DNA of 64,000 nt from Trichostrongylus colubriformis. Lineage: Eukaryota > Nematoda > Chromadorea > Rhabditida > Trichostrongylidae. Below the pieces are notes generated by a model. That model saw nothing but the letters and a program-made list of their open reading frames with translations. It was not told the DNA's origin and made no database searches. Below, piece after piece: positions 1-64,000 of this stretch. How positions within the stretch are numbered: the first letter of the stretch is position 1; each line of letters begins with the position of its first letter. The stretch is taken from positions 4,030,001-4,094,000 of the forward strand of contig OZ022259.1 in NCBI GenBank assembly GCA_963978905.1, written 5' to 3'. A program made the position numbers and the translations under genes.

Positions 1-375
1 TGTTGCCAGTGATAGAGCGCCACGTGATCTAAACTCTCCTCCTTTCTTTCCCTCTCTACATTATTGCTTGTTCTGCTTTATAATAACTCTCTGAATGGCT
101 ACTCTTATTCCCTGTGCTCCAAAACAACTACTACCCTTTTCAGATCCAGAAAAGTCCCGGTGATTTGGGAGTGCGGGCTTTGAAATACTCCTGGAAGAGC
201 TGGGTGCAGAGTAGGGCGTTAACATTCAAAGAATCTCTCATGTTCGTTTCATGAATAACTTGGCCTTTAAAATTTTCACTACTAACGTTCCAAGACCCAT
301 TTCCGGAAACTCACCCGTAAACAACCAGTAAAAGCGTGGAACTTAATCGCAGAAATGTATTTCGCTTGAAAATTA
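1..375. other. Unannotated non-coding stretch
   Basis: No coding exon, RNA gene or clear mobile element could be supported here. Short open frames occur by chance only. Confidence 0.4.
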
Positions 376-590
376 TTACCATGAGGTCCATGTGCGACTT
401 TCGATGAATCTCGGCATGACCTTGCAATTATGGTTGTTCGGCTGTTTTAACTTCAACCAAGATGTTAATAACTTTATTTCCGACTGACGTTTCGGTGTCG
501 TCGCCTTCTTCATAGTCTGGAAGAGTGCAGTCTTTACGAAAACTAATCGGTCAAACGCCATTTCATTTTACAGAAAAAATTGACAGTTCG
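376..590 (-). repeat. Inverted diverged fragment of the 1.68-kb repeat
   Basis: Read on the minus strand, this segment matches the first roughly 210 bases of the repeat unit that starts at 771. Both contain ATGGCGTTTGA, AATAAAGTTATTA, TCTTGGTTGAAG and CCGAACAACC in the same order. It contains CCGAAACGTCAGTC, a motif I associate with tails of retroelement remnants. The apparent 61-codon frame here is part of this repeat, not a gene. Confidence 0.6.
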
Positions 591-770
591 TGAAAAGGGC
601 AGGCGTTGTCCCAGAAAATTACAGACCTTTCAGACCGTCGACCGTAGAAGTCCACCGGCCACCTCGTAGAGGTAGAAGAGGGGTTTAAATAGGTAAGGAT
701 CCTAAGACCACTCACCTGAGGAAGCCGCCGAAGGAGTTTGCTCAATTAAACCTTTCCAGAGCCTGAAATT

Positions 771-2450
771 TTTTTTTGTGAAATGAAATGGCGTTTGAAA
801 GAATAGTTTTTATGAAGATTTCACTCTTAAAGACTCTGAAAACTACGCCGATCGGTCAGAAATAAAGTTATTAGCAATCTTGGTTGAAGCTGAAATATCC
901 GAACAACCGTATTACCAGAGGTTTTCAAAGTGACTCCCACGGTCCATAGGTCATTTATAGTTCGCGTTCGGCTGCCTTACAGGTTTTTATCCCATAGCTA
1001 GACAGTTTAATCTTTCTCAGAAGCTTGAGTGTACATATAATGAAAAAGCGCTTCTTGAGCTTAGATAATCCTCAAAAGTAGAACACGTTGATGGAAGAAT
1101 ACAAGAGGGACAACTGCATAGGGCGCCGCCACCACTGAAATGGCCTCTGGATCAAATCCGGATTCACCCTCATCCAGGCCACTATTAGCTTCATTCTTCC
1201 CCCACCCCGGACACTGTATGAGCTCTCAGACAAGGGGGAGGAGTGGGGGTATTTGTTCGGGTATTTCCCAGAGAATACGTTTCATGTAATAGCACCCAAT
1301 TCTGGGTTATGGGTTACACCATAAAAGTGTGCTGCAACCCATAACCCAGCTGCACCTTGAAAAATATTTTTGAGCTTTTAGTCCCTGTGCTTACTTTTTG
1401 CTGAAGAAAACATGCCCTTTGTTTTGTTGATGTGTCCTTGGACGTAGTCTCAAGCATACTCAAAAACTCTTGCCCAACTATGGCAAGGTGCAAAGCCTGT
1501 TTTTTTGACTTCCATGTGTCTTTCTATGACGGTTCGTTGATGAACGAGTTCATCAAGACGCCTACATTTTCAGATTGCAAAGAAAGAGAGAAATTAAATG
1601 AGGAACCCGAAATAAGGTACCCCTTTACTGTCTTCCACATCGCTTACAGTACCTCTTACTTATCCGTGGGTGAGCTCGTTCGCAAAATTCAAAAGCGTCT
1701 CCCAAGTGAGAGTGCCCGAGGATGTGCTGCTTTGTCTAGCAGCCCCACAAACGCACTAATTGCGGACAGGATCCATGATGGTAACAGGATGTGATATGAA
1801 TAAGACCCTACCTCTTATGAGGAGATTATCGATCACTCAAGTTTCGTCCATGAAAGGTCATCTCGTCCGGAAAAAAAGCAAAATATCTGAAAATGCATTG
1901 TCAGTGACGAAGAGTGTGTTTGAGAAGCTGTCTTACCTGAACATTCGCTGGGTTTGGCCATGGTGCAAGAATTGGCGGTAGAGCATGCCATCCTTCGGTT
2001 TCCATTTTCTTATACGAACTCTTGGCCACCGCTTCTGCAACGAATGACGGCTGCGCTCGAGTACAAACGGCGGCCGGAAAGGCAACGAGAATCCACATCG
2101 AGCCCTAATGGTCAAAGCGACTTTAGCGATCAGAGCGACTACTCGCGACAAGCGACGGCAGATAGCTGCCGTGGAAAAATTTCGATGAAACAACATGATA
2201 CACTGGCTATTAGAGCTCATCTCTATTTTCTCTATTTGCTCAAGCTTGCTTTTGTTTCTTTCGCATTCGATCAACGAGTGTCTTAAGATAGTTCAAGCAT
2301 GCTGGGCGACAAATTCGCAAGGTATAAACGAAGCTCAGATCAATTATGAATTTGGCAAAAGCAAATCCTGCAAGAGCAACGACAACTGGACAGCAAAGCC
2401 TCGGGCAGAAAGTACAAGTTAACGCCGATAATAAAGAGCGCGCCATAGGC
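771..2450 (+). repeat. 1.68-kb direct repeat, copy 1
   Basis: This stretch is followed directly by a second, roughly 10% diverged copy. Shared anchors in the same order include a T-run with GTGAAATGAAATGGCG, CATAGCTAGACAG, GGTTACACCATAAAAGTG and AGAAAGTACAAGTTAACG. A 120-codon frame at 1432-1794 opens with TTG and is broken in copy 2, so I do not call it coding. The family is unrecognised. Confidence 0.75.
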
Positions 2451-4146
2451 ATTTTTTTTGTGAAATGAAATGGCGTTTGAAAGAATAGTTTTTATAAAGA
2501 TTTCACTCTCAAAGACTCTGAAGACTACGCCGATCGGTCAGAAATAAAGTTATTAGCAATCTTGGTTGAAGCTGAAATATCCGAACAACCATATTACAAT
2601 GAGATTTTCAAAGTGACTCCCATGATCCACAGGTCATTTATAGTTCGCGTTCGGCTGCCTTACAGGTTTTTATCCCATAGCTAGACAGTTTAGTCTTTCT
2701 CAGAGGCTGTCAGAGGCTTGAGTGTACATATAATGAAAAAGCGCTTCTTGAGCTTAGATAATCCTCAAAAGTAGAACACGTTGATGGGAAAATACAAGGG
2801 GGACAACTGCATAGGACGCCGCCACCACTCAAATGGCTTCTGAATCAAATCCAGATTCAACCTCATCCAGGCCACTTTTAGCTTCATTAGTCCTTTCCCC
2901 CACCCCAAACACTGTATGAGCTTTCAGACAACGGGGAGTAGTGGGGGTATTTGTTCGGGTATTTCTCAAAAAATACGTTTCATGTACTAGCACCCAATTC
3001 TGGGTTATGGGTTACACCATAAAAGTGTGCTGCAACCCATAGCCCCGCTGCACCTTAAAAAATATTTTTGAGCTTTTGGTCCCTGTTGCTTACTTTTTGC
3101 TGAGGAAACCATGCGCTTTGTTTTGTAGATGTGTCCTTGAACGTAGTCTCAAGCATACTCAAAAACTCTTGCCCAACTATGGCAAGGTGCAAAGCCTGTT
3201 TTTTTTTTGACTTCCATGTGACTTTCTATGACGGTCCGTTGATGAACGAGTTCACCAGGACGTTTAGGACTTCAGATTGCAAAGAAAGAGAGAAAGGTGC
3301 CTGAAATAAGGTACCCTTTTACAGTCTTCCACATCGCTTACAGTACCTCTTAATTCGAGAGTAAGCTCGCCCGCATAGTACAAGAGCGGCCCCCAAGTAA
3401 GGGTGCACGAGGATGTGCTTTGTCTAGCAGCCCCACAAACGCACTCCTAGTTGTCACTTTTTGCGGACACGATCCACGTTGGTAACAGGACATAATAGAA
3501 TGATATGCTACCTTTTATAAGAAAACTATCGACCACTCAAGCTTCGTACATAAAAAGTCATTTCGTCCGAAAAAAAACGAAATATCTGATAATGCATTGT
3601 CAGTGAGGGAGAGTGTGTTTAGGAAGCTACCTCACCTGAAGTTTTGCCGGGTTTGGCCATGGTTCAGGGATTGGCAGTAGAGCATGTCATTCTGCAGCTT
3701 CCGAATTTCTTATACGAACTCTTGGCGATCTCTCCTCCTACAAATAACAGCTGAGCTTGGTTACAGACGGCGGCACAGAATGGCAATGAGAATTCACACT
3801 GAGCACTAATGGTCGAAGCGACTCCAGCGACCAGAGCGACTACTCGCGACAGGCGACGAGATATAGCTACCGTGGAAAACAATGATGAAACAATGATGGT
3901 GCAATGGATACTAGAGCTTAATTCTATCTTTGTGGGTATCTTTGCTTTTGTTTCTACTGCATACGATCAACGAGTATCCCAGGACACTTTGAGCGAGCTG
4001 GGCGACAACGCAAAGTATAAACTAAGCCTAGATCAAATATGAATTTGGCAAAAGCAAATCCTGCGAAGCCACATCAAGTGGACAAGAAATAAGCAAAGCC
4101 ACGGGTAGAAAGTACAAGTTAACGTCATAGCAAAGAGTGGGCCATA
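2451..4146 (+). repeat. 1.68-kb direct repeat, copy 2
   Basis: Tandem partner of 771-2450 with many substitutions and small indels. Frames open in copy 1 are interrupted here, which argues that the unit is non-coding or dead. Confidence 0.75.
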
Positions 4147-4395
4147 TATCCGTCTTTCCTTTGGAATCGAAAAGGTGTTTGAATGGTGGTGGCAAATGCA
4201 TAAAATGGTACTATGATCAAAACAGCCTCGGTTCAGTGCACAAATGTGTTGCATCGGCTCCTCTTGCACCATGTAGTTACAGGATACGAGGAAAAGCGAC
4301 GTCGCGGTGTCGCACTACGGCGTTGTTTTCGTAAAGGCTAAGGACTACGTTGCCCCGAATGGGATTCGATCTTGTGACTAGTATGATGAGATACA

Positions 4396-4546
4396 GCGCA
4401 CATACAGTCCATTTCGGAGCGCTTGATAGGGCGTGGCCTACGGACTTGGTGAGAATGTATCAAACTCACTTACCCCGCCACACACTCTCACTCTCGCCAC
4501 TCAGGCCACGCCCTATCTAGCGCTCCGAAATGGACTGTACGTGCTG
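4396..4546. mobile_element. Palindromic MITE-like foldback element
   Basis: Two long inverted arms flank a short centre: ACAGTCCATTTCGGAGCGC and TAGGGCGTGGCCT at 4404-4441 recur as reverse complement at 4503-4538. No protein is encoded. The arm-to-arm identity suggests a non-autonomous DNA transposon or other foldback repeat. Confidence 0.7.
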
Positions 4547-6159
4547 ATGACGTTGTGATCGCTTTCGTGCTGATTTTTTTACGTACACAAAATTTTATGT
4601 GCATTATTTACAGCGAGCTAGATCTCATTTATACTCCGCACCAAGATCGTGCGACTCAAATCGTGTAGTATAAATGCAGGCTTACTGGAAAAGAGTTTGA
4701 ACTAACATGGAACGTAGAATGATGACTTAAGTGTATGGATTGGGTTCCGAATTTTGATAAAAAATATGAAAATTATTTTGTTTTGAAAAAAAATGAAATT
4801 TTTCAAAGAATTTCAATAGTTGTCTCTCCCTTCCCGAGCTCGAATATGCTACAAAGGACCATGAAACACAGTAGGTCGAAAGCTTTTCTGAAATGCAGTT
4901 TTGCAGAGACGCAGGGAAAAGCCATTCACCTTATTTACCCGGCTTTTTTACTTGAAGTTCCGCTCCCAGATTATTAAGTTTTTGTCCCCACGTAACTGGA
5001 ACGGAACTTCCTTTCAAGCATGTATGCTACTGCTTTTGCGCTAAAGCAATACCACTTCATGGCATGTGTGCCGGCCGATCTCGGTAATTACCTCGACCGC
5101 TTTTCAATTGCTATTCGTTCTCGTTGTATCGAGGCGGTGGCGGCGGCGGAGGTGTTTCTGCCAGACATACCAGATGACGACCAATAAAGCCAGAGTCGAA
5201 TAGATGTTGACAGAAAATTGAGGGAAAATGCAGGGAAATAGTTATGGGATGGATAATAAAGGGCTTACGACTTATATTCATCAAAACGATAGATTTATTT
5301 CAATAATTTTTGCCTTCAGCTATCACAGTGGCGAGAATTCATCGATGCAGTAGAAATAGGGGGCAACAGCTCGAGGAAGCAGCTTTGAAATGGGTGAACC
5401 CTCTAAAGTGAAGCCTGAAGGAATCATTCACGAAATTCAAGGATTTTCAGCTCTATGAAAATCACTCCATTAGACATGGACAGAAGCAAGGAAAACATCG
5501 GAAAATTTCCTTTATTTCAAACAAAAATCCAAAAATTGGAAGAAGCGCATTTCGTTTGAAATCCCGCGACATTTTACGACGCAACATTCAAACAGTCGTT
5601 AGTGGCCAGAGCAGTTCAAATTTTTGCGCCCCAACCTTGTCCTACTTCTATTATACCTCTACATCCCTTACCACAAGACCGTCGCCTGTTAGCTCCTAGA
5701 GCTCTCACGACTGCACCCATACAGATGCCCCACCCCTTCGTCCGCCGGTTTGGTGCTTCCTATCTCAAATCGATTCTTGTATATACGCGTGAAACTTTGC
5801 ATGCGGCCATTAGTAAGCAAGTAGAACATAAATATGTGAATGCCAGAAAAATTAAATTTCTGATCGATCTCTTTACCAATTCTCCACATGTTTCGGTCAC
5901 CTCAGGGCTACTTTTCTTTATTTGTGTTTTTCTGGGCTTATTCTTAGCAAAACCCGTGCTCCCACAATGTCGTCTCTTATCTAAGTTCTGTAGCATCTAT
6001 TAGCCTAATGCTCGGAAAACTGATTAGTTCAAGTGAGGCGTCGTTTAGAGTTTGGGATTCCACATGATTCGGGCCATTAAATGGAGACGGAAAATGTGTA
6101 TCGACTATTCGATTGATCGTCTGATCGCTTAATAAATTAGTGTATTTTCTCTTCCGTCC
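4547..6159. other. Unannotated non-coding stretch
   Basis: No multi-exon gene could be assembled. The longest frame (5602-6003, 133 codons) begins with GTG rather than ATG, lies opposite another open frame, and shows no recognisable domain, so it is left uncalled. Confidence 0.35.
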
Positions 6160-6352
6160 GAGAGTTCGATCGGTTGAACAGCGAAGGCGGTGTTCGCGAT
6201 TATGCGATTCTGCGATTTTGCGGCGTCGCACTTCAGAACACAATACTGCGACCTTGGGATTTTGCATCACCGCAACTTCGTGTGTGCAGCCGCGACACCG
6301 CAAAATGTCGTAGAGTCGCAAGATCGCGAAGTCTGACAGCGACCGAACTCTG
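6160..6352. mobile_element. MITE with GCGATTTTGCG-type internal motifs
   Basis: Ends AGAGTTCGATCG (left) and CGACCGAACTCT (right) are inverted. The interior is an imperfect palindrome rich in GCGATTTTGCGG and CGCAAAATCGC. The same family recurs at 20263-20416, 40519-40676 and 43548-43715. Confidence 0.65.
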
Positions 6353-7027
6353 AGCATTACTTGAGCCTGGGAAAGGACATACATAGTATAGCAAAAACCA
6401 TTTGCTCCACTTGTGGGCGATGTGATCGATGATTGGGCAACTCGTCCACGATAAGCCATGCATGCGACCCCCATTCGAAATCGCTGAAGTCTTATATTGC
6501 GCGAGCACTGGTAGACCTACTTGCTGATGCTCAAAACAGCATCTTTATCATCCTAGAGCCACTTTGTGACCTGAAACAGCACGGAGTACCCTGACAGGGG
6601 TCCTTCTGGCCAAAAACTTGACGGTTAATCCCGAGCCCATTTCTCCCATTTAGCTCTTCAGGTCTCACCATACCCAGAGCAAGAGCTTTGTAAAAGGAGC
6701 GCACACTGGACTAGTAGTGCCTTGTTGTTCCACATTAGCAAATTTGTTGTTCAAAAGTCGACTTTTATTTGTTTGTTTGTTATTGTTGTATCAAAAATAA
6801 TATATAGTAAGTGATTTATTAGTAAGAATATGAGTGAAAGCATGAAAAATATTAGTTTTATAAAGGAGTATAAAGTAAATTAATTGGCCATGTAAATAAT
6901 TTAAACTATAGTATTGATGAATTAGTAACAGAATTTAGAATTGTGCTGAATAATAATTCAATGAATGAACTAAGTATATTAGGTCAAATATTTTTTAATG
7001 TCTCAGACTTTATTTTAGAGTTTATAC
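6353..7027. other. Unannotated stretch, AT-rich from about 6750
   Basis: Nothing coding is supported. The final 280 bases are strongly AT-rich and lead to the left edge of the large segmental duplication. Confidence 0.4.
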
Positions 7028-7519
7028 AAAAACGACAAAGCATACATGATATTTCAGTTCCAGCTGGACATTTTGCAACCGATCGCCGGATCACCAGAGA
7101 TCAGGAACACTCTTCACAAATAAGGATCGGGGGTAATAAAAACTATAACAAAGAGGGATTTCGTGGACCCGAACATATACTGCTGAATCACTTTCTTTTC
7201 TACCAGCAGCACTATCAGCAAAGCGCTCCGCTACCGTTCGCATAATTACCTGATATTGAGAACAATCTGCTTCCAGCAAAACAACGAACAAATGCAACTT
7301 TTGCTATTGGATATTTATATACATCTTAGTACATACAACTTCCATAGTCTGTGACTTATTATCCTACTATATATAATTCGCTTAGTCTGTCTGTCTGTCT
7401 GTCTGTGTGTGTGTGTGGCTGTCCGTCTGTCACGAAATTCATATCACACCCCGCAGTAAAGCTGGGACCACGAATTACAAGTGATATAGGGGGTGCCAAG
7501 GGAACCCCAGCGGTGGTGG

Positions 7520-8040
7520 ACCGAAATTGATAGCAGCTGATACACGCTGATAAGGAGCCTTGAAAGGCGAATATCACCAAAGTCGTTTCGCCTTTCGGGT
7601 TGATCCCAGAGCGCTGATACCCACAGGTGTTTAGCAGGATGGGCCAGAGACATTAATGGTGGGTGACTCGCATTGATAACGGTTGATAAGATTCGATAAG
7701 GAGCGTAAAAAGGGTAGAGTCGTCGGATCCGTCTCACTTTTCGCATTGATCCTAGAGCGCTCATACTCACGGGACTTTTGAGAAATGGGACGGGACATTG
7801 ATGGTGGGTGAGCCAGCTTGATAACGGTTGATAAGATTTGATAAGGAGCATGAGAAGGCAAGTGTCGTCGAATACGATCCGCTTTTCGCATTGATCCTGG
7901 AGCGCTCACACTCACGGGTCTTTTGTGAAGTGGGACGGAGACATTGATGGTGGGTGATTCAAATTGATAATGGTTGATAAGATTCGATAAGGAGCGTGAG
8001 AAGGGAAACGTCACCAAGGCCAGTTCACTTTTGCGGCTAA
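7520..8040 (+). repeat. Internal 146-bp tandem repeats (about 3 units)
   Basis: Landmarks TTGATCCCAGAGCGCTGAT, TTGATCCTAGAGCGCTCAT and TTGATCCTGGAGCGCTCAC recur at about 7599, 7745 and 7891, a 146-base period. Each unit contains GATAACGGTTGATAAGAT. The same units occur in the second element (9127, 9274, 9418). Overlapping open frames here are repeat artefacts. Confidence 0.8.
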
Positions 8041-8635
8041 CAGTGGAATGTTCAAATTCGCAGATATTGTAGGGTACGGGGACCTCAATGGTACTGTAGG
8101 GTGCAGGGGCCTCATTGTAACTGATAACGGCTTACAGTGGCTGATAAGAACCGTTAGAAATTGGATGGGATGAATCTTTTACATCGCTTGCTACTACTAT
8201 ACGACCACTTTCAAAAGCGTCTGACGCTAAGTGTCATTGGGTGAACATATTTTGTTTGTTCTGATATCACTAGCCGATGTATCGACCGCTGAATTGCCTA
8301 GCGTTCCAAAAAATGGTGCATTTCTCTTGATACTGCGATCTACATTGATAATCATGATACAACCTATATTTGTGATAGCAGAGCAAGCGCTTCACTCGGA
8401 ATCATTTTCCAATGGGGTACTGGCAACAACACTGGGTATCGACCGCTAGACCATGTAAATTCCAAATAGTGAAGCATGTTTACGAAAGCGATAAACATCG
8501 ATAAGCGGGATATGGATTGGCCATCACTGTGTAAGAATCAGATGCTCAGCAAGTGAACAATTCAATACCAATCGATGCAATCGAATTCAAAACTATCGAT
8601 GTCTAAACTATCCAAACCCCCAATGGTGACCTAAA

Positions 8636-8897
8636 CCAGCTGGCTCGCGCACACTACTGCGCGCGATTCGTGTCGATGACATGCAAAACGGGATCTGTGC
8701 AAAGCGACTGAAGTACAATAACACCGAAATGCTTTCTTATCACGCCATCTTCTCTGCTTTTATCCAAATAAATAGCTCAGCTAAAAGCGGAGGAAAGGAA
8801 ATTTCCACTCAACTCCATCAACTGTGGTGTGCCGATCAAACCCGTTTTGCACAACGTCGCCATGAATAGGGCGCAGTAGTGTGCGCCCGCCAGCTGG
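8636..8897. mobile_element. 262-bp segment with inverted CCAG...CTGG ends
   Basis: The left end CCAGCTGGCTCGCGCACACT and the right end are inverted copies of the same 30-base terminus, so the right part of the Helitron-like element is itself a foldback unit. It may be a separate TIR element or an inverted 3' terminus. The equivalent at 10141-10406 has the same structure. Confidence 0.6.
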
Positions 8898-10406
8898 TCA
8901 CTATATATAATTCGCTTAGTATGTCTGTCTGTGTGTGTGTGTGTCTGTCCGTCTGTCACGAAATTCATATCTCACCTCGCAGTAAAGCTGGGACCATGAA
9001 TTTTACAAGTGATGTGAGGGGTGGCAAGGGGACACTAATGGCGGTGGACCGAAAGTGATTGCAACTGATAAGGGCTGATAAGGAGCCTCGGAAGACAATA
9101 GCGCCAGATCCGTTCCGACTTTCGCGTTGATGCAAGAGCTCTGGCACTCATAGATGTTTAGCAGGAGGGGCCACGGACATTAATGGTGGGTGACTCGCAT
9201 TGATGACGTTTGATAAGATACGATAAGGAGCGTGAAATGGCTAGAGTCGCCGAATCCGTTTCGCTTTTCGCATTGGTCTTAGAGCGCTGACACTCAAAGG
9301 TGTTTACTAGGGTGGACCAGGGATATTTATGGTGGGCGATCCGAATTGATAACTGTTGGTAAGATATGATAAAGAGCGCGAACTGGCTAGAGTCGTTGAA
9401 TCCGTTCGCTTTTCGCATTGATCCTGGAGCGCTAACTCATAAGTGTTTTACAGGGTGGGCCAGGGACATTAATAGTGGGTGGTCCAAATTGATAATGGTT
9501 GATAAGCTTCGATTAGGAGCATTGTCACCAAGTCCGGTTCGCTTTCACGGCTAACAGTGGAATGTTCACATTCGCAGGTATTGTAGGGTACGGGGATCTC
9601 AATGGTACTATGAGGTACAGGAGCCTCAGTGAAATTGATAACGGCTTACAGTGACTGATAAGAACTGTTAGGAATTGGATGGGATGAAGACCTTCACATC
9701 GCTCGCTACTACTATACGACCGCTTTAGCAAAAGCGTCTGATGCCATTGGGTGAACATTTTTTCTTTATGATCTGATACCACTGGCTGATGCATCGACCG
9801 CTGAATTGTCTAGCACTCCAAAAAATGGTGCATTCCTCTTGATACTGCGATCTAGATCGATAATCATGATACAACCTATATTTGTGATAGCAAAGCAAGC
9901 GATTTGCTCGCAATCATTTTCTATTGGCGGCAACACTGGGTATCCACCGCTAGACTATGCAAAATCCCAAATAGTGAAGCATGTTTACGAAAACGATAAA
10001 CATCGATAAGTGAGGATATGGCTCTACCATCAATGTGTAGGAGTTAGATGCTCAGCAAGTGAGCAATTTGTTACCAATCGATGCAATCGAATAAAAACTA
10101 TCTATCTCTAAGCTATCCAAACTCCCAATGATGACATAAACCAGTTGGCTGGCGCACACTACTGCGCGCGATCCATGTCGATGACGTGCAAGAGGGTTCA
10201 ATGCAAAGCGACCAAAGTGCATGAACACGGAAATGCTTCTTTTATAACGCCATCATCTTTGCGTTTTTCCAATGCAAAATCTCAACTGAAAGCAGAGGAA
10301 GGGAAATTTCCACTGAATTAGATACACAACTGTGATCGGGCCGATCTAACCCATTTTGCACAACGTCGCCATGAATAGCGCGCAGTGGAGTGCGCCAGCC
10401 AACTGG
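8898..10406 (+). mobile_element. Helitron-like element, second of the pair (copy A)
   Basis: It starts TCACTATATATAATTCGC immediately after the CTGG of the previous element and ends GCCAGCCAACTGG followed by T. The interior is homologous to the first element: the CGCAGTAAAGCTGGGACC block, three 146-bp units, and an ATCGACCGCTGAATTG block. No coding capacity. Confidence 0.6.
10141..10406. mobile_element. 266-bp foldback terminus of the second element
   Basis: CCAGTTGGCTGGCGCACACT at the left is inverted at the right end (GTGCGCCAGCCAACTGG). Same family as 8636-8897. Confidence 0.6.
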
Positions 10407-11397
10407 TCTAATGATAATGAGAATATAATCATGAGCAATTCTTCCATTGAACTGTAAAAAATACTTGAAAGGCAAGTGAATGAAGCAGATGAATCGATAT
10501 GCTATTGCAGATGAGCACATAGATAGCATTAGCAGAAATAGTAGAAACATGGAGTACTGAAAAGTATGAGGGGACTTTACAATGGACACTACATGGCTAG
10601 AATTCCACCAAAACAAGTATTCGATAATATAGATGGGACGGAAATGCGATGATCACAGTTTATCGTCAACGGCATGGAGGTCAAAGTGTTGACGGTCCAA
10701 ATCGTTGAGAATGCGATTCCTCCTGTTCTTGCCCAGAATACGACCCCCTTCGAAAAATTCAACCAGTGCTTGACTCTAATCATAAACATGGTAAAATCAG
10801 AAAAAGCGTAGACCGTAGTACCTACGAGTTCGGGTCCCTCGTGCACTTTCCACGGCCCTCGGTGATCAAACCACGGGATTGGGTTGGGAGGGATTCACAT
10901 ATTCTACGAGAAAGTTGAGAATCCAGCCGCCTTGAAGGCGAATTTTTCGAGCTTCAGTCAGACACTGGGATACCTATGCCATATGGGTACCAAGTTTCAT
11001 GGCAGTATAATTTGAGAAATCGCATTCCGCAGTGGTAAGCGGTGTTCTCGTCTTTGTAAGTCCGTCGGTTTTGAAAGATGGGCTACATCAACAACGAGAC
11101 TGATAAAGTCTTTAGAAGCCAGGCTATAAATCAGTAACCATGCTCATAAGTTATTGAGCTAACCACACGGTTTCACGGCGGAATGGAGCAGTAAATAAAA
11201 CAATTTTCGTATAATCAGTATTCAGTAAAAATAATGGCATTCCCGTTCATCTCGGCTCAGCTGTGGTCCATCACCGGCGGGTTGTTTACGTTGATGAGAA
11301 ATCGCCATGATTGTACAGCAGCACAGTACAGCAACCAGTACTGTCAACGGCACGAAGATGAAAATTCTGGAAATTTCTTGGTTGTTGAAATCGGAAT
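10407..11397. other. Unannotated stretch of copy A
   Basis: No gene recognised. TA at 10539-10540 is the empty target site of the mariner-type element present in copy B. The rest is closely matched in copy B. Confidence 0.4.
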
Positions 11398-11961
11398 TCT
11401 CTACTATATGACGTTCTGTCTGTCCGTTCGTCCCTCTCTGTCTGTCACGAAATTAGGCATAATATGAAAAACAATCTATGGAGAAGGGAGCAAGTTTGGA
11501 ATGGGTGGGACATGCGGCAAGAGGTAAGGACCACACATGAACTATGCTCCGCCCATAGTAGGCGGAGCGTGCGCTGGAATGTTGCGTTTCAAACCGAAAA
11601 TTGTTAATGGGGTACTAATGTTTATTTATTTGTTTGTTTATGATGATAATATGATCCAAACGTGGGGAAAAGATGGACTAATGTACGAGATGATTCCGAA
11701 ACTCATGAAGGCGGCCTGGACAAAGTGGGCGGAGCGCACCCCGAGTGGGCAGTTCGTACAACTAAAATTCACAATTCGATTGCAACGCAGTCTTGAAACC
11801 AGAGAAAAATTCGATAGAAATGATCACCGAGAAAGCCATTCTGAACATACTTGAACGAACGGGACCCGCCCAAAATGGGCGGGACGTGATGTGGTAATTG
11901 GTACTGAGTAAAGTTTATAGAAAAAAGGCAGTTACGATCGACTAACTGGCCCTTGAAGTTG
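11398..11961 (+). mobile_element. Helitron-like element lacking its 3' hairpin (copy A)
   Basis: Begins TCTCTACTATATGACG, a typical Helitron 5' start, then GTCTGTC repeats and CTGTCACGAAATTAG. The interior is collinear with one unit of the 268-bp array at 50.6-52.3 kb (GCTCCGCCCA..GGCGGAGCGTGC, CTGGAATGTT, AAAGATGGA, GATGA). The 30-base segment holding the terminal hairpin in copy B (31975-32004) is missing here. Confidence 0.6.
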
Positions 11962-13180
11962 ATGAAAGATAAAAAGAAAAGGTTCTGACGGTAATCAATC
12001 CGATAGTTGGGATGCCCGCGTATTATCGCTCGCTCAGGATCCTATTAGCTGGTGACTGCGATTTGACCTTTACCAGTGACTTGCGGGGAGAGCCGTAAGG
12101 AGAAATTCTGTTCTGATAAGGCGATAACAGGAAATAGTCTTCAATCGATAATCACACTTTTTACTGGGTAGCAAAAGCGATTCCGTAATAGCGACTGACG
12201 ACCTTCCTTTTTAGGAAGACCCCCACTATTAGGGGAGCAGGTATCCTGAAGTGTGTTGACCAGAGAATGGATCATATTTTCTGAAAATTTTTCTCGGCAC
12301 CCGACTTCACCCTGCTCGACACTATGTTTGACCCCCAGGGAAGCCCAATGGAGGTTTTTTCAGTCCTAACGACTTGTCGCCGAGCTCGTTGGTTCTTTTG
12401 TTTGAGCAGAAAGTGGGTGGGATTGGATTCGAATTTCCACTTTTTGTGAAAGCTCATGCCGCATGCTGTATGAATCATTATGTCCACAATGATTCCGGCG
12501 AAGTCACCTTGCCACAAGTTTTGGCGGGGAAAGGATTCGCGCCGCGTGATTTTCAGCAATAGGACACCATTAACAAAAGAACGCACGTTCGCTCACTCGC
12601 CGTCACGGTCGCATGATGTACAAACAAATGGAGGCGCGATGCCTTCAAAGGTGAATTGCACATGGAACAAATTCGTCCGAAGTTCCAAAACTGTCCCGGT
12701 GGTGGGTTTCCACCCCTCAGAAGAGTATTTTGTAAACAATAACTCAGTAAATGACAATGGGGACCACGCCATGCTCGGCGTCCGGCGGTGTATTTGCGCG
12801 AAATCTAGGCGGAGACGAACCCCATCCCTCTTCCACCAGTAAGGCTTGCACAAAAATATACGGCTTGACCATGGCTTGACCCTGACATGCTAGTTATACT
12901 AGCCCCCCCCCCCTTTACAACGACACCGCCGCTTCTATTATACGTCATCCGGAACCTCTAGAATCAAATGAAGGCCTTCAGAAAGTCAATTTTATCGCAT
13001 GACAGCTTGGCATGGATATAGTAGTTGAATGCGTATCCATCGGCCGCAATAGAGCCGTCTCTTTTCAAAAAAATCCATGGATCCCGCCTCTTTCGAAAAA
13101 AAAAATCCATGGATCCCGCCTCTCTCGAAAAAACTGATAAAGGTTTTTTTTACAAAAAAAAAGTTTTTTTTGTAATACAT
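11962..13180. other. Unannotated stretch, open frames on both strands
   Basis: Several 60-120 codon frames overlap on both strands around 12270-12860 and are largely kept in copy B. None shows a domain, start context or splice structure I can defend. 12827-12836 (CCTCTTCCAC) is the empty target site of the copy B MITE. 13060-13140 has short palindromic ATCCATGGAT repeats. Confidence 0.35.
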
Positions 13181-13193
13181 CTAGAGATAATTA

Positions 13194-13454
13194 AAAAAGA
13201 AGGAAGGATAAAGTTTTTGGCGTTAATCAATCCCTTCCTGGGATGCGTCGCACAGGTCTAATCTCATTCAGAATCGTGATGGCTGGCGAATGTGATGTGG
13301 CCGATTCAATGACTTGCGGTGGCCAGCCGATACCAATTTGCCGACCCCGGAGGGATGGAGTGCTTGGTTGGCTCGGGCGGGCGCTGGTGCAGGATTTGAT
13401 CCCCGCGCCATGAGAGTGGTGAGGGCGCCATCTGTCACTACACCACCTATGCCC
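13194..13454 (-). mobile_element. tRNA-derived SINE with 13-bp target duplication (copy A)
   Basis: The minus strand begins GGGGCATAGGTGGTGTAGTG, which fits an RNA polymerase III A box, and then has GGGATCAAATCC, close to the B-box consensus. The body ends near CTTTATCCTTCC. The element is bounded by the perfect 13-base direct repeat CTAGAGATAATTA (13181-13193 and 13455-13467), the mark of retrotransposition. A degraded relative lies at 60529-60634. I associate this sequence with hookworm genomes. Confidence 0.7.
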
Positions 13455-13467
13455 CTAGAGATAATTA

Positions 13468-14090
13468 GACCAACCGAATCTCCTTATCAGAGCAATAGAT
13501 CTTTGACTAACTATTCAGGATGGACCGTTTTTCGCGTCGCTACGGTGTCCCATCACAACGCTGCTCGAACCCACACTAGCCACGCCCACTTCAGCTCCTT
13601 ATTGCTCGTTACACCTGCTCGAGTCCACACTAGCCACGCCCACTTCAACTCGTTATTGGTCGGCTGAGCTGGAAAGGTGCGCTTAGCTCGAATTCGCGCG
13701 AATGTGGCGTGTGATGGCACACTGGAGGCGCAAATGGTGTGCAGCCTGGATAGTAACACAAATTTACTATCCGAAGCTAATATGAAAATCCATGAGCATC
13801 GTGGTATACTGTTAAATATGCTACTAAATACTCATCCAAATAAAAATGCGCTAAAACTTACAGCAATTCTATTCGAATTCGTCGACAGCAAGCATCCGAA
13901 TCACCGCAGCATTCATAGTACGAGAAGAAGTCTGACGGGGGACAGCGCCTAGAAATAGTAAATGAGTAGATGAATAAAGACAGGTTTAATAGTATAATAA
14001 TATAAATAATAATCAATAGATAATGAATACTGAGTGATTGATAATATGAAAAATAATTAATAATGAATGAGTAGATGAATAAAGGCAGGT
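13468..14090. repeat. Short tandem motifs and AT-rich repeat
   Basis: CACACTAGCCACGCCCACTTC occurs twice about 54 bases apart (13570-13655), related to a MITE in the PTB gene's last intron. From about 13960 an AT-rich repeat (GATGAATAAAGACAGG ... AATAATCAATAGATAATG) begins and continues after the inserted element at 14091. No gene supported. Confidence 0.5.
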
Positions 14091-14457
14091 TGTCGTGACT
14101 CACCGTCCGACCTCGAGTAAAGCTGCTCAAACCAAGCTGGCAGGAAGCCGCTTTGCTTACTCCCGCACTCCGCACGCATACGCCCGCTTCCCACGCGCTC
14201 ATGGGAAAGCCCGCCAAGTATGGGAGGCTCGAGAAGACCCTGTCTTCCTACGTCTCGCTCTCTCGTTACGTTACGCGCTAAGAGCGCTTCAGTCTTCGCT
14301 TCATATCGTCTTAAACAGCAGTCGCCTTCGCCATCGCCTTCGACTCACTACGCGTAGCACTATGCGAGTTAAGACCAAGCAGTGCCGTGGACCAGCAGGC
14401 ATACGCTTATATCCGTCGGAAGCACTGATGCACTCACCCCGCGGACGAGTCACGACA
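14091..14457. mobile_element. 367-bp foldback element with CAGGT target duplication (copy A)
   Basis: TGTCGTGACTC at the left is inverted as GAGTCACGACA at the right, and CAGGT flanks both sides (14086-14090, 14458-14462). It sits inside the AT-rich repeat. The 123-codon frame across it is shared by copy B but is explained by the element and has no recognisable domain. Confidence 0.65.
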
Positions 14458-14583
14458 CAGGTTTAATAGTATAATAATATAAATAATAATCAATAGATAA
14501 TGAACAATGAGTGATTGATAATATGAAAAATAATTAACAACGTGAGTAATAACCACTTTAGAACAAAATTGTGGGCTATCCTA

Positions 14584-15409
14584 CAGGGTGCGCCAAAATT
14601 ATGGCGAATGGACATGCGCGCACATTTTGAACAACTATCCAAAGATGCTGCATTTTTCTCTGCTTCTGTCATTTCTATAGTGTTGATGTCTTCATACCTA
14701 ACATAGGTGACCGGGAAAATATGTCATGGTTGAGCGATTCCGCTATTGTTCTGCAAACACTGGACTTCATCGGCAAGGATTTTCGGCACGCGAAATTCGT
14801 GAGCGTGTTGGTATACATCTGTGGGTCATCTACCGATCCATCAAATGCTACAAGGAGCTAGGAACCGAGAGCGACTGATTTGGACGGGGAAGGCGTGTAA
14901 CTGTGACCACGACCACCAATTTGAGGAAGGAACGCGAGAGGATTTGCAGAGAGCCGTCGCGCTCGGTTGACTGGACGTTCCAGCAGGACTGAGCTCCGGT
15001 TCACAGAGCACGTGTGGTCCAAATCTGGTGCAAGACAAATTTCCCGACCTTACCCGCTTCGAGGAGTGGCCAGCTAATTCACCAGATTGAAATCCTATAG
15101 ATTACAGCGTCTGGTCCGTTCTATAGGCAAAGGACTGCGCAAAACCGCACCGCTCTGTGGAATCACTGAAGAAACTCTACATAAAGCGTGGGACGAGATT
15201 AGCGCGCCGTACTTGCGTGCCACGGTCGATGCCCGCATGATGCGTCTCAAGGCCTGTGTTAATGCCAACGGAGGGATTTTCGAAATTCACCGGTTGTGTA
15301 TGATTAATAAGTGAACAGTAAAGGCTGCTATGTCTTAGATTTCTTAAGATTGTGATCACTCGTTCTAGGCGACTCAATTATCTTTTCGCTGAAATTTTGG
15401 CGCACCCTG
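14584..15409 (+). pseudogene. Defective Tc1/mariner (DD37D) transposon (copy A)
   Basis: Inverted ends CAGGGTGCGCCAAAATT / AATTTTGGCGCACCCTG flank the element and a TA dinucleotide borders each side. Frames encode a helix-turn-helix-like start (near 14760-14870) and a transposase core with WTFQQD, then WPANSPD and NPID. Between the two catalytic aspartates I count 37 residues, which fits the DD37D (maT-like) group. Stops (including TGA in QQD-A in this copy), a frameshift before the second block and a large internal deletion make it dead and non-autonomous. Confidence 0.85.
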
Positions 15410-15676
15410 TATTGGTGATAGGAGGGGGGGGGGGAAGGATGGAGCATTTTATCGAGTATTTTGTAATGCTGACATGTCGACATGTCTGACTTGTTAAACG
15501 ATGAACACTGAAATGTTTTCATAACTCACGTGTAAGGAACACGTATTACATGTTGCATCTCACAGTCCCCCCTATCCCGAGATTAGGCATAAATCCACAC
15601 ACCCATGAAGACCCCCTTTACATAGAAAGATAGTGGATACAAAGAATACCTAGCATAGGGATGACATTGGATGATA

Positions 15677-15912
15677 AGGACAGGATTTCGCAACGCGGCA
15701 TGCGACGCTAAAGCTAGCGAGCTGCGGCCCATGCGGCGTTACGAAATGCGAGCTAAGAGCGTCGTATGTAGAGCTGAGTATAATAGCGATTACCGTGTCC
15801 TACGCTCTAAATTGAGGAACAAGACAGGGTCATAGCTTCAGAATGCAACGACATACAGTGCCCGTCGCTCTTATGCATCGCGCCGATGCCGCGTCGCAAA
15901 ATTTTGTCCTAA
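15677..15912. mobile_element. MITE with imperfect inverted ends (copy A)
   Basis: Left AGGACAGGATTTCGCAACGC and right GCGTCGCAAAATTTTGTCCT are inverted. The interior has further palindromes (GCGGCATGCGACGC). The copy B counterpart is 35937-36172. Confidence 0.6.
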
Positions 15913-17117
15913 CGATAGACACCAGAATGTACTTTGCTCTGCTGCGTTCATTATTGAACATTTCAATCACGTCCATCAGAGACACTCTGCGAAAGAATCG
16001 CATATCCCCCTTCCCCATATTAGGATAGAACCCATGAGTGCTCTGGGAGTGAAATTTGAAAAATTAGTTTCTTATGCTCCGAAATGCCTCAGGATGCCTG
16101 CTATCCTGTTATCATATTATTGGATAATATTTCCTATCTAAAGCTAAAAGATGGAAGTCAGGGGGATGCTCCACCATATTATTATCGGAAAGCTTCATAT
16201 TATGCTTCTTCACTTACTTTACCACACGCACATTTCAGTGCGAACCTGTGTACTTACAGTATTCTAATGAGGGGGAGAGGGGACATTTTATAAGAAAGTT
16301 GAAAACTTTGCATGAATGACGTGTTAAACGTCGGGTAGTAACATGACTTTACATAACTTACGCGGCCAAGACGTGCCCCCTAGATGTTGTGTACGTGTAT
16401 GATCCCGTACATTCACAGAAGGCGCATGCGGCGTTCCATCAACTCCGGAGATGGGCGGGACTTGTGGCTAGGGTGGAACTTCAATTGATGCGTCGTTTTG
16501 TATCTGTGTCATTGTGAAATAATTCCTACATGTACTCAGTATGAATCCATGCCTATCGAATGGTGTCACCAAGTGAAAATACCCAAGGAACCTGCATAAT
16601 GCAACGTTTCCAGAAAAAAATTGCTGAAACTAATTCAACGATCGATTTTCCAATAAAAGGAAAATACTTCTCTTGCCATTCACTCAAAATCCCTCTTAGA
16701 GAAATCAATTCGAAATTCCTGACATTTCCTAACGACAAGGTTTTTCGAAAGCCTCGATTTTGGCGCCGTTAAGTGGACATGTTCATGTTCCCTCAGCGAG
16801 AAGTGAATTGCAGTGCAACGTGTTTTTATGGCGCTTAGAAATGGAGCCGGATCCAGGGCCTGCGAAGTCCATTAACTTCGCAGCTTCTTTGATCGAAAGG
16901 CAATGCAGTTATGATTATGTACGTATGGTGGCCCAGTGGTGTGTTCTTTCTAGTTTCGTCTGAAGTGCCAAGAAGCCGGTTCTTTAAAGTAGTTAGTCGA
17001 ATGATGCGCTGTTGTCGCTGATTGTTAATCGATGATCTATAAGTTGGAGGAAACAGAATCAAGTCAATTGGAAATGAAATGTACCTTAATTAAGTGGAAG
17101 ATTTCTTGTAATGGAAG
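15913..17117. other. Unannotated stretch of copy A
   Basis: The 70-codon frame at 16560-16772 differs from copy B by an indel at its 5' part, so coding conservation is not supported. A G-rich motif shared with other loci lies at 16262-16340. Confidence 0.35.
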
Positions 17118-17281
17118 CAGTGTTCCGAGTTCGCGATTCAGGCGATACCCCCCACTATTCAGGCGTATCACGCTCACCTAATCGATACGTTTCCTTCCGC
17201 CTGAATCGCGCAAATCCCACAATCGCCTGAATCACTTGTCATCTCATCATCGCCTAAATCGCGAACTCTGAACAATACCTG
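17118..17281. mobile_element. MITE with GTTCGCGATTCAGGCGAT ends (copy A)
   Basis: GAGTTCGCGATTCAGGCGAT at the left pairs with ATCGCCTAAATCGCGAACTC at the right. The interior repeats CGCCTGAATCGCG. Copy B counterpart 37369-37532. Confidence 0.65.
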
Positions 17282-18369
17282 AGCAAAATTGGACCGGTGA
17301 CGTGGGCGGAGCGATCTGTGGCGGGAAGCAATTGACCAATGAGAATAGCCGCGCGCTCCTAGCACGGTCCTTATTGGTCTGCCGCTCTAAAATCAGCTCG
17401 TAACATAGATCGTGCAAAAATCAAAATATGCAATGTAAGCCTTGAACATATAATTTAAAATATTATAGAATAAGTATCGATGACATCACGCTCTACAATA
17501 ATAGCGATGACGTGCAGGTTTCCCATGTATACGTGCAGGGCTGGTTGGATGTCAGAAAGTTCGACTAAAGCTCCAAAGCTGTTCATTTATTTAAATGAAC
17601 CTACCCAGGAAAAGGAGTGAAATATTGAGGAAAAGAGAATTTGAAGATGGTGGAATTCAATGGTTTTTAGAAAGGACCAAATCCGAAATTTTTGAAAAAT
17701 TTTTGTTCTCGTCCTTAGCTATGAAAAATTGCGACAGGTAAATGTGGTGGTGCGAAAAGGTTGTTCCCCGTTGGTGGATGAAAAGAACCCCGCAAAATTT
17801 AAAACGCAGAAAGACGACAGTACGTAGTAGTACGACAGACGACAGGCTTGCAAGCAACTTAACCTCAGGGCCCCGCGGGAGGGGCATCGGGGGACCTAAA
17901 ATTCTTTAATTAGGGTTCAATAAACTTTATTTCGTTATACAACCCAAGCAACACAAGTCCACGGTCTCTTCATCTCGCACAGGATTCAAAAAAGCCTAGA
18001 GATAACAGAAATACGCAGCTGGCACGGGGTAAATCTATACCGCTGTAGAATATGGATGGTGGTGATCTGGGTACAACGGGAGTCAAAGATTTCTAGACAG
18101 CATGGGGGGGGGGGGTAACGGCAGAGGTCAGCAATGGTCCCGGGTTGGATGATAAACGGTTCCCGTTCAGCTGACCCGATTATGTAAGAAAATGTGATTG
18201 AATTGGTATGATCAATACAAAAATCACGTGATGAAATACTTAGTAATACTACGTAATCGGTTATAATTACCGATACTGTAGAGGTTACGTAGCCGTTAGA
18301 GGATGAGAGGTTGCGTTAATCCCCGTTGAGGGAGTGAGGAGGAGGAGGGAGGGGGGTCGTAGTGAAGAG
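17282..18369. other. Unannotated stretch of copy A
   Basis: No gene supported. A G homopolymer lies near 18103-18114. Confidence 0.4.
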
Positions 18370-18571
18370 GGTGTGTGCAGATATGACAGCAAATCGCTTC
18401 GCCGCGCGTTTCACTGGCGGCGCCACTAGTAAGACTTGCGAATCGATTGCTCTTGTTAGCCCGGCAGAGGGTGGCTGCGTCACATCTGCGCTTCCACCCA
18501 TACCACACTGCCTCGTTTCGCGCCGCTCGCCGCGGGCGGCCACGCTATTCGCTGTCATATCTGCACACACC
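18370..18571. mobile_element. MULE-type MITE (copy A)
   Basis: Perfect inverted ends GGTGTGTGCAGATATGACAG / CTGTCATATCTGCACACACC are flanked by CGTAGTGAAG on both sides, a 9-10 bp target duplication like that of Mutator-like elements. The core (CGAATCGATTGC..., CCACACTGCCTCG) is shared with 22798-22985, 43195-43457 and 32881-33120, whose ends differ. Copy B counterpart 38615-38819. Confidence 0.7.
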
Positions 18572-20262
18572 CGTAGTGAAGCTGCCATTTGCATCAGCTG
18601 TACGACGACAGGATTTGAAGCTTCGACAAGAAATTTCTGATTCCCTGGCATGCATGTAGGTAGATGTTGTCGTCTAATCATCTTCTCAATCGACAGTTTA
18701 AGATGAAATGTTGCGTTGATTTTTTTAAAAGTATTAAATTCCTAATGATCATAAATGAGTATTGGTTTTTGTAACAAATTCTGAATAATGAAGACTCTGA
18801 GTATTCGTTTTTAACTTTGTGTGCTTTTAATTCAAGAACGAAGGAATGATCAATGGTGATTTTTTTTTGGGGGGGGGGAATCGTGTAACAGAAGTCAGTT
18901 TAGTTTCCGTTCGCTCGCGGGTCCTTAGGCGGGAAACAAACAATTATGAATGTCCTCTCTCTGGACTCTTCAACAAGAAAGATGGAAAAACAGTTTCCGT
19001 CAATGTGTATATTTACATAAAACTATTTGAAAAGTAAATAAATAAAAATATAGAAGTAAATAAGAAAAATAAGTATAATGCATAAATAAGTTTTGACTTG
19101 TTATATTCATAATTAATTGAAAACTTCGCAGACTTAAAAACTATGCTTAGTTATTTAATGTTTCTATGATTTGTACAATCAAATGATTCAAGATTTATCA
19201 AATTTTATCGCCAAAACACTTTGACGATTGGTCCTCACACTCCCAGACCTTGTAACCCCAGTTCCAAGTTCTCAGGTTAAGTGTATGGGTAGTGTGCTAT
19301 AAAAAGGTATTATTATATTCCCCCAGCAACACCTAAGGAACTCCCAAATGGGAAAAATTGATAAAAAGGAAAAAAGAGAATGAAAAGAGTGCCGTTGTTT
19401 TGGGTGCATTTGTGCTATACGGTAGTTATTGCAAAACATGATGTTTTCTTCCAACAATAACCCCCCCCCGTACCCGAAAATTTCTAGGAATGGCCACAAA
19501 CGTGGCCTTGAAAACACTTCGGAATCACTGACTTTGGTGCGGGTCTCGGATTGTCGAGATACCAATTCCTATAGCAAACGACATCATCCGGGTAAGAATC
19601 TCCCAGATAGGCGAGTATATTGAGTAAAGTGAAAGTGAATGCATGCATTTGAGACGCGATTTTGTGAAATCGGTATTCAGGCCTTGTGTCTTGTTCAAAC
19701 ACAAACGCAATAGCCGCCGCCCACGATGACGACCGTCAACGGACGGGCTGCACGCGTAAGCAACCAACAACGACGAAGGTGAAAATGCATCGTTCAGAAT
19801 AGCCATCGCACCACATCGCAGTATGATTCACCACCCGACGCACAGGATTGCACGGAGGAACGGTTCGCGATGATGTGTCAGCTTAGTATGGAGAGCTCGA
19901 TAGTATTCCCGAGCCTAGGAGGCTTGATATTATGACAACATGGTTAAGGGTATGGGTATTGTGCAAAAATGTGTTTTTTTTTCAAAAAATAAATGCAAAA
20001 TTAAGGTAAGAAAGAATAAGTAAAATGCAGGGATTCCGAAAGACCGTGATCCACTATGTCACAACAAAGTACGCAAATGCGGGCTGTAGATTCAATTCCA
20101 ACGCGACAACGAGAAGACAATGAATATGTACGGTGTTTAGCGGCACTAGACTGCGCCGACACGGCATTTTCCATGGGTTTGGGTAATACAGCTTGTATCT
20201 TCCCGGAGACAAGCCCCATAGTTAATCCCTAGTTGGGATCGTGCAACAACCCAAGCTCATAG
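18572..20262. other. Unannotated stretch with a divergence hotspot
   Basis: 19280-19440 differs from copy B (39535-39690) much more than its surroundings and begins just after GCTATAAAAAGG. The neighbouring minus-strand frames at 19484-19806 are the same in both copies but have no recognisable domain. No gene is called. Confidence 0.35.
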
Positions 20263-20416
20263 GCCGCCACCAGACTTCGCAATTTACGCGATTTTGTGGC
20301 GTCGCACTTTTGCACGTGATACTGTGACCTTGAGATCTTGCACTGCCGAAAATTCGGGTGCAGAAGCTGCATACACCGCAAGATCGGAAAATCGCAAAAT
20401 TGGTACGACTTCACGC
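20263..20416. mobile_element. Truncated MITE, GCGATTTTGTGG family (copy A)
   Basis: Left end CAGACTTCGCAATTTACGCG is intact. The right inverted end present in copy B (TTGCGAAATGTGACGGCGGC) has been removed by a deletion of about 45 bp. Confidence 0.6.
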
Positions 20417-20420
20417 CTTT

Positions 20421-21898
20421 ACAACTAAGACAATTCGCTACTTTAGACTCCCTCACGAGTGATGTAGTATTAGCTTTAACGAATGTTCATGGATATTGAA
20501 GTGCTTCCATCGAAGATAATTTTGAAAAATACAAAAAATAAATAAAATTGGTATGAGAGCGAATGGCATCAATGATTTACTGTTCGCTCACTTCAGATAT
20601 GCTGCAAAATACGTATTATCAAAAAAAAGCTCTGAAGGAGATGGTGCTGCGACAGGTGGCGCGCAGTCACAGTCTTATCGTACGCGGATCATATCCCACA
20701 TCATTGCCCGTCCAGGCCAACCAAGTCTTCTATCCCTCGGGGCTAGGCAAATTGGTATCAAATTCATCTGCGTGGCGTAAAAGCGTTGACTTGTACATCG
20801 ACTGGTCTTCGTAAGCCTTTATGTAGCAAAATCGCATTCACCTGCAACCACGATTCCAAATAGAACTAGAATGCGCGGCACATCCAAAGGGATTGATTGA
20901 CGCCAAAAATGGAATTTTTTCATTTAGCTGAAAGAAACCCAGCTTAGGGAGGCCAATGAGGATGTAATTGTTATGAAGATGTGACATAATATTCAGTATC
21001 CCGCTATGAGTGTGTATCTGATGGAGCGTGTAAAAAACGGCGGAAAGTTTCAAAAAAATGAATCGAAGTCAAATAATTTTGGGGGTGGTGAATGAGCTAC
21101 TCAGCAAAAGGGTCAGAGAAAATGTGCATTTCTATCCGTTCTTTTTTTTGTCATAATTGATTGTAGTTAAATCTAGAAGGCTTTTCTTGTTCATCAGGGA
21201 TTGTGCAACAACGATAAATTCCTTAGGTGTAATCACGGACCGCACCTATCTCACAAACCTCGCCCCAACTGATACCGTTGTCACAGGGTCGGCTGCAGGG
21301 TATGGTGGTGATGTAGCATGAAGCATTAGGTGTAGATAGATACCTTTGGGTTGCTGTCGCCTACAACCGCATTGGGAGTGTAATCGCAGGGCTGTGAGAG
21401 CGGAAGGCCACCTGAGGGGGGGGGGGACATTTTACAGTATGCTGAACATCTGTGCATCACTGACGTGTTAATCTTGTTAAACAGTAAACATTGTCAAGCC
21501 TATCGCATTTACACGCTCCCAGATTCATCACCTATAGAATCATGTCCACAATGCGTGCTACATAAATTGCCCCACCCCCCCCCCCCCCCCCCCGCCTAGG
21601 ATGGCTCCAAATGAAATGGTTGGCGCAATATTGAGGCAAACGCGAAGCGCAGCATTCCCTACTGTGAAAAACCCACCAAACACGTATAAAAAAATTTATG
21701 CCCAGTGGTGCTCCGAATGTGATGGTACCAATTTGACAAGAGTTCGAATGCATGGCGCATTCCAGGTAGATGTCGGCAAACGTAGCGAACAATTGAGACG
21801 TGCACCTCCTACTGACTCGCTCGGGAAGGCCGTGCATCCCATCACAATTAAACTGAATGAAAAGTGATGTGGATAACGCTGTTGGTGATAAGGAACCG
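20421..21898. other. Upstream region of the copy A secreted-protein gene
   Basis: Contains a long C homopolymer at about 21572-21593 and an 88-codon ATG frame at 21601-21867. That frame is also open in copy B with three base differences (two silent, one replacement), so it could be a small gene, but it has no recognisable family and lies opposite a longer frame. A G-run motif shared by several loci is at 21410-21495. Confidence 0.35.
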
Positions 21899-21906
21899 TA
21901 TAAAAG
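21899..21906 (+). promoter_or_regulatory. TATA box of the copy A secreted-protein gene
   Basis: TATAAAAG sits 42 bases before the ATG and is identical in copy B at 42199-42206. The ATG is preceded by TTTTATCAACAG, a good trans-splice acceptor ending one base before the start codon. Confidence 0.55.
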
Positions 21907-21947
21907 GGATTCAGCTGCGGTGGGTTTCATTTGCTTTTATCAACAGA

Positions 21948-22089
21948 ATGCAAATGCTACTTCTTTGGTGCATCCTCGTCCCGGCTCATGCTTATAGCCG
22001 CAACCAGAGTCCATCTACGGTGCCTACGCCTGAACCTACTCATGCACCTGCTCCTGCACCTGCTCCTGCACCTGCTCCTGCACCTGCTA
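21948..22089 (+). CDS. Exon 1, paralog A: signal peptide and Ala-Pro repeat
   Basis: Starts at the ATG after CAACAG and ends phase 1 before GTATGT. The non-repeat part is identical to copy B; only the number of 12-bp Ala-Pro repeat units differs (B has one more). Confidence 0.8.
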
Positions 22090-22698
22090 GTATGTTTTCT
22101 TTTTTCTTGTTCCCAAGGAGGTTATGATTATAAGTCGTATTTTCGGTATTGCAGGTGATCCACTGGACGACATATGCAAGCTAGTATTCGGATACGACAT
22201 CAAGCAGTATGCGGCTCTGGCTCCACAGTTTCCAGGCTTTGTAAGAACACGCGAGTATGATAATTTCCAGGAGAAATATTTTAAGAGTTTGGGGACTGAG
22301 AAGAAACGCATGTATGAAACAGTAAGTTCGAAAGGTTTCAAGTGCCGCTAATAATGAAGAGCTTCCTTGCGTGTTCTCTTTAAGACGGTTGCTTTTTGAA
22401 TGTGCTTCTATGTATGATGAAACGAAAACAGGCGTAAGGGTGAAAGCGTTTTGCTTCAGGTTATTTATGCTTTTTGGGACATTACACGGTCTCGCACGAC
22501 TAGGGAAGAAGCAAGGGCAGCGTAGGGATCCCTTTCTGTGTTTCTTTTGAAGAAACACCTTTCCTTAACCCACATTCTTTTTATTTCAGGATACTTGCAC
22601 ACTGGTTTAATGAGCCAGAGTATAGACGACGTGAATTGAAAGCAGAACACGGCGCCTTCGTCATCGTCGACGATATGGCCTGGGGCCGCCGAAGATAG
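21948..22698 (+). CDS. Predicted secreted protein, hypervariable paralog A (4 exons, 159 aa)
   Basis: I assembled this gene from exons 21948-22089, 22155-22321, 22460-22521 and 22590-22698. All introns are GT..AG (65, 138 and 68 nt) and the phases join without a stop to TAG. Residues 1-15 (MQMLLLWCILVPAHA) form a signal peptide. Residues 33-47 are an Ala-Pro repeat encoded by a 12-bp tandem repeat. The mature part is acidic/basic and probably helical, with two cysteines at most, and ends VDDMAWGRRR. I do not recognise the family. A TATA box and a trans-splice-like acceptor lie just upstream and AATAAA lies just downstream. The copy B paralog has the same signal peptide, near-identical introns and strongly different exons 2-4. 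Compared with B, exon 2 here is fused across the site of a B intron. A readthrough of exon 2 into intron 2 would end after VSSKGFKCR and is an alternative. Confidence 0.8.
22155..22321 (+). CDS. Exon 2, paralog A (fused relative to B)
   Basis: Follows TATTGCAG and ends in ETGTAAGT context at GAAACA|GTAAGT, phase 0. The GTAAGA hexamer that is a splice donor in copy B lies inside this exon and is translated as Val-Arg. Confidence 0.75.
22460..22521 (+). CDS. Exon 3, paralog A (62 nt)
   Basis: Bounded by TTGCTTCAG and GTAGGG. Starts phase 0 and ends phase 2. Encodes VIYAFWDITRSRTTREEAR and joins exon 4 in frame. Differs from copy B at 24 of 62 bases without an indel. Confidence 0.75.
22590..22698 (+). 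CDS. Exon 4, paralog A, with stop codon
   Basis: Follows TTTATTTCAG. The first half is variable between copies and the second half is nearly identical, ending IVDDMAWGRRR and TAG. Confidence 0.75.
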
Positions 22699-22706
22699 AT
22701 CATTCA

Positions 22707-22712
22707 AATAAA
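22707..22712 (+). promoter_or_regulatory. Polyadenylation signal AATAAA
   Basis: AATAAA begins nine bases after the stop codon of the paralog A gene; a very short 3' UTR of this kind is common in nematodes. The same arrangement is present in copy B. Confidence 0.6.
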
Positions 22713-22797
22713 GCTCGTTTCTGTAATCTGTGAATGGTACTTAGCTGACTCCGAATGACTTTAGACAATAGTCAGAGTTGGCGATCGTGTATATAGA

Positions 22798-22985
22798 GGT
22801 GTGTGCCCTTATGACGGGAAATCGCCTGCGCGGCGTCGCACTCGCGGCGCCATCAGTACGACTTACCGAATCGATTGCCCTTGGGAGCCCGGCAGAGCGT
22901 GGCTGCGTTACCTCTGCACTTCCACCCATGCCACACTGCCTCCCCCACCCATGCCACACTGCCTCGCTTGAAGGCTGTCATGTCC
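22798..22985. mobile_element. MITE truncated at its right end (copy A)
   Basis: The left end GGTGTGTGCCCTTATGACGG and core match the complete copy at 43195-43457. The right inverted end is absent because a deletion of about 340 bp joins GCTGTCATG to GTGTAGTGTTGAG. Confidence 0.65.
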
Positions 22986-23519
22986 TGAGGTGTAGTGTTG
23001 AGATGGGCGTCAATAAGCGGTCCGCGGTGGACCGTTGATCGCTCTTTTTGGTTGGAGCCAGCACTGGCCACGCTCGGGGCTTTCTTTGCCGGCACCGCGT
23101 GCGACTTTGAACTCCTCATGATTCGGTATTCTCACCACTCTCATGTCACATGAACATCATGGCCCGTCTATCAGTACTATTCAATGCTACTTGGATAATT
23201 CTATCCCTGTATTATATGCCCACTAACCTTGTGTGTCGGTTTGTGTGTCAATCTGTGGGTCAATCCGTTCGCAACTGAGTGATTGTGACTAGGGCATAAT
23301 AGAGCGAAATAACCGCTCTAATTAGGTAGAAACGGATGGGTGGTGGAGTATCATAGTGATAGCACCTCCTACTTATACAAACACATATTTCGTACTCTCG
23401 CCATCATTCTGCGGTGTGCAGATATCGCAGTAGGTAACAGCACACTGGAAAAGCATGCAGGTATTTTGGGTTGTCGGAGGATCGCTGCTTCTGAACTAGA
23501 CCGATCCCAGAGTCGGTAA
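22986..23519. other. Unannotated stretch
   Basis: No gene. 23195-23280 has TATTATATGCCC followed by TGTGTGTCGGTTTGTGTGTC, which resembles the start of the Helitron-like elements, but no matching end was found. Confidence 0.35.
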
Positions 23520-23591
23520 GTCTTGGACGGGACTCGTACCCGCACTCCATGCTCTCCGGGCATATGTGCTAATCCATTACACTGCCAAGAC
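23520..23591 (-). tRNA. tRNA-derived sequence, probably a pseudogene (copy A)
   Basis: The 72 bases fold as a complete cloverleaf: acceptor GTCTTGG/CCAAGAC, D stem GTGT/GCAC, anticodon stem TATGC/GCATG with loop CCGGAGA, and T arm GCGGG-TACGAGT-CCCGT. The nominal anticodon is GGA, but there is no U at position 33 and no long variable arm as tRNA-Ser would need. I therefore read it as a tRNA relic or SINE head. Confidence 0.5.
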
Positions 23592-23709
23592 CCCTTTCAC
23601 ACTAACTCAGCTTCTGAATAATATGTTTACCATAGCTCTTATCAGCACTCACACGTATAACGTGTTGAGCCGGTTGGCCAGTATCGGCATCGAACCGTGA
23701 AGCTGAAAA

Positions 23710-24277
23710 CTTTTCAGTAGATATCGATTTTTAGTTTTCGATAGCTGCTGATATTCGCCGTAGCCCGCGATGCGAAAGTTGTTATTAGGATACCTAGTTA
23801 TACTATTCAGAAACTGAGTTATGGTGAAAGGGCTCTTGGTAGTGTTATGGATTAGCACGGGTGGGGGCCAAGTGGTCGAAATTCTGCGCGACGGCCCACG
23901 GCGAGCGGCGCGGCGGGTACGAGTCATTTGCAATTCCGCTCAAGACGCAATGGGCTGGTACCGCGAGGGACCTTCAAAGATAGGCAAATTCCCGGAGCTT
24001 CCAACTTGCAATCTTCAAAGGTCCCTCGCGGTACCAGCTCATGGCGTCTTAAGCGGAATTCCAAACGACTCGTACTGGCAGCGCCGCGAGTGCAACGCCG
24101 CATACGGAAATTCGACCATTTGAAACCCACCCGGATTAGCACATGTGCCCGAAAAGCACGAAGTGCGAGTTCGAGTCCCGTCCGAGACCAAAGCTTTTGC
24201 TCATAACTCAGTATCCTAATAACAACTTTCGCATCGCGCGTTGCGGCGAAAATCAGCAGCAATCAAAAATTAAAAAA
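23710..24277 (+). mobile_element. tRNA-derived SINE with an inverted partner (copy A)
   Basis: A tRNA-like head starts near 23830 (CTCTTGGTAGTG), resumes at 24143 (ATGTGCCCGAAAAGCAC, then GAGTTCGAGTCCCGT), and is followed by a tail AACAACTTTCGCATCGCG...CAAAAATTAAAA. The tail occurs inverted at 23728-23800, making the locus a large palindrome. The tRNA head is split by the MITE at 23859-24132. A related locus is at 59681-59890. Confidence 0.55.
23859..24132. mobile_element. 274-bp MULE-type MITE inside the tRNA-like head (copy A)
   Basis: Ends GGGTGGG.. / ..CCCACCC are inverted and the 10-base duplication GGATTAGCAC flanks it (23849-23858, 24133-24142). The interior is a near-perfect hairpin: GGTACCGCGAGGGACCTT at about 23957 pairs with AGGTCCCTCGCGGTACC at about 24018. 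Present at the same site in copy B, so it predates the duplication. Confidence 0.8.
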
Positions 24278-25196
24278 CAGTGGAGCGATTGCAACCTTTT
24301 CAGCAAATCATGGTCGGCTTGGACAGCTACTGAAATGTGCGTAGATGGCTGGAAGCACATAGTAGGCCTTACCATAAAGCGGTACACTATGCAATTTCTA
24401 TGACCATTGGGTGGCAGTAATAGATGCGTGAATAAGTGTGAATCAATAAAGATACACGCTATCCTTGCAAAGCCACATTGTTGAGTAACTTCACTAACAA
24501 AGAGCCTCATTTTTCGGCGCCTATAGGGGTAATGTGGGGAGTGAGAATTCCCAAAAAGGGCCACCCAAATGAAAACCAGGGGGAGGGGGTGCTATCGCAA
24601 TGGGGGGGGCACCCCACCATGGACATTATTTTTACCTAAGCCTGAAGGGAGAAAGAAACCCCTCCTTTCTCCATCAAGGTTTGGACAGAAGTATAACACG
24701 CCTGAATGTGCAGATTAATCCTTCAAGGATCTCTCCAGGATGCTGAGATAAGCGAGTTTTTACAAGATGCCCCCCCCCCCCCGTAAATGCGATAGCACTA
24801 CTAGGGGTTTGGACTACGAAAAAACTCCACTACTGTAAACCGAAGAATATCATACGGAATTCGTGATAAAAGGAACCAAAATAAATAACCTTGATAAATA
24901 ATCAAAAACAACAAAAGACAGCAATAGTTCTCTAAATTAAAGCACTGCTACTGAAGACTGTTGAGATGGTGAAAATGAAGAAAATCAATCTTTATTATGC
25001 ATCGCACTTTGTAAAATTACATTTGGCACTGATATCTCATAGAAATTATGTGTAATATGGAGTAAACAATGAAAGAAAAATATTCGTATATCAATCAATT
25101 GATCAATCAATAAATCGATATTCCGGTTCGGTACAACAACGAGAAAATCGGACAAAATAAGGCAGTGATATGATAACTCTATCAATACGTATCTAA
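24278..25196. other. Unannotated stretch
   Basis: No gene. Contains G and C homopolymers (24602-24608, 24771-24782). Confidence 0.4.
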
Positions 25197-25269
25197 TACA
25201 CAAGGCACACATACACACACAAACATACACATCCACACACACGCACACACATACACACATACACACATG
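25197..25269. repeat. CA-rich microsatellite (copy A)
   Basis: Imperfect ACACAC/ATACAC repeat. Open minus-strand frames rich in Cys/Val come from it. Copy B counterpart 45953-46022. Confidence 0.85.
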
Positions 25270-25976
25270 TAACCCGATGGTTTCTCAGCTGTTGCTGCTG
25301 GCGGATGGGCTCGTTCCCTTCCAAATACAGAGTTATCCATACAGTTGGGCCTCTCTTTAGAAGGAGTGGTCCCCAGAGACATTGTGGGAGGAGCGGTAGA
25401 GAAATGTCATGAGCTTAGTAGACAGGAGTTCGGCCATTACCACCGTGCTGTTTGATTTTCATATTCTCAAACGCCTCATAGTCGACTGGTCGTGTGTCCG
25501 GCCGGGAGACCTGAAATCCCACATATGTTAGATTGAGAAGCTTTCGAAAATTGGGAATACGCCGGAAACTGGTAAAAGATAACAAAAAAACAATGTTTAA
25601 AGCCTTCAAGGCCACTTAATTTTAACCAGTTTAGATAAAAACGACAAAGCATACATGATATTTTCAGTCCCAGCTGGACATTTTGCAACCGATCGCCGGA
25701 TCACCAGAGATCAGGAACACCCTTCACAAATAAGGATCGGGGGTAATAAAAACTATAACAAAGAGGGATTTTGTGGACCCGAACATATACTGCTGAATCA
25801 CTTTCTTTTCTACCAGCAGCACTATCAGCAATGCGCTCCGCGACCGCTCGCATAATTACCTGATATTGAGAACAATCTGCTTCCAGCAAAACAACGAACA
25901 AATGCAACTTTTGCTATTAGATATTTATATACATCTTAGTACATACAACTTCCATAGTCTGTGGCTTATTATCCTA

Positions 25977-27742
25977 CCAGTTGAGCTATCGCACAGTACT
26001 GCGCGAATAACACAGGAGAGCTATGTCTAAATTAGCACTGTAATAAAGTAAATATGCACGGTCTCACCGTAATCAACTCATTGCTCTGCTATATAAGTGC
26101 CTCAATTGCGAGTTTTCAGATGGTTGGGGAGGTATTTTGCGCGGACAAGAGGCTTAGCGATGGGAAAACGTTTAACGCCTGTATTGGCAACAGATTTCAT
26201 GCTTGAAATGGAAGCGCCTATGCTAGAACCGAACCCTATGCTTTATTGACGATACATCAATGGTGTGTTTGACCAAAAATTCGTATCTCGCGTCGTAGCA
26301 AAGCTGGAACTCTGAATTTTACAAGTGATATAGGGGGTGCCAAGGGAACCCCAGCGGTGGTGGACCGAAAGTGATAGCAGCTGATACACGCTGATAAGGA
26401 GCCTTGAAAGGCGAATGTCACCAAAGTCGTTTCGCCTTTCGGGTTGATCCCAGAGCGCTGATACCCACAGGTGTTTAGCAGGATGGGCCAGGGACATTAA
26501 TGGTGGGTGACACGCATTGATAACGGTTGATAAGATTCGATAAGGAGCGTAAAAAGGGTAGAGTCGTCGGATCCGTCTCGCTTTTCGCATTGATCCTAGA
26601 GCGCTCATACTCACGGGACTTTTGAGAAATGGGACGGGACATTGATGGTGGGTGAGCCAGCTTGATAACGGTTGATAAGATTTGATAAGGAGCATGAGAA
26701 GGCAAGTGTCGTCAAATACGATCCGCTTTTCGCATTGATCCTGGAGCGCTCACACTCACGGGTCTTTTCTGAAGTGGGACGGAGACATTGATGGTGGGTG
26801 ATTCAAATTGATAATGGTTGATAAGATTCGATAAGGAGCGTGAGAAGGGAAACGTCACCAAGGCCAGTTCACTTTTGCGGCTAACAGTGGAATGTTCAAA
26901 TTCGCAGATATTGTAGGGTACGGGGACCTCAATGGTATTGTAGGGTGCAGGGGCCTCATTGTAACTGATAACGGCTTACAGTGGCTGATAAGAACCGTTA
27001 GAAATTGGATGGGATGAATCTTTTACATCGCTTGCTACTACTATACGACCACTTTCAAAAGCGTCTGACGCTAAGTGTCATTGGGTGAACATATTTTGTT
27101 TGTTCTGATATCACTAGCCGATGTATCGACCGCTGAATTGCCTAGCGTTCCAAAAAAATGGTGCATTTCTCTTGATACTGCGATCTACATTGATAATCAT
27201 GATACAACCTATATTTGTGATAGCAGAGCAAGCGCTTCACTCGAAATCATTTTCCAATGGGGTACTGGCAACAACACTGGGTATCGACCGCTAGACCATG
27301 TAAATTCCAAATAGTGAAGCATGTTTACGAAAGCGATAAACATCGATAAGCGGGATATGGATTGGCCATCACTGTGTAAGAATCAGATGCTCAGCAAGTG
27401 AACAATTCAATACCAATCGATGCAATCGAATTCAAAACTATCGATGTCTAAACTATCCAAACTCCCAATGGTGACCTAAACCAGTTGGCTCGCGCACACT
27501 ACTGCGCGCGATTCGTGTCGATGACATGCAAAACGGGATCTGTGCAAAGCGACTGAAGTACAATAACACCCAAATGCTTTCTTATCACGCCATCTTCTCT
27601 GCTTTTATCCAAATAAATAGCTCAGCTAAAAGCGGAGGAAAGGAAATTTCCACTCAACTCCATCAACTGTGGTGTGCCGATCAAACCCGTTTTGCACAAC
27701 GTCGCCATGAATAGGGCGCAGTAGTGTGCGCCCGCCAGCTGG
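25977..27742. mobile_element. Helitron-like element, longer first member (copy B)
   Basis: Corresponds to 7367-8897, but the left 350 bases differ. Here host sequence TTATCCTA is followed by CCAGTTGAGCTATCGCAC, an inverted 3' terminus with hairpin, instead of the 5'-type start seen in copy A. It then runs into the shared 146-bp repeats and ends GCCAGCTGG at 27742, directly abutting the next element. Confidence 0.55.
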
Positions 27743-29399
27743 TCACTATATATAATTCGCTTAGTATGTCTGTCTGTGTGTGTGTGTGTCTGTCCGTCTG
27801 TCACGAAATTCATATCTCACCTCGCAGTAAAGCTGGGACCATGAATTTTACAAGTGATCTAGGGGGTGCCAAGGGAACCCCAGCGGTGGTGGACCGAAAG
27901 TGATAGCAGCTGATACACGCTGATAAGGAGCCATGAAAGGCGAATGTCACCAAAGTCGTTTCGACTTTCGCGTTGATGCAAGAGCGCTGGCACTCACAGA
28001 TGTTTAGCAGGAGGGGCCACGGACATTAATGGTGGGTGACTCGCATTGATGACGGTTGATAAGATATGATAAGGAGCGTGAAATGGCTAGAGTCGTCGAA
28101 TCCGTTTTGCTTTTCGCGTTGGTCCTAGAGCGCTGACACTTAAAGGTTCTATGCGGGATGGGGCAGAAACATTAATAGCGGGTGATACAACTTGATAACG
28201 GTTGATAAGATACGATAAGGAGCGTGAAATGGCTAGAGTCGTCGAATCCGTTTCGCTTTTCGCATTGGTCCTAGAGCGCTGACACTCAAAGGTGTTTAAC
28301 AGGGTGGACCAGGGACATTTATGGTGGGCGATCCGAATTGATAACTGTTGGTAAGATACGATAAGGAGCGCGAACTGGCTAGAGTCGTTGAATCCGTTTC
28401 GCTTTTCGCATTGATCCTGGAGCGCTAACTCATAAGTGTTTTACAGGGTGGGCCAGGGACATTAATAGTGGGTGGTCCAAACTGATAATGGTTGATAAGC
28501 TTCGATTAGGAGCATTGTCACCAAGTCCGGTTCGCTTTCACGGCTAACAGTGGAATGTTCACATTCGCAGGTATTGTAGGGTACGGGGTTCTCAATGGTA
28601 CTATGAGGTACAGGAGCCTCAGTGAAATTGATAACGGCTTACAGTGACTGATAAGAACTGTTAGGAATTGGATGGGATGAAGACCTTCACATCGCTTGCT
28701 ACTACTATACGACCGCTTTAGCAAAAGCGTCTGATGCCATTGGGTGAACATTTTTTCTTTATGATCTGATACCACTGGCTGATGCATCGACCGCTGAATT
28801 GTCTAGCACTCCAAAAAATGGTGCATTCCTCTTGATACTGCGATCTAGATCGATAATCATGATACAACCTATATTTGTGATAGCAAAGCAAGCGATTTGC
28901 TCGCAATCATTTTCTATTGGCGGCAACACTGGGTATCCACCGCTAGACTATGCAAAATCCCAAATAGTGAAGCATGTTTATGAAAACGATAAACATCGAT
29001 GAGTGAGGATATGGCTCTACCATCAATGTGTAGGAGTTAGATGCTCAGCAAGTGAGCAATTTGTTACCAATCGATGCAATCGAATAAAAACTATCTATCT
29101 CTAAGCTATCCAAACTCCCAATGATGACATAAACCAGTTGGCTGGCGCACACTACTGCGCGCGATCCATGTCGATGACGTGCAAGAGGGTTCAATGCAAA
29201 GCGACCAAAGTGCATGAACACGGAAATGCTTCTTTTATAACGCCATCATCATTGCGTTTTTCCAATGCAAAATCTCAACTGAAAGCAGAGGAAGGGAAAT
29301 TTCCACTCAATTAGATACACAACTGTGATCGGGCCGATCTAACCCATTTTGCACAACGTCGCCATGAATAGCGCGCAGTGGAGTGCGCCAGCCAACTGG
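27743..29399 (+). mobile_element. Helitron-like element, second member (copy B)
   Basis: Starts TCACTATATATAATTCGC and ends AACTGG followed by T. Has four 146-bp units (landmarks near 27974, 28120, 28265, 28408) against three in copy A, accounting for its extra length. Confidence 0.6.
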
Positions 29400-29533
29400 T
29401 CTAATGATAATGAGAATATAATCATGAGCAATTCTTCCATTGAACTGTAAAAAATACTTGAAAGGCAAGTGAATGAAGCAGATCAATCGATATGCTATTG
29501 CAGATGAGCACATATATAGCATTAGCAGAAATA

Positions 29534-30550
29534 TTGGGTCATCCATAAGTAGTGTCGTTTTTTTTCAAGCAAAAATTTTTGCTACAAGTCACAAATTTTT
29601 GCAGCATATCATATATCATTCGTAAGAAAATTCTCTGCTCTACAAAATGGCATACTTGGTTTTCGATTACGTTAGAAAGGCGCCGACATTCAGGCCGGCG
29701 AAGAGGTAGGTCCAGCAGACGAAAATTGGCCAAACCGGCATATTTTGCTTGAGCAAAACTAACCAACCATGTGTTGCGTACTCAGCCCAGACCTCTCCTG
29801 TAAGTTCCACCAGTCGGCTGCTTAAAAAGTCACGTCGCTCTTTTTCCACATTTAGTTTTTCCGCCACAACTCGGTGATTTTAGACAATTGTTTCAAACAA
29901 AGGCAAGAAAATTTTCTCAACCAATCAGTTGAAAGAGTGGTGAAATGTTGAGAACAGGTGGCGCCTAGAAACAGGGAAATACCACTGACCGGATTCCTTA
30001 AGTTTCTCATGGAAAAATAAATTGTGAAAAATGTCAACTGGACCCCTATCACATGGTATTAAAACTCAATTTGAATCGCAGCCAAAACAAACTAGAAAGA
30101 TGATTTCGATAGAGCAGAAAAAGTCCTTCGAAGTGGTTCATATGCAACTCTAATCAAGAAGTTTGAAAGAAAAAATTTCATTTTGAATAAATGTGGGTGC
30201 TTTCGAAAAAAAGATTTTAGAAAAATAACGACACGACTTCTTGATCAACTAAATACTGGAAATTGTAGAAGAGGTCAGGGCTAAGTACGCGACACATCAG
30301 TGGCTGATTTTACTGAAGTGGAATATAGTGTTTAAACTGATTGCCGGTTTGGTCAATTTTTTTCGGCTGGACCTACCTCTTCGCCAGCCTAAATGTCGGC
30401 CCCGTTCTAACAAACTCGAAAATTAAACATGTCATTCTGTAGAGCAGGAGAACCTCTTCCAAATGGTATATGACATGCTGCGGAAACTTGTAATTTCATA
30501 AGAAAAATTTACGCTCGAAAAAAAACGACATTACTTATGGAATGACCCAA
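29534..30550. mobile_element. Mariner-type long-inverted-repeat element, copy B only
   Basis: Ends TTGGGTCATCCATAAGTAGT and its inverse flank the element, with TA on both sides (29532-29533, 30551-30552); copy A has a single TA at the empty site (10539-10540). The inverted similarity extends far inward (for example GGCGAAGAGGTAGGTCCAGC at both sides in opposite orientation), leaving little unique centre. No intact transposase. It inserted after the segmental duplication, or was lost cleanly from A. Confidence 0.85.
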
Positions 30551-31409
30551 TAGTAGAAACATGGAGTACTGAAAAGTATGAGGGGACTTTACAATGGACA
30601 CTACATGGCTAGAATTCCACCAAAACAAGTATTCGATAATATAGATTGGACGGAAATGCTATGATCACAGTTTATCGTCAACGGCATGGAGGTCAAAGTG
30701 TTGACGGTCCAAACCTTTGAGAATACGATTCCTCCTGTTCATGCCCAGAATACGACCCCCTTCGAAAAATTCAACCAGTGCTTGACTCTAACCATATGCA
30801 TGGTAAAATCAGAAAAAGCGTAGACCGTAGTACCTACGAGTTCGGGTCCCTCGTGCACTTTCCACGGCCCTCGGTGATCAAACCACGGGATTGGGTTGGG
30901 AGGGATTCACATATTCTACGAGAAAGTTGAGAATCCAGCCGCCTTGAAGGCGAATTTTTCGAGCTTCAGTCAGACACTGGGATACCTATGCCATATGGGT
31001 ACCAAGTTTCATGGCAGTATAATTTGAGAAATCGCATTCCGCAGTGGTAAGCGGTGTTCTCGTCTTTGTAAGTCCGTCGGTTTTGAAAGATGGGCTACAT
31101 CAACAACGAGACTGATAAAGTCTTTAGAAGCCAGGCTATAAATCAGTAACCATGCTCATAAGTTATTGAGCTAACCACACGGTTTCACGGCGGAATGGAG
31201 CAGTAAATAAAACAATTTTCGTATAATCAGTCTTCAGTAAAAATAATGGCATTCCCGTTCATCTCGGCTCAGCTGTGGTCCATCACCGGCGGGTTGTTTA
31301 CGTTGATGGAAAATCGCCATAATTGTACAGCAGCACAGTACAGCAACCAATACTGTCAACGGCACGAAGATGAAAATTCTGGAAATTCCTTGGTTGTTGA
31401 AATTGGAAT
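30551..31409. other. Copy B counterpart of 10541-11397
   Basis: Near-identical to copy A; no gene recognised. Confidence 0.4.
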
Positions 31410-32004
31410 TCTCTACTATATGACGTTCTGTCTGTCCGTTCGTCCCTCTCTGTCTGTCACGAAATTAAGCATAATATGAAAAACAATCTATGGAGAAGGG
31501 AGCAAGTTCGGAATGGGTGGGACATGCGGCAAGAGGTAAGGACCACACATGAACTATGCTCCGCCCATAGTAGGCGGAGCGTGCGCTGGAATGTTGCGTT
31601 TCAAACCGAAAATTGTTAATTTGGTACTAATGTTTATTTATTTGTTTGTTTATGATGATAATATGATCCAAACGTGGGGAAAAGATGGACTAATGTACGA
31701 GATGAGTTTCCGAAACTCATGAAGGCGGCCTGGACAAAGTGGGCGGAGCGCACCCCGAGTGGGCAGTTCGTACAACTAAAATCCACAATTCGATTGCAAC
31801 GCAGTCTTGAAACCAGAGAAAAATTCGATAGAAATGATCACCGAGAAAGCCATTCTGAACATACTTGAACGAACGGGACCCGCCCAAAATGGGCGGGACG
31901 TGATGTGGTAATTGGTACTGAGTAAAGTTTATAGAAAAAAGGCAGTTACGATCGACTAACTGGCCCTTGAAGTTACGCGCGCAGTAGTGTGCGGTAGCCC
32001 AATT
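31410..32004 (+). mobile_element. Helitron-like element with 3' hairpin (copy B)
   Basis: Starts TCTCTACTATATGACG. The 3' part has GCGCGCAGTAGTGTGCGG (31979-31994), the family's terminal hairpin, which copy A lacks. It contains a single unit of the motif expanded into a 268-bp array at 50.6 kb. Confidence 0.6.
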
Positions 32005-32880
32005 GATGAAAGATAAAAAGAAAAGGTTCTGACGGTAATCAATCCGATAGTTGGGATGCCCGCGTATTATCGCTCGCTCAGGATCCTATTAGCTGGTGAC
32101 TGCGATTTGACCTCTACCAGTGACTTGCGCGGAGAGCCGTAAGGAGAAATTCTGTTCTGATAAGGCGATAACAGGGAATAGTCTTCAATCGATAATCACA
32201 CTTTTTACTGGATAGCAAAAGCGATTCCGTAATAGCGACTGACGACCTTCCTTTTTAGGAAGATCCCCACTATTAGGGGAGCAGGTATCCTGAAATGTGT
32301 TGACCAGAGAATGGATCATATTTTCTGAAAATTTTTCTCGGCACCCGACTTCACCCTGCTCGACACTATGTTTGACCCCCAGGGAAGCCCAATGGAGGTT
32401 TTTTCAGTCCTAACGACTTGTCGCCGAGCTCGTTGGTTCTTTTGTTTAAGCAGAAAGTGGGCGGGATTGGATTCGAAATTCCACGTTTTGTGAAAGCTCA
32501 TGCCGCATGCTGTATGAATCACTATGTCCACAATGATTCCGGCGAAGTCACCTTGCCACAAGTTTTGGCGGGGAAAGGATTCGCGCCGCGTGATTTTCAG
32601 CAATAGGACACCATTAACAAAAGAACGCACGTTCGCTCACTCGCCGTCACGGTCGCATGATGTACAAACAAATGGAGGCGCGATGCCTTCAAAGGTAAAT
32701 TGCACATGGAACAAATTCGCCCGAAGTTCCAAAACTGTCCCGGTGGTGGGTTTCCGCCCCTCAGAAGAGTATTTTGTAAACAATAACTCAGTAAATGGCA
32801 ATGGGGACCACGCCATGCTCGGCGTCCGGCGGTGTATTTGCGCGAAATCTAGGCGGAGAGGAACCCCATCCCTCTTTCAC

Positions 32881-33120
32881 GGGTGGGGTCCACGAGGTCG
32901 AATTTCCGCGCGGCCGCGCGCGATGAGCGGCACAGCGGGTGCGAGTGCCAGTGGCAGGGCATGGCAGACTTCAAGCGAGGCAGTGTGGTATGGGTGGAAA
33001 GCGCAGACGTGACGCAGTCACGCTCAGCCGGCCGATCAAGGGCAATCGATACGGCGAGTTGTACGGGGGCGCCGCGAGTTAAACGCCGCGAAGCGGAAAT
33101 TCGACCTCGTGGACCCCACC
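32881..33120. mobile_element. 240-bp MULE-type MITE, copy B only
   Basis: GGTGGGGTCCACGAGGTCGA and its inverse end the element. CCTCTTTCAC is duplicated on both sides (32871-32880, 33121-33130), a 9-10 bp target duplication. Copy A has one CCTCTTCCAC at 12827-12836. The core is shared with 18370-18571 and 43195-43457 although the ends differ. Confidence 0.85.
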
Positions 33121-33450
33121 CCTCTTTCACCAGTAAGGCTTGCACAAAAATATACGGCTTGACCATGGCTTGACCCTGACATGCTAGTTATACTAGCCCC
33201 CCCCCCTTTACAACGACACCGCCGCTTCTATTATACGTCATCCGGAACCTCTAGAATCAAATGAAGGCTTTCAGAAAGTCAATTTTATCGCATGACAGCT
33301 TGGCATGGATATAGTAGTTGAATGCGTATCCATCGTTTGTAATAGAGCCGTCTCTTTTCGAAAAAATCCATGGATCCGCGGATTTCGAAAATCCATGGAT
33401 TTCGAAAAAAACTGATAAAGATTTTTTTATATTACATCTAGAGATAATTA

Positions 33451-33711
33451 AAAAAGAAAGAAGGATAAAGTTTCTGGCGTTAATCAATCCCTTCCTGGAA
33501 TGCGTCGCACAGGTCTAATCCCATTCAGAATCGTGATGGCTGGCGAATGTGATGTGGCCGATTCAATGACTTGCGGTGGCCAGCCGATACCAATTTGCCG
33601 ACCCCGGAGGGATGGAGAGCTTGGTTGGCTCGGGCGGGCGCTGGTGCGGGATTTGATCCCTGCGCCATGAGAGTGGTGAGGGCGCCATCTGTCACTACAC
33701 CACCTATGCCC
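33451..33711 (-). mobile_element. tRNA-derived SINE (copy B)
   Basis: Same insertion as 13194-13454, with the CTAGAGATAATTA duplication at 33438-33450 and 33712-33724. Confidence 0.7.
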
Positions 33712-34347
33712 CTAGAGATAATTAGACCAACCGAATCTCCTTATCAGAGCAATAGATCTTTGACTAACTATTCAGGATGAACCGTTTTTCGCGCCGCTAC
33801 GGTGTCCCATCACAACGCTGCTCGAACCCACACTAGCCACGCCCACTTCAGCTCCTTATTGCTCGTTACACCTGCTCGAGTCCACACTAGCCACGCCCAC
33901 TTCAACTCGTTATTGGTCGGCTGAGCTGGAAAGGTGCGCTTAGCTCGAATTCGCGCGAATGTGGCATGTGATGGCACACTGGAGGCGCAAATGGTGTGCA
34001 GCCTGGATAGTAACACAAATTTACTATACGAAGCTAATATGAAAATCCATGAGCATCGTGGTATACTGTTAAATATGCTACTAAATACTCATCCAAATAA
34101 AAATGCGCTAAACCTTACAGCAATTCTATTCGAACTCGTCGACAGCAAGCATCCGAATCACCGCAGCATTCATAGTCCGAGAAGAAGTCTGACGGTGGAC
34201 AGCGCCTAGAAATGGTAGATGAGTAGATGAATAAAGACAGGTTTAATAGTATGATAATATAAATAATAATCAATTGATAATGAACAATGAGTGATTGTTA
34301 ATATGAAAAATAATTAATAATGAATGAGTAGATGAATAAAGGCAGGT

Positions 34348-34714
34348 TGTCGTGACTCACCGTCCGACCTCGAGTAAAGCTGCTCAAACCAAGCTGGCAG
34401 GAAGCCGCTTTGCTTACTCCCGCACTCCGCACGCATACGCCCGCTTCCCACGCGCTCATGGGAAAGCCCGCCAAGTATGGGAGGCTCGAGAAGACCCTGT
34501 CTTCCTACGTCTCGTTCTCTCGTTACGTTACGCGCTAAGAGCGCTTCAGTCTTCGCTTCATATCGTCTTAAACAGCAGTCGCCTTCGCCATCGCCTTCGA
34601 CTCACTACGCGTAGCACTATGCGAGTTAAGATCAAGCAGTGCCGTGGACCAGCAGGCATACGCTTATATCCGTCGGAAGCACTGATGCACTCACCCCGCG
34701 GACGAGTCACGACA
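34348..34714. mobile_element. 367-bp foldback element (copy B)
   Basis: Counterpart of 14091-14457 with identical length and ends, flanked by CAGGT. Confidence 0.65.
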
Positions 34715-34840
34715 CAGGTTTAATAGTATAATAATATAAATAATAATCAATAGATAATGAACAATGAGTGATTGATAATATGAAAAATAATTAACAATGT
34801 GAGTAATAACCACTTTAGAACAAAATTGTGGGCTATCCTA

Positions 34841-35669
34841 CAGGGTGCGCCAAAATTATGGCGAATGGACATGCGCGCACATTTTGAACAACTATCCAAA
34901 GATGCTGCATTTTTCTCTGCTTCTGTCATTTCTAAAGTGTGGATGTCTTCATACCTAACATAGGTGACCGGGAAAATATGTCATGGTTGAGCGATTCCGC
35001 TATTGTTCTGCAAACACTGGACTTCATCGGCAAGGATTTTCGGCACGCGAAATTCGTGAGCGTGTTGGTATACATCTGTGGGTCATCTACCGATCCATCA
35101 GATGCTACAAGGAGCTAGGAACCGAGAGCGACTGATTTGGTTGGGGAAGGCGTGTAACTGTGACCACGACCACCAATTTGAGGAAGGAACGCGAGAGGAT
35201 TTGCAGAGAGCCGTCGCGCTCGGTTGACTGGACGTTCCAGCAGGACGGAGCTCCGGTTCACAGAGCACGTGTGGTCCAAATCTGGTGCAAGACAAATTTC
35301 CCGACCTTACCCGTTTCGAGGAGTGGCCAGCTAATTCACCAGATTGAAATCCTATAGATTACAGCGTCTGGTCCGTTCTATAGGCAAAGGACTGCGCAAA
35401 ACCGCACCGCTCTGTGGAATCACTGGAGAAACTCTACATAAAGCGTGGGACGAGATTAGCGCGCCGTACTTGCGTGCCACGGTCGATGCCCGCATGATGC
35501 GTCTCAAGGCCTGTGTTAATGCCAACGGAGGGATTTTCGAAATTCACCGGTTGTGTATGATTAACAAGTGAACAGTAAAGGTTGCGTAATGTCTTAGATT
35601 ACTTAAGATTGTGATGCACTCGTTCTAGGCGACTCAAATATCTTTTCGCTGAAATTTTGGCGCACCCTG
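34841..35669 (+). pseudogene. Defective Tc1/mariner (DD37D) transposon (copy B)
   Basis: Counterpart of 14584-15409. Here the QQDGAPVH block is uninterrupted, whereas copy A has a stop inside it, so copy A gained that lesion later. Both copies share the frameshift before the third catalytic residue and the internal deletion. Confidence 0.85.
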
Positions 35670-38600
35670 TATTGGTGATAGGAGGGGGGGGGGGAAGGAT
35701 GGAGCATTTTATCGAGTATTTTGTAATGCTGACATGTCGACATGTCTGACTTGTTAAGCGATGAACAGTGAAATGTTTTCATAACATACGTGTAAGGAAC
35801 ACGTATTACATGTTGCATCTCACAGTCCCCCCTATCCCGAGATTAGGCATAAATCCACACACCCATGAAGACCCCCTTTACATAGAAAGATAGTGGATAC
35901 AAAGAATACCTAGCATAGGGATGACATTGGATGATAAGGACAGGATTTCCCAACGCGGCATGCGACGCTAAAGCTAGCGAGCTGCGGCCCATGCGGCGTT
36001 ACGAAATGCGAGCTAAGAGCGTCGTATGTAGAGCTGAGTATAATAGCGATTACCGTGTCCTACGCTCTAAATTGAGGAACAAGACAGGGTCATAGCTTCA
36101 GAATGCAACGACATACAGTGCCCGTCGCTCTTATGCATCGCGCCGATGCCGCGTCGCAAAATTTTGTCCTAACGATAGACACCAGAATGTAGCTCTGCTG
36201 CGTTCATTATTGAACATTTTAATCACGTCCATCAGAGACACTCTGCGAAAGAACCGAATATCCCCCTTCCCCATATTAGGATAGAACCCATGAGTGCTCT
36301 GGGAGTGAAATTTGAAAAATTAGTTTCTTATGCTCCGAAATGCCTCAGGATGCCTGCTATCCTGTTATCATATTATTGGATAATATTTCCTATCTAAAGC
36401 TAAAAGATGGAAGTCAGGGGGTTGCTCCACCATATTATTATCGGAAAGGCTATGCTTCTTCACTTACTTTACCGCACGCACATTTCAGTGCGAACCTGTG
36501 TACTTACAGTATTCTAATGAGGGGGAGAGGAGACATTTTATAAGAAAGTTGAAAACTTTGCATGAATGACGTGTTAAACGTCGGGTAGTAACATGACTTT
36601 ACATAACTTACGCGGCCAAGACGTGCCCCCTAGATGTTGTGTACGTGTATGATCCCGTACATTCACAGAAGGAGCATGCGGCGTTCCATCAACTCCGGAG
36701 ATGGGCGGGACTTGTGGCTAGGGTGGAACTTCAATTGATGCGTCGTTTTGTATCTGTGTCATTGTGAAATAATTCCTACATGTACTCAATATGAATCCAT
36801 GCCTATCGAATGGTGTCAGCAAGCGAAAATACCCAAGGAACCCTGCATAATACAACGTTTCCAGAAAAAAATTGCTGAAACTAATTCAACGATCGATTTT
36901 CCAATAAAAGGAAAATACTTCTCTTGCCATTCACTCAAAATCCCTCTTAGAGAAATCAATTCGAAATTCCTGACATTTCCTAACGACAAGGTTTTTCGAA
37001 AGCCTCGATTTTGGCGCCGTTAAGTGGACATGTTCATGTTCCCTCAGCGAGAAGTGAATTGCAGTGCAACGTGTTTTTATGGCGCTTAGAAATGGAGCCG
37101 GATCCAGGGCCTGCGAAGTCCATTAACTTCGCAGGTTCTTTGATCGAAAGGCAATGCAGTTATGATTATGTACGTATGGTGGCCCAGTGGTGTGTTCTTT
37201 CTAGTTTCGTCTGAAGTGCCAAGAAGCCGGTTCTTTAAAGTAGTTAGTCGAATGATGCGCTGTTGTCGCTGATTGTTAATCGATGATCTATAAGTTGGAG
37301 GAAACAGAATCAAGTCAATTGGAAATGAAATGTACCTTAATTAAGTGGAAGATTTCTTGTAATGGAGGCAGTGTTCCGAGTTCGCGATTCAGGCGATACC
37401 CCCCACTATTCAGGCGTATCACGCTCACCTAATCGATACGTTTCCTTCCGCCTGAATCGCGCAAATCCCACAATCGCCTGAATCACTTGTCATCTCATCA
37501 TCGCCTAAATCGCGAACTCTGAACAATACCTGAGCAAAATTGGACCGGTGACGTGGGCGGAGCGATCTGTGGCGGGAAGCAATTGACCAGTGAGAATAGC
37601 CGCGCGCTCCTAGCACGGTCCTTATTGGTCTGCCGCTCTAAAATCAGCTCGTAACATAGATCGTGCAAAAATCAAAATATGCAATGTAAGCCTTGAACAT
37701 ATAATTTAAAATATTATAGAATAAGTATCGATGACATCACGCTCTACAATAATAGCGATGACGTGCAGGTTTCCCATGTATACGTGCAGGGCTGGTTGGA
37801 TGTCAGAAAGTTCGACTAAAGCTCCAAAGCTGTTCATTTATTTAAATGAACCTACCCAGGAAAAGGAGTGAAATATTGAGGAAAAGAGAATTTGAAGATG
37901 GTGGAATTCAATGGTTTTTAGAAAGGACCAAATCCGAAATTTTTGAAAAATTTTTGTTCTCGTCCTTAGCTATGAAAAATTGCGACAGGTAAATGTGGTG
38001 GTGCGAAAAGGTTGTTCCCCGTTGGTGGATGAAAAGAACCCCGCAAAATTTCAAAACGCATAAAGACGACAGTACGTAGTACGACAGACGACAGGCTTGC
38101 AAGCAACTTAACCTCAGGGCCCCGCGGGAGGGGCATCGGGGGACCTAAAATTCTTTAATTAGGGTTCAATAAACTTTATTTCGTTATACAACCCAAGCAA
38201 CACAAGTCCACGGTCTCTTCATCTCGCACAGGATTCAAAAAAGCCTAGAGATAACAGAAATACGCAGCTGGCACGGGGTAAATCTATACCGCTGTAGAAT
38301 ATGGATGGTGGTGATCTGGGTACAACGGGAGTCAAAGATTTCTAGACAGCATGGGGGGGGGGGTAACGGCAGAGGTCAGCAATGGTCCCGGGTTAGATGA
38401 TAAACGGTTCCCGTTCAGCTGACCCGATTATGTAAGAAAATGTGATTGAATTGGTGTGATCAATACAAAAATCACGTAATGAAATACTTAGTAATACTAC
38501 GTAATCGGTAATAATTACCGATACTGTAGAGGTTATGTAGCCGTTAAAGGATGAGAGGTTGCGTTAATCCCCGTTGAGGGAGTGAGGAGGAGGGGGGGGG

Positions 38601-41600
38601 GTCGTAGTGAAGAGGGTGTGTGCAGATATGACAGCAAATCGCTTCGCCGCGCGTTTCACTGGCGGCGCCACCAGTAAGACTTGCGAATCGATTGCTCTTG
38701 TTAGCGCGGCAGAGCGCGGCTGCGTCACCACACCTGCGCTTCCACCCATACCACACTGCCTCGTTTCGCGCCGCTCGCCGCGGGCGGCCACGCGATTCGC
38801 TGTCATATCTGCACACACCCGTAGTGAAGCTGCCATTTGCATCAGCTGTACGACGACAGGATTTGAAGCTTCGACAAGAAATTTCTGTATTCCCTGGCAT
38901 GCATGTAGGTAGATGTTGTCGCCTAATCATCTTCTCAATCGACAGTTTAAGATGAAATGTTGCGTTGATTTTTTTAAAAGTATTAAATTCCTAATGATCA
39001 TAAATGAGTATTGGTTTTTGTAACAAATTCTGAATAATGAAGACTCTGAGTATTCTTTTTAATTTTGTGTGCTTTTAATTTAAGAACGAAGGAATGATCA
39101 ATGGTGATTTTTTTGGAGGGGGGGGGAATCGTGTAACAGAAGTCAGTTTAGTTTCCGTTCGCTCGCGGGTCCTTAGGCGGGAAACAAACAATTATGAATG
39201 TCCTCTCTCTGGACTCTTCAACAAGAAAGATGGAAAAACAGTTTCCGTCAATGTGTATATTTACATAAAACTATTTGAAAAGTAAATAAATAAAAATATA
39301 GAAGTAAATAAGAAAAATAAGTGTAATGCATAAATAAGTTTTGACTTGTTATATTCATAATTAATTGAAAACTTCGCAGACTTAAAAACTATGCTTAATG
39401 ATTTAATGTTTCTATGATTTGTACAATCAAATGATTCAAGATTTATCAAATTTTATCGCCAAAACACTTTGACGATTGGTCCTCACACTCCCAGACCTTG
39501 TAACCCCAGTTCCAAGTTCTCAGGTTAACTGTATGGGTAGAGTGCTATAAAAAGGAATTATTAATATTCTCCCAGCAGCACCTAAGAAACTCCCGAATGG
39601 AAAAAAATTGAGATGAAGGAAAAAAGAGAATGAAAAAAGTGCCGTTGTGTTTGGTGTAATTCATGCAATAAGGTAGTTATTGATAAACATGATGTTTTCT
39701 TCCTACAATAACCCCCCCCCCCCCGTACCCGAAAATTTCTAGGAATGGCCACAAACGTGGCCTTGAAAACACTTCGGAATCACTGACTTTGGTGCGGGTC
39801 TCGGATTGTCGAGATACCAATTCCTATAGCAAACGACATCATCCGGGTAAGAATCTCCCAGATAGGCGAGTATATTGAGTAAAGTGAAAGTGAATGCATG
39901 CATTTGAGACGCGATTTTGTGAAATCGGTATTCAGGCCTTGTGTCTTGTTCAAACACAAACGCAATAGCCGCCGCCCACGATGACGACCGTCAACGGACG
40001 GGCTGCACGCGTAAGCAACCAACAACGACGAAGGTGAAAATGCATCGTTCAGAATAGCCATCGCACCACATCGCAGTATGATTCACCACCCGACGCACAG
40101 GATTGCACGGAGGAACGGTTCGCGATGATGTGTCAGCTTAGTAGGGAGACCTCGATGGAATTCCCGAGCCTAGGAGGCTTGATATTATGACAACATGGTT
40201 AAGGGTATGGGTATTGTGCAAAAATGTGTTTTTTTTTTCAAAAAATAAATGCAAAATTAAGGTAAGAAAGAAGAAGTAAAATGCAGGGATTCCGAAAGAC
40301 CGTGATCCACTATGTCACAACAAAGTACGCAAATGCGGGCTGTAGATTCAATTCCAACGCGACAACGAGAAGACAGTGAATATGTACGGTGTTTAGTGGC
40401 ACTAGACTGCGCCGACACGGCATTTTCCATGGGTTTGGGTAATACAGCTTGTATCTTCCCGGAGACAAGCCACATAGTTAATCCCTAGTTGGGATCGTGC
40501 AACAACCCAAGCTCATAGGCCGCCACCAGACTTCGCAATTTACGCGATTTTGTGGCGTCGCACTTTTGCACATGGTACTGTGACCTTGAGATCTTGCATT
40601 GCCGAAAATTCGGGTGCAGAAGCTGCATACACCGCAAGAACGGAAAATCGCAAAATTGCGAAATGTGACGGCGGCCATACCAGGTTTCCAACTTTCAGAC
40701 TGTACGACTTCACGCCTTTACAACTAAGACAATTCGCTACTTTAGACTCCCTCACGAGTGATGTAGTATTAGCTTTAACGAATGTTCATGGATATTGAAG
40801 TGCTTCCATCGAAGATAATTTTGAAAAATACAAAAAATAAATAAAATTGGTATGAGAGCGAATGGCATCAATGATTTACTGTTCGCTCACTTCAGATATG
40901 CTGCAAAATACGTATTATCAAAAAAAAAGCTCTGAAGGAGATGGTGCTGCGACAGGTGGCGCGCAGTCACAGTCTTATCGTACGCGGATCATATCCCGCA
41001 TCATTGCCCGTCCAGGCCGACCAAGTCTTCTATCCCTCGGGGCTAGGCAAATTGGTATCAAATTCATCTGCGTGGCGTAAAAGCGCTGACTTGTACATCG
41101 ACTGGTCTTCGTAAGCCTTTATGTAGCAAAATCGCATTCACCTGCAACCACGATTCCAAATAGAACTAGAATGCGCGGCACATCCAAAGGGATTGATTGA
41201 CGCCAAAAATGGAATTTTTTCATTTAGCTGAAAGAAACCCAGCTTAGGGAGGCCAATGAGGATGTAATTGTTATGAAGATGTGACATAATATTCAGTATC
41301 CCGCTATGAGTGTGTATCTGATGGAGCGTGTAAAAAACGGCGGAAAGTTTCAAAAAAATGAATCGAAGTCAAATAATTTTAGGGGTGGTGAATGAGCTAC
41401 TCAGCAAAAGGGTCAGAGGAAATGTGCATTTCTATCCGTTCTTTTTTTTTGTCATAATTGATTGTAGTTAAATCTAGAAGGCTTTTCTTGTTCATAAGGG
41501 ATTGTGCAACAACGATAAATTCCTTAGGTGTAATCACGGACCGCACCTATCTCACAAACCCCGCCCCAACTGATACCGTTGTCACAGGGTCGGCTGCAGG

Positions 41601-42198
41601 GTATGGTGGTGATGTAGCATGAAGCATTAGGTGTAGATAGATACCTTTGGGTTGCTGTCGCCTACAACCGCATTGGGAGTGTAATCGCAGGGCTGTGAGA
41701 GCGGAAGGCCACCTGAGGGGGGGGGGACATTTTACAGTATGCTGAACATCTGTGCATCACTGACGTGTTAATCTTGTTGAACAGTAAACGTTGTCAAGCC
41801 TATCGCATCTACACACTCAGATTCATCACCTATAGAATCATGTCCACAATGCGTGCAACATAAATTGCCCCACCCCCCCCCCCCCCCCCCGCCTAGGAGG
41901 ATGGCTCCAAATGAAATGGTTGGCGCAATATTGAGGCAAACGCGAAGCGCAGCATTCCCTACTGTGAAAAACCCACCAAACACGTATAAAAAAATTTATG
42001 CCCAGTGGTGCTCCGAATGTGATGGTACCAATTTGACAAGAGTTCGAATGCATGGCGCATTCCAGGTAGATGTCGGCAAACGTAGCGAACAGTTGAGACG
42101 TGCACCTCCCACTGACTCGCTCGGGAAGGCCGTGCAACCCATCACAATTAAACTGAATGAAAAGTGATGTGGATAACGCTGTTGGTGATAAGGAACCG
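35670..42198. other. Copy B counterpart of 15410-21898, with four MITEs
   Basis: Holds the copy B versions of the elements described in copy A: MITEs at 35937-36172, 37369-37532, 38615-38819 and 40519-40676 (the last with its right end intact, unlike copy A). The 104-codon frame 41853-42167 and its copy A relative are the only open frame of note next to the secreted-protein gene. Otherwise no gene. Confidence 0.5.
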
Positions 42199-42206
42199 TA
42201 TAAAAG
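42199..42206 (+). promoter_or_regulatory. TATA box of the copy B secreted-protein gene
   Basis: TATAAAAG, 42 bases before the ATG, same position as in copy A; TTTCATCAACAG precedes the ATG as a trans-splice-like acceptor. Confidence 0.55.
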
Positions 42207-42247
42207 GGATTCAGCTGCGGTGGGTTTCATTTGCTTTCATCAACAGA

Positions 42248-42401
42248 ATGCAAATGCTACTTCTTTGGTGCATCCTCGTCCCGGCTCATGCTTATAGCCG
42301 CAACCAGAGTCCATCTACGGTGCCTACGCCTGAACCTACTCATGCACCTGCTCCTGCACCTGCTCCTGCACCTGCTCCTGCACCTGCTCCTGCACCTGCT
42401 A
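42248..42401 (+). CDS. Exon 1, paralog B
   Basis: Signal peptide plus Ala-Pro repeat, ends phase 1 before GTATGT. One 12-bp repeat unit more than copy A. Confidence 0.8.
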
Positions 42402-43095
42402 GTATGTTTTCTTTTTTCTTGTTCCCAAGGAGGTTATGATTATAAGTCGTATTTTCGGTATTGCAGGTGATTTTCGGTATTACGCACTGGACGACTTATG
42501 CAAGCTAGTATACGGATACGACATCAAGCAGCTTGCGGCTGTGGATTCGGAAACTGGCCCTGTCCTTATCGTAAGATTAGCGATAGCAAACCGAATGTGT
42601 AATTGCATTGAATAATGTGAATAATTGTCAGTGGCAAGCTGGAACACCGGAGCATGATAATACCCTGACGAAATATCGTAAGAGTTTGGGGACTGAGAAG
42701 CAACGCATGTATGAAACAGTAAGTTCGAAAGGTTTTAAGTGCCGCTAGTAATGAAGAGCTTCCTTGCGTGTTCTCTTTAAGACGGTTGCTCTTTGAATGT
42801 GCTTCTATGTATGATAAAACGAAAACAGGCGTAAGGGTGAAAGCGTTTCGCTTCAGGTTCTTTTTTATTTATATAACCTTGCAACGTCTTCCGTGACTAG
42901 GATGGAAGCAAAGTTAAGGTAGGGATCCCTTTCTGTGATTCTTTTGAAGAAACACCTTTCCTTAACCCACATTCCTTTTATTTCAGGATAGTTGATGACT
43001 GGAATAGTCTGCCAGAGTATATACAACGTGAATTGAAAGCAGAACACGGCGGCTTCCACATCGTCGACGATATGGCCTGGGGCCGCCGAAGATAG
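42248..43095 (+). CDS. Predicted secreted protein, hypervariable paralog B (5 exons, 171 aa)
   Basis: Exons 42248-42401, 42467-42570, 42632-42718, 42857-42918 and 42987-43095 join in phase to a TAG stop. Introns are 65, 61, 138 and 68 nt, all GT..AG. The signal peptide (residues 1-15) is identical to paralog A and the Ala-Pro repeat is four residues longer. The 61-nt intron must be spliced, since it carries an in-frame stop; paralog A lacks it. Mature-part residues shared with A include DDxCKLVxGYDIKQ, KSLGTEKxRMYET, PEY, RELKAEHG and IVDDMAWGRRR; the stretches between them differ widely. AATAAA follows at 43104. Family and function are unrecognised. Secretion is inferred from the signal peptide only. 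Confidence 0.8.
42467..42570 (+). CDS. Exon 2a, paralog B
   Basis: Begins after TATTGCAG and ends CTTATC|GTAAGA, phase 0. Its first bases repeat TTTTCGGTATT from the end of the preceding intron, a small local duplication absent from copy A. Confidence 0.75.
42632..42718 (+). CDS. Exon 2b, paralog B
   Basis: Follows AATTGTCAG. 29 codons (WQAGTPEHDN...RMYET), ends at GAAACA|GTAAGT. Confidence 0.75.
42857..42918 (+). CDS. Exon 3, paralog B (62 nt)
   Basis: Bounded by TCGCTTCAG and GTAGGG. Encodes VLFYLYNLATSSVTRMEAKL; same length and phase as in A but 24 base differences. Confidence 0.75.
42987..43095 (+). CDS. Exon 4, paralog B, with stop codon
   Basis: Begins phase 2 after TTTATTTCAG, reads IVDDWNSLPEY.. 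and ends DDMAWGRRR, TAG. Confidence 0.75.
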
Positions 43096-43103
43096 ATCAT
43101 TCA

Positions 43104-43109
43104 AATAAA
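43104..43109 (+). promoter_or_regulatory. Polyadenylation signal AATAAA
   Basis: Nine bases after the paralog B stop codon, same as in copy A. Confidence 0.6.
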
Positions 43110-43194
43110 GCTCGTTTCTATAATCTGTGAATGGTACTTAGCTGACTCCGAATGACTTTAGACAATAGTCAGAGTTGGCGATCGTGTATATAGA

Positions 43195-43457
43195 GGTGTG
43201 TGCCCTTATGACGGGATATCGCCTGCGCGGCGTCGCACTCGCGGCGCCATCAGTACGACTTGCCGAATCGATTGCCCTTGGGAGCCCGGCAGAGCGTGGC
43301 TGCGTTACCTCTGCACTTCCACCCATGCCACACTGCCTCCCCCACCCATGCCACACTGCCTCGCTTGAAGGCTGTCATGCCCTGCCAGTGGCAGTTGCAC
43401 CTGCCGAGCCGCTTGTCGCGTGCGGCCGCGCGAAAACCCGTCATAAGTGCACACACC
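43195..43457. mobile_element. Complete MITE (copy B)
   Basis: GGTGTGTGCCCTTATGACGG and CCCGTCATAAGTGCACACACC are inverted. The core CGAATCGATTGCCC..CCACACTGCC is shared with the other MULE-type MITEs. Contains a 23-base internal duplication (CCACCCATGCCACACTGCCT). Confidence 0.7.
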
Positions 43458-43547
43458 CTGCGGCCAGGGTAGGCGTGACTACGTAAGGTTGAGTAGAAGC
43501 CTGCGTAACTTGGTTAGTTCGAACAAATGATAACGAAAAGGTAAGGT

Positions 43548-43715
43548 CGCCGTCAGACTTCGCAATTTTGTGGGTTCACGGCACCGCACTTTCGCTCGCG
43601 ATTTTGCGAGCTAGAGATTATGCAATGCCGTAACTTCTCATGTGGAGTAGTGACATCGCAAAATTGCAGAATCGCAAAATGGCAAATTCGCAGAATCCTG
43701 AAGCCGAAGGGCTAC
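43548..43715. mobile_element. GCGATTTTGCG-family MITE (copy B only)
   Basis: Rich in GCGATTTTGCG, CGCAAAATTGC and CGCAAAATGGC with inverted ends GCCGTCAGACTTCGC-like. Removed from copy A by the deletion at 22985. Confidence 0.5.
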
Positions 43716-44275
43716 CTGACGTGTAGTGTTGAGATGGGCGTCAATAAGCGGTCCGCGGTGGACCGTTGATCGCTCGTTTTTGGTTGGAGCCAGCACTGGC
43801 CACGTTCGGGGCTTTCTTTGCCGTCACCGCGTGCGACTTTGAACTCCTCATGATTCGGTATTCTCACCACTCTCATGTCACATGAACATCATGGCCCGTC
43901 TATCAGTACTATTCAATGCTACTCGGATAATCCTATCCCTGTATTATATGCCCACTAACCTTGTGTGTCGGTTTGTGTGTCATCTTGTTTGTCGGTTTGT
44001 AGATCAGTCTGTGTATCAGTTCGTCCGCAAGTGAGTGATTGTGACTAGGGCATAATAGAGCGAAATAACCGCTCTAAGTAGGGAGAAACTGATGGGTGGT
44101 GGAGTATCATAGTGATAGCACCTCCTACTTATACAAACACCTATTTCGTACTCTCGCCATCATTCTGCGGTGTGCAGATATCGCAGTAGGGTTCAGAACA
44201 CTGGAAAAGCATGCAGGTATTTTGGGTTGTCGGAGGATCGCTGCTTCTGAACTAGACCGATCCCAGAGTCGGTAA

Positions 44276-44347
44276 GTCTTGGACGGGACTCGTACCCGCA
44301 CTCCATGCTCTCCGAGCACATGTGCTAATCCATTACACTGCCAAGAC
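44276..44347 (-). tRNA. tRNA-derived sequence, probably a pseudogene (copy B)
   Basis: Counterpart of 23520-23591 with loop TCGGAGA. Same cloverleaf, also lacking U33. Confidence 0.5.
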
Positions 44348-44454
44348 CCCCTTCACACTAACTCAGCTTCTGAATAATATGTTTACCATAGCTTATCAGC
44401 ACTCACACGTATAGCGTTTGAGCCGGTTGGCCAGTATCGGCATCGAACCGTGAA

Positions 44455-45035
44455 GCTGAAAACTTTTCAGTAGATATCCATTTTTAGTTTTCGATAGCTG
44501 CTGATATTCGCCGCAGCCCGCGATGCGAAAGTTGTTATTAGGATACCTAGTTATACTATTCAGAAACTGAGTTATGGTGAAAGGGCTCTTGGTAGTGTTA
44601 TGGATTAGCACGGGTGGGGGCCAAGTGGTCGAAATTCTGCGCGACGGCCCACGGCGAGCGGCGCGGCGGGTACGAGTCATTTGCAATTCCGCTCAAGACG
44701 CAATGGGCTGGTACCGCGAGGGACCTTTAAAGATAGGCAAATTCCCGGAGCTTCCAACTTGCAATCTTCAAAGGTCCCTCGCGGTACCAGCTCATGGCGT
44801 CTTAAGCGGAATTCCAAACGACTCGTACTGGCAGCGCCGCGAGTGCAACGCCGCATACGGAAATTCGACCATTTGACCCCCACCCGGATTAGCACATGTG
44901 CCCGAAAAGCAGGAAGTGCGAGTTCGAGTCCCGTCCGAGACCAAAGCTTTTGCTCATAACTCAGTATCCTAATAACAACTTTCGCATCGCGCGTTGCGGC
45001 GAAAATCAGCAGCAATCAAAAATTAAAAATCAGTA
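44455..45035 (+). mobile_element. tRNA-derived SINE with inverted partner (copy B)
   Basis: Counterpart of 23710-24277, again with the tRNA head split by a MITE. Confidence 0.55.
44612..44885. mobile_element. 274-bp MULE-type MITE in the tRNA-like head (copy B)
   Basis: Same insertion as 23859-24132 with GGATTAGCAC at 44602-44611 and 44886-44895. Confidence 0.8.
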
Positions 45036-45952
45036 GAGCGATTGCAACCTTTTCAGCAAATCATGGTCGGCTTGGACAGCTACTGAAATGTGCGTAGAGG
45101 GCTGGAAGCACATGGTAGGCCTTACCATAAAGGGGTAAACTACGCAATTTCTATGACCAATGGGTGGCAGAAATAGATGCTGAATAAGTGTGAATCAATA
45201 AAGATACACGCTATCCTTGCAAAACCACATTGTTGAGTAACTTGACTAACAAAGAGCCTCATTTTTCGGCGCCTATAGGGGTAATGTGGGGAGTGAGAAT
45301 TCCCAAAAAGGGCCACCCAAATGAAAACCAGGGGGAGGGGGTGCTATCGCAATGGGGGGGGGCACCCCACCATGGACATTATTTTTACCTAAGCCTGAAG
45401 GGAGAAAGGAACCCCTCCTTTCTCCATCAAGGTTTGGACAGAAGTATAACACGCCTGAATGTGCAGATTAATCCTTCAAGGATCTCTCCAGGATGCTGAG
45501 ATAAGCGAGTTTTTACAAGATGCCCCCCCCCCCCCGTAAATGCGATAGCACTACTAGGGGTTTGGACTACGAAAGAACTCCACTACTGTAAACCGAAGAA
45601 TATCATACGGAATTCGTGATAAAAGGAACCAAAATAAATAACCTTGATAAATTATCAAAAACAACAAAAGACAGCAATTATTCTCTAAATTAAAGCACTG
45701 CTACTGAAGACTGTTGAGATGGTGAAAATGAAGAAAATCAATCTTTATTATGCATCTCACTTTGTAAAATTACATTTGGCACTGATATCTCATAGAAATT
45801 ATGTGTAATATGGAGTAAACAATGAAAGGAAAATATTCGTATATCAATCAATTGATCAATCAATAAATCGATATTCCGGTTCGGTACAACAACGAGAAAA
45901 TCGGACAAAATAAGGCAGTGATATGATAACTCTATCAATACGTATCTAATAC

Positions 45953-46022
45953 ACAAGGCACACATACACACACAAACATACACATCCACACACAAGCACA
46001 CACATACACACATACACACATG
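45953..46022. repeat. CA-rich microsatellite (copy B)
   Basis: Counterpart of 25197-25269. Confidence 0.85.
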
Positions 46023-46385
46023 TAACCCGAGGGTTTCTCAGCTGTTGCTGCTGGCGGATGGGCTCGTTCCCTCCCAAATACAGAGTTATCCATACAGTTG
46101 GGCCTCTCTTTAACAGGAGTGGTCCCCAGAGACATTGTGGGAGGAGCGATAGAGAAATGTCATGAGCTTAGTAGACAGGAGTTCGGCCATTACCACCGTG
46201 CTGTTTGATTTTCATATTCTCAAACGCCTCATAGTCGACTGGTGGTGTGTCCGGCCGGGAGACCTGAAATCCCACATATGTTAGATTGAGAAGCTTTCGA
46301 AAATTGGGAATACGCTGGAAACTGGTAAAAGATAATAGAATCAAAAAAACAATGTTTAAAGCCTTCAAGGCCACTTAATTTTAAT

Positions 46386-48016
46386 GTTTTACCTGATTTC
46401 TCCAGATCTCGAAAGTAATTAGATCAAGTCTCAAAAGGAGTTCATACTCAGCGACGTGATCACTGCAACGCAACCGCGACGGACTACACCATCAGCACAC
46501 TCAGTGCAGGCTCTGCGTCTCAGGCGCACATGTGAGTACTCAGTAGCAATGCTTTGTATCAACCGAGCACTTAATGGATTAATTCTGCAGCCGTGCGCGG
46601 CGGATGCGTTGCGGTGATCGCGTCGCCGAGTATAAAGCAGCGTAAGGGATGTCTCCTGCGCCAGGTTAGTCATCTATGCTTCAGATTCAGAGAAAATCTC
46701 ATATATAGTACCTAGCAAAGCATATTCAACCTAGACAGGGTGAGAGGTGCTTCAAGGCATTGGGGGAAGCGTCAACTAGAAGGGTCAACTAATGAGAGAG
46801 GAGCAAAGCCCTATCTATCCAAATGCTCGGCATATCCACTGCTTTTAACGAGCGGTCGCACGATGCACTGCAGGAATCTGGGCGCGCCTTTCATTCGTGA
46901 GTGAAAGAATGTTGTGGCTTACCCAGCGCTGAAGAGCGCGCTCAAAGCTATTGGCAAAGTCTATGCGGGCCCTTAGACTCCCACTGTCAAATTCCTCATC
47001 ATTTAAACCCCAATGCCTGGCTTCGACCAAAGGATGCTGGTGCCAAGCGCGAGAAAACGTTTCCCCCCCCCTCCCCGATTATTATTAATGAGAGTGACGA
47101 CCCTATCTTTGAACACTTTATTTATTCCAGCGAGAAACCGAATTATCGCCTCTATCGTCTGTGGAAGCTTCCCAACATTTGGCAATGAGTTCTCGCGCAA
47201 GCTGTGTGACAAGTTTCAAGTTCGAGTTATGACTGTGACGCGCGTGCGAAATTCTTACGCTGTGTTCATACCCTGCGGTGCCGGCGGCAGGGTAAGACTG
47301 TGTATCTGCGTCTCCGCCTATGCCATCTAGCCTCGTTGTCTGCGTCGTCTACGCATCTCTCCCGTGCCACTGTGCGTCGCTGCCTGTGAACGCCGCCTTG
47401 CCCTGTCAACGCTGAGTATGAAAGCGGCTTTTCGAGACATAGTCCAGAATCAGGCTAGAAGTATCAGCCCCACAAATTGCAGACAGTATTAGGTGTAACT
47501 ATGTCAGCGCTTAATTGTCAGGCCTCATAAGTTCCCGCCGCAGAATCGGTGAGGTCCATTTTATGATGTCTCCTTATTAAAATCAGTATCGCCAGCTTCA
47601 GACAGCTAGAGCATTCTCTGCCTCTCTGCTCCTCGACGAGGAAAAATTCGACTCACATTTGCTTCGACCGTTTGCGTGGCCAATTCTGGGCTTCCATTTC
47701 TGTTCAATGTTGTGTTACTCGTTTCCTTGATAGCAGTTGACCTGAATCCATGGAGATCGATGAAATTGATTTATTTAGAACAGAAATGGGTGCTCGCCTG
47801 ATGAGGTGGGGGCAAGTTGCTCATTCATGAACATCAACGTGTCTTTACGTGAACGTTGAACAGTATCATTATCATTAGTTTCACAGGATTGTACACGTAT
47901 AGGAAGACTGTTGACATGTCATTCATGTGAGGACACGTTTCTGTTACACGTTAAGCAATTTGCCCCTCCCCCCTCATTAGGGTAGCATCCAAAAGCGATA
48001 TTTATAAATCGATGAA
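46386..48016. other. Single-copy stretch downstream of the PTB gene
   Basis: No gene is firmly supported. A minus-strand frame at 46845-47030 (HWGLNDEEFDSGSLRARIDF...) reads like protein and is followed by a GGTAAGC donor, but no partner exon was found. A G-run motif shared with other loci lies at about 47905-47990 on the minus strand. Confidence 0.35.
47770..47775 (-). promoter_or_regulatory. Candidate polyadenylation signal of the PTB-domain gene
   Basis: AATAAA on the minus strand about 240 bases after the TGA at 48017. It is the first perfect signal I noticed downstream. Confidence 0.35.
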
Positions 48017-48139
48017 TCACTTCAATGTTCCTCCGAAGGCTTTCTCATTTAAGTGGGGCTTTCTGTAGATGCCGGCCTCATACTGTTCCCACACGGAAGA
48101 ACTGTCCTGTCGAGAGGCCACACTACTGGCGCCACCATC
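48017..48139 (-). CDS. PTB gene, last exon
   Basis: Follows ATCTCTTTTAG. 40 codons, DGGASSVASRQDSSSVWEQY to FGGTLK, then TGA. Phase and composition fit a C-terminal exon. Confidence 0.7.
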   Translation of the reverse strand, partial: DGGASSVASRQDSSSVWEQYEAGIYRKPHLNEKAFGGTLK

Positions 48140-51100
48140 CTAAAAGAGATTATTTGAAGGCATAATTCTCGTTCAAGAAATTAGTCGACTCTCCATCTTG
48201 AGGTAGTGGATCTTTGGGTAGCTGCCCAGGTCCTTTTTGTGCCACCACAATGCGCCATCACGGCGCTACACCCATTCAAACTTACACTAATCACGCCCAC
48301 TTGGCTAAGGAGCTCAATTGGGCGTGGCCAATGTGGATTCCAACGGGTGTTGTGCCGGAATGACGCATCTGATGGAGCAAAAATGGTGCAACCTGGATAA
48401 TTGTCCAGGGATCTACTGCTCCAAGAAGGTAAGTCAACTCGTCTGATTATTGCAAAGATGTTAGGATTCTAGGAGGGGTCACGACCCACCTTTTTTGTTG
48501 ATTTCCTCCTGTAGGTGTCATAGTAGGACTCGTAATGATCTGTGGGATAGTTGGCTGGCTGATAAGACGCCTCTGGTGGTCCCACATGAGATCCGGGCAT
48601 GTACACCGGCTCCTCATAGGCACCTCGACGCGGAATGGTGCCATAAATCGATTCCGGTCCAGTGATGATCGGGCCTTCCCCAGGACTAGTGGGACGGTAT
48701 GGGTGTGGATGTCCACCCATGAAATGTGGTGGAGGTGGTGGCATGAAATATCCTCGTGGTGCAAATGGTGGAGCCATCATGGGGAACATATGAGGCGGAG
48801 GTGGGGGCATTCGAACACCCGGCGGTAACCGCATTGATGGCGGAGGCATCATGTGATGTGGAGGTGGCGGAGGTGGTGGTGGGGGAAATGGTCCCCTGAA
48901 AAACTGTGGGTGTGGTGGTGGATGTGGTGGTGGTGGGTGGAAGCCCATCATTGGGTGGTGAGGATGGTGGGGATGGGGTGGATGCATCGGAAACGGCGGC
49001 ATTCGGGCACCCGGTGGAGGCATTGGCGGGCCATAGGGGTGGTGAGGGTGGGGATTTGAGGCATAGGCCAAATCGGCTTCAGAACCAGCACGACGTGGAT
49101 GTTCGGAGAATGGCACCAAAGCAGAACGAGTGGCACCTGGAACATCAATAAGTCAACAAAATCACCACTGACTGACGCCAGTAAACCTCTTTGGAATAAG
49201 CCATGTAACCCATCCACGAATATGATCAATAAGCATGATCCAGAAGATTAAAATTTTCCTAAATTTCTCTGAGTTGGAACCCAGCAGTCCAAACGTACGC
49301 AATCAAGAAAATCAATTACGAGTCAAACGACGCAATCTTGCGGACTGCATAATGATGTGATAATAACGGATCATTGGGCACCACAAGTGGTGACATATCG
49401 TCCTTTGCAGACAAGGATCGATTATCGCACTATTATTTCGTGCAAGGAAGAACTACTGTAACTAGATTTTTCTGCATTTTCGCGAACACGGTGTGATATC
49501 GATCGGCAGTCCCATCTCTGACATCTAATGGAGAATTGAATACGAGGACTACTTCAGAAATGAGCATCGATGTCTTGTGTGTGAGACACGAAGGGCGAGG
49601 AACATTTAAAACAAATTCACAAAGTGTGATAAGTATTCCCATCTGGGAATGGGAAAGGACTTCGCGTATTGCTACATTTAGTCATATCCAGCCAAGATTG
49701 AATTTATCAAAATTAATAGAGTATGGCGCAGAGCCAGGAGGCGTGTTTGCTGAGTTTTCCTGCCTCGCTACATCGTTTTCCAGCCGATGCATGCAGCAAG
49801 ACTGCTCACTTTCTTAGAACCAATCTGTCACAAGGTCATAAGGTTTCAGCGTACAAAAACCTATTCAATTTTCTTGACGGCTAATCGAAAAAATGGAACA
49901 CAACATAATTAACTTATTTAAATAGCATGCAGTATAATTTGGTCGTCTCGCGCACTGAAGGTCATTTGGAGACTCCACGGATGTCAACGGCCTTCGTAAT
50001 CGCGTACATAGAACGTATGCATGGCGTATCCTCGTTGCGTTCGCCCCGAAGAGTCACGGATTATCGGTTCTTCACAAAAAAGAAAACGCAATAAAACCCA
50101 GAATAGCCATTATATTTCTAACTTTTCAACCTCGAAACTCCTTTTGCCATTCTGCTGACTGCTCTTCCACTTCTTTCCTGGATTCCAGCAGCATGCATGG
50201 CGTATCCCCAGTCGTTCAGCCATAGCTTTGGAATCTTATCAGCGCTTTACAAAAAAATAGACATTATAAAACTTATAGCAGCTGAGGCATTCAGCTTTTC
50301 ACCACCAGTTACCTTCGTTCATCGCACCTCTCTTACCATTTTTGGATCCCGGGATTACATGCACAGTGTATCCTGCATGATTTCAACCAGGCTTCAGGTT
50401 GCAAACCTTCACAGGAGAAAAGACGCTATGAAACCAACAGTTCCAAATACTAAATAATGAAATTCTGTGTTATCGTACTGTGGGTGACATCTAAAAAATT
50501 GCTTATCTAAGCACCAGTTGGCGGGCGCACACTACTGTGCGCGAAACACCATGTGCGTCAGTAGGTCGGCCTGTATTGCTCTTTTTCTTGAGGACAGAGT
50601 ATTTCAGTGTACACCCAGCCCACCGTGGACGGAGCTTAACTTGGTCCATGTGTGGTCTTTACTTAGTGTCCCATGCCCTACCCATACCGCATTTGTCCCC
50701 ATCTCCACAGGTCCTTTTTCATGTAACGTCCAAGCTCCGCCCACCACTTTAAATGCTCCGCCCACTGTGCCCTGCATTCTTTCCTGACCTTCAGAAACTC
50801 ATCCCTGACCTTGATCCATCTTCTCCCTGTGTTTGGGGCACATTCGAACCCAATCAACATTTTTTGAACATTCCACGACGGCCCCGCCCATTGTGGGCGG
50901 AGCTTAACTTGGTCCATGTGTGGTCTTTACTCAGTGTCCCATACCCTACCCATACCACATTTGTCCCCATCTCCACAGGTCGTTTTTCATGTAACGTCCA
51001 AGCTCCGCCCACCAATTTAAATGCTCCGCCCACTGTGCCCTGCATTCTTTCCTGACCTTCAGAAACTCATCCCTGACCTTGATCCATCTTCTCCCTATGT

Positions 51101-54100
51101 TTGGGGCACATTCGAACCCAATCAACAATTTTTGAACATTCCACGACGGCCCCGCCCATTATGGGCGGAGCTTAACTTGGTCCATGTGTGGTCTTTACTT
51201 AGTGTCCCATGCCCTACCCATACCGCATTTCTCCCCATCTCCACAGGTCGTTTTTCGTGTAACGTCCAAGCTCCGCCCACCAATTTAAATGCTCCACCCA
51301 CTGTGCCCTGCATTCTTTCCTGACCTTCAGAAACTCATCCCTGATCTTGATCCATCTTCTCCCTATGTTTGGGGCACATTCGAACCCAATCAACAATTTT
51401 TGAACATTCCACGACGGCCCCGCCCATTATGGGCGGAGCTTAACTTGGTCCATATGTGGTCTTTACTTAGTGTCCCATGTTCTACCCATACCGCATTTGT
51501 CCCCATCTCCACAGGTCGTTTTTCATGTAACGTCCAAGCTCCGCCCACCACTTTAAATGCTCCGCCCACTGTGCCCTGCATTCTTTCCTGACCTTCAGAA
51601 ACTCATCCCTGACCTTGATCCATCTTCTCCCTATGTTTGGGGCACATTCGAACCCAATCAACAATTTTTGAACATTTCACGACGGCCCCGCCCATTATGG
51701 GCGGAGCCTAACTTGGTCCATGTGTGGCCTTTACTTAGTGTCCCATGCCCTACCCATACCGCATTTGTCCCCATCTCCACAGGTCGTTTTTCGTGTAACG
51801 TCCAAGCTCCGCCCACCAATTTAAATGCTCCACCCACTGTGCCCTGCATTCTTTCCTGACCTTCAGAAACTCATCCCTGACCTTGATCCATCTTCTCCCT
51901 ATGTTTGGGGCACATTCGAACCCAATCAACAATTTTTGAACATTTCACGGCGGCCCCGCCCATTATGGGCGGAGCCTAACTTGGTCCATGTGTGGTCTTT
52001 ACTCAGTGTCCCATACCCTACCCATACCGCATTTGTCCCCATCTCCACAGGTCGTTTTTCATGTAACGTCCAAGCTCCGCCTACCACTTTAAATGCCCCG
52101 CCCACTGTGCCCTGCATTCTTTCCTGACCTTTAGAAACTCATCCCTGACCTAAATCCATCTTCTCCCTACGTTAGGAGCACGTTCGAACGTAATCAACAT
52201 TTTCGGGCTGAAAGCCAAACATTCCAGTGCACGCCCCGCCCCCGTGGGCGGAGCTTAATTTGGTCCTTGTGTGGTCTTTACTTCCTGTCCCATGCCCTAC
52301 CCATACCACACTTGGCCCCATCTGCACAGGTCGTTTTTCATATGATAGCTAATTTCGTGACAGACGGAGGGACAGACGCCTTAGCGCTTTATATATAGTA
52401 GGGATCCAGGAGAGATCCTTGAGAGGTCAGTCTGCACCATTCAAAATGAGTTGTGTATGATCCTATGTAGTTTCCAACGGGGATCTTAAATCTGCCCTCC
52501 AAATCTGCTGAACGATTCTGGGAAGGAAGTTACAGGAGCCTGAAAGATACGGCGCAAGCGCAGGCGCTGGTCCGAGAAAATGGCTGAAGAAGTTTGGATG
52601 GAGCAACTGGTAAGGTGTCGTCTACAATTTGCGGCATGAGAGTTCGAATCCTTGGTGCATTTGATCTTGTTCTGGGTTCTTCCACGAATTTTGCTTTTGC
52701 TTCGAGTGTTTGCTAAACGTTTTAAAAATGCTTTTATGCTTCATTAGAGCATCCCACGCCCCCCACTGATGAGTGATATGCAAAGATTCGTTCTTTGCTG
52801 GGTAATTGAACATTCTGCCCATCTTTTTTTTTACCCGATTATTCTGCTATTGCGGGGAATTAGGCGTTAAACGGCGTAAAACGACTATGATATTAGAGCT
52901 TAGGGGCTCGAATTACCCCTCTGTGCAAATTTTCAGCCAAATCGAGTTTTTGGGCCCAACTTAGGAGAATTAAGGGTGCCGAAAGGGTAAGTAGTAGTTT
53001 TTGATTTTTTTCTACAAAAAATCGTGCAACCTGAACAAAGATAGCCTTGACATATCTATTACAGATGCTCATGACAAAATGCACGTAACAGGCGTCAAAT
53101 AAGAGCATTTTCTCGGCAAGAGTCAACGGCTCCTCCTTCGTTGAATGTGTTACCAGCCAATAGCCCATGCATGAATTTTTCCGAAATTTTGTCAAATTCT
53201 CAAATTGTCTAAAAACTTGTACTTCGGCGTGATTTCATTCCCTGAACACGAAAAACACACTAGTTCTGCACGAGAGCGACTGGCTCGCTCGCTATGGGCT
53301 CCCGAACCTACAGCGTAACTTCCACAACTCCACTCTCAGTATCGTTTAGCAGATTTGGAGGGCAGATTCGAGATCCCCGTTTGAAACTACATAGAAACAT
53401 ATACAACTCATCCTGAATGATCATGGTGACCCGGAAGCCTTTCCTTGTTAAGTAAAATAATGTCCATAGTGAGATGCCCACCCATTGCGACAGCTTTTCA
53501 AATTCCTTCACTTGCTTCACCATCTCCCCCAGCGTTCGATTCCCATGATCCCACTCAACATTCAACCTGTCATATGAGATATCCCGTATGTGTCCCCATT
53601 TCCTGAGAATTTCGCAGCATTTGCAGCGCGAGCGATGCTGAATTCATTCGTTTGAGAACGCGTATGTGTGTGTGTAAGTTGCTTTTTCAGTTTTGACCTC
53701 GTTTTGAACCCATCCGGGACAATTTCGGCGCGACCGACTACCGACGTTTCTTGTGCTTTACCGCGTTCCCTACTCTCACAATAACGCTTGTTCTCTTGCT
53801 TCCGTCCTCACCGTCCGCTGCGACACTCCAAACTGCATCCGCTAATTTGAAGAAAAGGATTGGCTTCGCACTTGTCACAAAGATCAGACAACGTAATCGA
53901 CGAAGGAATGAGAACGAAACGTAATCTACGAATCTCGCTAAAACACCCTGATCACTATGCGATGAGATCCCATTCAAGAAAAAAACTCAGTTAAAGGAAT
54001 CGTGTACGGAATTCCCATGAATCCTTATCCTCTCCGAATCACACCCTTGAATACTACCTAGAATAAACAACACAAAAATAAAATGAAAAGAATGAGAAGA

Positions 54101-57100
54101 ACAAAAAAATTACTCAACTGAAAATTCCGGAAAATTCAAAAAAAACACTGGTTCAAATACCCGCCGGATAATTTATGAATTATTGCGGAATGGAGGTGCA
54201 CTCCCAGAAGTTGGCAACAGATTTGAATTCCTTCCTGCACCACATCAGCAACCACGTGACCAGCGTCACTACAGCTTACAGAGCCCTCATGGCCCCGCCC
54301 ATGTGACCCACGTGTCCAAAAACTGTGGCAACTTCGATGGAAATACTCCTACTAGACTTCTATTTTTTTTATTTCTGAAGCTTTGTATGCGGCCCGTAGC
54401 AGAAAAAATATGCACATATATGAAGGGAACTCAGATTTCCGCAGACGATCATTTTCTGGCAGTCATATTTGATTTTGCAACAAGCGATATATCAGTCTCC
54501 TTCAAGGTAGTGGTCAGGTAGCTTCAAAAACGCCCAACCATTATTTACCTGTTTCTTTTTTTTATTTATTTACTTATTTGTTTATCTATGCGTGCATAAA
54601 ACGCGCCAGAACATTAACGACATTGTTAACAAGGAAAATTTCGGCAAAGCTCAGAGATTTTTGAAATCGCCCCTGATTCTCTTTGTATAGCACAGAAAGT
54701 TCCGATATCTTCCTGAGGGTGTGCAACCTTATGTCGAAATTTCGCGCGGCGAGCGGCGCAGCGGATTCATACGCGTGTGTTGCGAATGTTGCGTACACTC
54801 CCCTGGGAGTTTGACGCCTGAATTGATTACTCATTGATCACGATTGCTATTATATAGTAATGTTGTTGTTTCTTTCTCTTTTTATATTACTATTTTGTCT
54901 TTTCAGGGCACAAAAGTTGTTTTCAGATAATGGTGAGACAAACGCTTGCGTCCTGAGCGGTATTGCAACCGACCGCGGCGAATCGTGCTGATGGCGCTGC
55001 GAGTACGACGTCGCAAAGCCAAAATGCGGCATAAGGCCACACACCTCATCCTACGTTACAGATCACGATCGGTTTTCATCCGCACCGAATTTTCCCGTTT
55101 ATTTCATTTACTTGTTCGACCACCTATTCTATCACCATGTTCAGCAATCGAGCAAGTGACGGACAACTTAGGGAGCGTTCGTATCTAAAACAGTAAGGGT
55201 ATCAGATCGCAAGTGACCTTTGGTTAATGGCCACGATATCCTAGCTATACCCCTTAATAAGCGATAATACGGTACCATAGCACTCTCTATGCTTCCGTAC
55301 TGCACCGAAAACTCGACACTTGCACCGAACGAGTTCTGAGGCCTTCACACCTTTGATTTGAAGATGTAAAATTCCCCGAGAATCAGCACCAGCTCAAGTC
55401 TACCAAGTCCAGGGTATACCGGAAGTCGAGGATTCCTCGACAGGGGTGGGTGTCGTGTTGGACCGGAAGGAAGAGAGGGGGGGGTCGTACTCTCAACCAA
55501 AAAACCAGAATCAGAACTCTCAATGAGCAGATGGGAAGCAAATGGTATTTCACAGCCATTCCGTGAGAAAAAGTATGAAATATCTTTTTGCTTTATGTAA
55601 AAATATATAGCAATAAAACACATTGCATATAAAATCCGACAACAGTTACTGGTATTGTAGAGGTCAAAAAAGAAGGGGGAGGGGTCGTATTTGGTTTCCG
55701 TAGAGTGGTGAGATCGTACTGAAGCGGCTGTTTTCCTCGTCACTTGGGGGTGCCTCTCATCCCTAGGGAGGCTATGAACAGGCCTCAGTTTGGGCGGAAA
55801 GGTTAAAACAACATTGCTTATGCACATCCCTTGATTCCCAATAGTAAATCTGCTAGTGAATCGTGCTCAAATGCCAAATCCAGAATTCTGGAGAAAGCCC
55901 ATCGGCTCTGGTCACCCAAGAAGGCTTGATAAACGCCCAAATAGGGTGGGTACTGAAGGTAGGTTTAAATCCCAAAAATCGTCACAATTTCCCTCAAAAC
56001 ACTCATGGAAGAATGGGCAGGTGCCACAAGTATGGTCCTCCTGCGGCGACAAGTGTCCGGCCTGCCGAGAGCCTTCCACCACTTCAGGGCCTGCCAGGTG
56101 GACCGGACTAGTGAGTGGCAAAAACGTGGTTTTGCCGATCTGGTGGACTCCGTAAGCGACCACATGAAGCGAAAACGATAGCAAAATGCGATTTCTTTTC
56201 CCAGTTGTTGAAGCCCAGTGCATAGAAGTCCTTGTGAGGAATAGTTAATTGCTGGTCAAGTCCAAAGGCATCGCCATAACGTGAAAGCACTGCATGACAG
56301 GTGCTTCCGTAACCGAAGTTACATTGCCCGGAAGAGGCACTCTATACACAAACATTACAAAGTAAACAAAAACAAAATAAAAACCAGCTTGGTCGCTCAT
56401 TGAGTGAGTTTCCTTTTCGATTGGGCTGAAAATGCCACCAATCTGATGTTACGAACCACTTCCGATGATCAGATAACCGATCGATAATTATATTACAGAA
56501 TATGTTGATTTTAGAACGAAGTTTGGCCTAGCGCAGGGTCTAGTAAAAGGCCTAATTGCCAAATTTGGCCTGTTCAGGGTTTAGAATATGTAGGCATACA
56601 AAATATGTTATTGATCGAAGACTTTTTTAAGGGTCTGCCTGACCGAAGGGTCTGTCTGACCGCTTCAAAAATCACTAAAAACAGTAGACTACAGAGGATT
56701 TTCCGAGGATTTTACCTATTTCTCTTGAACAAAATCACTCCACCTCCAAGGAATCCTAAGCTATGCCTTCTTCTGTTCCTACAGGTGCTAATATGCAAAT
56801 ATTTCATTTCCAGGAGATCACTGATTTGATAGTGCTTTTGATTCAATGTCTTGAATTCAGGAACGTCAGAGAGTACTATAGGCCAAGGTCAAGCATAAGA
56901 TAAAAAAAAATTCTCGGAGGTCGTGTTTCAAGTTGGAAATGGGGAGAACCGTGTCTTTTTCGGAAATTTCCCGAGCAATCCCCATTGACCAGCTCTATTT
57001 TAGATATAGCTTCGACTAATCTTCATCGACCACCTGTTCTCTTTTTTAAGGGAGACCATTTGAGAGGAAATTATAAGAGGGGAGGGCCGTCGGGGCTATG

Positions 57101-58830
57101 GTCAGGATCAGCTGTGGGTCGGGTGGGTCTGGGGAGAGTGGTTTTTCCTCAAAAATTTACTAATTGCAACACTTATCCCTCGATGGCTCGGGAAGCGAAT
57201 TTTTGAGAAGTAAGAGTGCCTTCATGACGCACTGCTGGACCAGGAAATTCTCTAGATAGCTCATCTGGGGTTACCCAGAGTATAGGTAACCCAGTAACCC
57301 CCTTCCTAGCTATTACTGGTGACCGTTGGCGGTCAAAATGTCGGGTGGTGATCGTATAGATGACAGCGTAGGGCCGCGCTGCCGCACCTCGTCCATAAGG
57401 GATTGTCAGCGCGCAAGGAGGTGAGGGCCTTGACCGAGCTCAGTTATCAGCTCGCCGCGCAATTGACTGCATTACTACTCTCACGCGTAATCGCGTGATG
57501 GATCCATCAAAAGTTCACCCACCTCGGCCTGCACCTACAAGTGACCTTATATGGCTACTAGTAACTCTCAACACGAAGTTCGGTGCATGATCCCTAAAGA
57601 AAGTCTGAAAACGTCTCGACCTTTTTTCCGATGTAAAAACGCTGCAGCACAGGTGTCTACCCATGATTTGGTGTCACATAGAATGCCGCCCAACGTTCGG
57701 CCATCCAATGGCCCTTGATTCCCTAGATGCGCCAGAAAAAGCGATCAAATGGCCACTGCGCTGTTTCCTACGAAAAGTCGAATGCATGGCGTATCCCTGA
57801 ACATCTCTCACCTGTTTCACTGGCAGCGCGTTTTCCTCCACGGACCAAACTGCTGCTAATGCTTACACTGTCATATTCACCATCTTGTTGGCGTCGTTCC
57901 CATCCCTGAAAAAAATCAATGATCAAATTAATTATCCACAATGATCGATAAAAAAATCGATAGACATACTTTAGGTGCACGATCAATATGGTCTTCTCCT
58001 TCTACGGAATTCCCTTCGTCACTTTGTGGACTACCTGGGGATCTTTCTCCAGTGGATCCTTCCTGGAAAACGGATCGTTTTGAACCATTGCCAGGTATTG
58101 ATTTATTGATTAGTTCACCCACTTTTATGGCTTTTAATCCTGGAACTTTCTCGTCCATTTTCAAATAGATAGAATCGGCATAGGCATGAAAGCAGCAGCG
58201 TACAAGAGCATTAGCTGCCTTGTTATTTGTGCAAATGAATCCATGGCATTCCAATACCTAAATAGCCCATAATAAAGTACCCATTGGTATGTAGACTGTA
58301 AAATGACCTACAGTACCTTTACACCTGTGGTTCTTCTCATTATAGCGGCAAAAATAGGTGGATGAGGTGAGTCAGGAATGTTTGCGAATGGTGAATCCAA
58401 TGGTAAAAATCGTTCACCACCACCTAGAAATTTTTTGGCTTTAGTTGGCTTTATGCCAAATAGAGCGTTTATACTTTGTCGCTTACCTTCTACAGCATAA
58501 CCCGTCACATTCACATATCTCACAGCTGCACAATAATGCAGTGTATTGATCGGAAAAAATGCTGTTTCACTCTTTTTATCACCTTCAATATATTCGAGCA
58601 GAATACCATTTGACCATACAGAAAGCCTAAAAGCAGGTATCGTAATCCTACAGTACCGAGCAGTATCGCTGCAAGACTCACCATGAATCGATTCCTCGTG
58701 TCTCTGGTGTATCCTCGACAGGATAACGTTCTCGTAACGGTTGTTGTATACCTTGTAGACCATCTTTAGTAATTGTTGGTACAGACGATCCTATATACAG
58801 TACCCGACACCGACACAGCGGTAGGACCAT
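48017..58830 (-). CDS. PTB/PID-domain protein with Pro/His-rich C-terminus (7 exons, about 515 aa)
   Basis: Seven minus-strand exons (58682-58830, 58487-58626, 58317-58423, 57970-58257, 57812-57905, 48490-49136, 48017-48139) join in phase to a TGA. Introns are 55, 63, 59, 64, 8675 and 350 nt. Residues about 8-160 look like a phosphotyrosine-binding/interaction domain: opening strand CRVLYIGSSVP, TKDGLQGIQQPLRERYP helix, NGILLEY, FFPINTLHYCAAV, FAAIMRR, VLECHGFIC, and a final amphipathic helix NKAANALVRCCFHAYADS. Such domains bind NPxY-type peptides or phosphoinositides, so an adaptor role is inferred. Residues about 260-475 are Pro/His/Met-rich with a run of nine prolines and tyrosine motifs (SIYGTIPR, EPVYMPG, ESYYDTYRRK), suggesting SH3/WW or EVH1 partners. 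The ATG used follows TTTTTTAG directly, so it is either a trans-spliced start or the first codon of an internal exon. I do not assign an orthologue. Confidence 0.85.
48245..48375. mobile_element. MITE inside the last intron of the PTB gene
   Basis: ATGCGCCATCACGGCGCTAC and its imperfect inverse (GTTGTGCCGGAATGACGCAT) bound the segment, with CACGCCCAC / GGGCGTGG arms inside. Related to the CACGCCCACTTC repeats at 13570-13655. Confidence 0.6.
48490..49136 (-). CDS. PTB gene, exon 6, Pro/His-rich
   Basis: Follows TGATGTTCCAG with two bases completing a codon, then ATRSALVPFSEHPRRAGSE. 215 codons, mostly Pro, His and Met. Ends AAAAAAG|GTGGGT, phase 0. Without splicing a stop follows after VGRDPS. 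Confidence 0.85.
49137..50513. other. 3' part of the 8.7-kb intron
   Basis: No exon with compatible phase found. Several short frames occur on both strands, none recognisable. Confidence 0.4.
50514..52404 (-). mobile_element. Helitron-like element with internal array (1891 bp)
   Basis: On the minus strand it starts A|TCCCTACTATATATAAAGCG and ends with hairpin GCGCACAGTAGTGTGCGC, then CCGCCAACTGG|T, exactly the Helitron A|TC...CTRR|T insertion rule. The 5' 400 bases are collinear with the elements at 11398 and 31410. No Rep/helicase, so non-autonomous. Lies in the large intron of the PTB gene, same strand. Confidence 0.75.
50610..52345 (-). repeat. 268-bp tandem array, about 6.5 units
   Basis: CATGTAACGTCCAAGCTCC recurs at about 50720, 50988, 51256, 51524, 51792 and 52060, an exact 268-base period. 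Each unit carries the palindrome CCCGCCCATTATGGGCGG and CCACTGTGCCCTGC. Because 268 is not a multiple of 3, the recurring 100-codon (+) and 60/63-codon (-) frames are repeat artefacts. The outer units are more diverged than the inner ones. Confidence 0.95.
52405..56107. other. Middle of the 8.7-kb intron
   Basis: A segment at 52435-52515 and its diverged inverse at 53312-53420 share ACGGGGATCT and CTGCCCTCCAAATCTGCT, so they are copies of a dispersed repeat. No exon of compatible phase was found and no other gene is supported. Confidence 0.4.
56108..56332 (-). pseudogene. Possible exon or gene fragment, family unknown
   Basis: After GTTTGTGTATAG the minus strand reads ASSGQCNFGYGSTCHAVLSR, then YGDAFGLDQQLTIPHKDFYA and LGFNNWEK. 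Composition looks protein-like with paired cysteines, but no good donor follows and no partner exons were found. It may be a relic of a gene inside the intron. Confidence 0.3.
56333..57811. other. 5' part of the 8.7-kb intron
   Basis: No exon found. 57310-57560 is GC-richer and looks like part of a dispersed repeat (CGGTCAAAATGTCGGGTG, CTCAGTTATCAGCTCGCCG), which I cannot classify. Confidence 0.35.
57812..57905 (-). CDS. PTB gene, exon 5
   Basis: Follows TTTTTTTCAG. Encodes GWERRQQDGEYDSVSISSSL and KRAASET; ends phase 1 at ACAG|GTGAGA, matching the phase of the exon 8.7 kb away. Confidence 0.8.
57970..58257 (-). CDS. PTB gene, exon 4
   Basis: Follows GGCTATTTAG. Completes the PTB domain (VLECHGFICTNNKAANALVR) and continues into a Ser/Glu-rich linker; ends CTAAA|GTATGT, phase 0. 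Confidence 0.8.
58317..58423 (-). CDS. PTB gene, exon 3
   Basis: Follows AATTTCTAG. Encodes GGERFLPLDSPFANIPDSPH...TTGVK; ends AAAG|GTACTG. Confidence 0.8.
58487..58626 (-). CDS. PTB gene, exon 2
   Basis: Follows CTGCTTTTAG. Encodes LSVWSNGILLEYIEGD...VNVTGYAVE. Ends GAAG|GTAAGC. The next 63 nt can be read through in frame. Confidence 0.8.
58682..58830 (-). CDS. PTB gene, exon 1 (or first visible exon)
   Basis: ATG immediately after GATTTTTTAG. Encodes MVLPLCRCRVLYIGSSVP... to GIDS; ends phase 2 at TCATG|GTGAGT. Confidence 0.8.
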
Positions 58831-59680
58831 CTAAAAAATCAGGGAGGGATAAATGTAACACGTATGGACGACGAGTAGTAGTATGGGCTAAACCGCGTAA
58901 CTAGCGATGGCGATGGCGGGGGTGGATGAACGATTGATGGATGAGATTCAACTGATACCACACACACTACTTTTTATCCACGAATGATAAGTGATAGTGG
59001 AATGATAGCAGCCATGAAAGGTGAACGACAATGCACGACGTGCAGATGCAGATGACGGTGGAATTCCGCCGGCGTTCACCCGCCGAGGGTTTCCGTTCGT
59101 GTGTCAAAAGAAAATCAGCGCTGTTGCCACTGTTGCTGTTGCAGCAATACAGGGATGGGGGTGAGAGATCGATCAACAGATAATGAAGGAAGGAACTGGC
59201 CAGAAAGAAAAGAAATGTGAAAGTAACATGAGGACGATAAAATTAAAAGTCAAATTGGCCCCGAAATTCCTTCCAAGAACGTCACCATGCGCGTTCACAC
59301 AGGCCGGCTATGCGTGACTAGTAGTGCAATGCGAACGGGCGTCTGTAGCACATGCGCGTTTTGTTCACGGTCGATTGGTTCAATAGTTCGATTCGATTCG
59401 ATTCGATGCTGTCAATGGCCTACTAAGTCGTCGTGTAGCTCCTCTAGTCTACAGAAATAAAAAGAATCGTCTCAGATAGTATACTCTAGGGTCCCAAGTA
59501 CATATACATAGTTAAAAGATTTGTTCACTTTTTATACTCTATGACAACAAATACCGAGGTTCTCTGAGACCTAGGCAGCTAGGACCCAAAATAGGGTCCC
59601 ACCTAAAAAGCATGTGTGGAAATGGAACTGGTATATTTCGATGCTTGAAATTCTTTGATTAAACGATTCGATCCACCAAT
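58831..59680. other. Upstream flank of the PTB gene
   Basis: No clear TATA box or further exon could be fixed. ATTCGATTCGATTCGAT (about 59391-59405) is a short tandem repeat. Confidence 0.35.
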
Positions 59681-59890
59681 ATGCTGAGTTATGAGCAAAA
59701 GCTTCGCTCTCGGACGGGACTCGAATCCGCATGCTCCTCTATTTGCGGGCATATACGCTGAGCATGGAGTGCGGGTTCGAGTCCCCTCCACGGAAGCTTT
59801 TGCCTATAATTCAGCGTACATACTTGTAACAGCTTTCGCATCGCGGGCTGCGGTGAAAACCAGCAGCTATCAAAAATCAAGAAGATCAAA
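59681..59890. mobile_element. tRNA-derived SINE palindrome
   Basis: Two tRNA T-arms face each other (GGGACTCGAATCC at 59716 and GGGTTCGAGTCCCC at 59773), flanked by AGCAAAAGCTTC / GAAGCTTTTGC. The tail CTTTCGCATCGCGGGCTGCG..CAAAAATCAA matches the SINE tail at 24211-24270. Confidence 0.55.
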
Positions 59891-59895
59891 AATCA

Positions 59896-60006
59896 AAAGG
59901 ATAAGATCTAATTTGAAAAATTTGAATTAAGAAATGTCTCTTCGAATCAAAATTCAAAAAAGATACGATCTAATTTGAAAAATTTGAATAAAGAAATGTC
60001 TCTTCG
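59896..60006. repeat. Short direct duplication (about 62 bp)
   Basis: GATCTAATTTGAAAAATTTG and AAGAAATGTCTCTTCG occur twice in tandem. Confidence 0.7.
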
Positions 60007-61760
60007 TAAGATAAGAGCAAGTGGTGGAAGGAATGTCGTACTCAGACGATTGTTGAAGCTGAAAAACCTTTTCATAAAGTTTTTGCGGCGAGCACAAATA
60101 CTGAACCATCTGTTGCTCAGCATCGGAAGTCGACGTAGCCTCAGCCACCATTTAGGTGTAAGCACGAGTGAAATATGAGTGGCTGAAAGATTTTCGCTAC
60201 TAGAGCAATCTTATAAAAAAGCTAATTATTAGTAGAGAAATCATGATTAAGAGATTTGCGGGGGAAAGCTAATGATTAGTCTAACCTCCGTTTCGTACAT
60301 GCCCCTCGACAGAAGGTTAAACCCAGAGATAACCTCCCACTGTGTTCATCGAAAGGAAAAGAAAGCAATTTTGTTCTAGACAGTATTATTTCATGTAAAT
60401 TAGACAATGTGTTAAACTTAGTATGAACTTAAATAAATTAAGCGTTATGTATTGTCTTGTTTATATTATGTGTTAGTATGCTGTAAATATATAATATATT
60501 GTTTTGAAGCACTAAATATTCTTAAGAGGATAAAGTTTTCGGCGTTAACCTACCACCTCTGAACCTACCATCTCTGAGGGATACGCCACGCATTCTAATT
60601 CCATTCAGATTCGTGGTGGCAGGTGAATGTAATTTTCCGTACCGCAATCTGCGAAATTTATCCCTATCGGTTTTTTTTAAGAAAGGGCAAAAAGCGAAGC
60701 CAAAGTGCTGATTGCTGCAGCTTAGCCAGATCAAATTCAAGATTTTGGGTAACATTTTGAGAAAAGAGTAAAACTTTGGGTCAAGTTGAAACTAGAAAAT
60801 TTACAGGGAAAACTTTAAAATTTCAATTTCAGTCTGAACATAAAACGTTCCGAATCACAAACTTAAGAGGAATAAGATGAAAATAAGTTTTCCTCGCGGC
60901 ATTTGAGAGTTAAACTGTGAGCGAAATCGATGAGAAATCAATCTTTATTTATTTAGGATTACACATCGTTACAATGTGGTGCCGTGCAAGTGCCAGAATG
61001 AGGTCTGCTTGACAATAGCAAACATATAATTAAAAACAGCGTCAAAGAAATCAAGAGTGTTACCACTTCAAAACGCGAGCGACCACAATCAGCGGGCGAC
61101 CAGTTCTTTGATGAAGAAAAGGAATTTCATGACTTCAACGAATCAAAAAGCAAAAACACCCTGGTGCCAGCAAAACACCTTCGCAATCAACATCGCGGCT
61201 ACCTTGCGACTCAACTCGTGCTCAAATGACAGTAATGACAAAAGTGGAGAGGCCAAAGGAAGTGAAATTTCAATTTATCTTCTCATTTACTTGCTTTCAA
61301 GGACTTTCCAAAAACGGTTCGTACGTGAATCTCGAAATCATGGGATTTTCTGCGCAAATAGAAAGAATGTTTAAGAGAAGTATAAAAAAGTTATAAAATC
61401 AGTTGTATTGGAAAGAGGTGGCATCGGGTCTGATGGTCTTCGCGAGGAATCTAGTCAAAGGATTCAATTGAGGGAACCCGGTCAATGGTTCCTTCTTTAC
61501 CAGTCCGGTTATAGGTTGAAACATAAATGTTGCGCTGCATACGATCTTCTTCCATGATTTTATTGCTTTGCCGTTCACCGATTTACACCGTTAGGACATA
61601 TATTCATTATAAATTATTGATATATACCATACTGTTAGCAGTGTAGTCACTAACAAAATTCGAAAATTATAAAACAAAACAGAAAAGATGGACAATTCCT
61701 AGCGAATGAGTGATGTTCAGTGACCGCCAACAACATGTTACTATAACAACGATCCCGCTC
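60007..61760. other. Unannotated stretch with a SINE fragment
   Basis: 60529-60634 is a degraded copy of the 13194-13454 SINE body (GGATAAAGTTTTCGGCGTTAA, CCATTCAGATTCGTGGTGGC). The frame at 61057-61374 (105 codons) has a non-ATG start and no recognisable domain. Confidence 0.4.
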
Positions 61761-63600
61761 TATAAATGGAAATTGGTGAGAGTCGAAGAAAAGGGGACTA
61801 TCCTTCTGTCGCAGTCACTCTGGTAAGAACGTCAAACTTAGTAGTGTACACCAGCTCCACCCCTATATGTACGAGTAACCTCGCACAGAGATATTGGGCT
61901 AGATCGAGTATTTTAACAAAGCTGTTCAGGGGTGCGAAGGCTGTAGGGGGCAAGAGGCACTGGTCGCTGATCATCCTTTCTGCGATGCATCTAAAATACT
62001 ACTTCCATTCAAAATTAAAGTGACAGTTGATTGAGATTCGGCCTGCAGAATCACTTGCGGAGACTAGCAAATCAGTGCTTTAACCCTTCCATACGAGCCT
62101 GGTACCAGTTATCCTGGGAGTGCAGGAAAATTCAGAATTCATCTCTCACGCCATCATAGTGGGAGTGGAGCCACTTGTCATTACATCACCCAGCCTTCTA
62201 TTACATGAACATAATATATTGTGATAGGTCAAAATAATGGATATCGAGAAATGCCATTTGTTCAAAACATCGCGAAGTACATATTACGACATAGGTTGTT
62301 TATCTGCGCCGCCTCCGAGTGGACGAGTTACCTTGTAAGAACTTCTCCGCCAGACTTGTGTTACTTGAGAGATATTGTTAAAGCTAATAACGGTTAAACT
62401 TTTTACAATTCTGCTCGTAAAGTTCCCTAAACTTTTGAGGGTGACTTTCCGAAAAAAAGGATCCCAGGATGGGGACAGGGTTCCATACTATGGGTTAGGA
62501 TTACCACGAAAAAACATGATGCAATAGAAATTCGCCAAAAACGTTAGGATTGGGCCAAATACCTGCGAGTTCTCCAATAAAAAAGAGGACATTTTTGCAG
62601 TTAGAGGTACAATTAGGAAAAAAATGAGGGAAGGGTTCTATCTCTTCAGACAGGCCTGCCATTCGCTTTTTCAAGAGATAATCCAGTCGGTCTGTCCAAA
62701 GTATCTCTGGCGAATTGATATTACTGTACTATATTCAAAAGGAGGAACGATACGGAGCCTGTTGAGAGAGAGGGCAAGAACATCGCGCAAATGAGTCCAT
62801 CAAACAAGTATTGCTTTTGTAAAATGTATTTATAGCTGTAATAAATACAACATCAAACAGACGTCTCAAAGACGGAGAAGTTTCATCGGAAATTGTCGAC
62901 TCGACACGACTGGCGCCAGACAAGCCGCGCAGAATCTTAAACGTTATGATGGCGGCGCGATTCATTCATCGTATGTCGCATGTGATGTGATGATGATGCC
63001 CGGGTAGATACGAGTGAAATGACATGAAAAAAGTCACTGAGAGACATTCAGACACATACAGAATTGAATGAGGTGGTGGTGGTGGTTAGTTGACAGCACA
63101 CATAAGAAACCCCAACATCGACCGCGACACAACTAGTTCACCGCTAAGTGCTGCGTTTTAACGCTTGAACGCGGCGTATCCTGGACGACATCGAGGAAAA
63201 GCCGACAAAGGAGTGAGTGAAGTGGGACGCGAGAGCACATAAATATATAGAAACAGGTCGAAATCATGGATCCTGGAAATCGCCTTTCGTTCAAAACTTA
63301 TGTCGCGAACTACTATTATATATGGAAATTGGTCAAAGTCGGGGAAAGTGAAAAATATGGGGAAAGTGAAAATATCCCTCTCTCAAAAACCACTGGTAAA
63401 AATGCCAAACATAAATTTCACCAGCTCCACACGTATATGCACGAGTCGCCTCAATAGCACAGCTGTTTCTCTGCTCCGCCTCTAGGTGGACGAGTTGCCT
63501 CGTCGAAATTTCTCTGTCGGGCTTGGACCACCTGAGAGAAATTGTTAAAACTAACAGGGGTTACATTCTACAATTTTGCTCTGATAAACGAAGGTTACTT
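61761..63600 (+). repeat. Three diverged copies of a dispersed repeat
   Basis: Segments at about 61760-61900, 62226-62450 and 63257-63600 share ATGGAAATTGGT, CACCAGCTCCAC, TGTACGAGTNRCCTCG, GGTGGACGAGTTRCCT and GAGAGAAATTGTTAAARCTAA in the same order. Short open frames here follow the repeat. No function is apparent. Confidence 0.55.
62840..62965 (-). CDS. Weak candidate 5' exon of the PTB gene
   Basis: The minus strand encodes MNRAAIITFKILRGLSGASR then VESTISDETSPSLRRLFD. It is phase-compatible with the exon at 58830 if spliced at GAT|GTTGTA, which is a poor donor. Codon use looks coding-like, but nothing else ties it to the gene; it may be chance. Confidence 0.2.
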
Positions 63601-64000
63601 TCCAAATGGAGCAAAACAAAAGAGTATAGAATTGTGGGAGCTCCATCTGGGACGGACAATTCGGAAGGAAACCATCCGAAGCTCCTTTTGGGAAGGGGAA
63701 CAGCATAAGGTGAGAATGCTATTCTAAGGGGGGGGGGGAGGGGAACTCATACTTTATAGAATGGTGAACACTCATTGACGTGTCAGACTTGGCGAATTGA
63801 ACATTACGAGCCCCTTCACCCCCTCCCCCTACCCACCAGGAAAGCACCTAATGAGAGCAACAAGCATGATCCATCAGATCTGACACGAAAAACGGAAAGA
63901 CCAATGTGGAAAAGGATCATTAAAATTCATATGAGTAAAAGTGAAGAAAAGAGCATTCGCGGAAGGTGATAGTGGTATCCGATTGAAGTGCGTTTGGGGT
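63601..64000. other. Unannotated right end of the window
   Basis: Contains a G-run followed by ACACTCATTGACGTGTCAGA (63724-63800), one of several diverged copies of an unnamed motif. Confidence 0.35.

What the first reader, a model, noticed from the sequence alone, without database searches (positions are those of the whole stretch)
21948..22698. Hypervariable exons inside conserved introns in a duplicated secreted-protein gene
Seen: paralogs A (21948-22698) and B (42248-43095) have an identical signal-peptide sequence, and their introns differ at 0/65, 5/138 and 2/68 bases. Exon 3 differs at 24/62 bases with no indel, and only about 6 of 20 residues are shared. Exon 4 differs at 14/109, mostly in its first half. 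Exons diverging roughly ten times more than introns reverses the usual pattern. Known: fast-evolving secreted families (venom peptides, parasite effectors, some immune proteins) show conserved signal peptides with hypervariable mature parts. Inferred: diversifying selection, or shuffling of exon cassettes from other family members, acts on the mature protein, plausibly in host or microbe interaction. The family is unknown to me.
Basis: partly seen in the sequence, partly recalled or inferred. Interest (0 to 1): 0.9.

Follow-up and report, generated by a model that had tools for sequence, protein, structure and literature searches.

The report
Hypervariable exons in conserved gene frames
In a sheep gut worm, most likely Trichostrongylus colubriformis, two neighbouring copies of a gene predicted to make a small secreted protein have nearly identical introns and signal peptides but very different protein-coding exons, which likely reflects strong selection for new versions of the protein, perhaps for dealing with its host.

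Summary
A and B lie in a tandem duplication whose copies differ at 210/12000 bases outside the gene and 7/271 in shared introns, but at 55/456 aligned coding bases and 24/62 in the most divergent exon. In the last three exons all 36 changed codons change the amino acid; likelihood gives dN 0.36, dS 0.04, dN/dS 9 to 14.

The pair belongs to an unnamed family with matches at 39 loci, mostly on another chromosome, found through promoter and introns rather than exons; introns beat exons in identity in 150 of 153 gene pairs. Two other young pairs repeat the pattern, the most extreme with 15 of 14,021 noncoding but 16 of 465 coding differences. Other close pairs show no excess.

Public T. colubriformis proteins confirm several gene models. 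No donor for the A or B exons was found, so selection on point changes explains A/B better than cassette shuffling. The predicted fold is all-helical and weakly resembles nematode lipid-binding FAR proteins. Hessian fly salivary genes are the closest precedent.

The parts
7007..46384 (.). tandem segmental duplication (7007-25625 and 25614-46384) that carries A and B
   Evidence: self-comparison, long pieces at 95-97% identity
21800..21947 (+). upstream region of A with TGATAA (21886-21891) and TATAAAAG (21899-21906)
   Evidence: aligned with other loci; TATAAA below a GATA/GAT in 28 of 39 loci
21948..22089 (+). A exon 1: predicted signal peptide and Pro/Ala-rich linker
   Evidence: 0 of 142 aligned bases differ from B
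22155..22321 (+). A exons 2 and 3 fused (no intron between them)
   Evidence: open model; alignment with B
22460..22521 (+). A exon 4, most divergent from B
   Evidence: 24/62
22590..22698 (+). A exon 5 with stop; AATAAA at 22707-22712
   Evidence: 14/109; sequence
42100..42247 (+). upstream region of B with TGATAA (42186-42191) and TATAAAAG (42199-42206)
42248..42401 (+). B exon 1: predicted signal peptide and Pro/Ala-rich linker, one repeat unit longer than A
42467..42570 (+). B exon 2
   Evidence: open model
42571..42631 (+). B intron 2, present in 25 of 26 open models and absent from A
42632..42718 (+). B exon 3
   Evidence: 11/77 aligned bases differ from A
42857..42918 (+). B exon 4
   Evidence: 24/62
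42987..43095 (+). B exon 5 with stop; AATAAA at 43104-43109
   Evidence: 14/109; sequence

Best explanation
A and B are tandem copies of a gene predicted to encode a small secreted protein, in a family with matches at 39 loci whose promoters and introns are conserved while the mature-protein exons have likely been driven apart by diversifying selection on point substitutions after duplication. Shown: the inverted conservation, the open frames, and the near absence of synonymous change in A/B and two other young pairs. Inferred: secretion (signal peptide only), expression (no transcripts seen; the GATA plus TATA promoter suggests the gut), and that the selecting force is the host or gut microbes. 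In A/B the introns carry the ordinary clock of the duplication; a conserved hydrophobic core, predicted helical, would keep the protein folded while other residues change. Recombination near introns also builds mosaics (L047), but that is probably not what made A and B differ.
For: A/B exons 3-5: 36 nonsynonymous, 0 synonymous-only codons; 1 of 5000 neutral simulations as low; dN 0.361, dS 0.040, dS consistent with intron 0.026, dN=dS rejected p=0.0004. Two further pairs, L006/L007 (coding 16/465, noncoding 15/14021) and L036/L040 (33/469, 107/6604), exon 1 spared in all three. Pooled 3 of 89 changed codons synonymous-only, 22.8 expected, lowest of 3000 simulations 9. Family-wide introns ahead of exons in 150 of 153 pairs. 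No donor found. Public proteins confirm models.
Against: Of 12 close pairs only A/B, L006/L007 and L036/L040 show a large excess; two have no coding differences, two have more synonymous than nonsynonymous changes, L042/L050 and L021/L032 show no excess. dN>dS passes the 5% likelihood test in 4 of 18 pairs, L006/L007 falling short. The three pooled pairs were chosen. Over exons 2-5 of A/B dS is 0.092, 3.5 times the intron value. The speed in L006/L007 is hard to reach by one-by-one fixation. No expression data; A and B could be two haplotypes placed in tandem by the assembler.
Confidence: 0.72

Rival explanations
1. Exon-confined segment exchange or very short gene conversion from other family members, or from alleles absent from this assembly, replaced pieces of the mature exons, as proposed for three-finger toxins.
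For: L006/L007: differences sit in short blocks with a 21-bp indel while introns are 0/252; L047 is a mosaic; about half of the changed A/B codons in exons 2-5 (23 of 45) have more than one changed base.
Against: No donor for A or B found; synonymous sites unchanged in A/B exons 3-5, codon positions 24/25/8.
Confidence: 0.14
2. Old divergence: the exons are ancient (balanced alleles or old paralogs) and recombination or gene conversion homogenised introns and flanks, as suggested for Hessian fly genes and the MHC.
For: Distant pairs have dS 3.7-4.9 times the intron divergence.
Against: dS of A/B exons 3-5 is 0.04 and values of 0.2 or more fit worse (lnL -542.1 against -538.9); sequence outside the gene is as similar as the introns over 12 kb.
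Confidence: 0.07
3. Relaxed constraint or a local mutation hotspot in pseudogene-like copies.
For: Exon divergence is high, and 8 of 34 aligned loci gave no open model, so decay happens.
Against: Drift or mutation alone would leave many synonymous changes: 3 of 89 found, 22.8 expected; frames and hydrophobic core positions are kept.
Confidence: 0.03
4. Assembly artefact: haplotypes placed in tandem or chimeric copies.
For: A and B units are directly adjacent; no reads were available.
Against: Errors would not favour amino-acid changes in exons nor keep frames open; three separate pairs show it. Uncollapsed haplotypes would turn the finding into an allelic one, not remove it.
Confidence: 0.04

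Closest known systems
Hessian fly small secreted salivary gland protein (SSSGP) gene families (PMC2955719; parts 1-3 of 5 read)
   Same: Signal peptide, promoter and intron conserved, mature coding region highly diversified, clustered copies, dN/dS up to 18.8 in one pair.
   Different: Insect salivary genes; authors invoke concerted homogenisation of noncoding parts. Here a nematode, loci on several chromosomes, four introns, and in A/B the whole 12-kb flank is as similar as the introns, so no gene-confined homogenisation is needed for that pair.
Viperid three-finger toxin genes with ASSET segment switching (PMC2474615; passages)
   Same: Introns conserved between paralogs, exon segments very different.
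   Different: Authors doubt point mutation because intermediates are missing; in A/B the synonymous sites and codon positions point to point substitutions. The protein is cysteine-poor and helical by prediction.
Conotoxin gene superfamilies (PMC3862624; passages)
   Same: Introns conserved within a superfamily while mature peptides diversify.
   Different: Introns of kilobases, cysteine frameworks, venom; here introns of about 60-140 bp in most models (one of 268 bp) and 0-1 cysteine.
TGM family of Heligmosomoides polygyrus (PMC10516467; passages)
   Same: Secreted multi-exon family of a gut nematode shaped by exon modularity.
   Different: CCP-domain cytokine mimics with conserved cysteines; no conserved-intron, hypervariable-exon pattern in the passages seen.
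Nematode fatty acid and retinol binding (FAR) proteins

Membership tests
Kind: secreted multigene family with conserved noncoding frame and hypervariable mature exons (SSSGP-like) | introns and promoter more similar than mature coding exons across the family | tested here: met
   150 of 153 pairs, introns 0.71-0.79, upstream 0.79, exons 2-5 0.59-0.63; the 45 bases after the stop only 0.63
Kind: secreted multigene family with conserved noncoding frame and hypervariable mature exons (SSSGP-like) | positive selection on the mature region | tested here: met
   met for A/B and the pooled three pairs; 4 of 18 pairs pass the likelihood test
Kind: secreted multigene family with conserved noncoding frame and hypervariable mature exons (SSSGP-like) | protein secreted at the host interface | not testable with these tools
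   signal peptide seen by eye in models; no expression or secretome data
SSSGP genes proper (Hessian fly) | sequence homology to SSSGP proteins | not tested
   no SSSGP sequence was fetched
ASSET-type segment switching | exon segments replaced by distinct sequence, with segments recurring among paralogs | tested here: inconclusive
   no donor for A/B and no synonymous change in exons 3-5; L006/L007 blocks remain compatible; L047 is a front/rear mosaic
FAR proteins (PF05823, accession recalled) | Pfam model match | tested here: not met
   absent from scans of 2, 7 and 13 proteins, partly the same ones
FAR proteins (PF05823, accession recalled) | FAR fold | tested here: inconclusive
FAR proteins (PF05823, accession recalled) | binds fatty acids or retinol | not testable with these tools
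   needs recombinant protein
Secreted clade V proteins (SCVP, recalled from hookworm genome work) | match to a Pfam model of that name, if one is held | tested here: inconclusive
   no such model among the hits; that the library holds one is recalled, not checked

The most novel reading that the evidence does not exclude
A secreted family on a FAR-like helical scaffold diversifies by an exon-confined process so fast that copies 0.1% apart over 14 kb already differ at 3.4 to 4.7% of coding bases, almost all amino-acid changing; this would go beyond ordinary positive selection to a mutational or templating mechanism that spares introns and is filtered by selection, in effect a germline diversification system of a parasite.
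Probability: 0.12. Interest if true: 0.9.

Novelty: new variant of a known kind. Interest (0 to 1): 0.66.

Why it matters
It brings out a large uncharacterised family in a sheep parasite in which introns and promoters, not exons, identify the members, so that protein homology searches miss most of it. It offers dated duplicate pairs that bear on a question left open for Hessian fly and snake venom genes: in A/B the synonymous sites and the flanking 12 kb are as young as the introns, so the coding exons alone run fast. The conserved promoter and introns give a practical way to count such families in other strongylids and to test whether the proteins are secreted and seen by the host.

Tried and rejected
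Pfam scans of A, B, 7 further members and the 13 sequences of alignment A2 (partly the same proteins) gave only chance-level hits. Sequence searches of solved structures gave nothing credible. The single-sequence protein search with B returned 27 weak hits, probably owed to its Pro/Ala linker. Rfam found two tRNA matches where ARAGORN, set for bacterial code, found none. The AlphaFold model of P0031 was too poor to use (pLDDT 49). Donors for A and B exons were sought and not found. Relaxed constraint and hypermutation alone were rejected by the lack of synonymous change. The L004/L005 comparison was spoiled by a rearrangement and not used. My first translation of A and B started one base late; frames were corrected. 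Rows dropped: 8 of 34 aligned loci had no open model (L003, L004, L005, L034, L046, L047, L048, L049); models of L029, L035, L051, L053 looked unreliable and were left out; one search used 18 of 26 models (five exons with a 62-bp exon 4, L053 out, two near-identical copies out; A is out because it lacks an intron). No paper listed or 91 was seen to describe this family; only listings, abstract starts and the passages cited were read. In the fold search no other family stood out.

Full report
OBSERVATION. The window is bases 4,030,001-4,094,000 of contig C6 of a 331-Mb, 52-contig genome. It holds a tandem segmental duplication, 7007-25625 and 25614-46384. Gene A (21948-22698) and gene B (42248-43095) are corresponding copies. 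In the 12.8-kb alignment the gene's three bins of 250 bp hold 11.2%, 12.0% and 6.4% differences while the other 48 usable bins average 1.8%; two of those are also high, 19319 (7.6%, with a C-run) and 13069 (6.1%, low-complexity). Coding differs at 55/456 aligned bases, introns at 7/271, sequence outside the gene at 210/12000.

ANATOMY. B has five exons: signal peptide plus Pro/Ala-rich linker, then four exons of the mature protein (104, 87, 62 and 109 bp), with introns of 65, 61, 138 and 68 bp. A lacks the 61-bp intron; its exons 2 and 3 are fused with the frame open. The other 25 open models have that intron, so A most simply lost it by a deletion; the direction is inferred. The stop codon is followed after 8 bases by AATAAA. 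Upstream lie TGATAA and TATAAAAG; TATAAA below a GATA or GAT was found in 28 of 39 loci, TGATA in 25 of those 28. TGATAA sites are bound by gut GATA factors in nematodes (recalled), so gut expression is a prediction.

FAMILY. A whole-genome DNA search with B gave 81 matches (40 of 65 candidates scored, so a lower bound), which fall into 39 loci by my grouping, some perhaps fragments: A, B, 33 on C3 (mostly 53.7-58.5 Mb), two on C5, one more on C6, one on C1. The pieces matched in distant members are mostly upstream region, introns and the start of the 3' flank. A further short intron match came from a search with A. In an alignment of 34 loci the commonest base per column averages 0.75-0.82 in introns and 0.80-0.86 upstream, but 0.56-0.71 in exons 2-5; the first 65 bases after the coding end have 0.79, the next 100 only 0.56. 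Of these 34 loci, 26 gave an open spliced model. For 18 of the 26, the 153 pairs have median identity 0.79 upstream, 0.71-0.79 in introns, 0.59-0.63 in exons 2-5 and 0.63 in the 45 bases after the stop; shuffled sequence gives 0.56-0.60 for the exons; introns are ahead in 150 of 153. The five remaining loci (C1, C5, C6 and C3 53.67 Mb) align with B through promoter, signal peptide and first intron, judged by eye.

SPECIES AND EXTERNAL CHECK. Profile searches found seven public proteins named as Trichostrongylus colubriformis hypothetical proteins. Several match my models: L028 156/158 identical end to end, L042 146/151, L052 148/153, L033 142/151 with one splice difference, L045 over 105 residues only, and a shorter protein for L029; the seventh, P0034, matches L052 only partly. 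This supports the exon-intron models and makes the genome that species or a close relative. No counterpart of A or B was returned. T. colubriformis is a trichostrongylid nematode and a sheep parasite (abstract start of PMC12370191).

WHY THE EXONS DIFFER. In exons 3-5 of A/B, 57 of 255 bases differ in 36 codons, all amino-acid changing; random mutation gives on average 8.6 synonymous-only codons, and 1 of 5000 simulations gave none. Differences fall 24, 25 and 8 on codon positions 1, 2 and 3, and 45 conserved degenerate codons show none. Maximum likelihood gives dN 0.361 and dS 0.040; dS equal to the intron value (0.026) fits, dN=dS is rejected (p=0.0004), and dS of 0.2 or more is disfavoured. 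Over exons 2-5, with a doubtful exon 2 alignment, dS is 0.092 and one synonymous-only codon appears. At A/B-different residues A agrees with L028 at 9 and B at 12, so both copies have probably changed. An old or imported exon should bring synonymous differences; selection for change in young duplicates need not.

REPLICATES AND COUNTER-EXAMPLES. L006/L007 lie in a duplication with 31 mismatches in 14,486 aligned bases, 15 of them in the one 500-bp bin that holds most of the gene's variable exons: coding 16/465, introns 0/252, outside 15/13769. The coding count depends on alignment: 21 in a global alignment of the 3-kb loci, 22 in the codon alignment, where codon positions are 8/7/7. L036/L040: coding 33/469, introns 5/452, outside 102/6152. 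Exon 1 is spared in all three pairs (0/142, 0/139, 1/124). Pooled over exons 2-5, 3 of 89 changed codons are synonymous-only against 22.8 expected; these three pairs were chosen. Of the 12 close pairs there, two have no coding differences, two have 2 nonsynonymous and 3 synonymous changes, and L042/L050 and L021/L032 show no excess. Of 18 pairs tested by likelihood, 4 pass dN>dS at 5%. The process thus appears in bursts in some copies. L028 differs from its public counterpart at only 2 of 158 residues.

OTHER MECHANISMS. L047 joins an L035-like upstream, exon 1 and intron 1 (0.91, 0.97, 0.93) to an L041-like rear (0.85-0.95), so recombination near introns shuffles the family. Whether family introns are merely neutral or also constrained is open: moderately diverged pairs have dS 1.2-1.8 times intron divergence, distant ones 3.7-4.9 times, the latter on poor alignments.

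COMPARISON. The pattern itself is known: Hessian fly SSSGP genes, three-finger toxins and conotoxins. New here, as far as the searches told, are the host group, the cysteine-poor helical protein, the four-intron frame spread over several chromosomes, and dated pairs in which flanks, introns and, in A/B, synonymous sites agree on a young age while the coding exons do not.

Noticed in passing
window 50626-52341: Tandem array of 6.4 copies of a 268-bp unit, 94% matches; repeated open frames of about 100 aa run through it.
   Followed up: no
window 7593-10408 and 26428-29401: Arrays of a 145-146-bp unit inside larger 1.5-kb repeats, present in both copies of the duplication.
   Followed up: no
window 23519-23591 and 44275-44347, minus strand: A tRNA-like match in both copies by Rfam; ARAGORN found none.
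   Followed up: partly
window 48469-49152, minus strand: 227-codon open frame rich in Pro and His, probably an exon of another gene.
   Followed up: no
L021, L032, L037 (C3 56.62 and 56.85 Mb): A second set of family exons lies directly behind the first and the open frame runs into it, as if a two-domain protein could be made.
   Followed up: partly
L048 (C3 58.07 Mb): The family promoter stands in front of sequence that does not align with the family gene, perhaps a fragment or a promoter captured by another gene.
   Followed up: no
window 32903-33093 and 43223-43436: Inverted match of 74% identity just behind gene B, probably a dispersed repeat.
   Followed up: no
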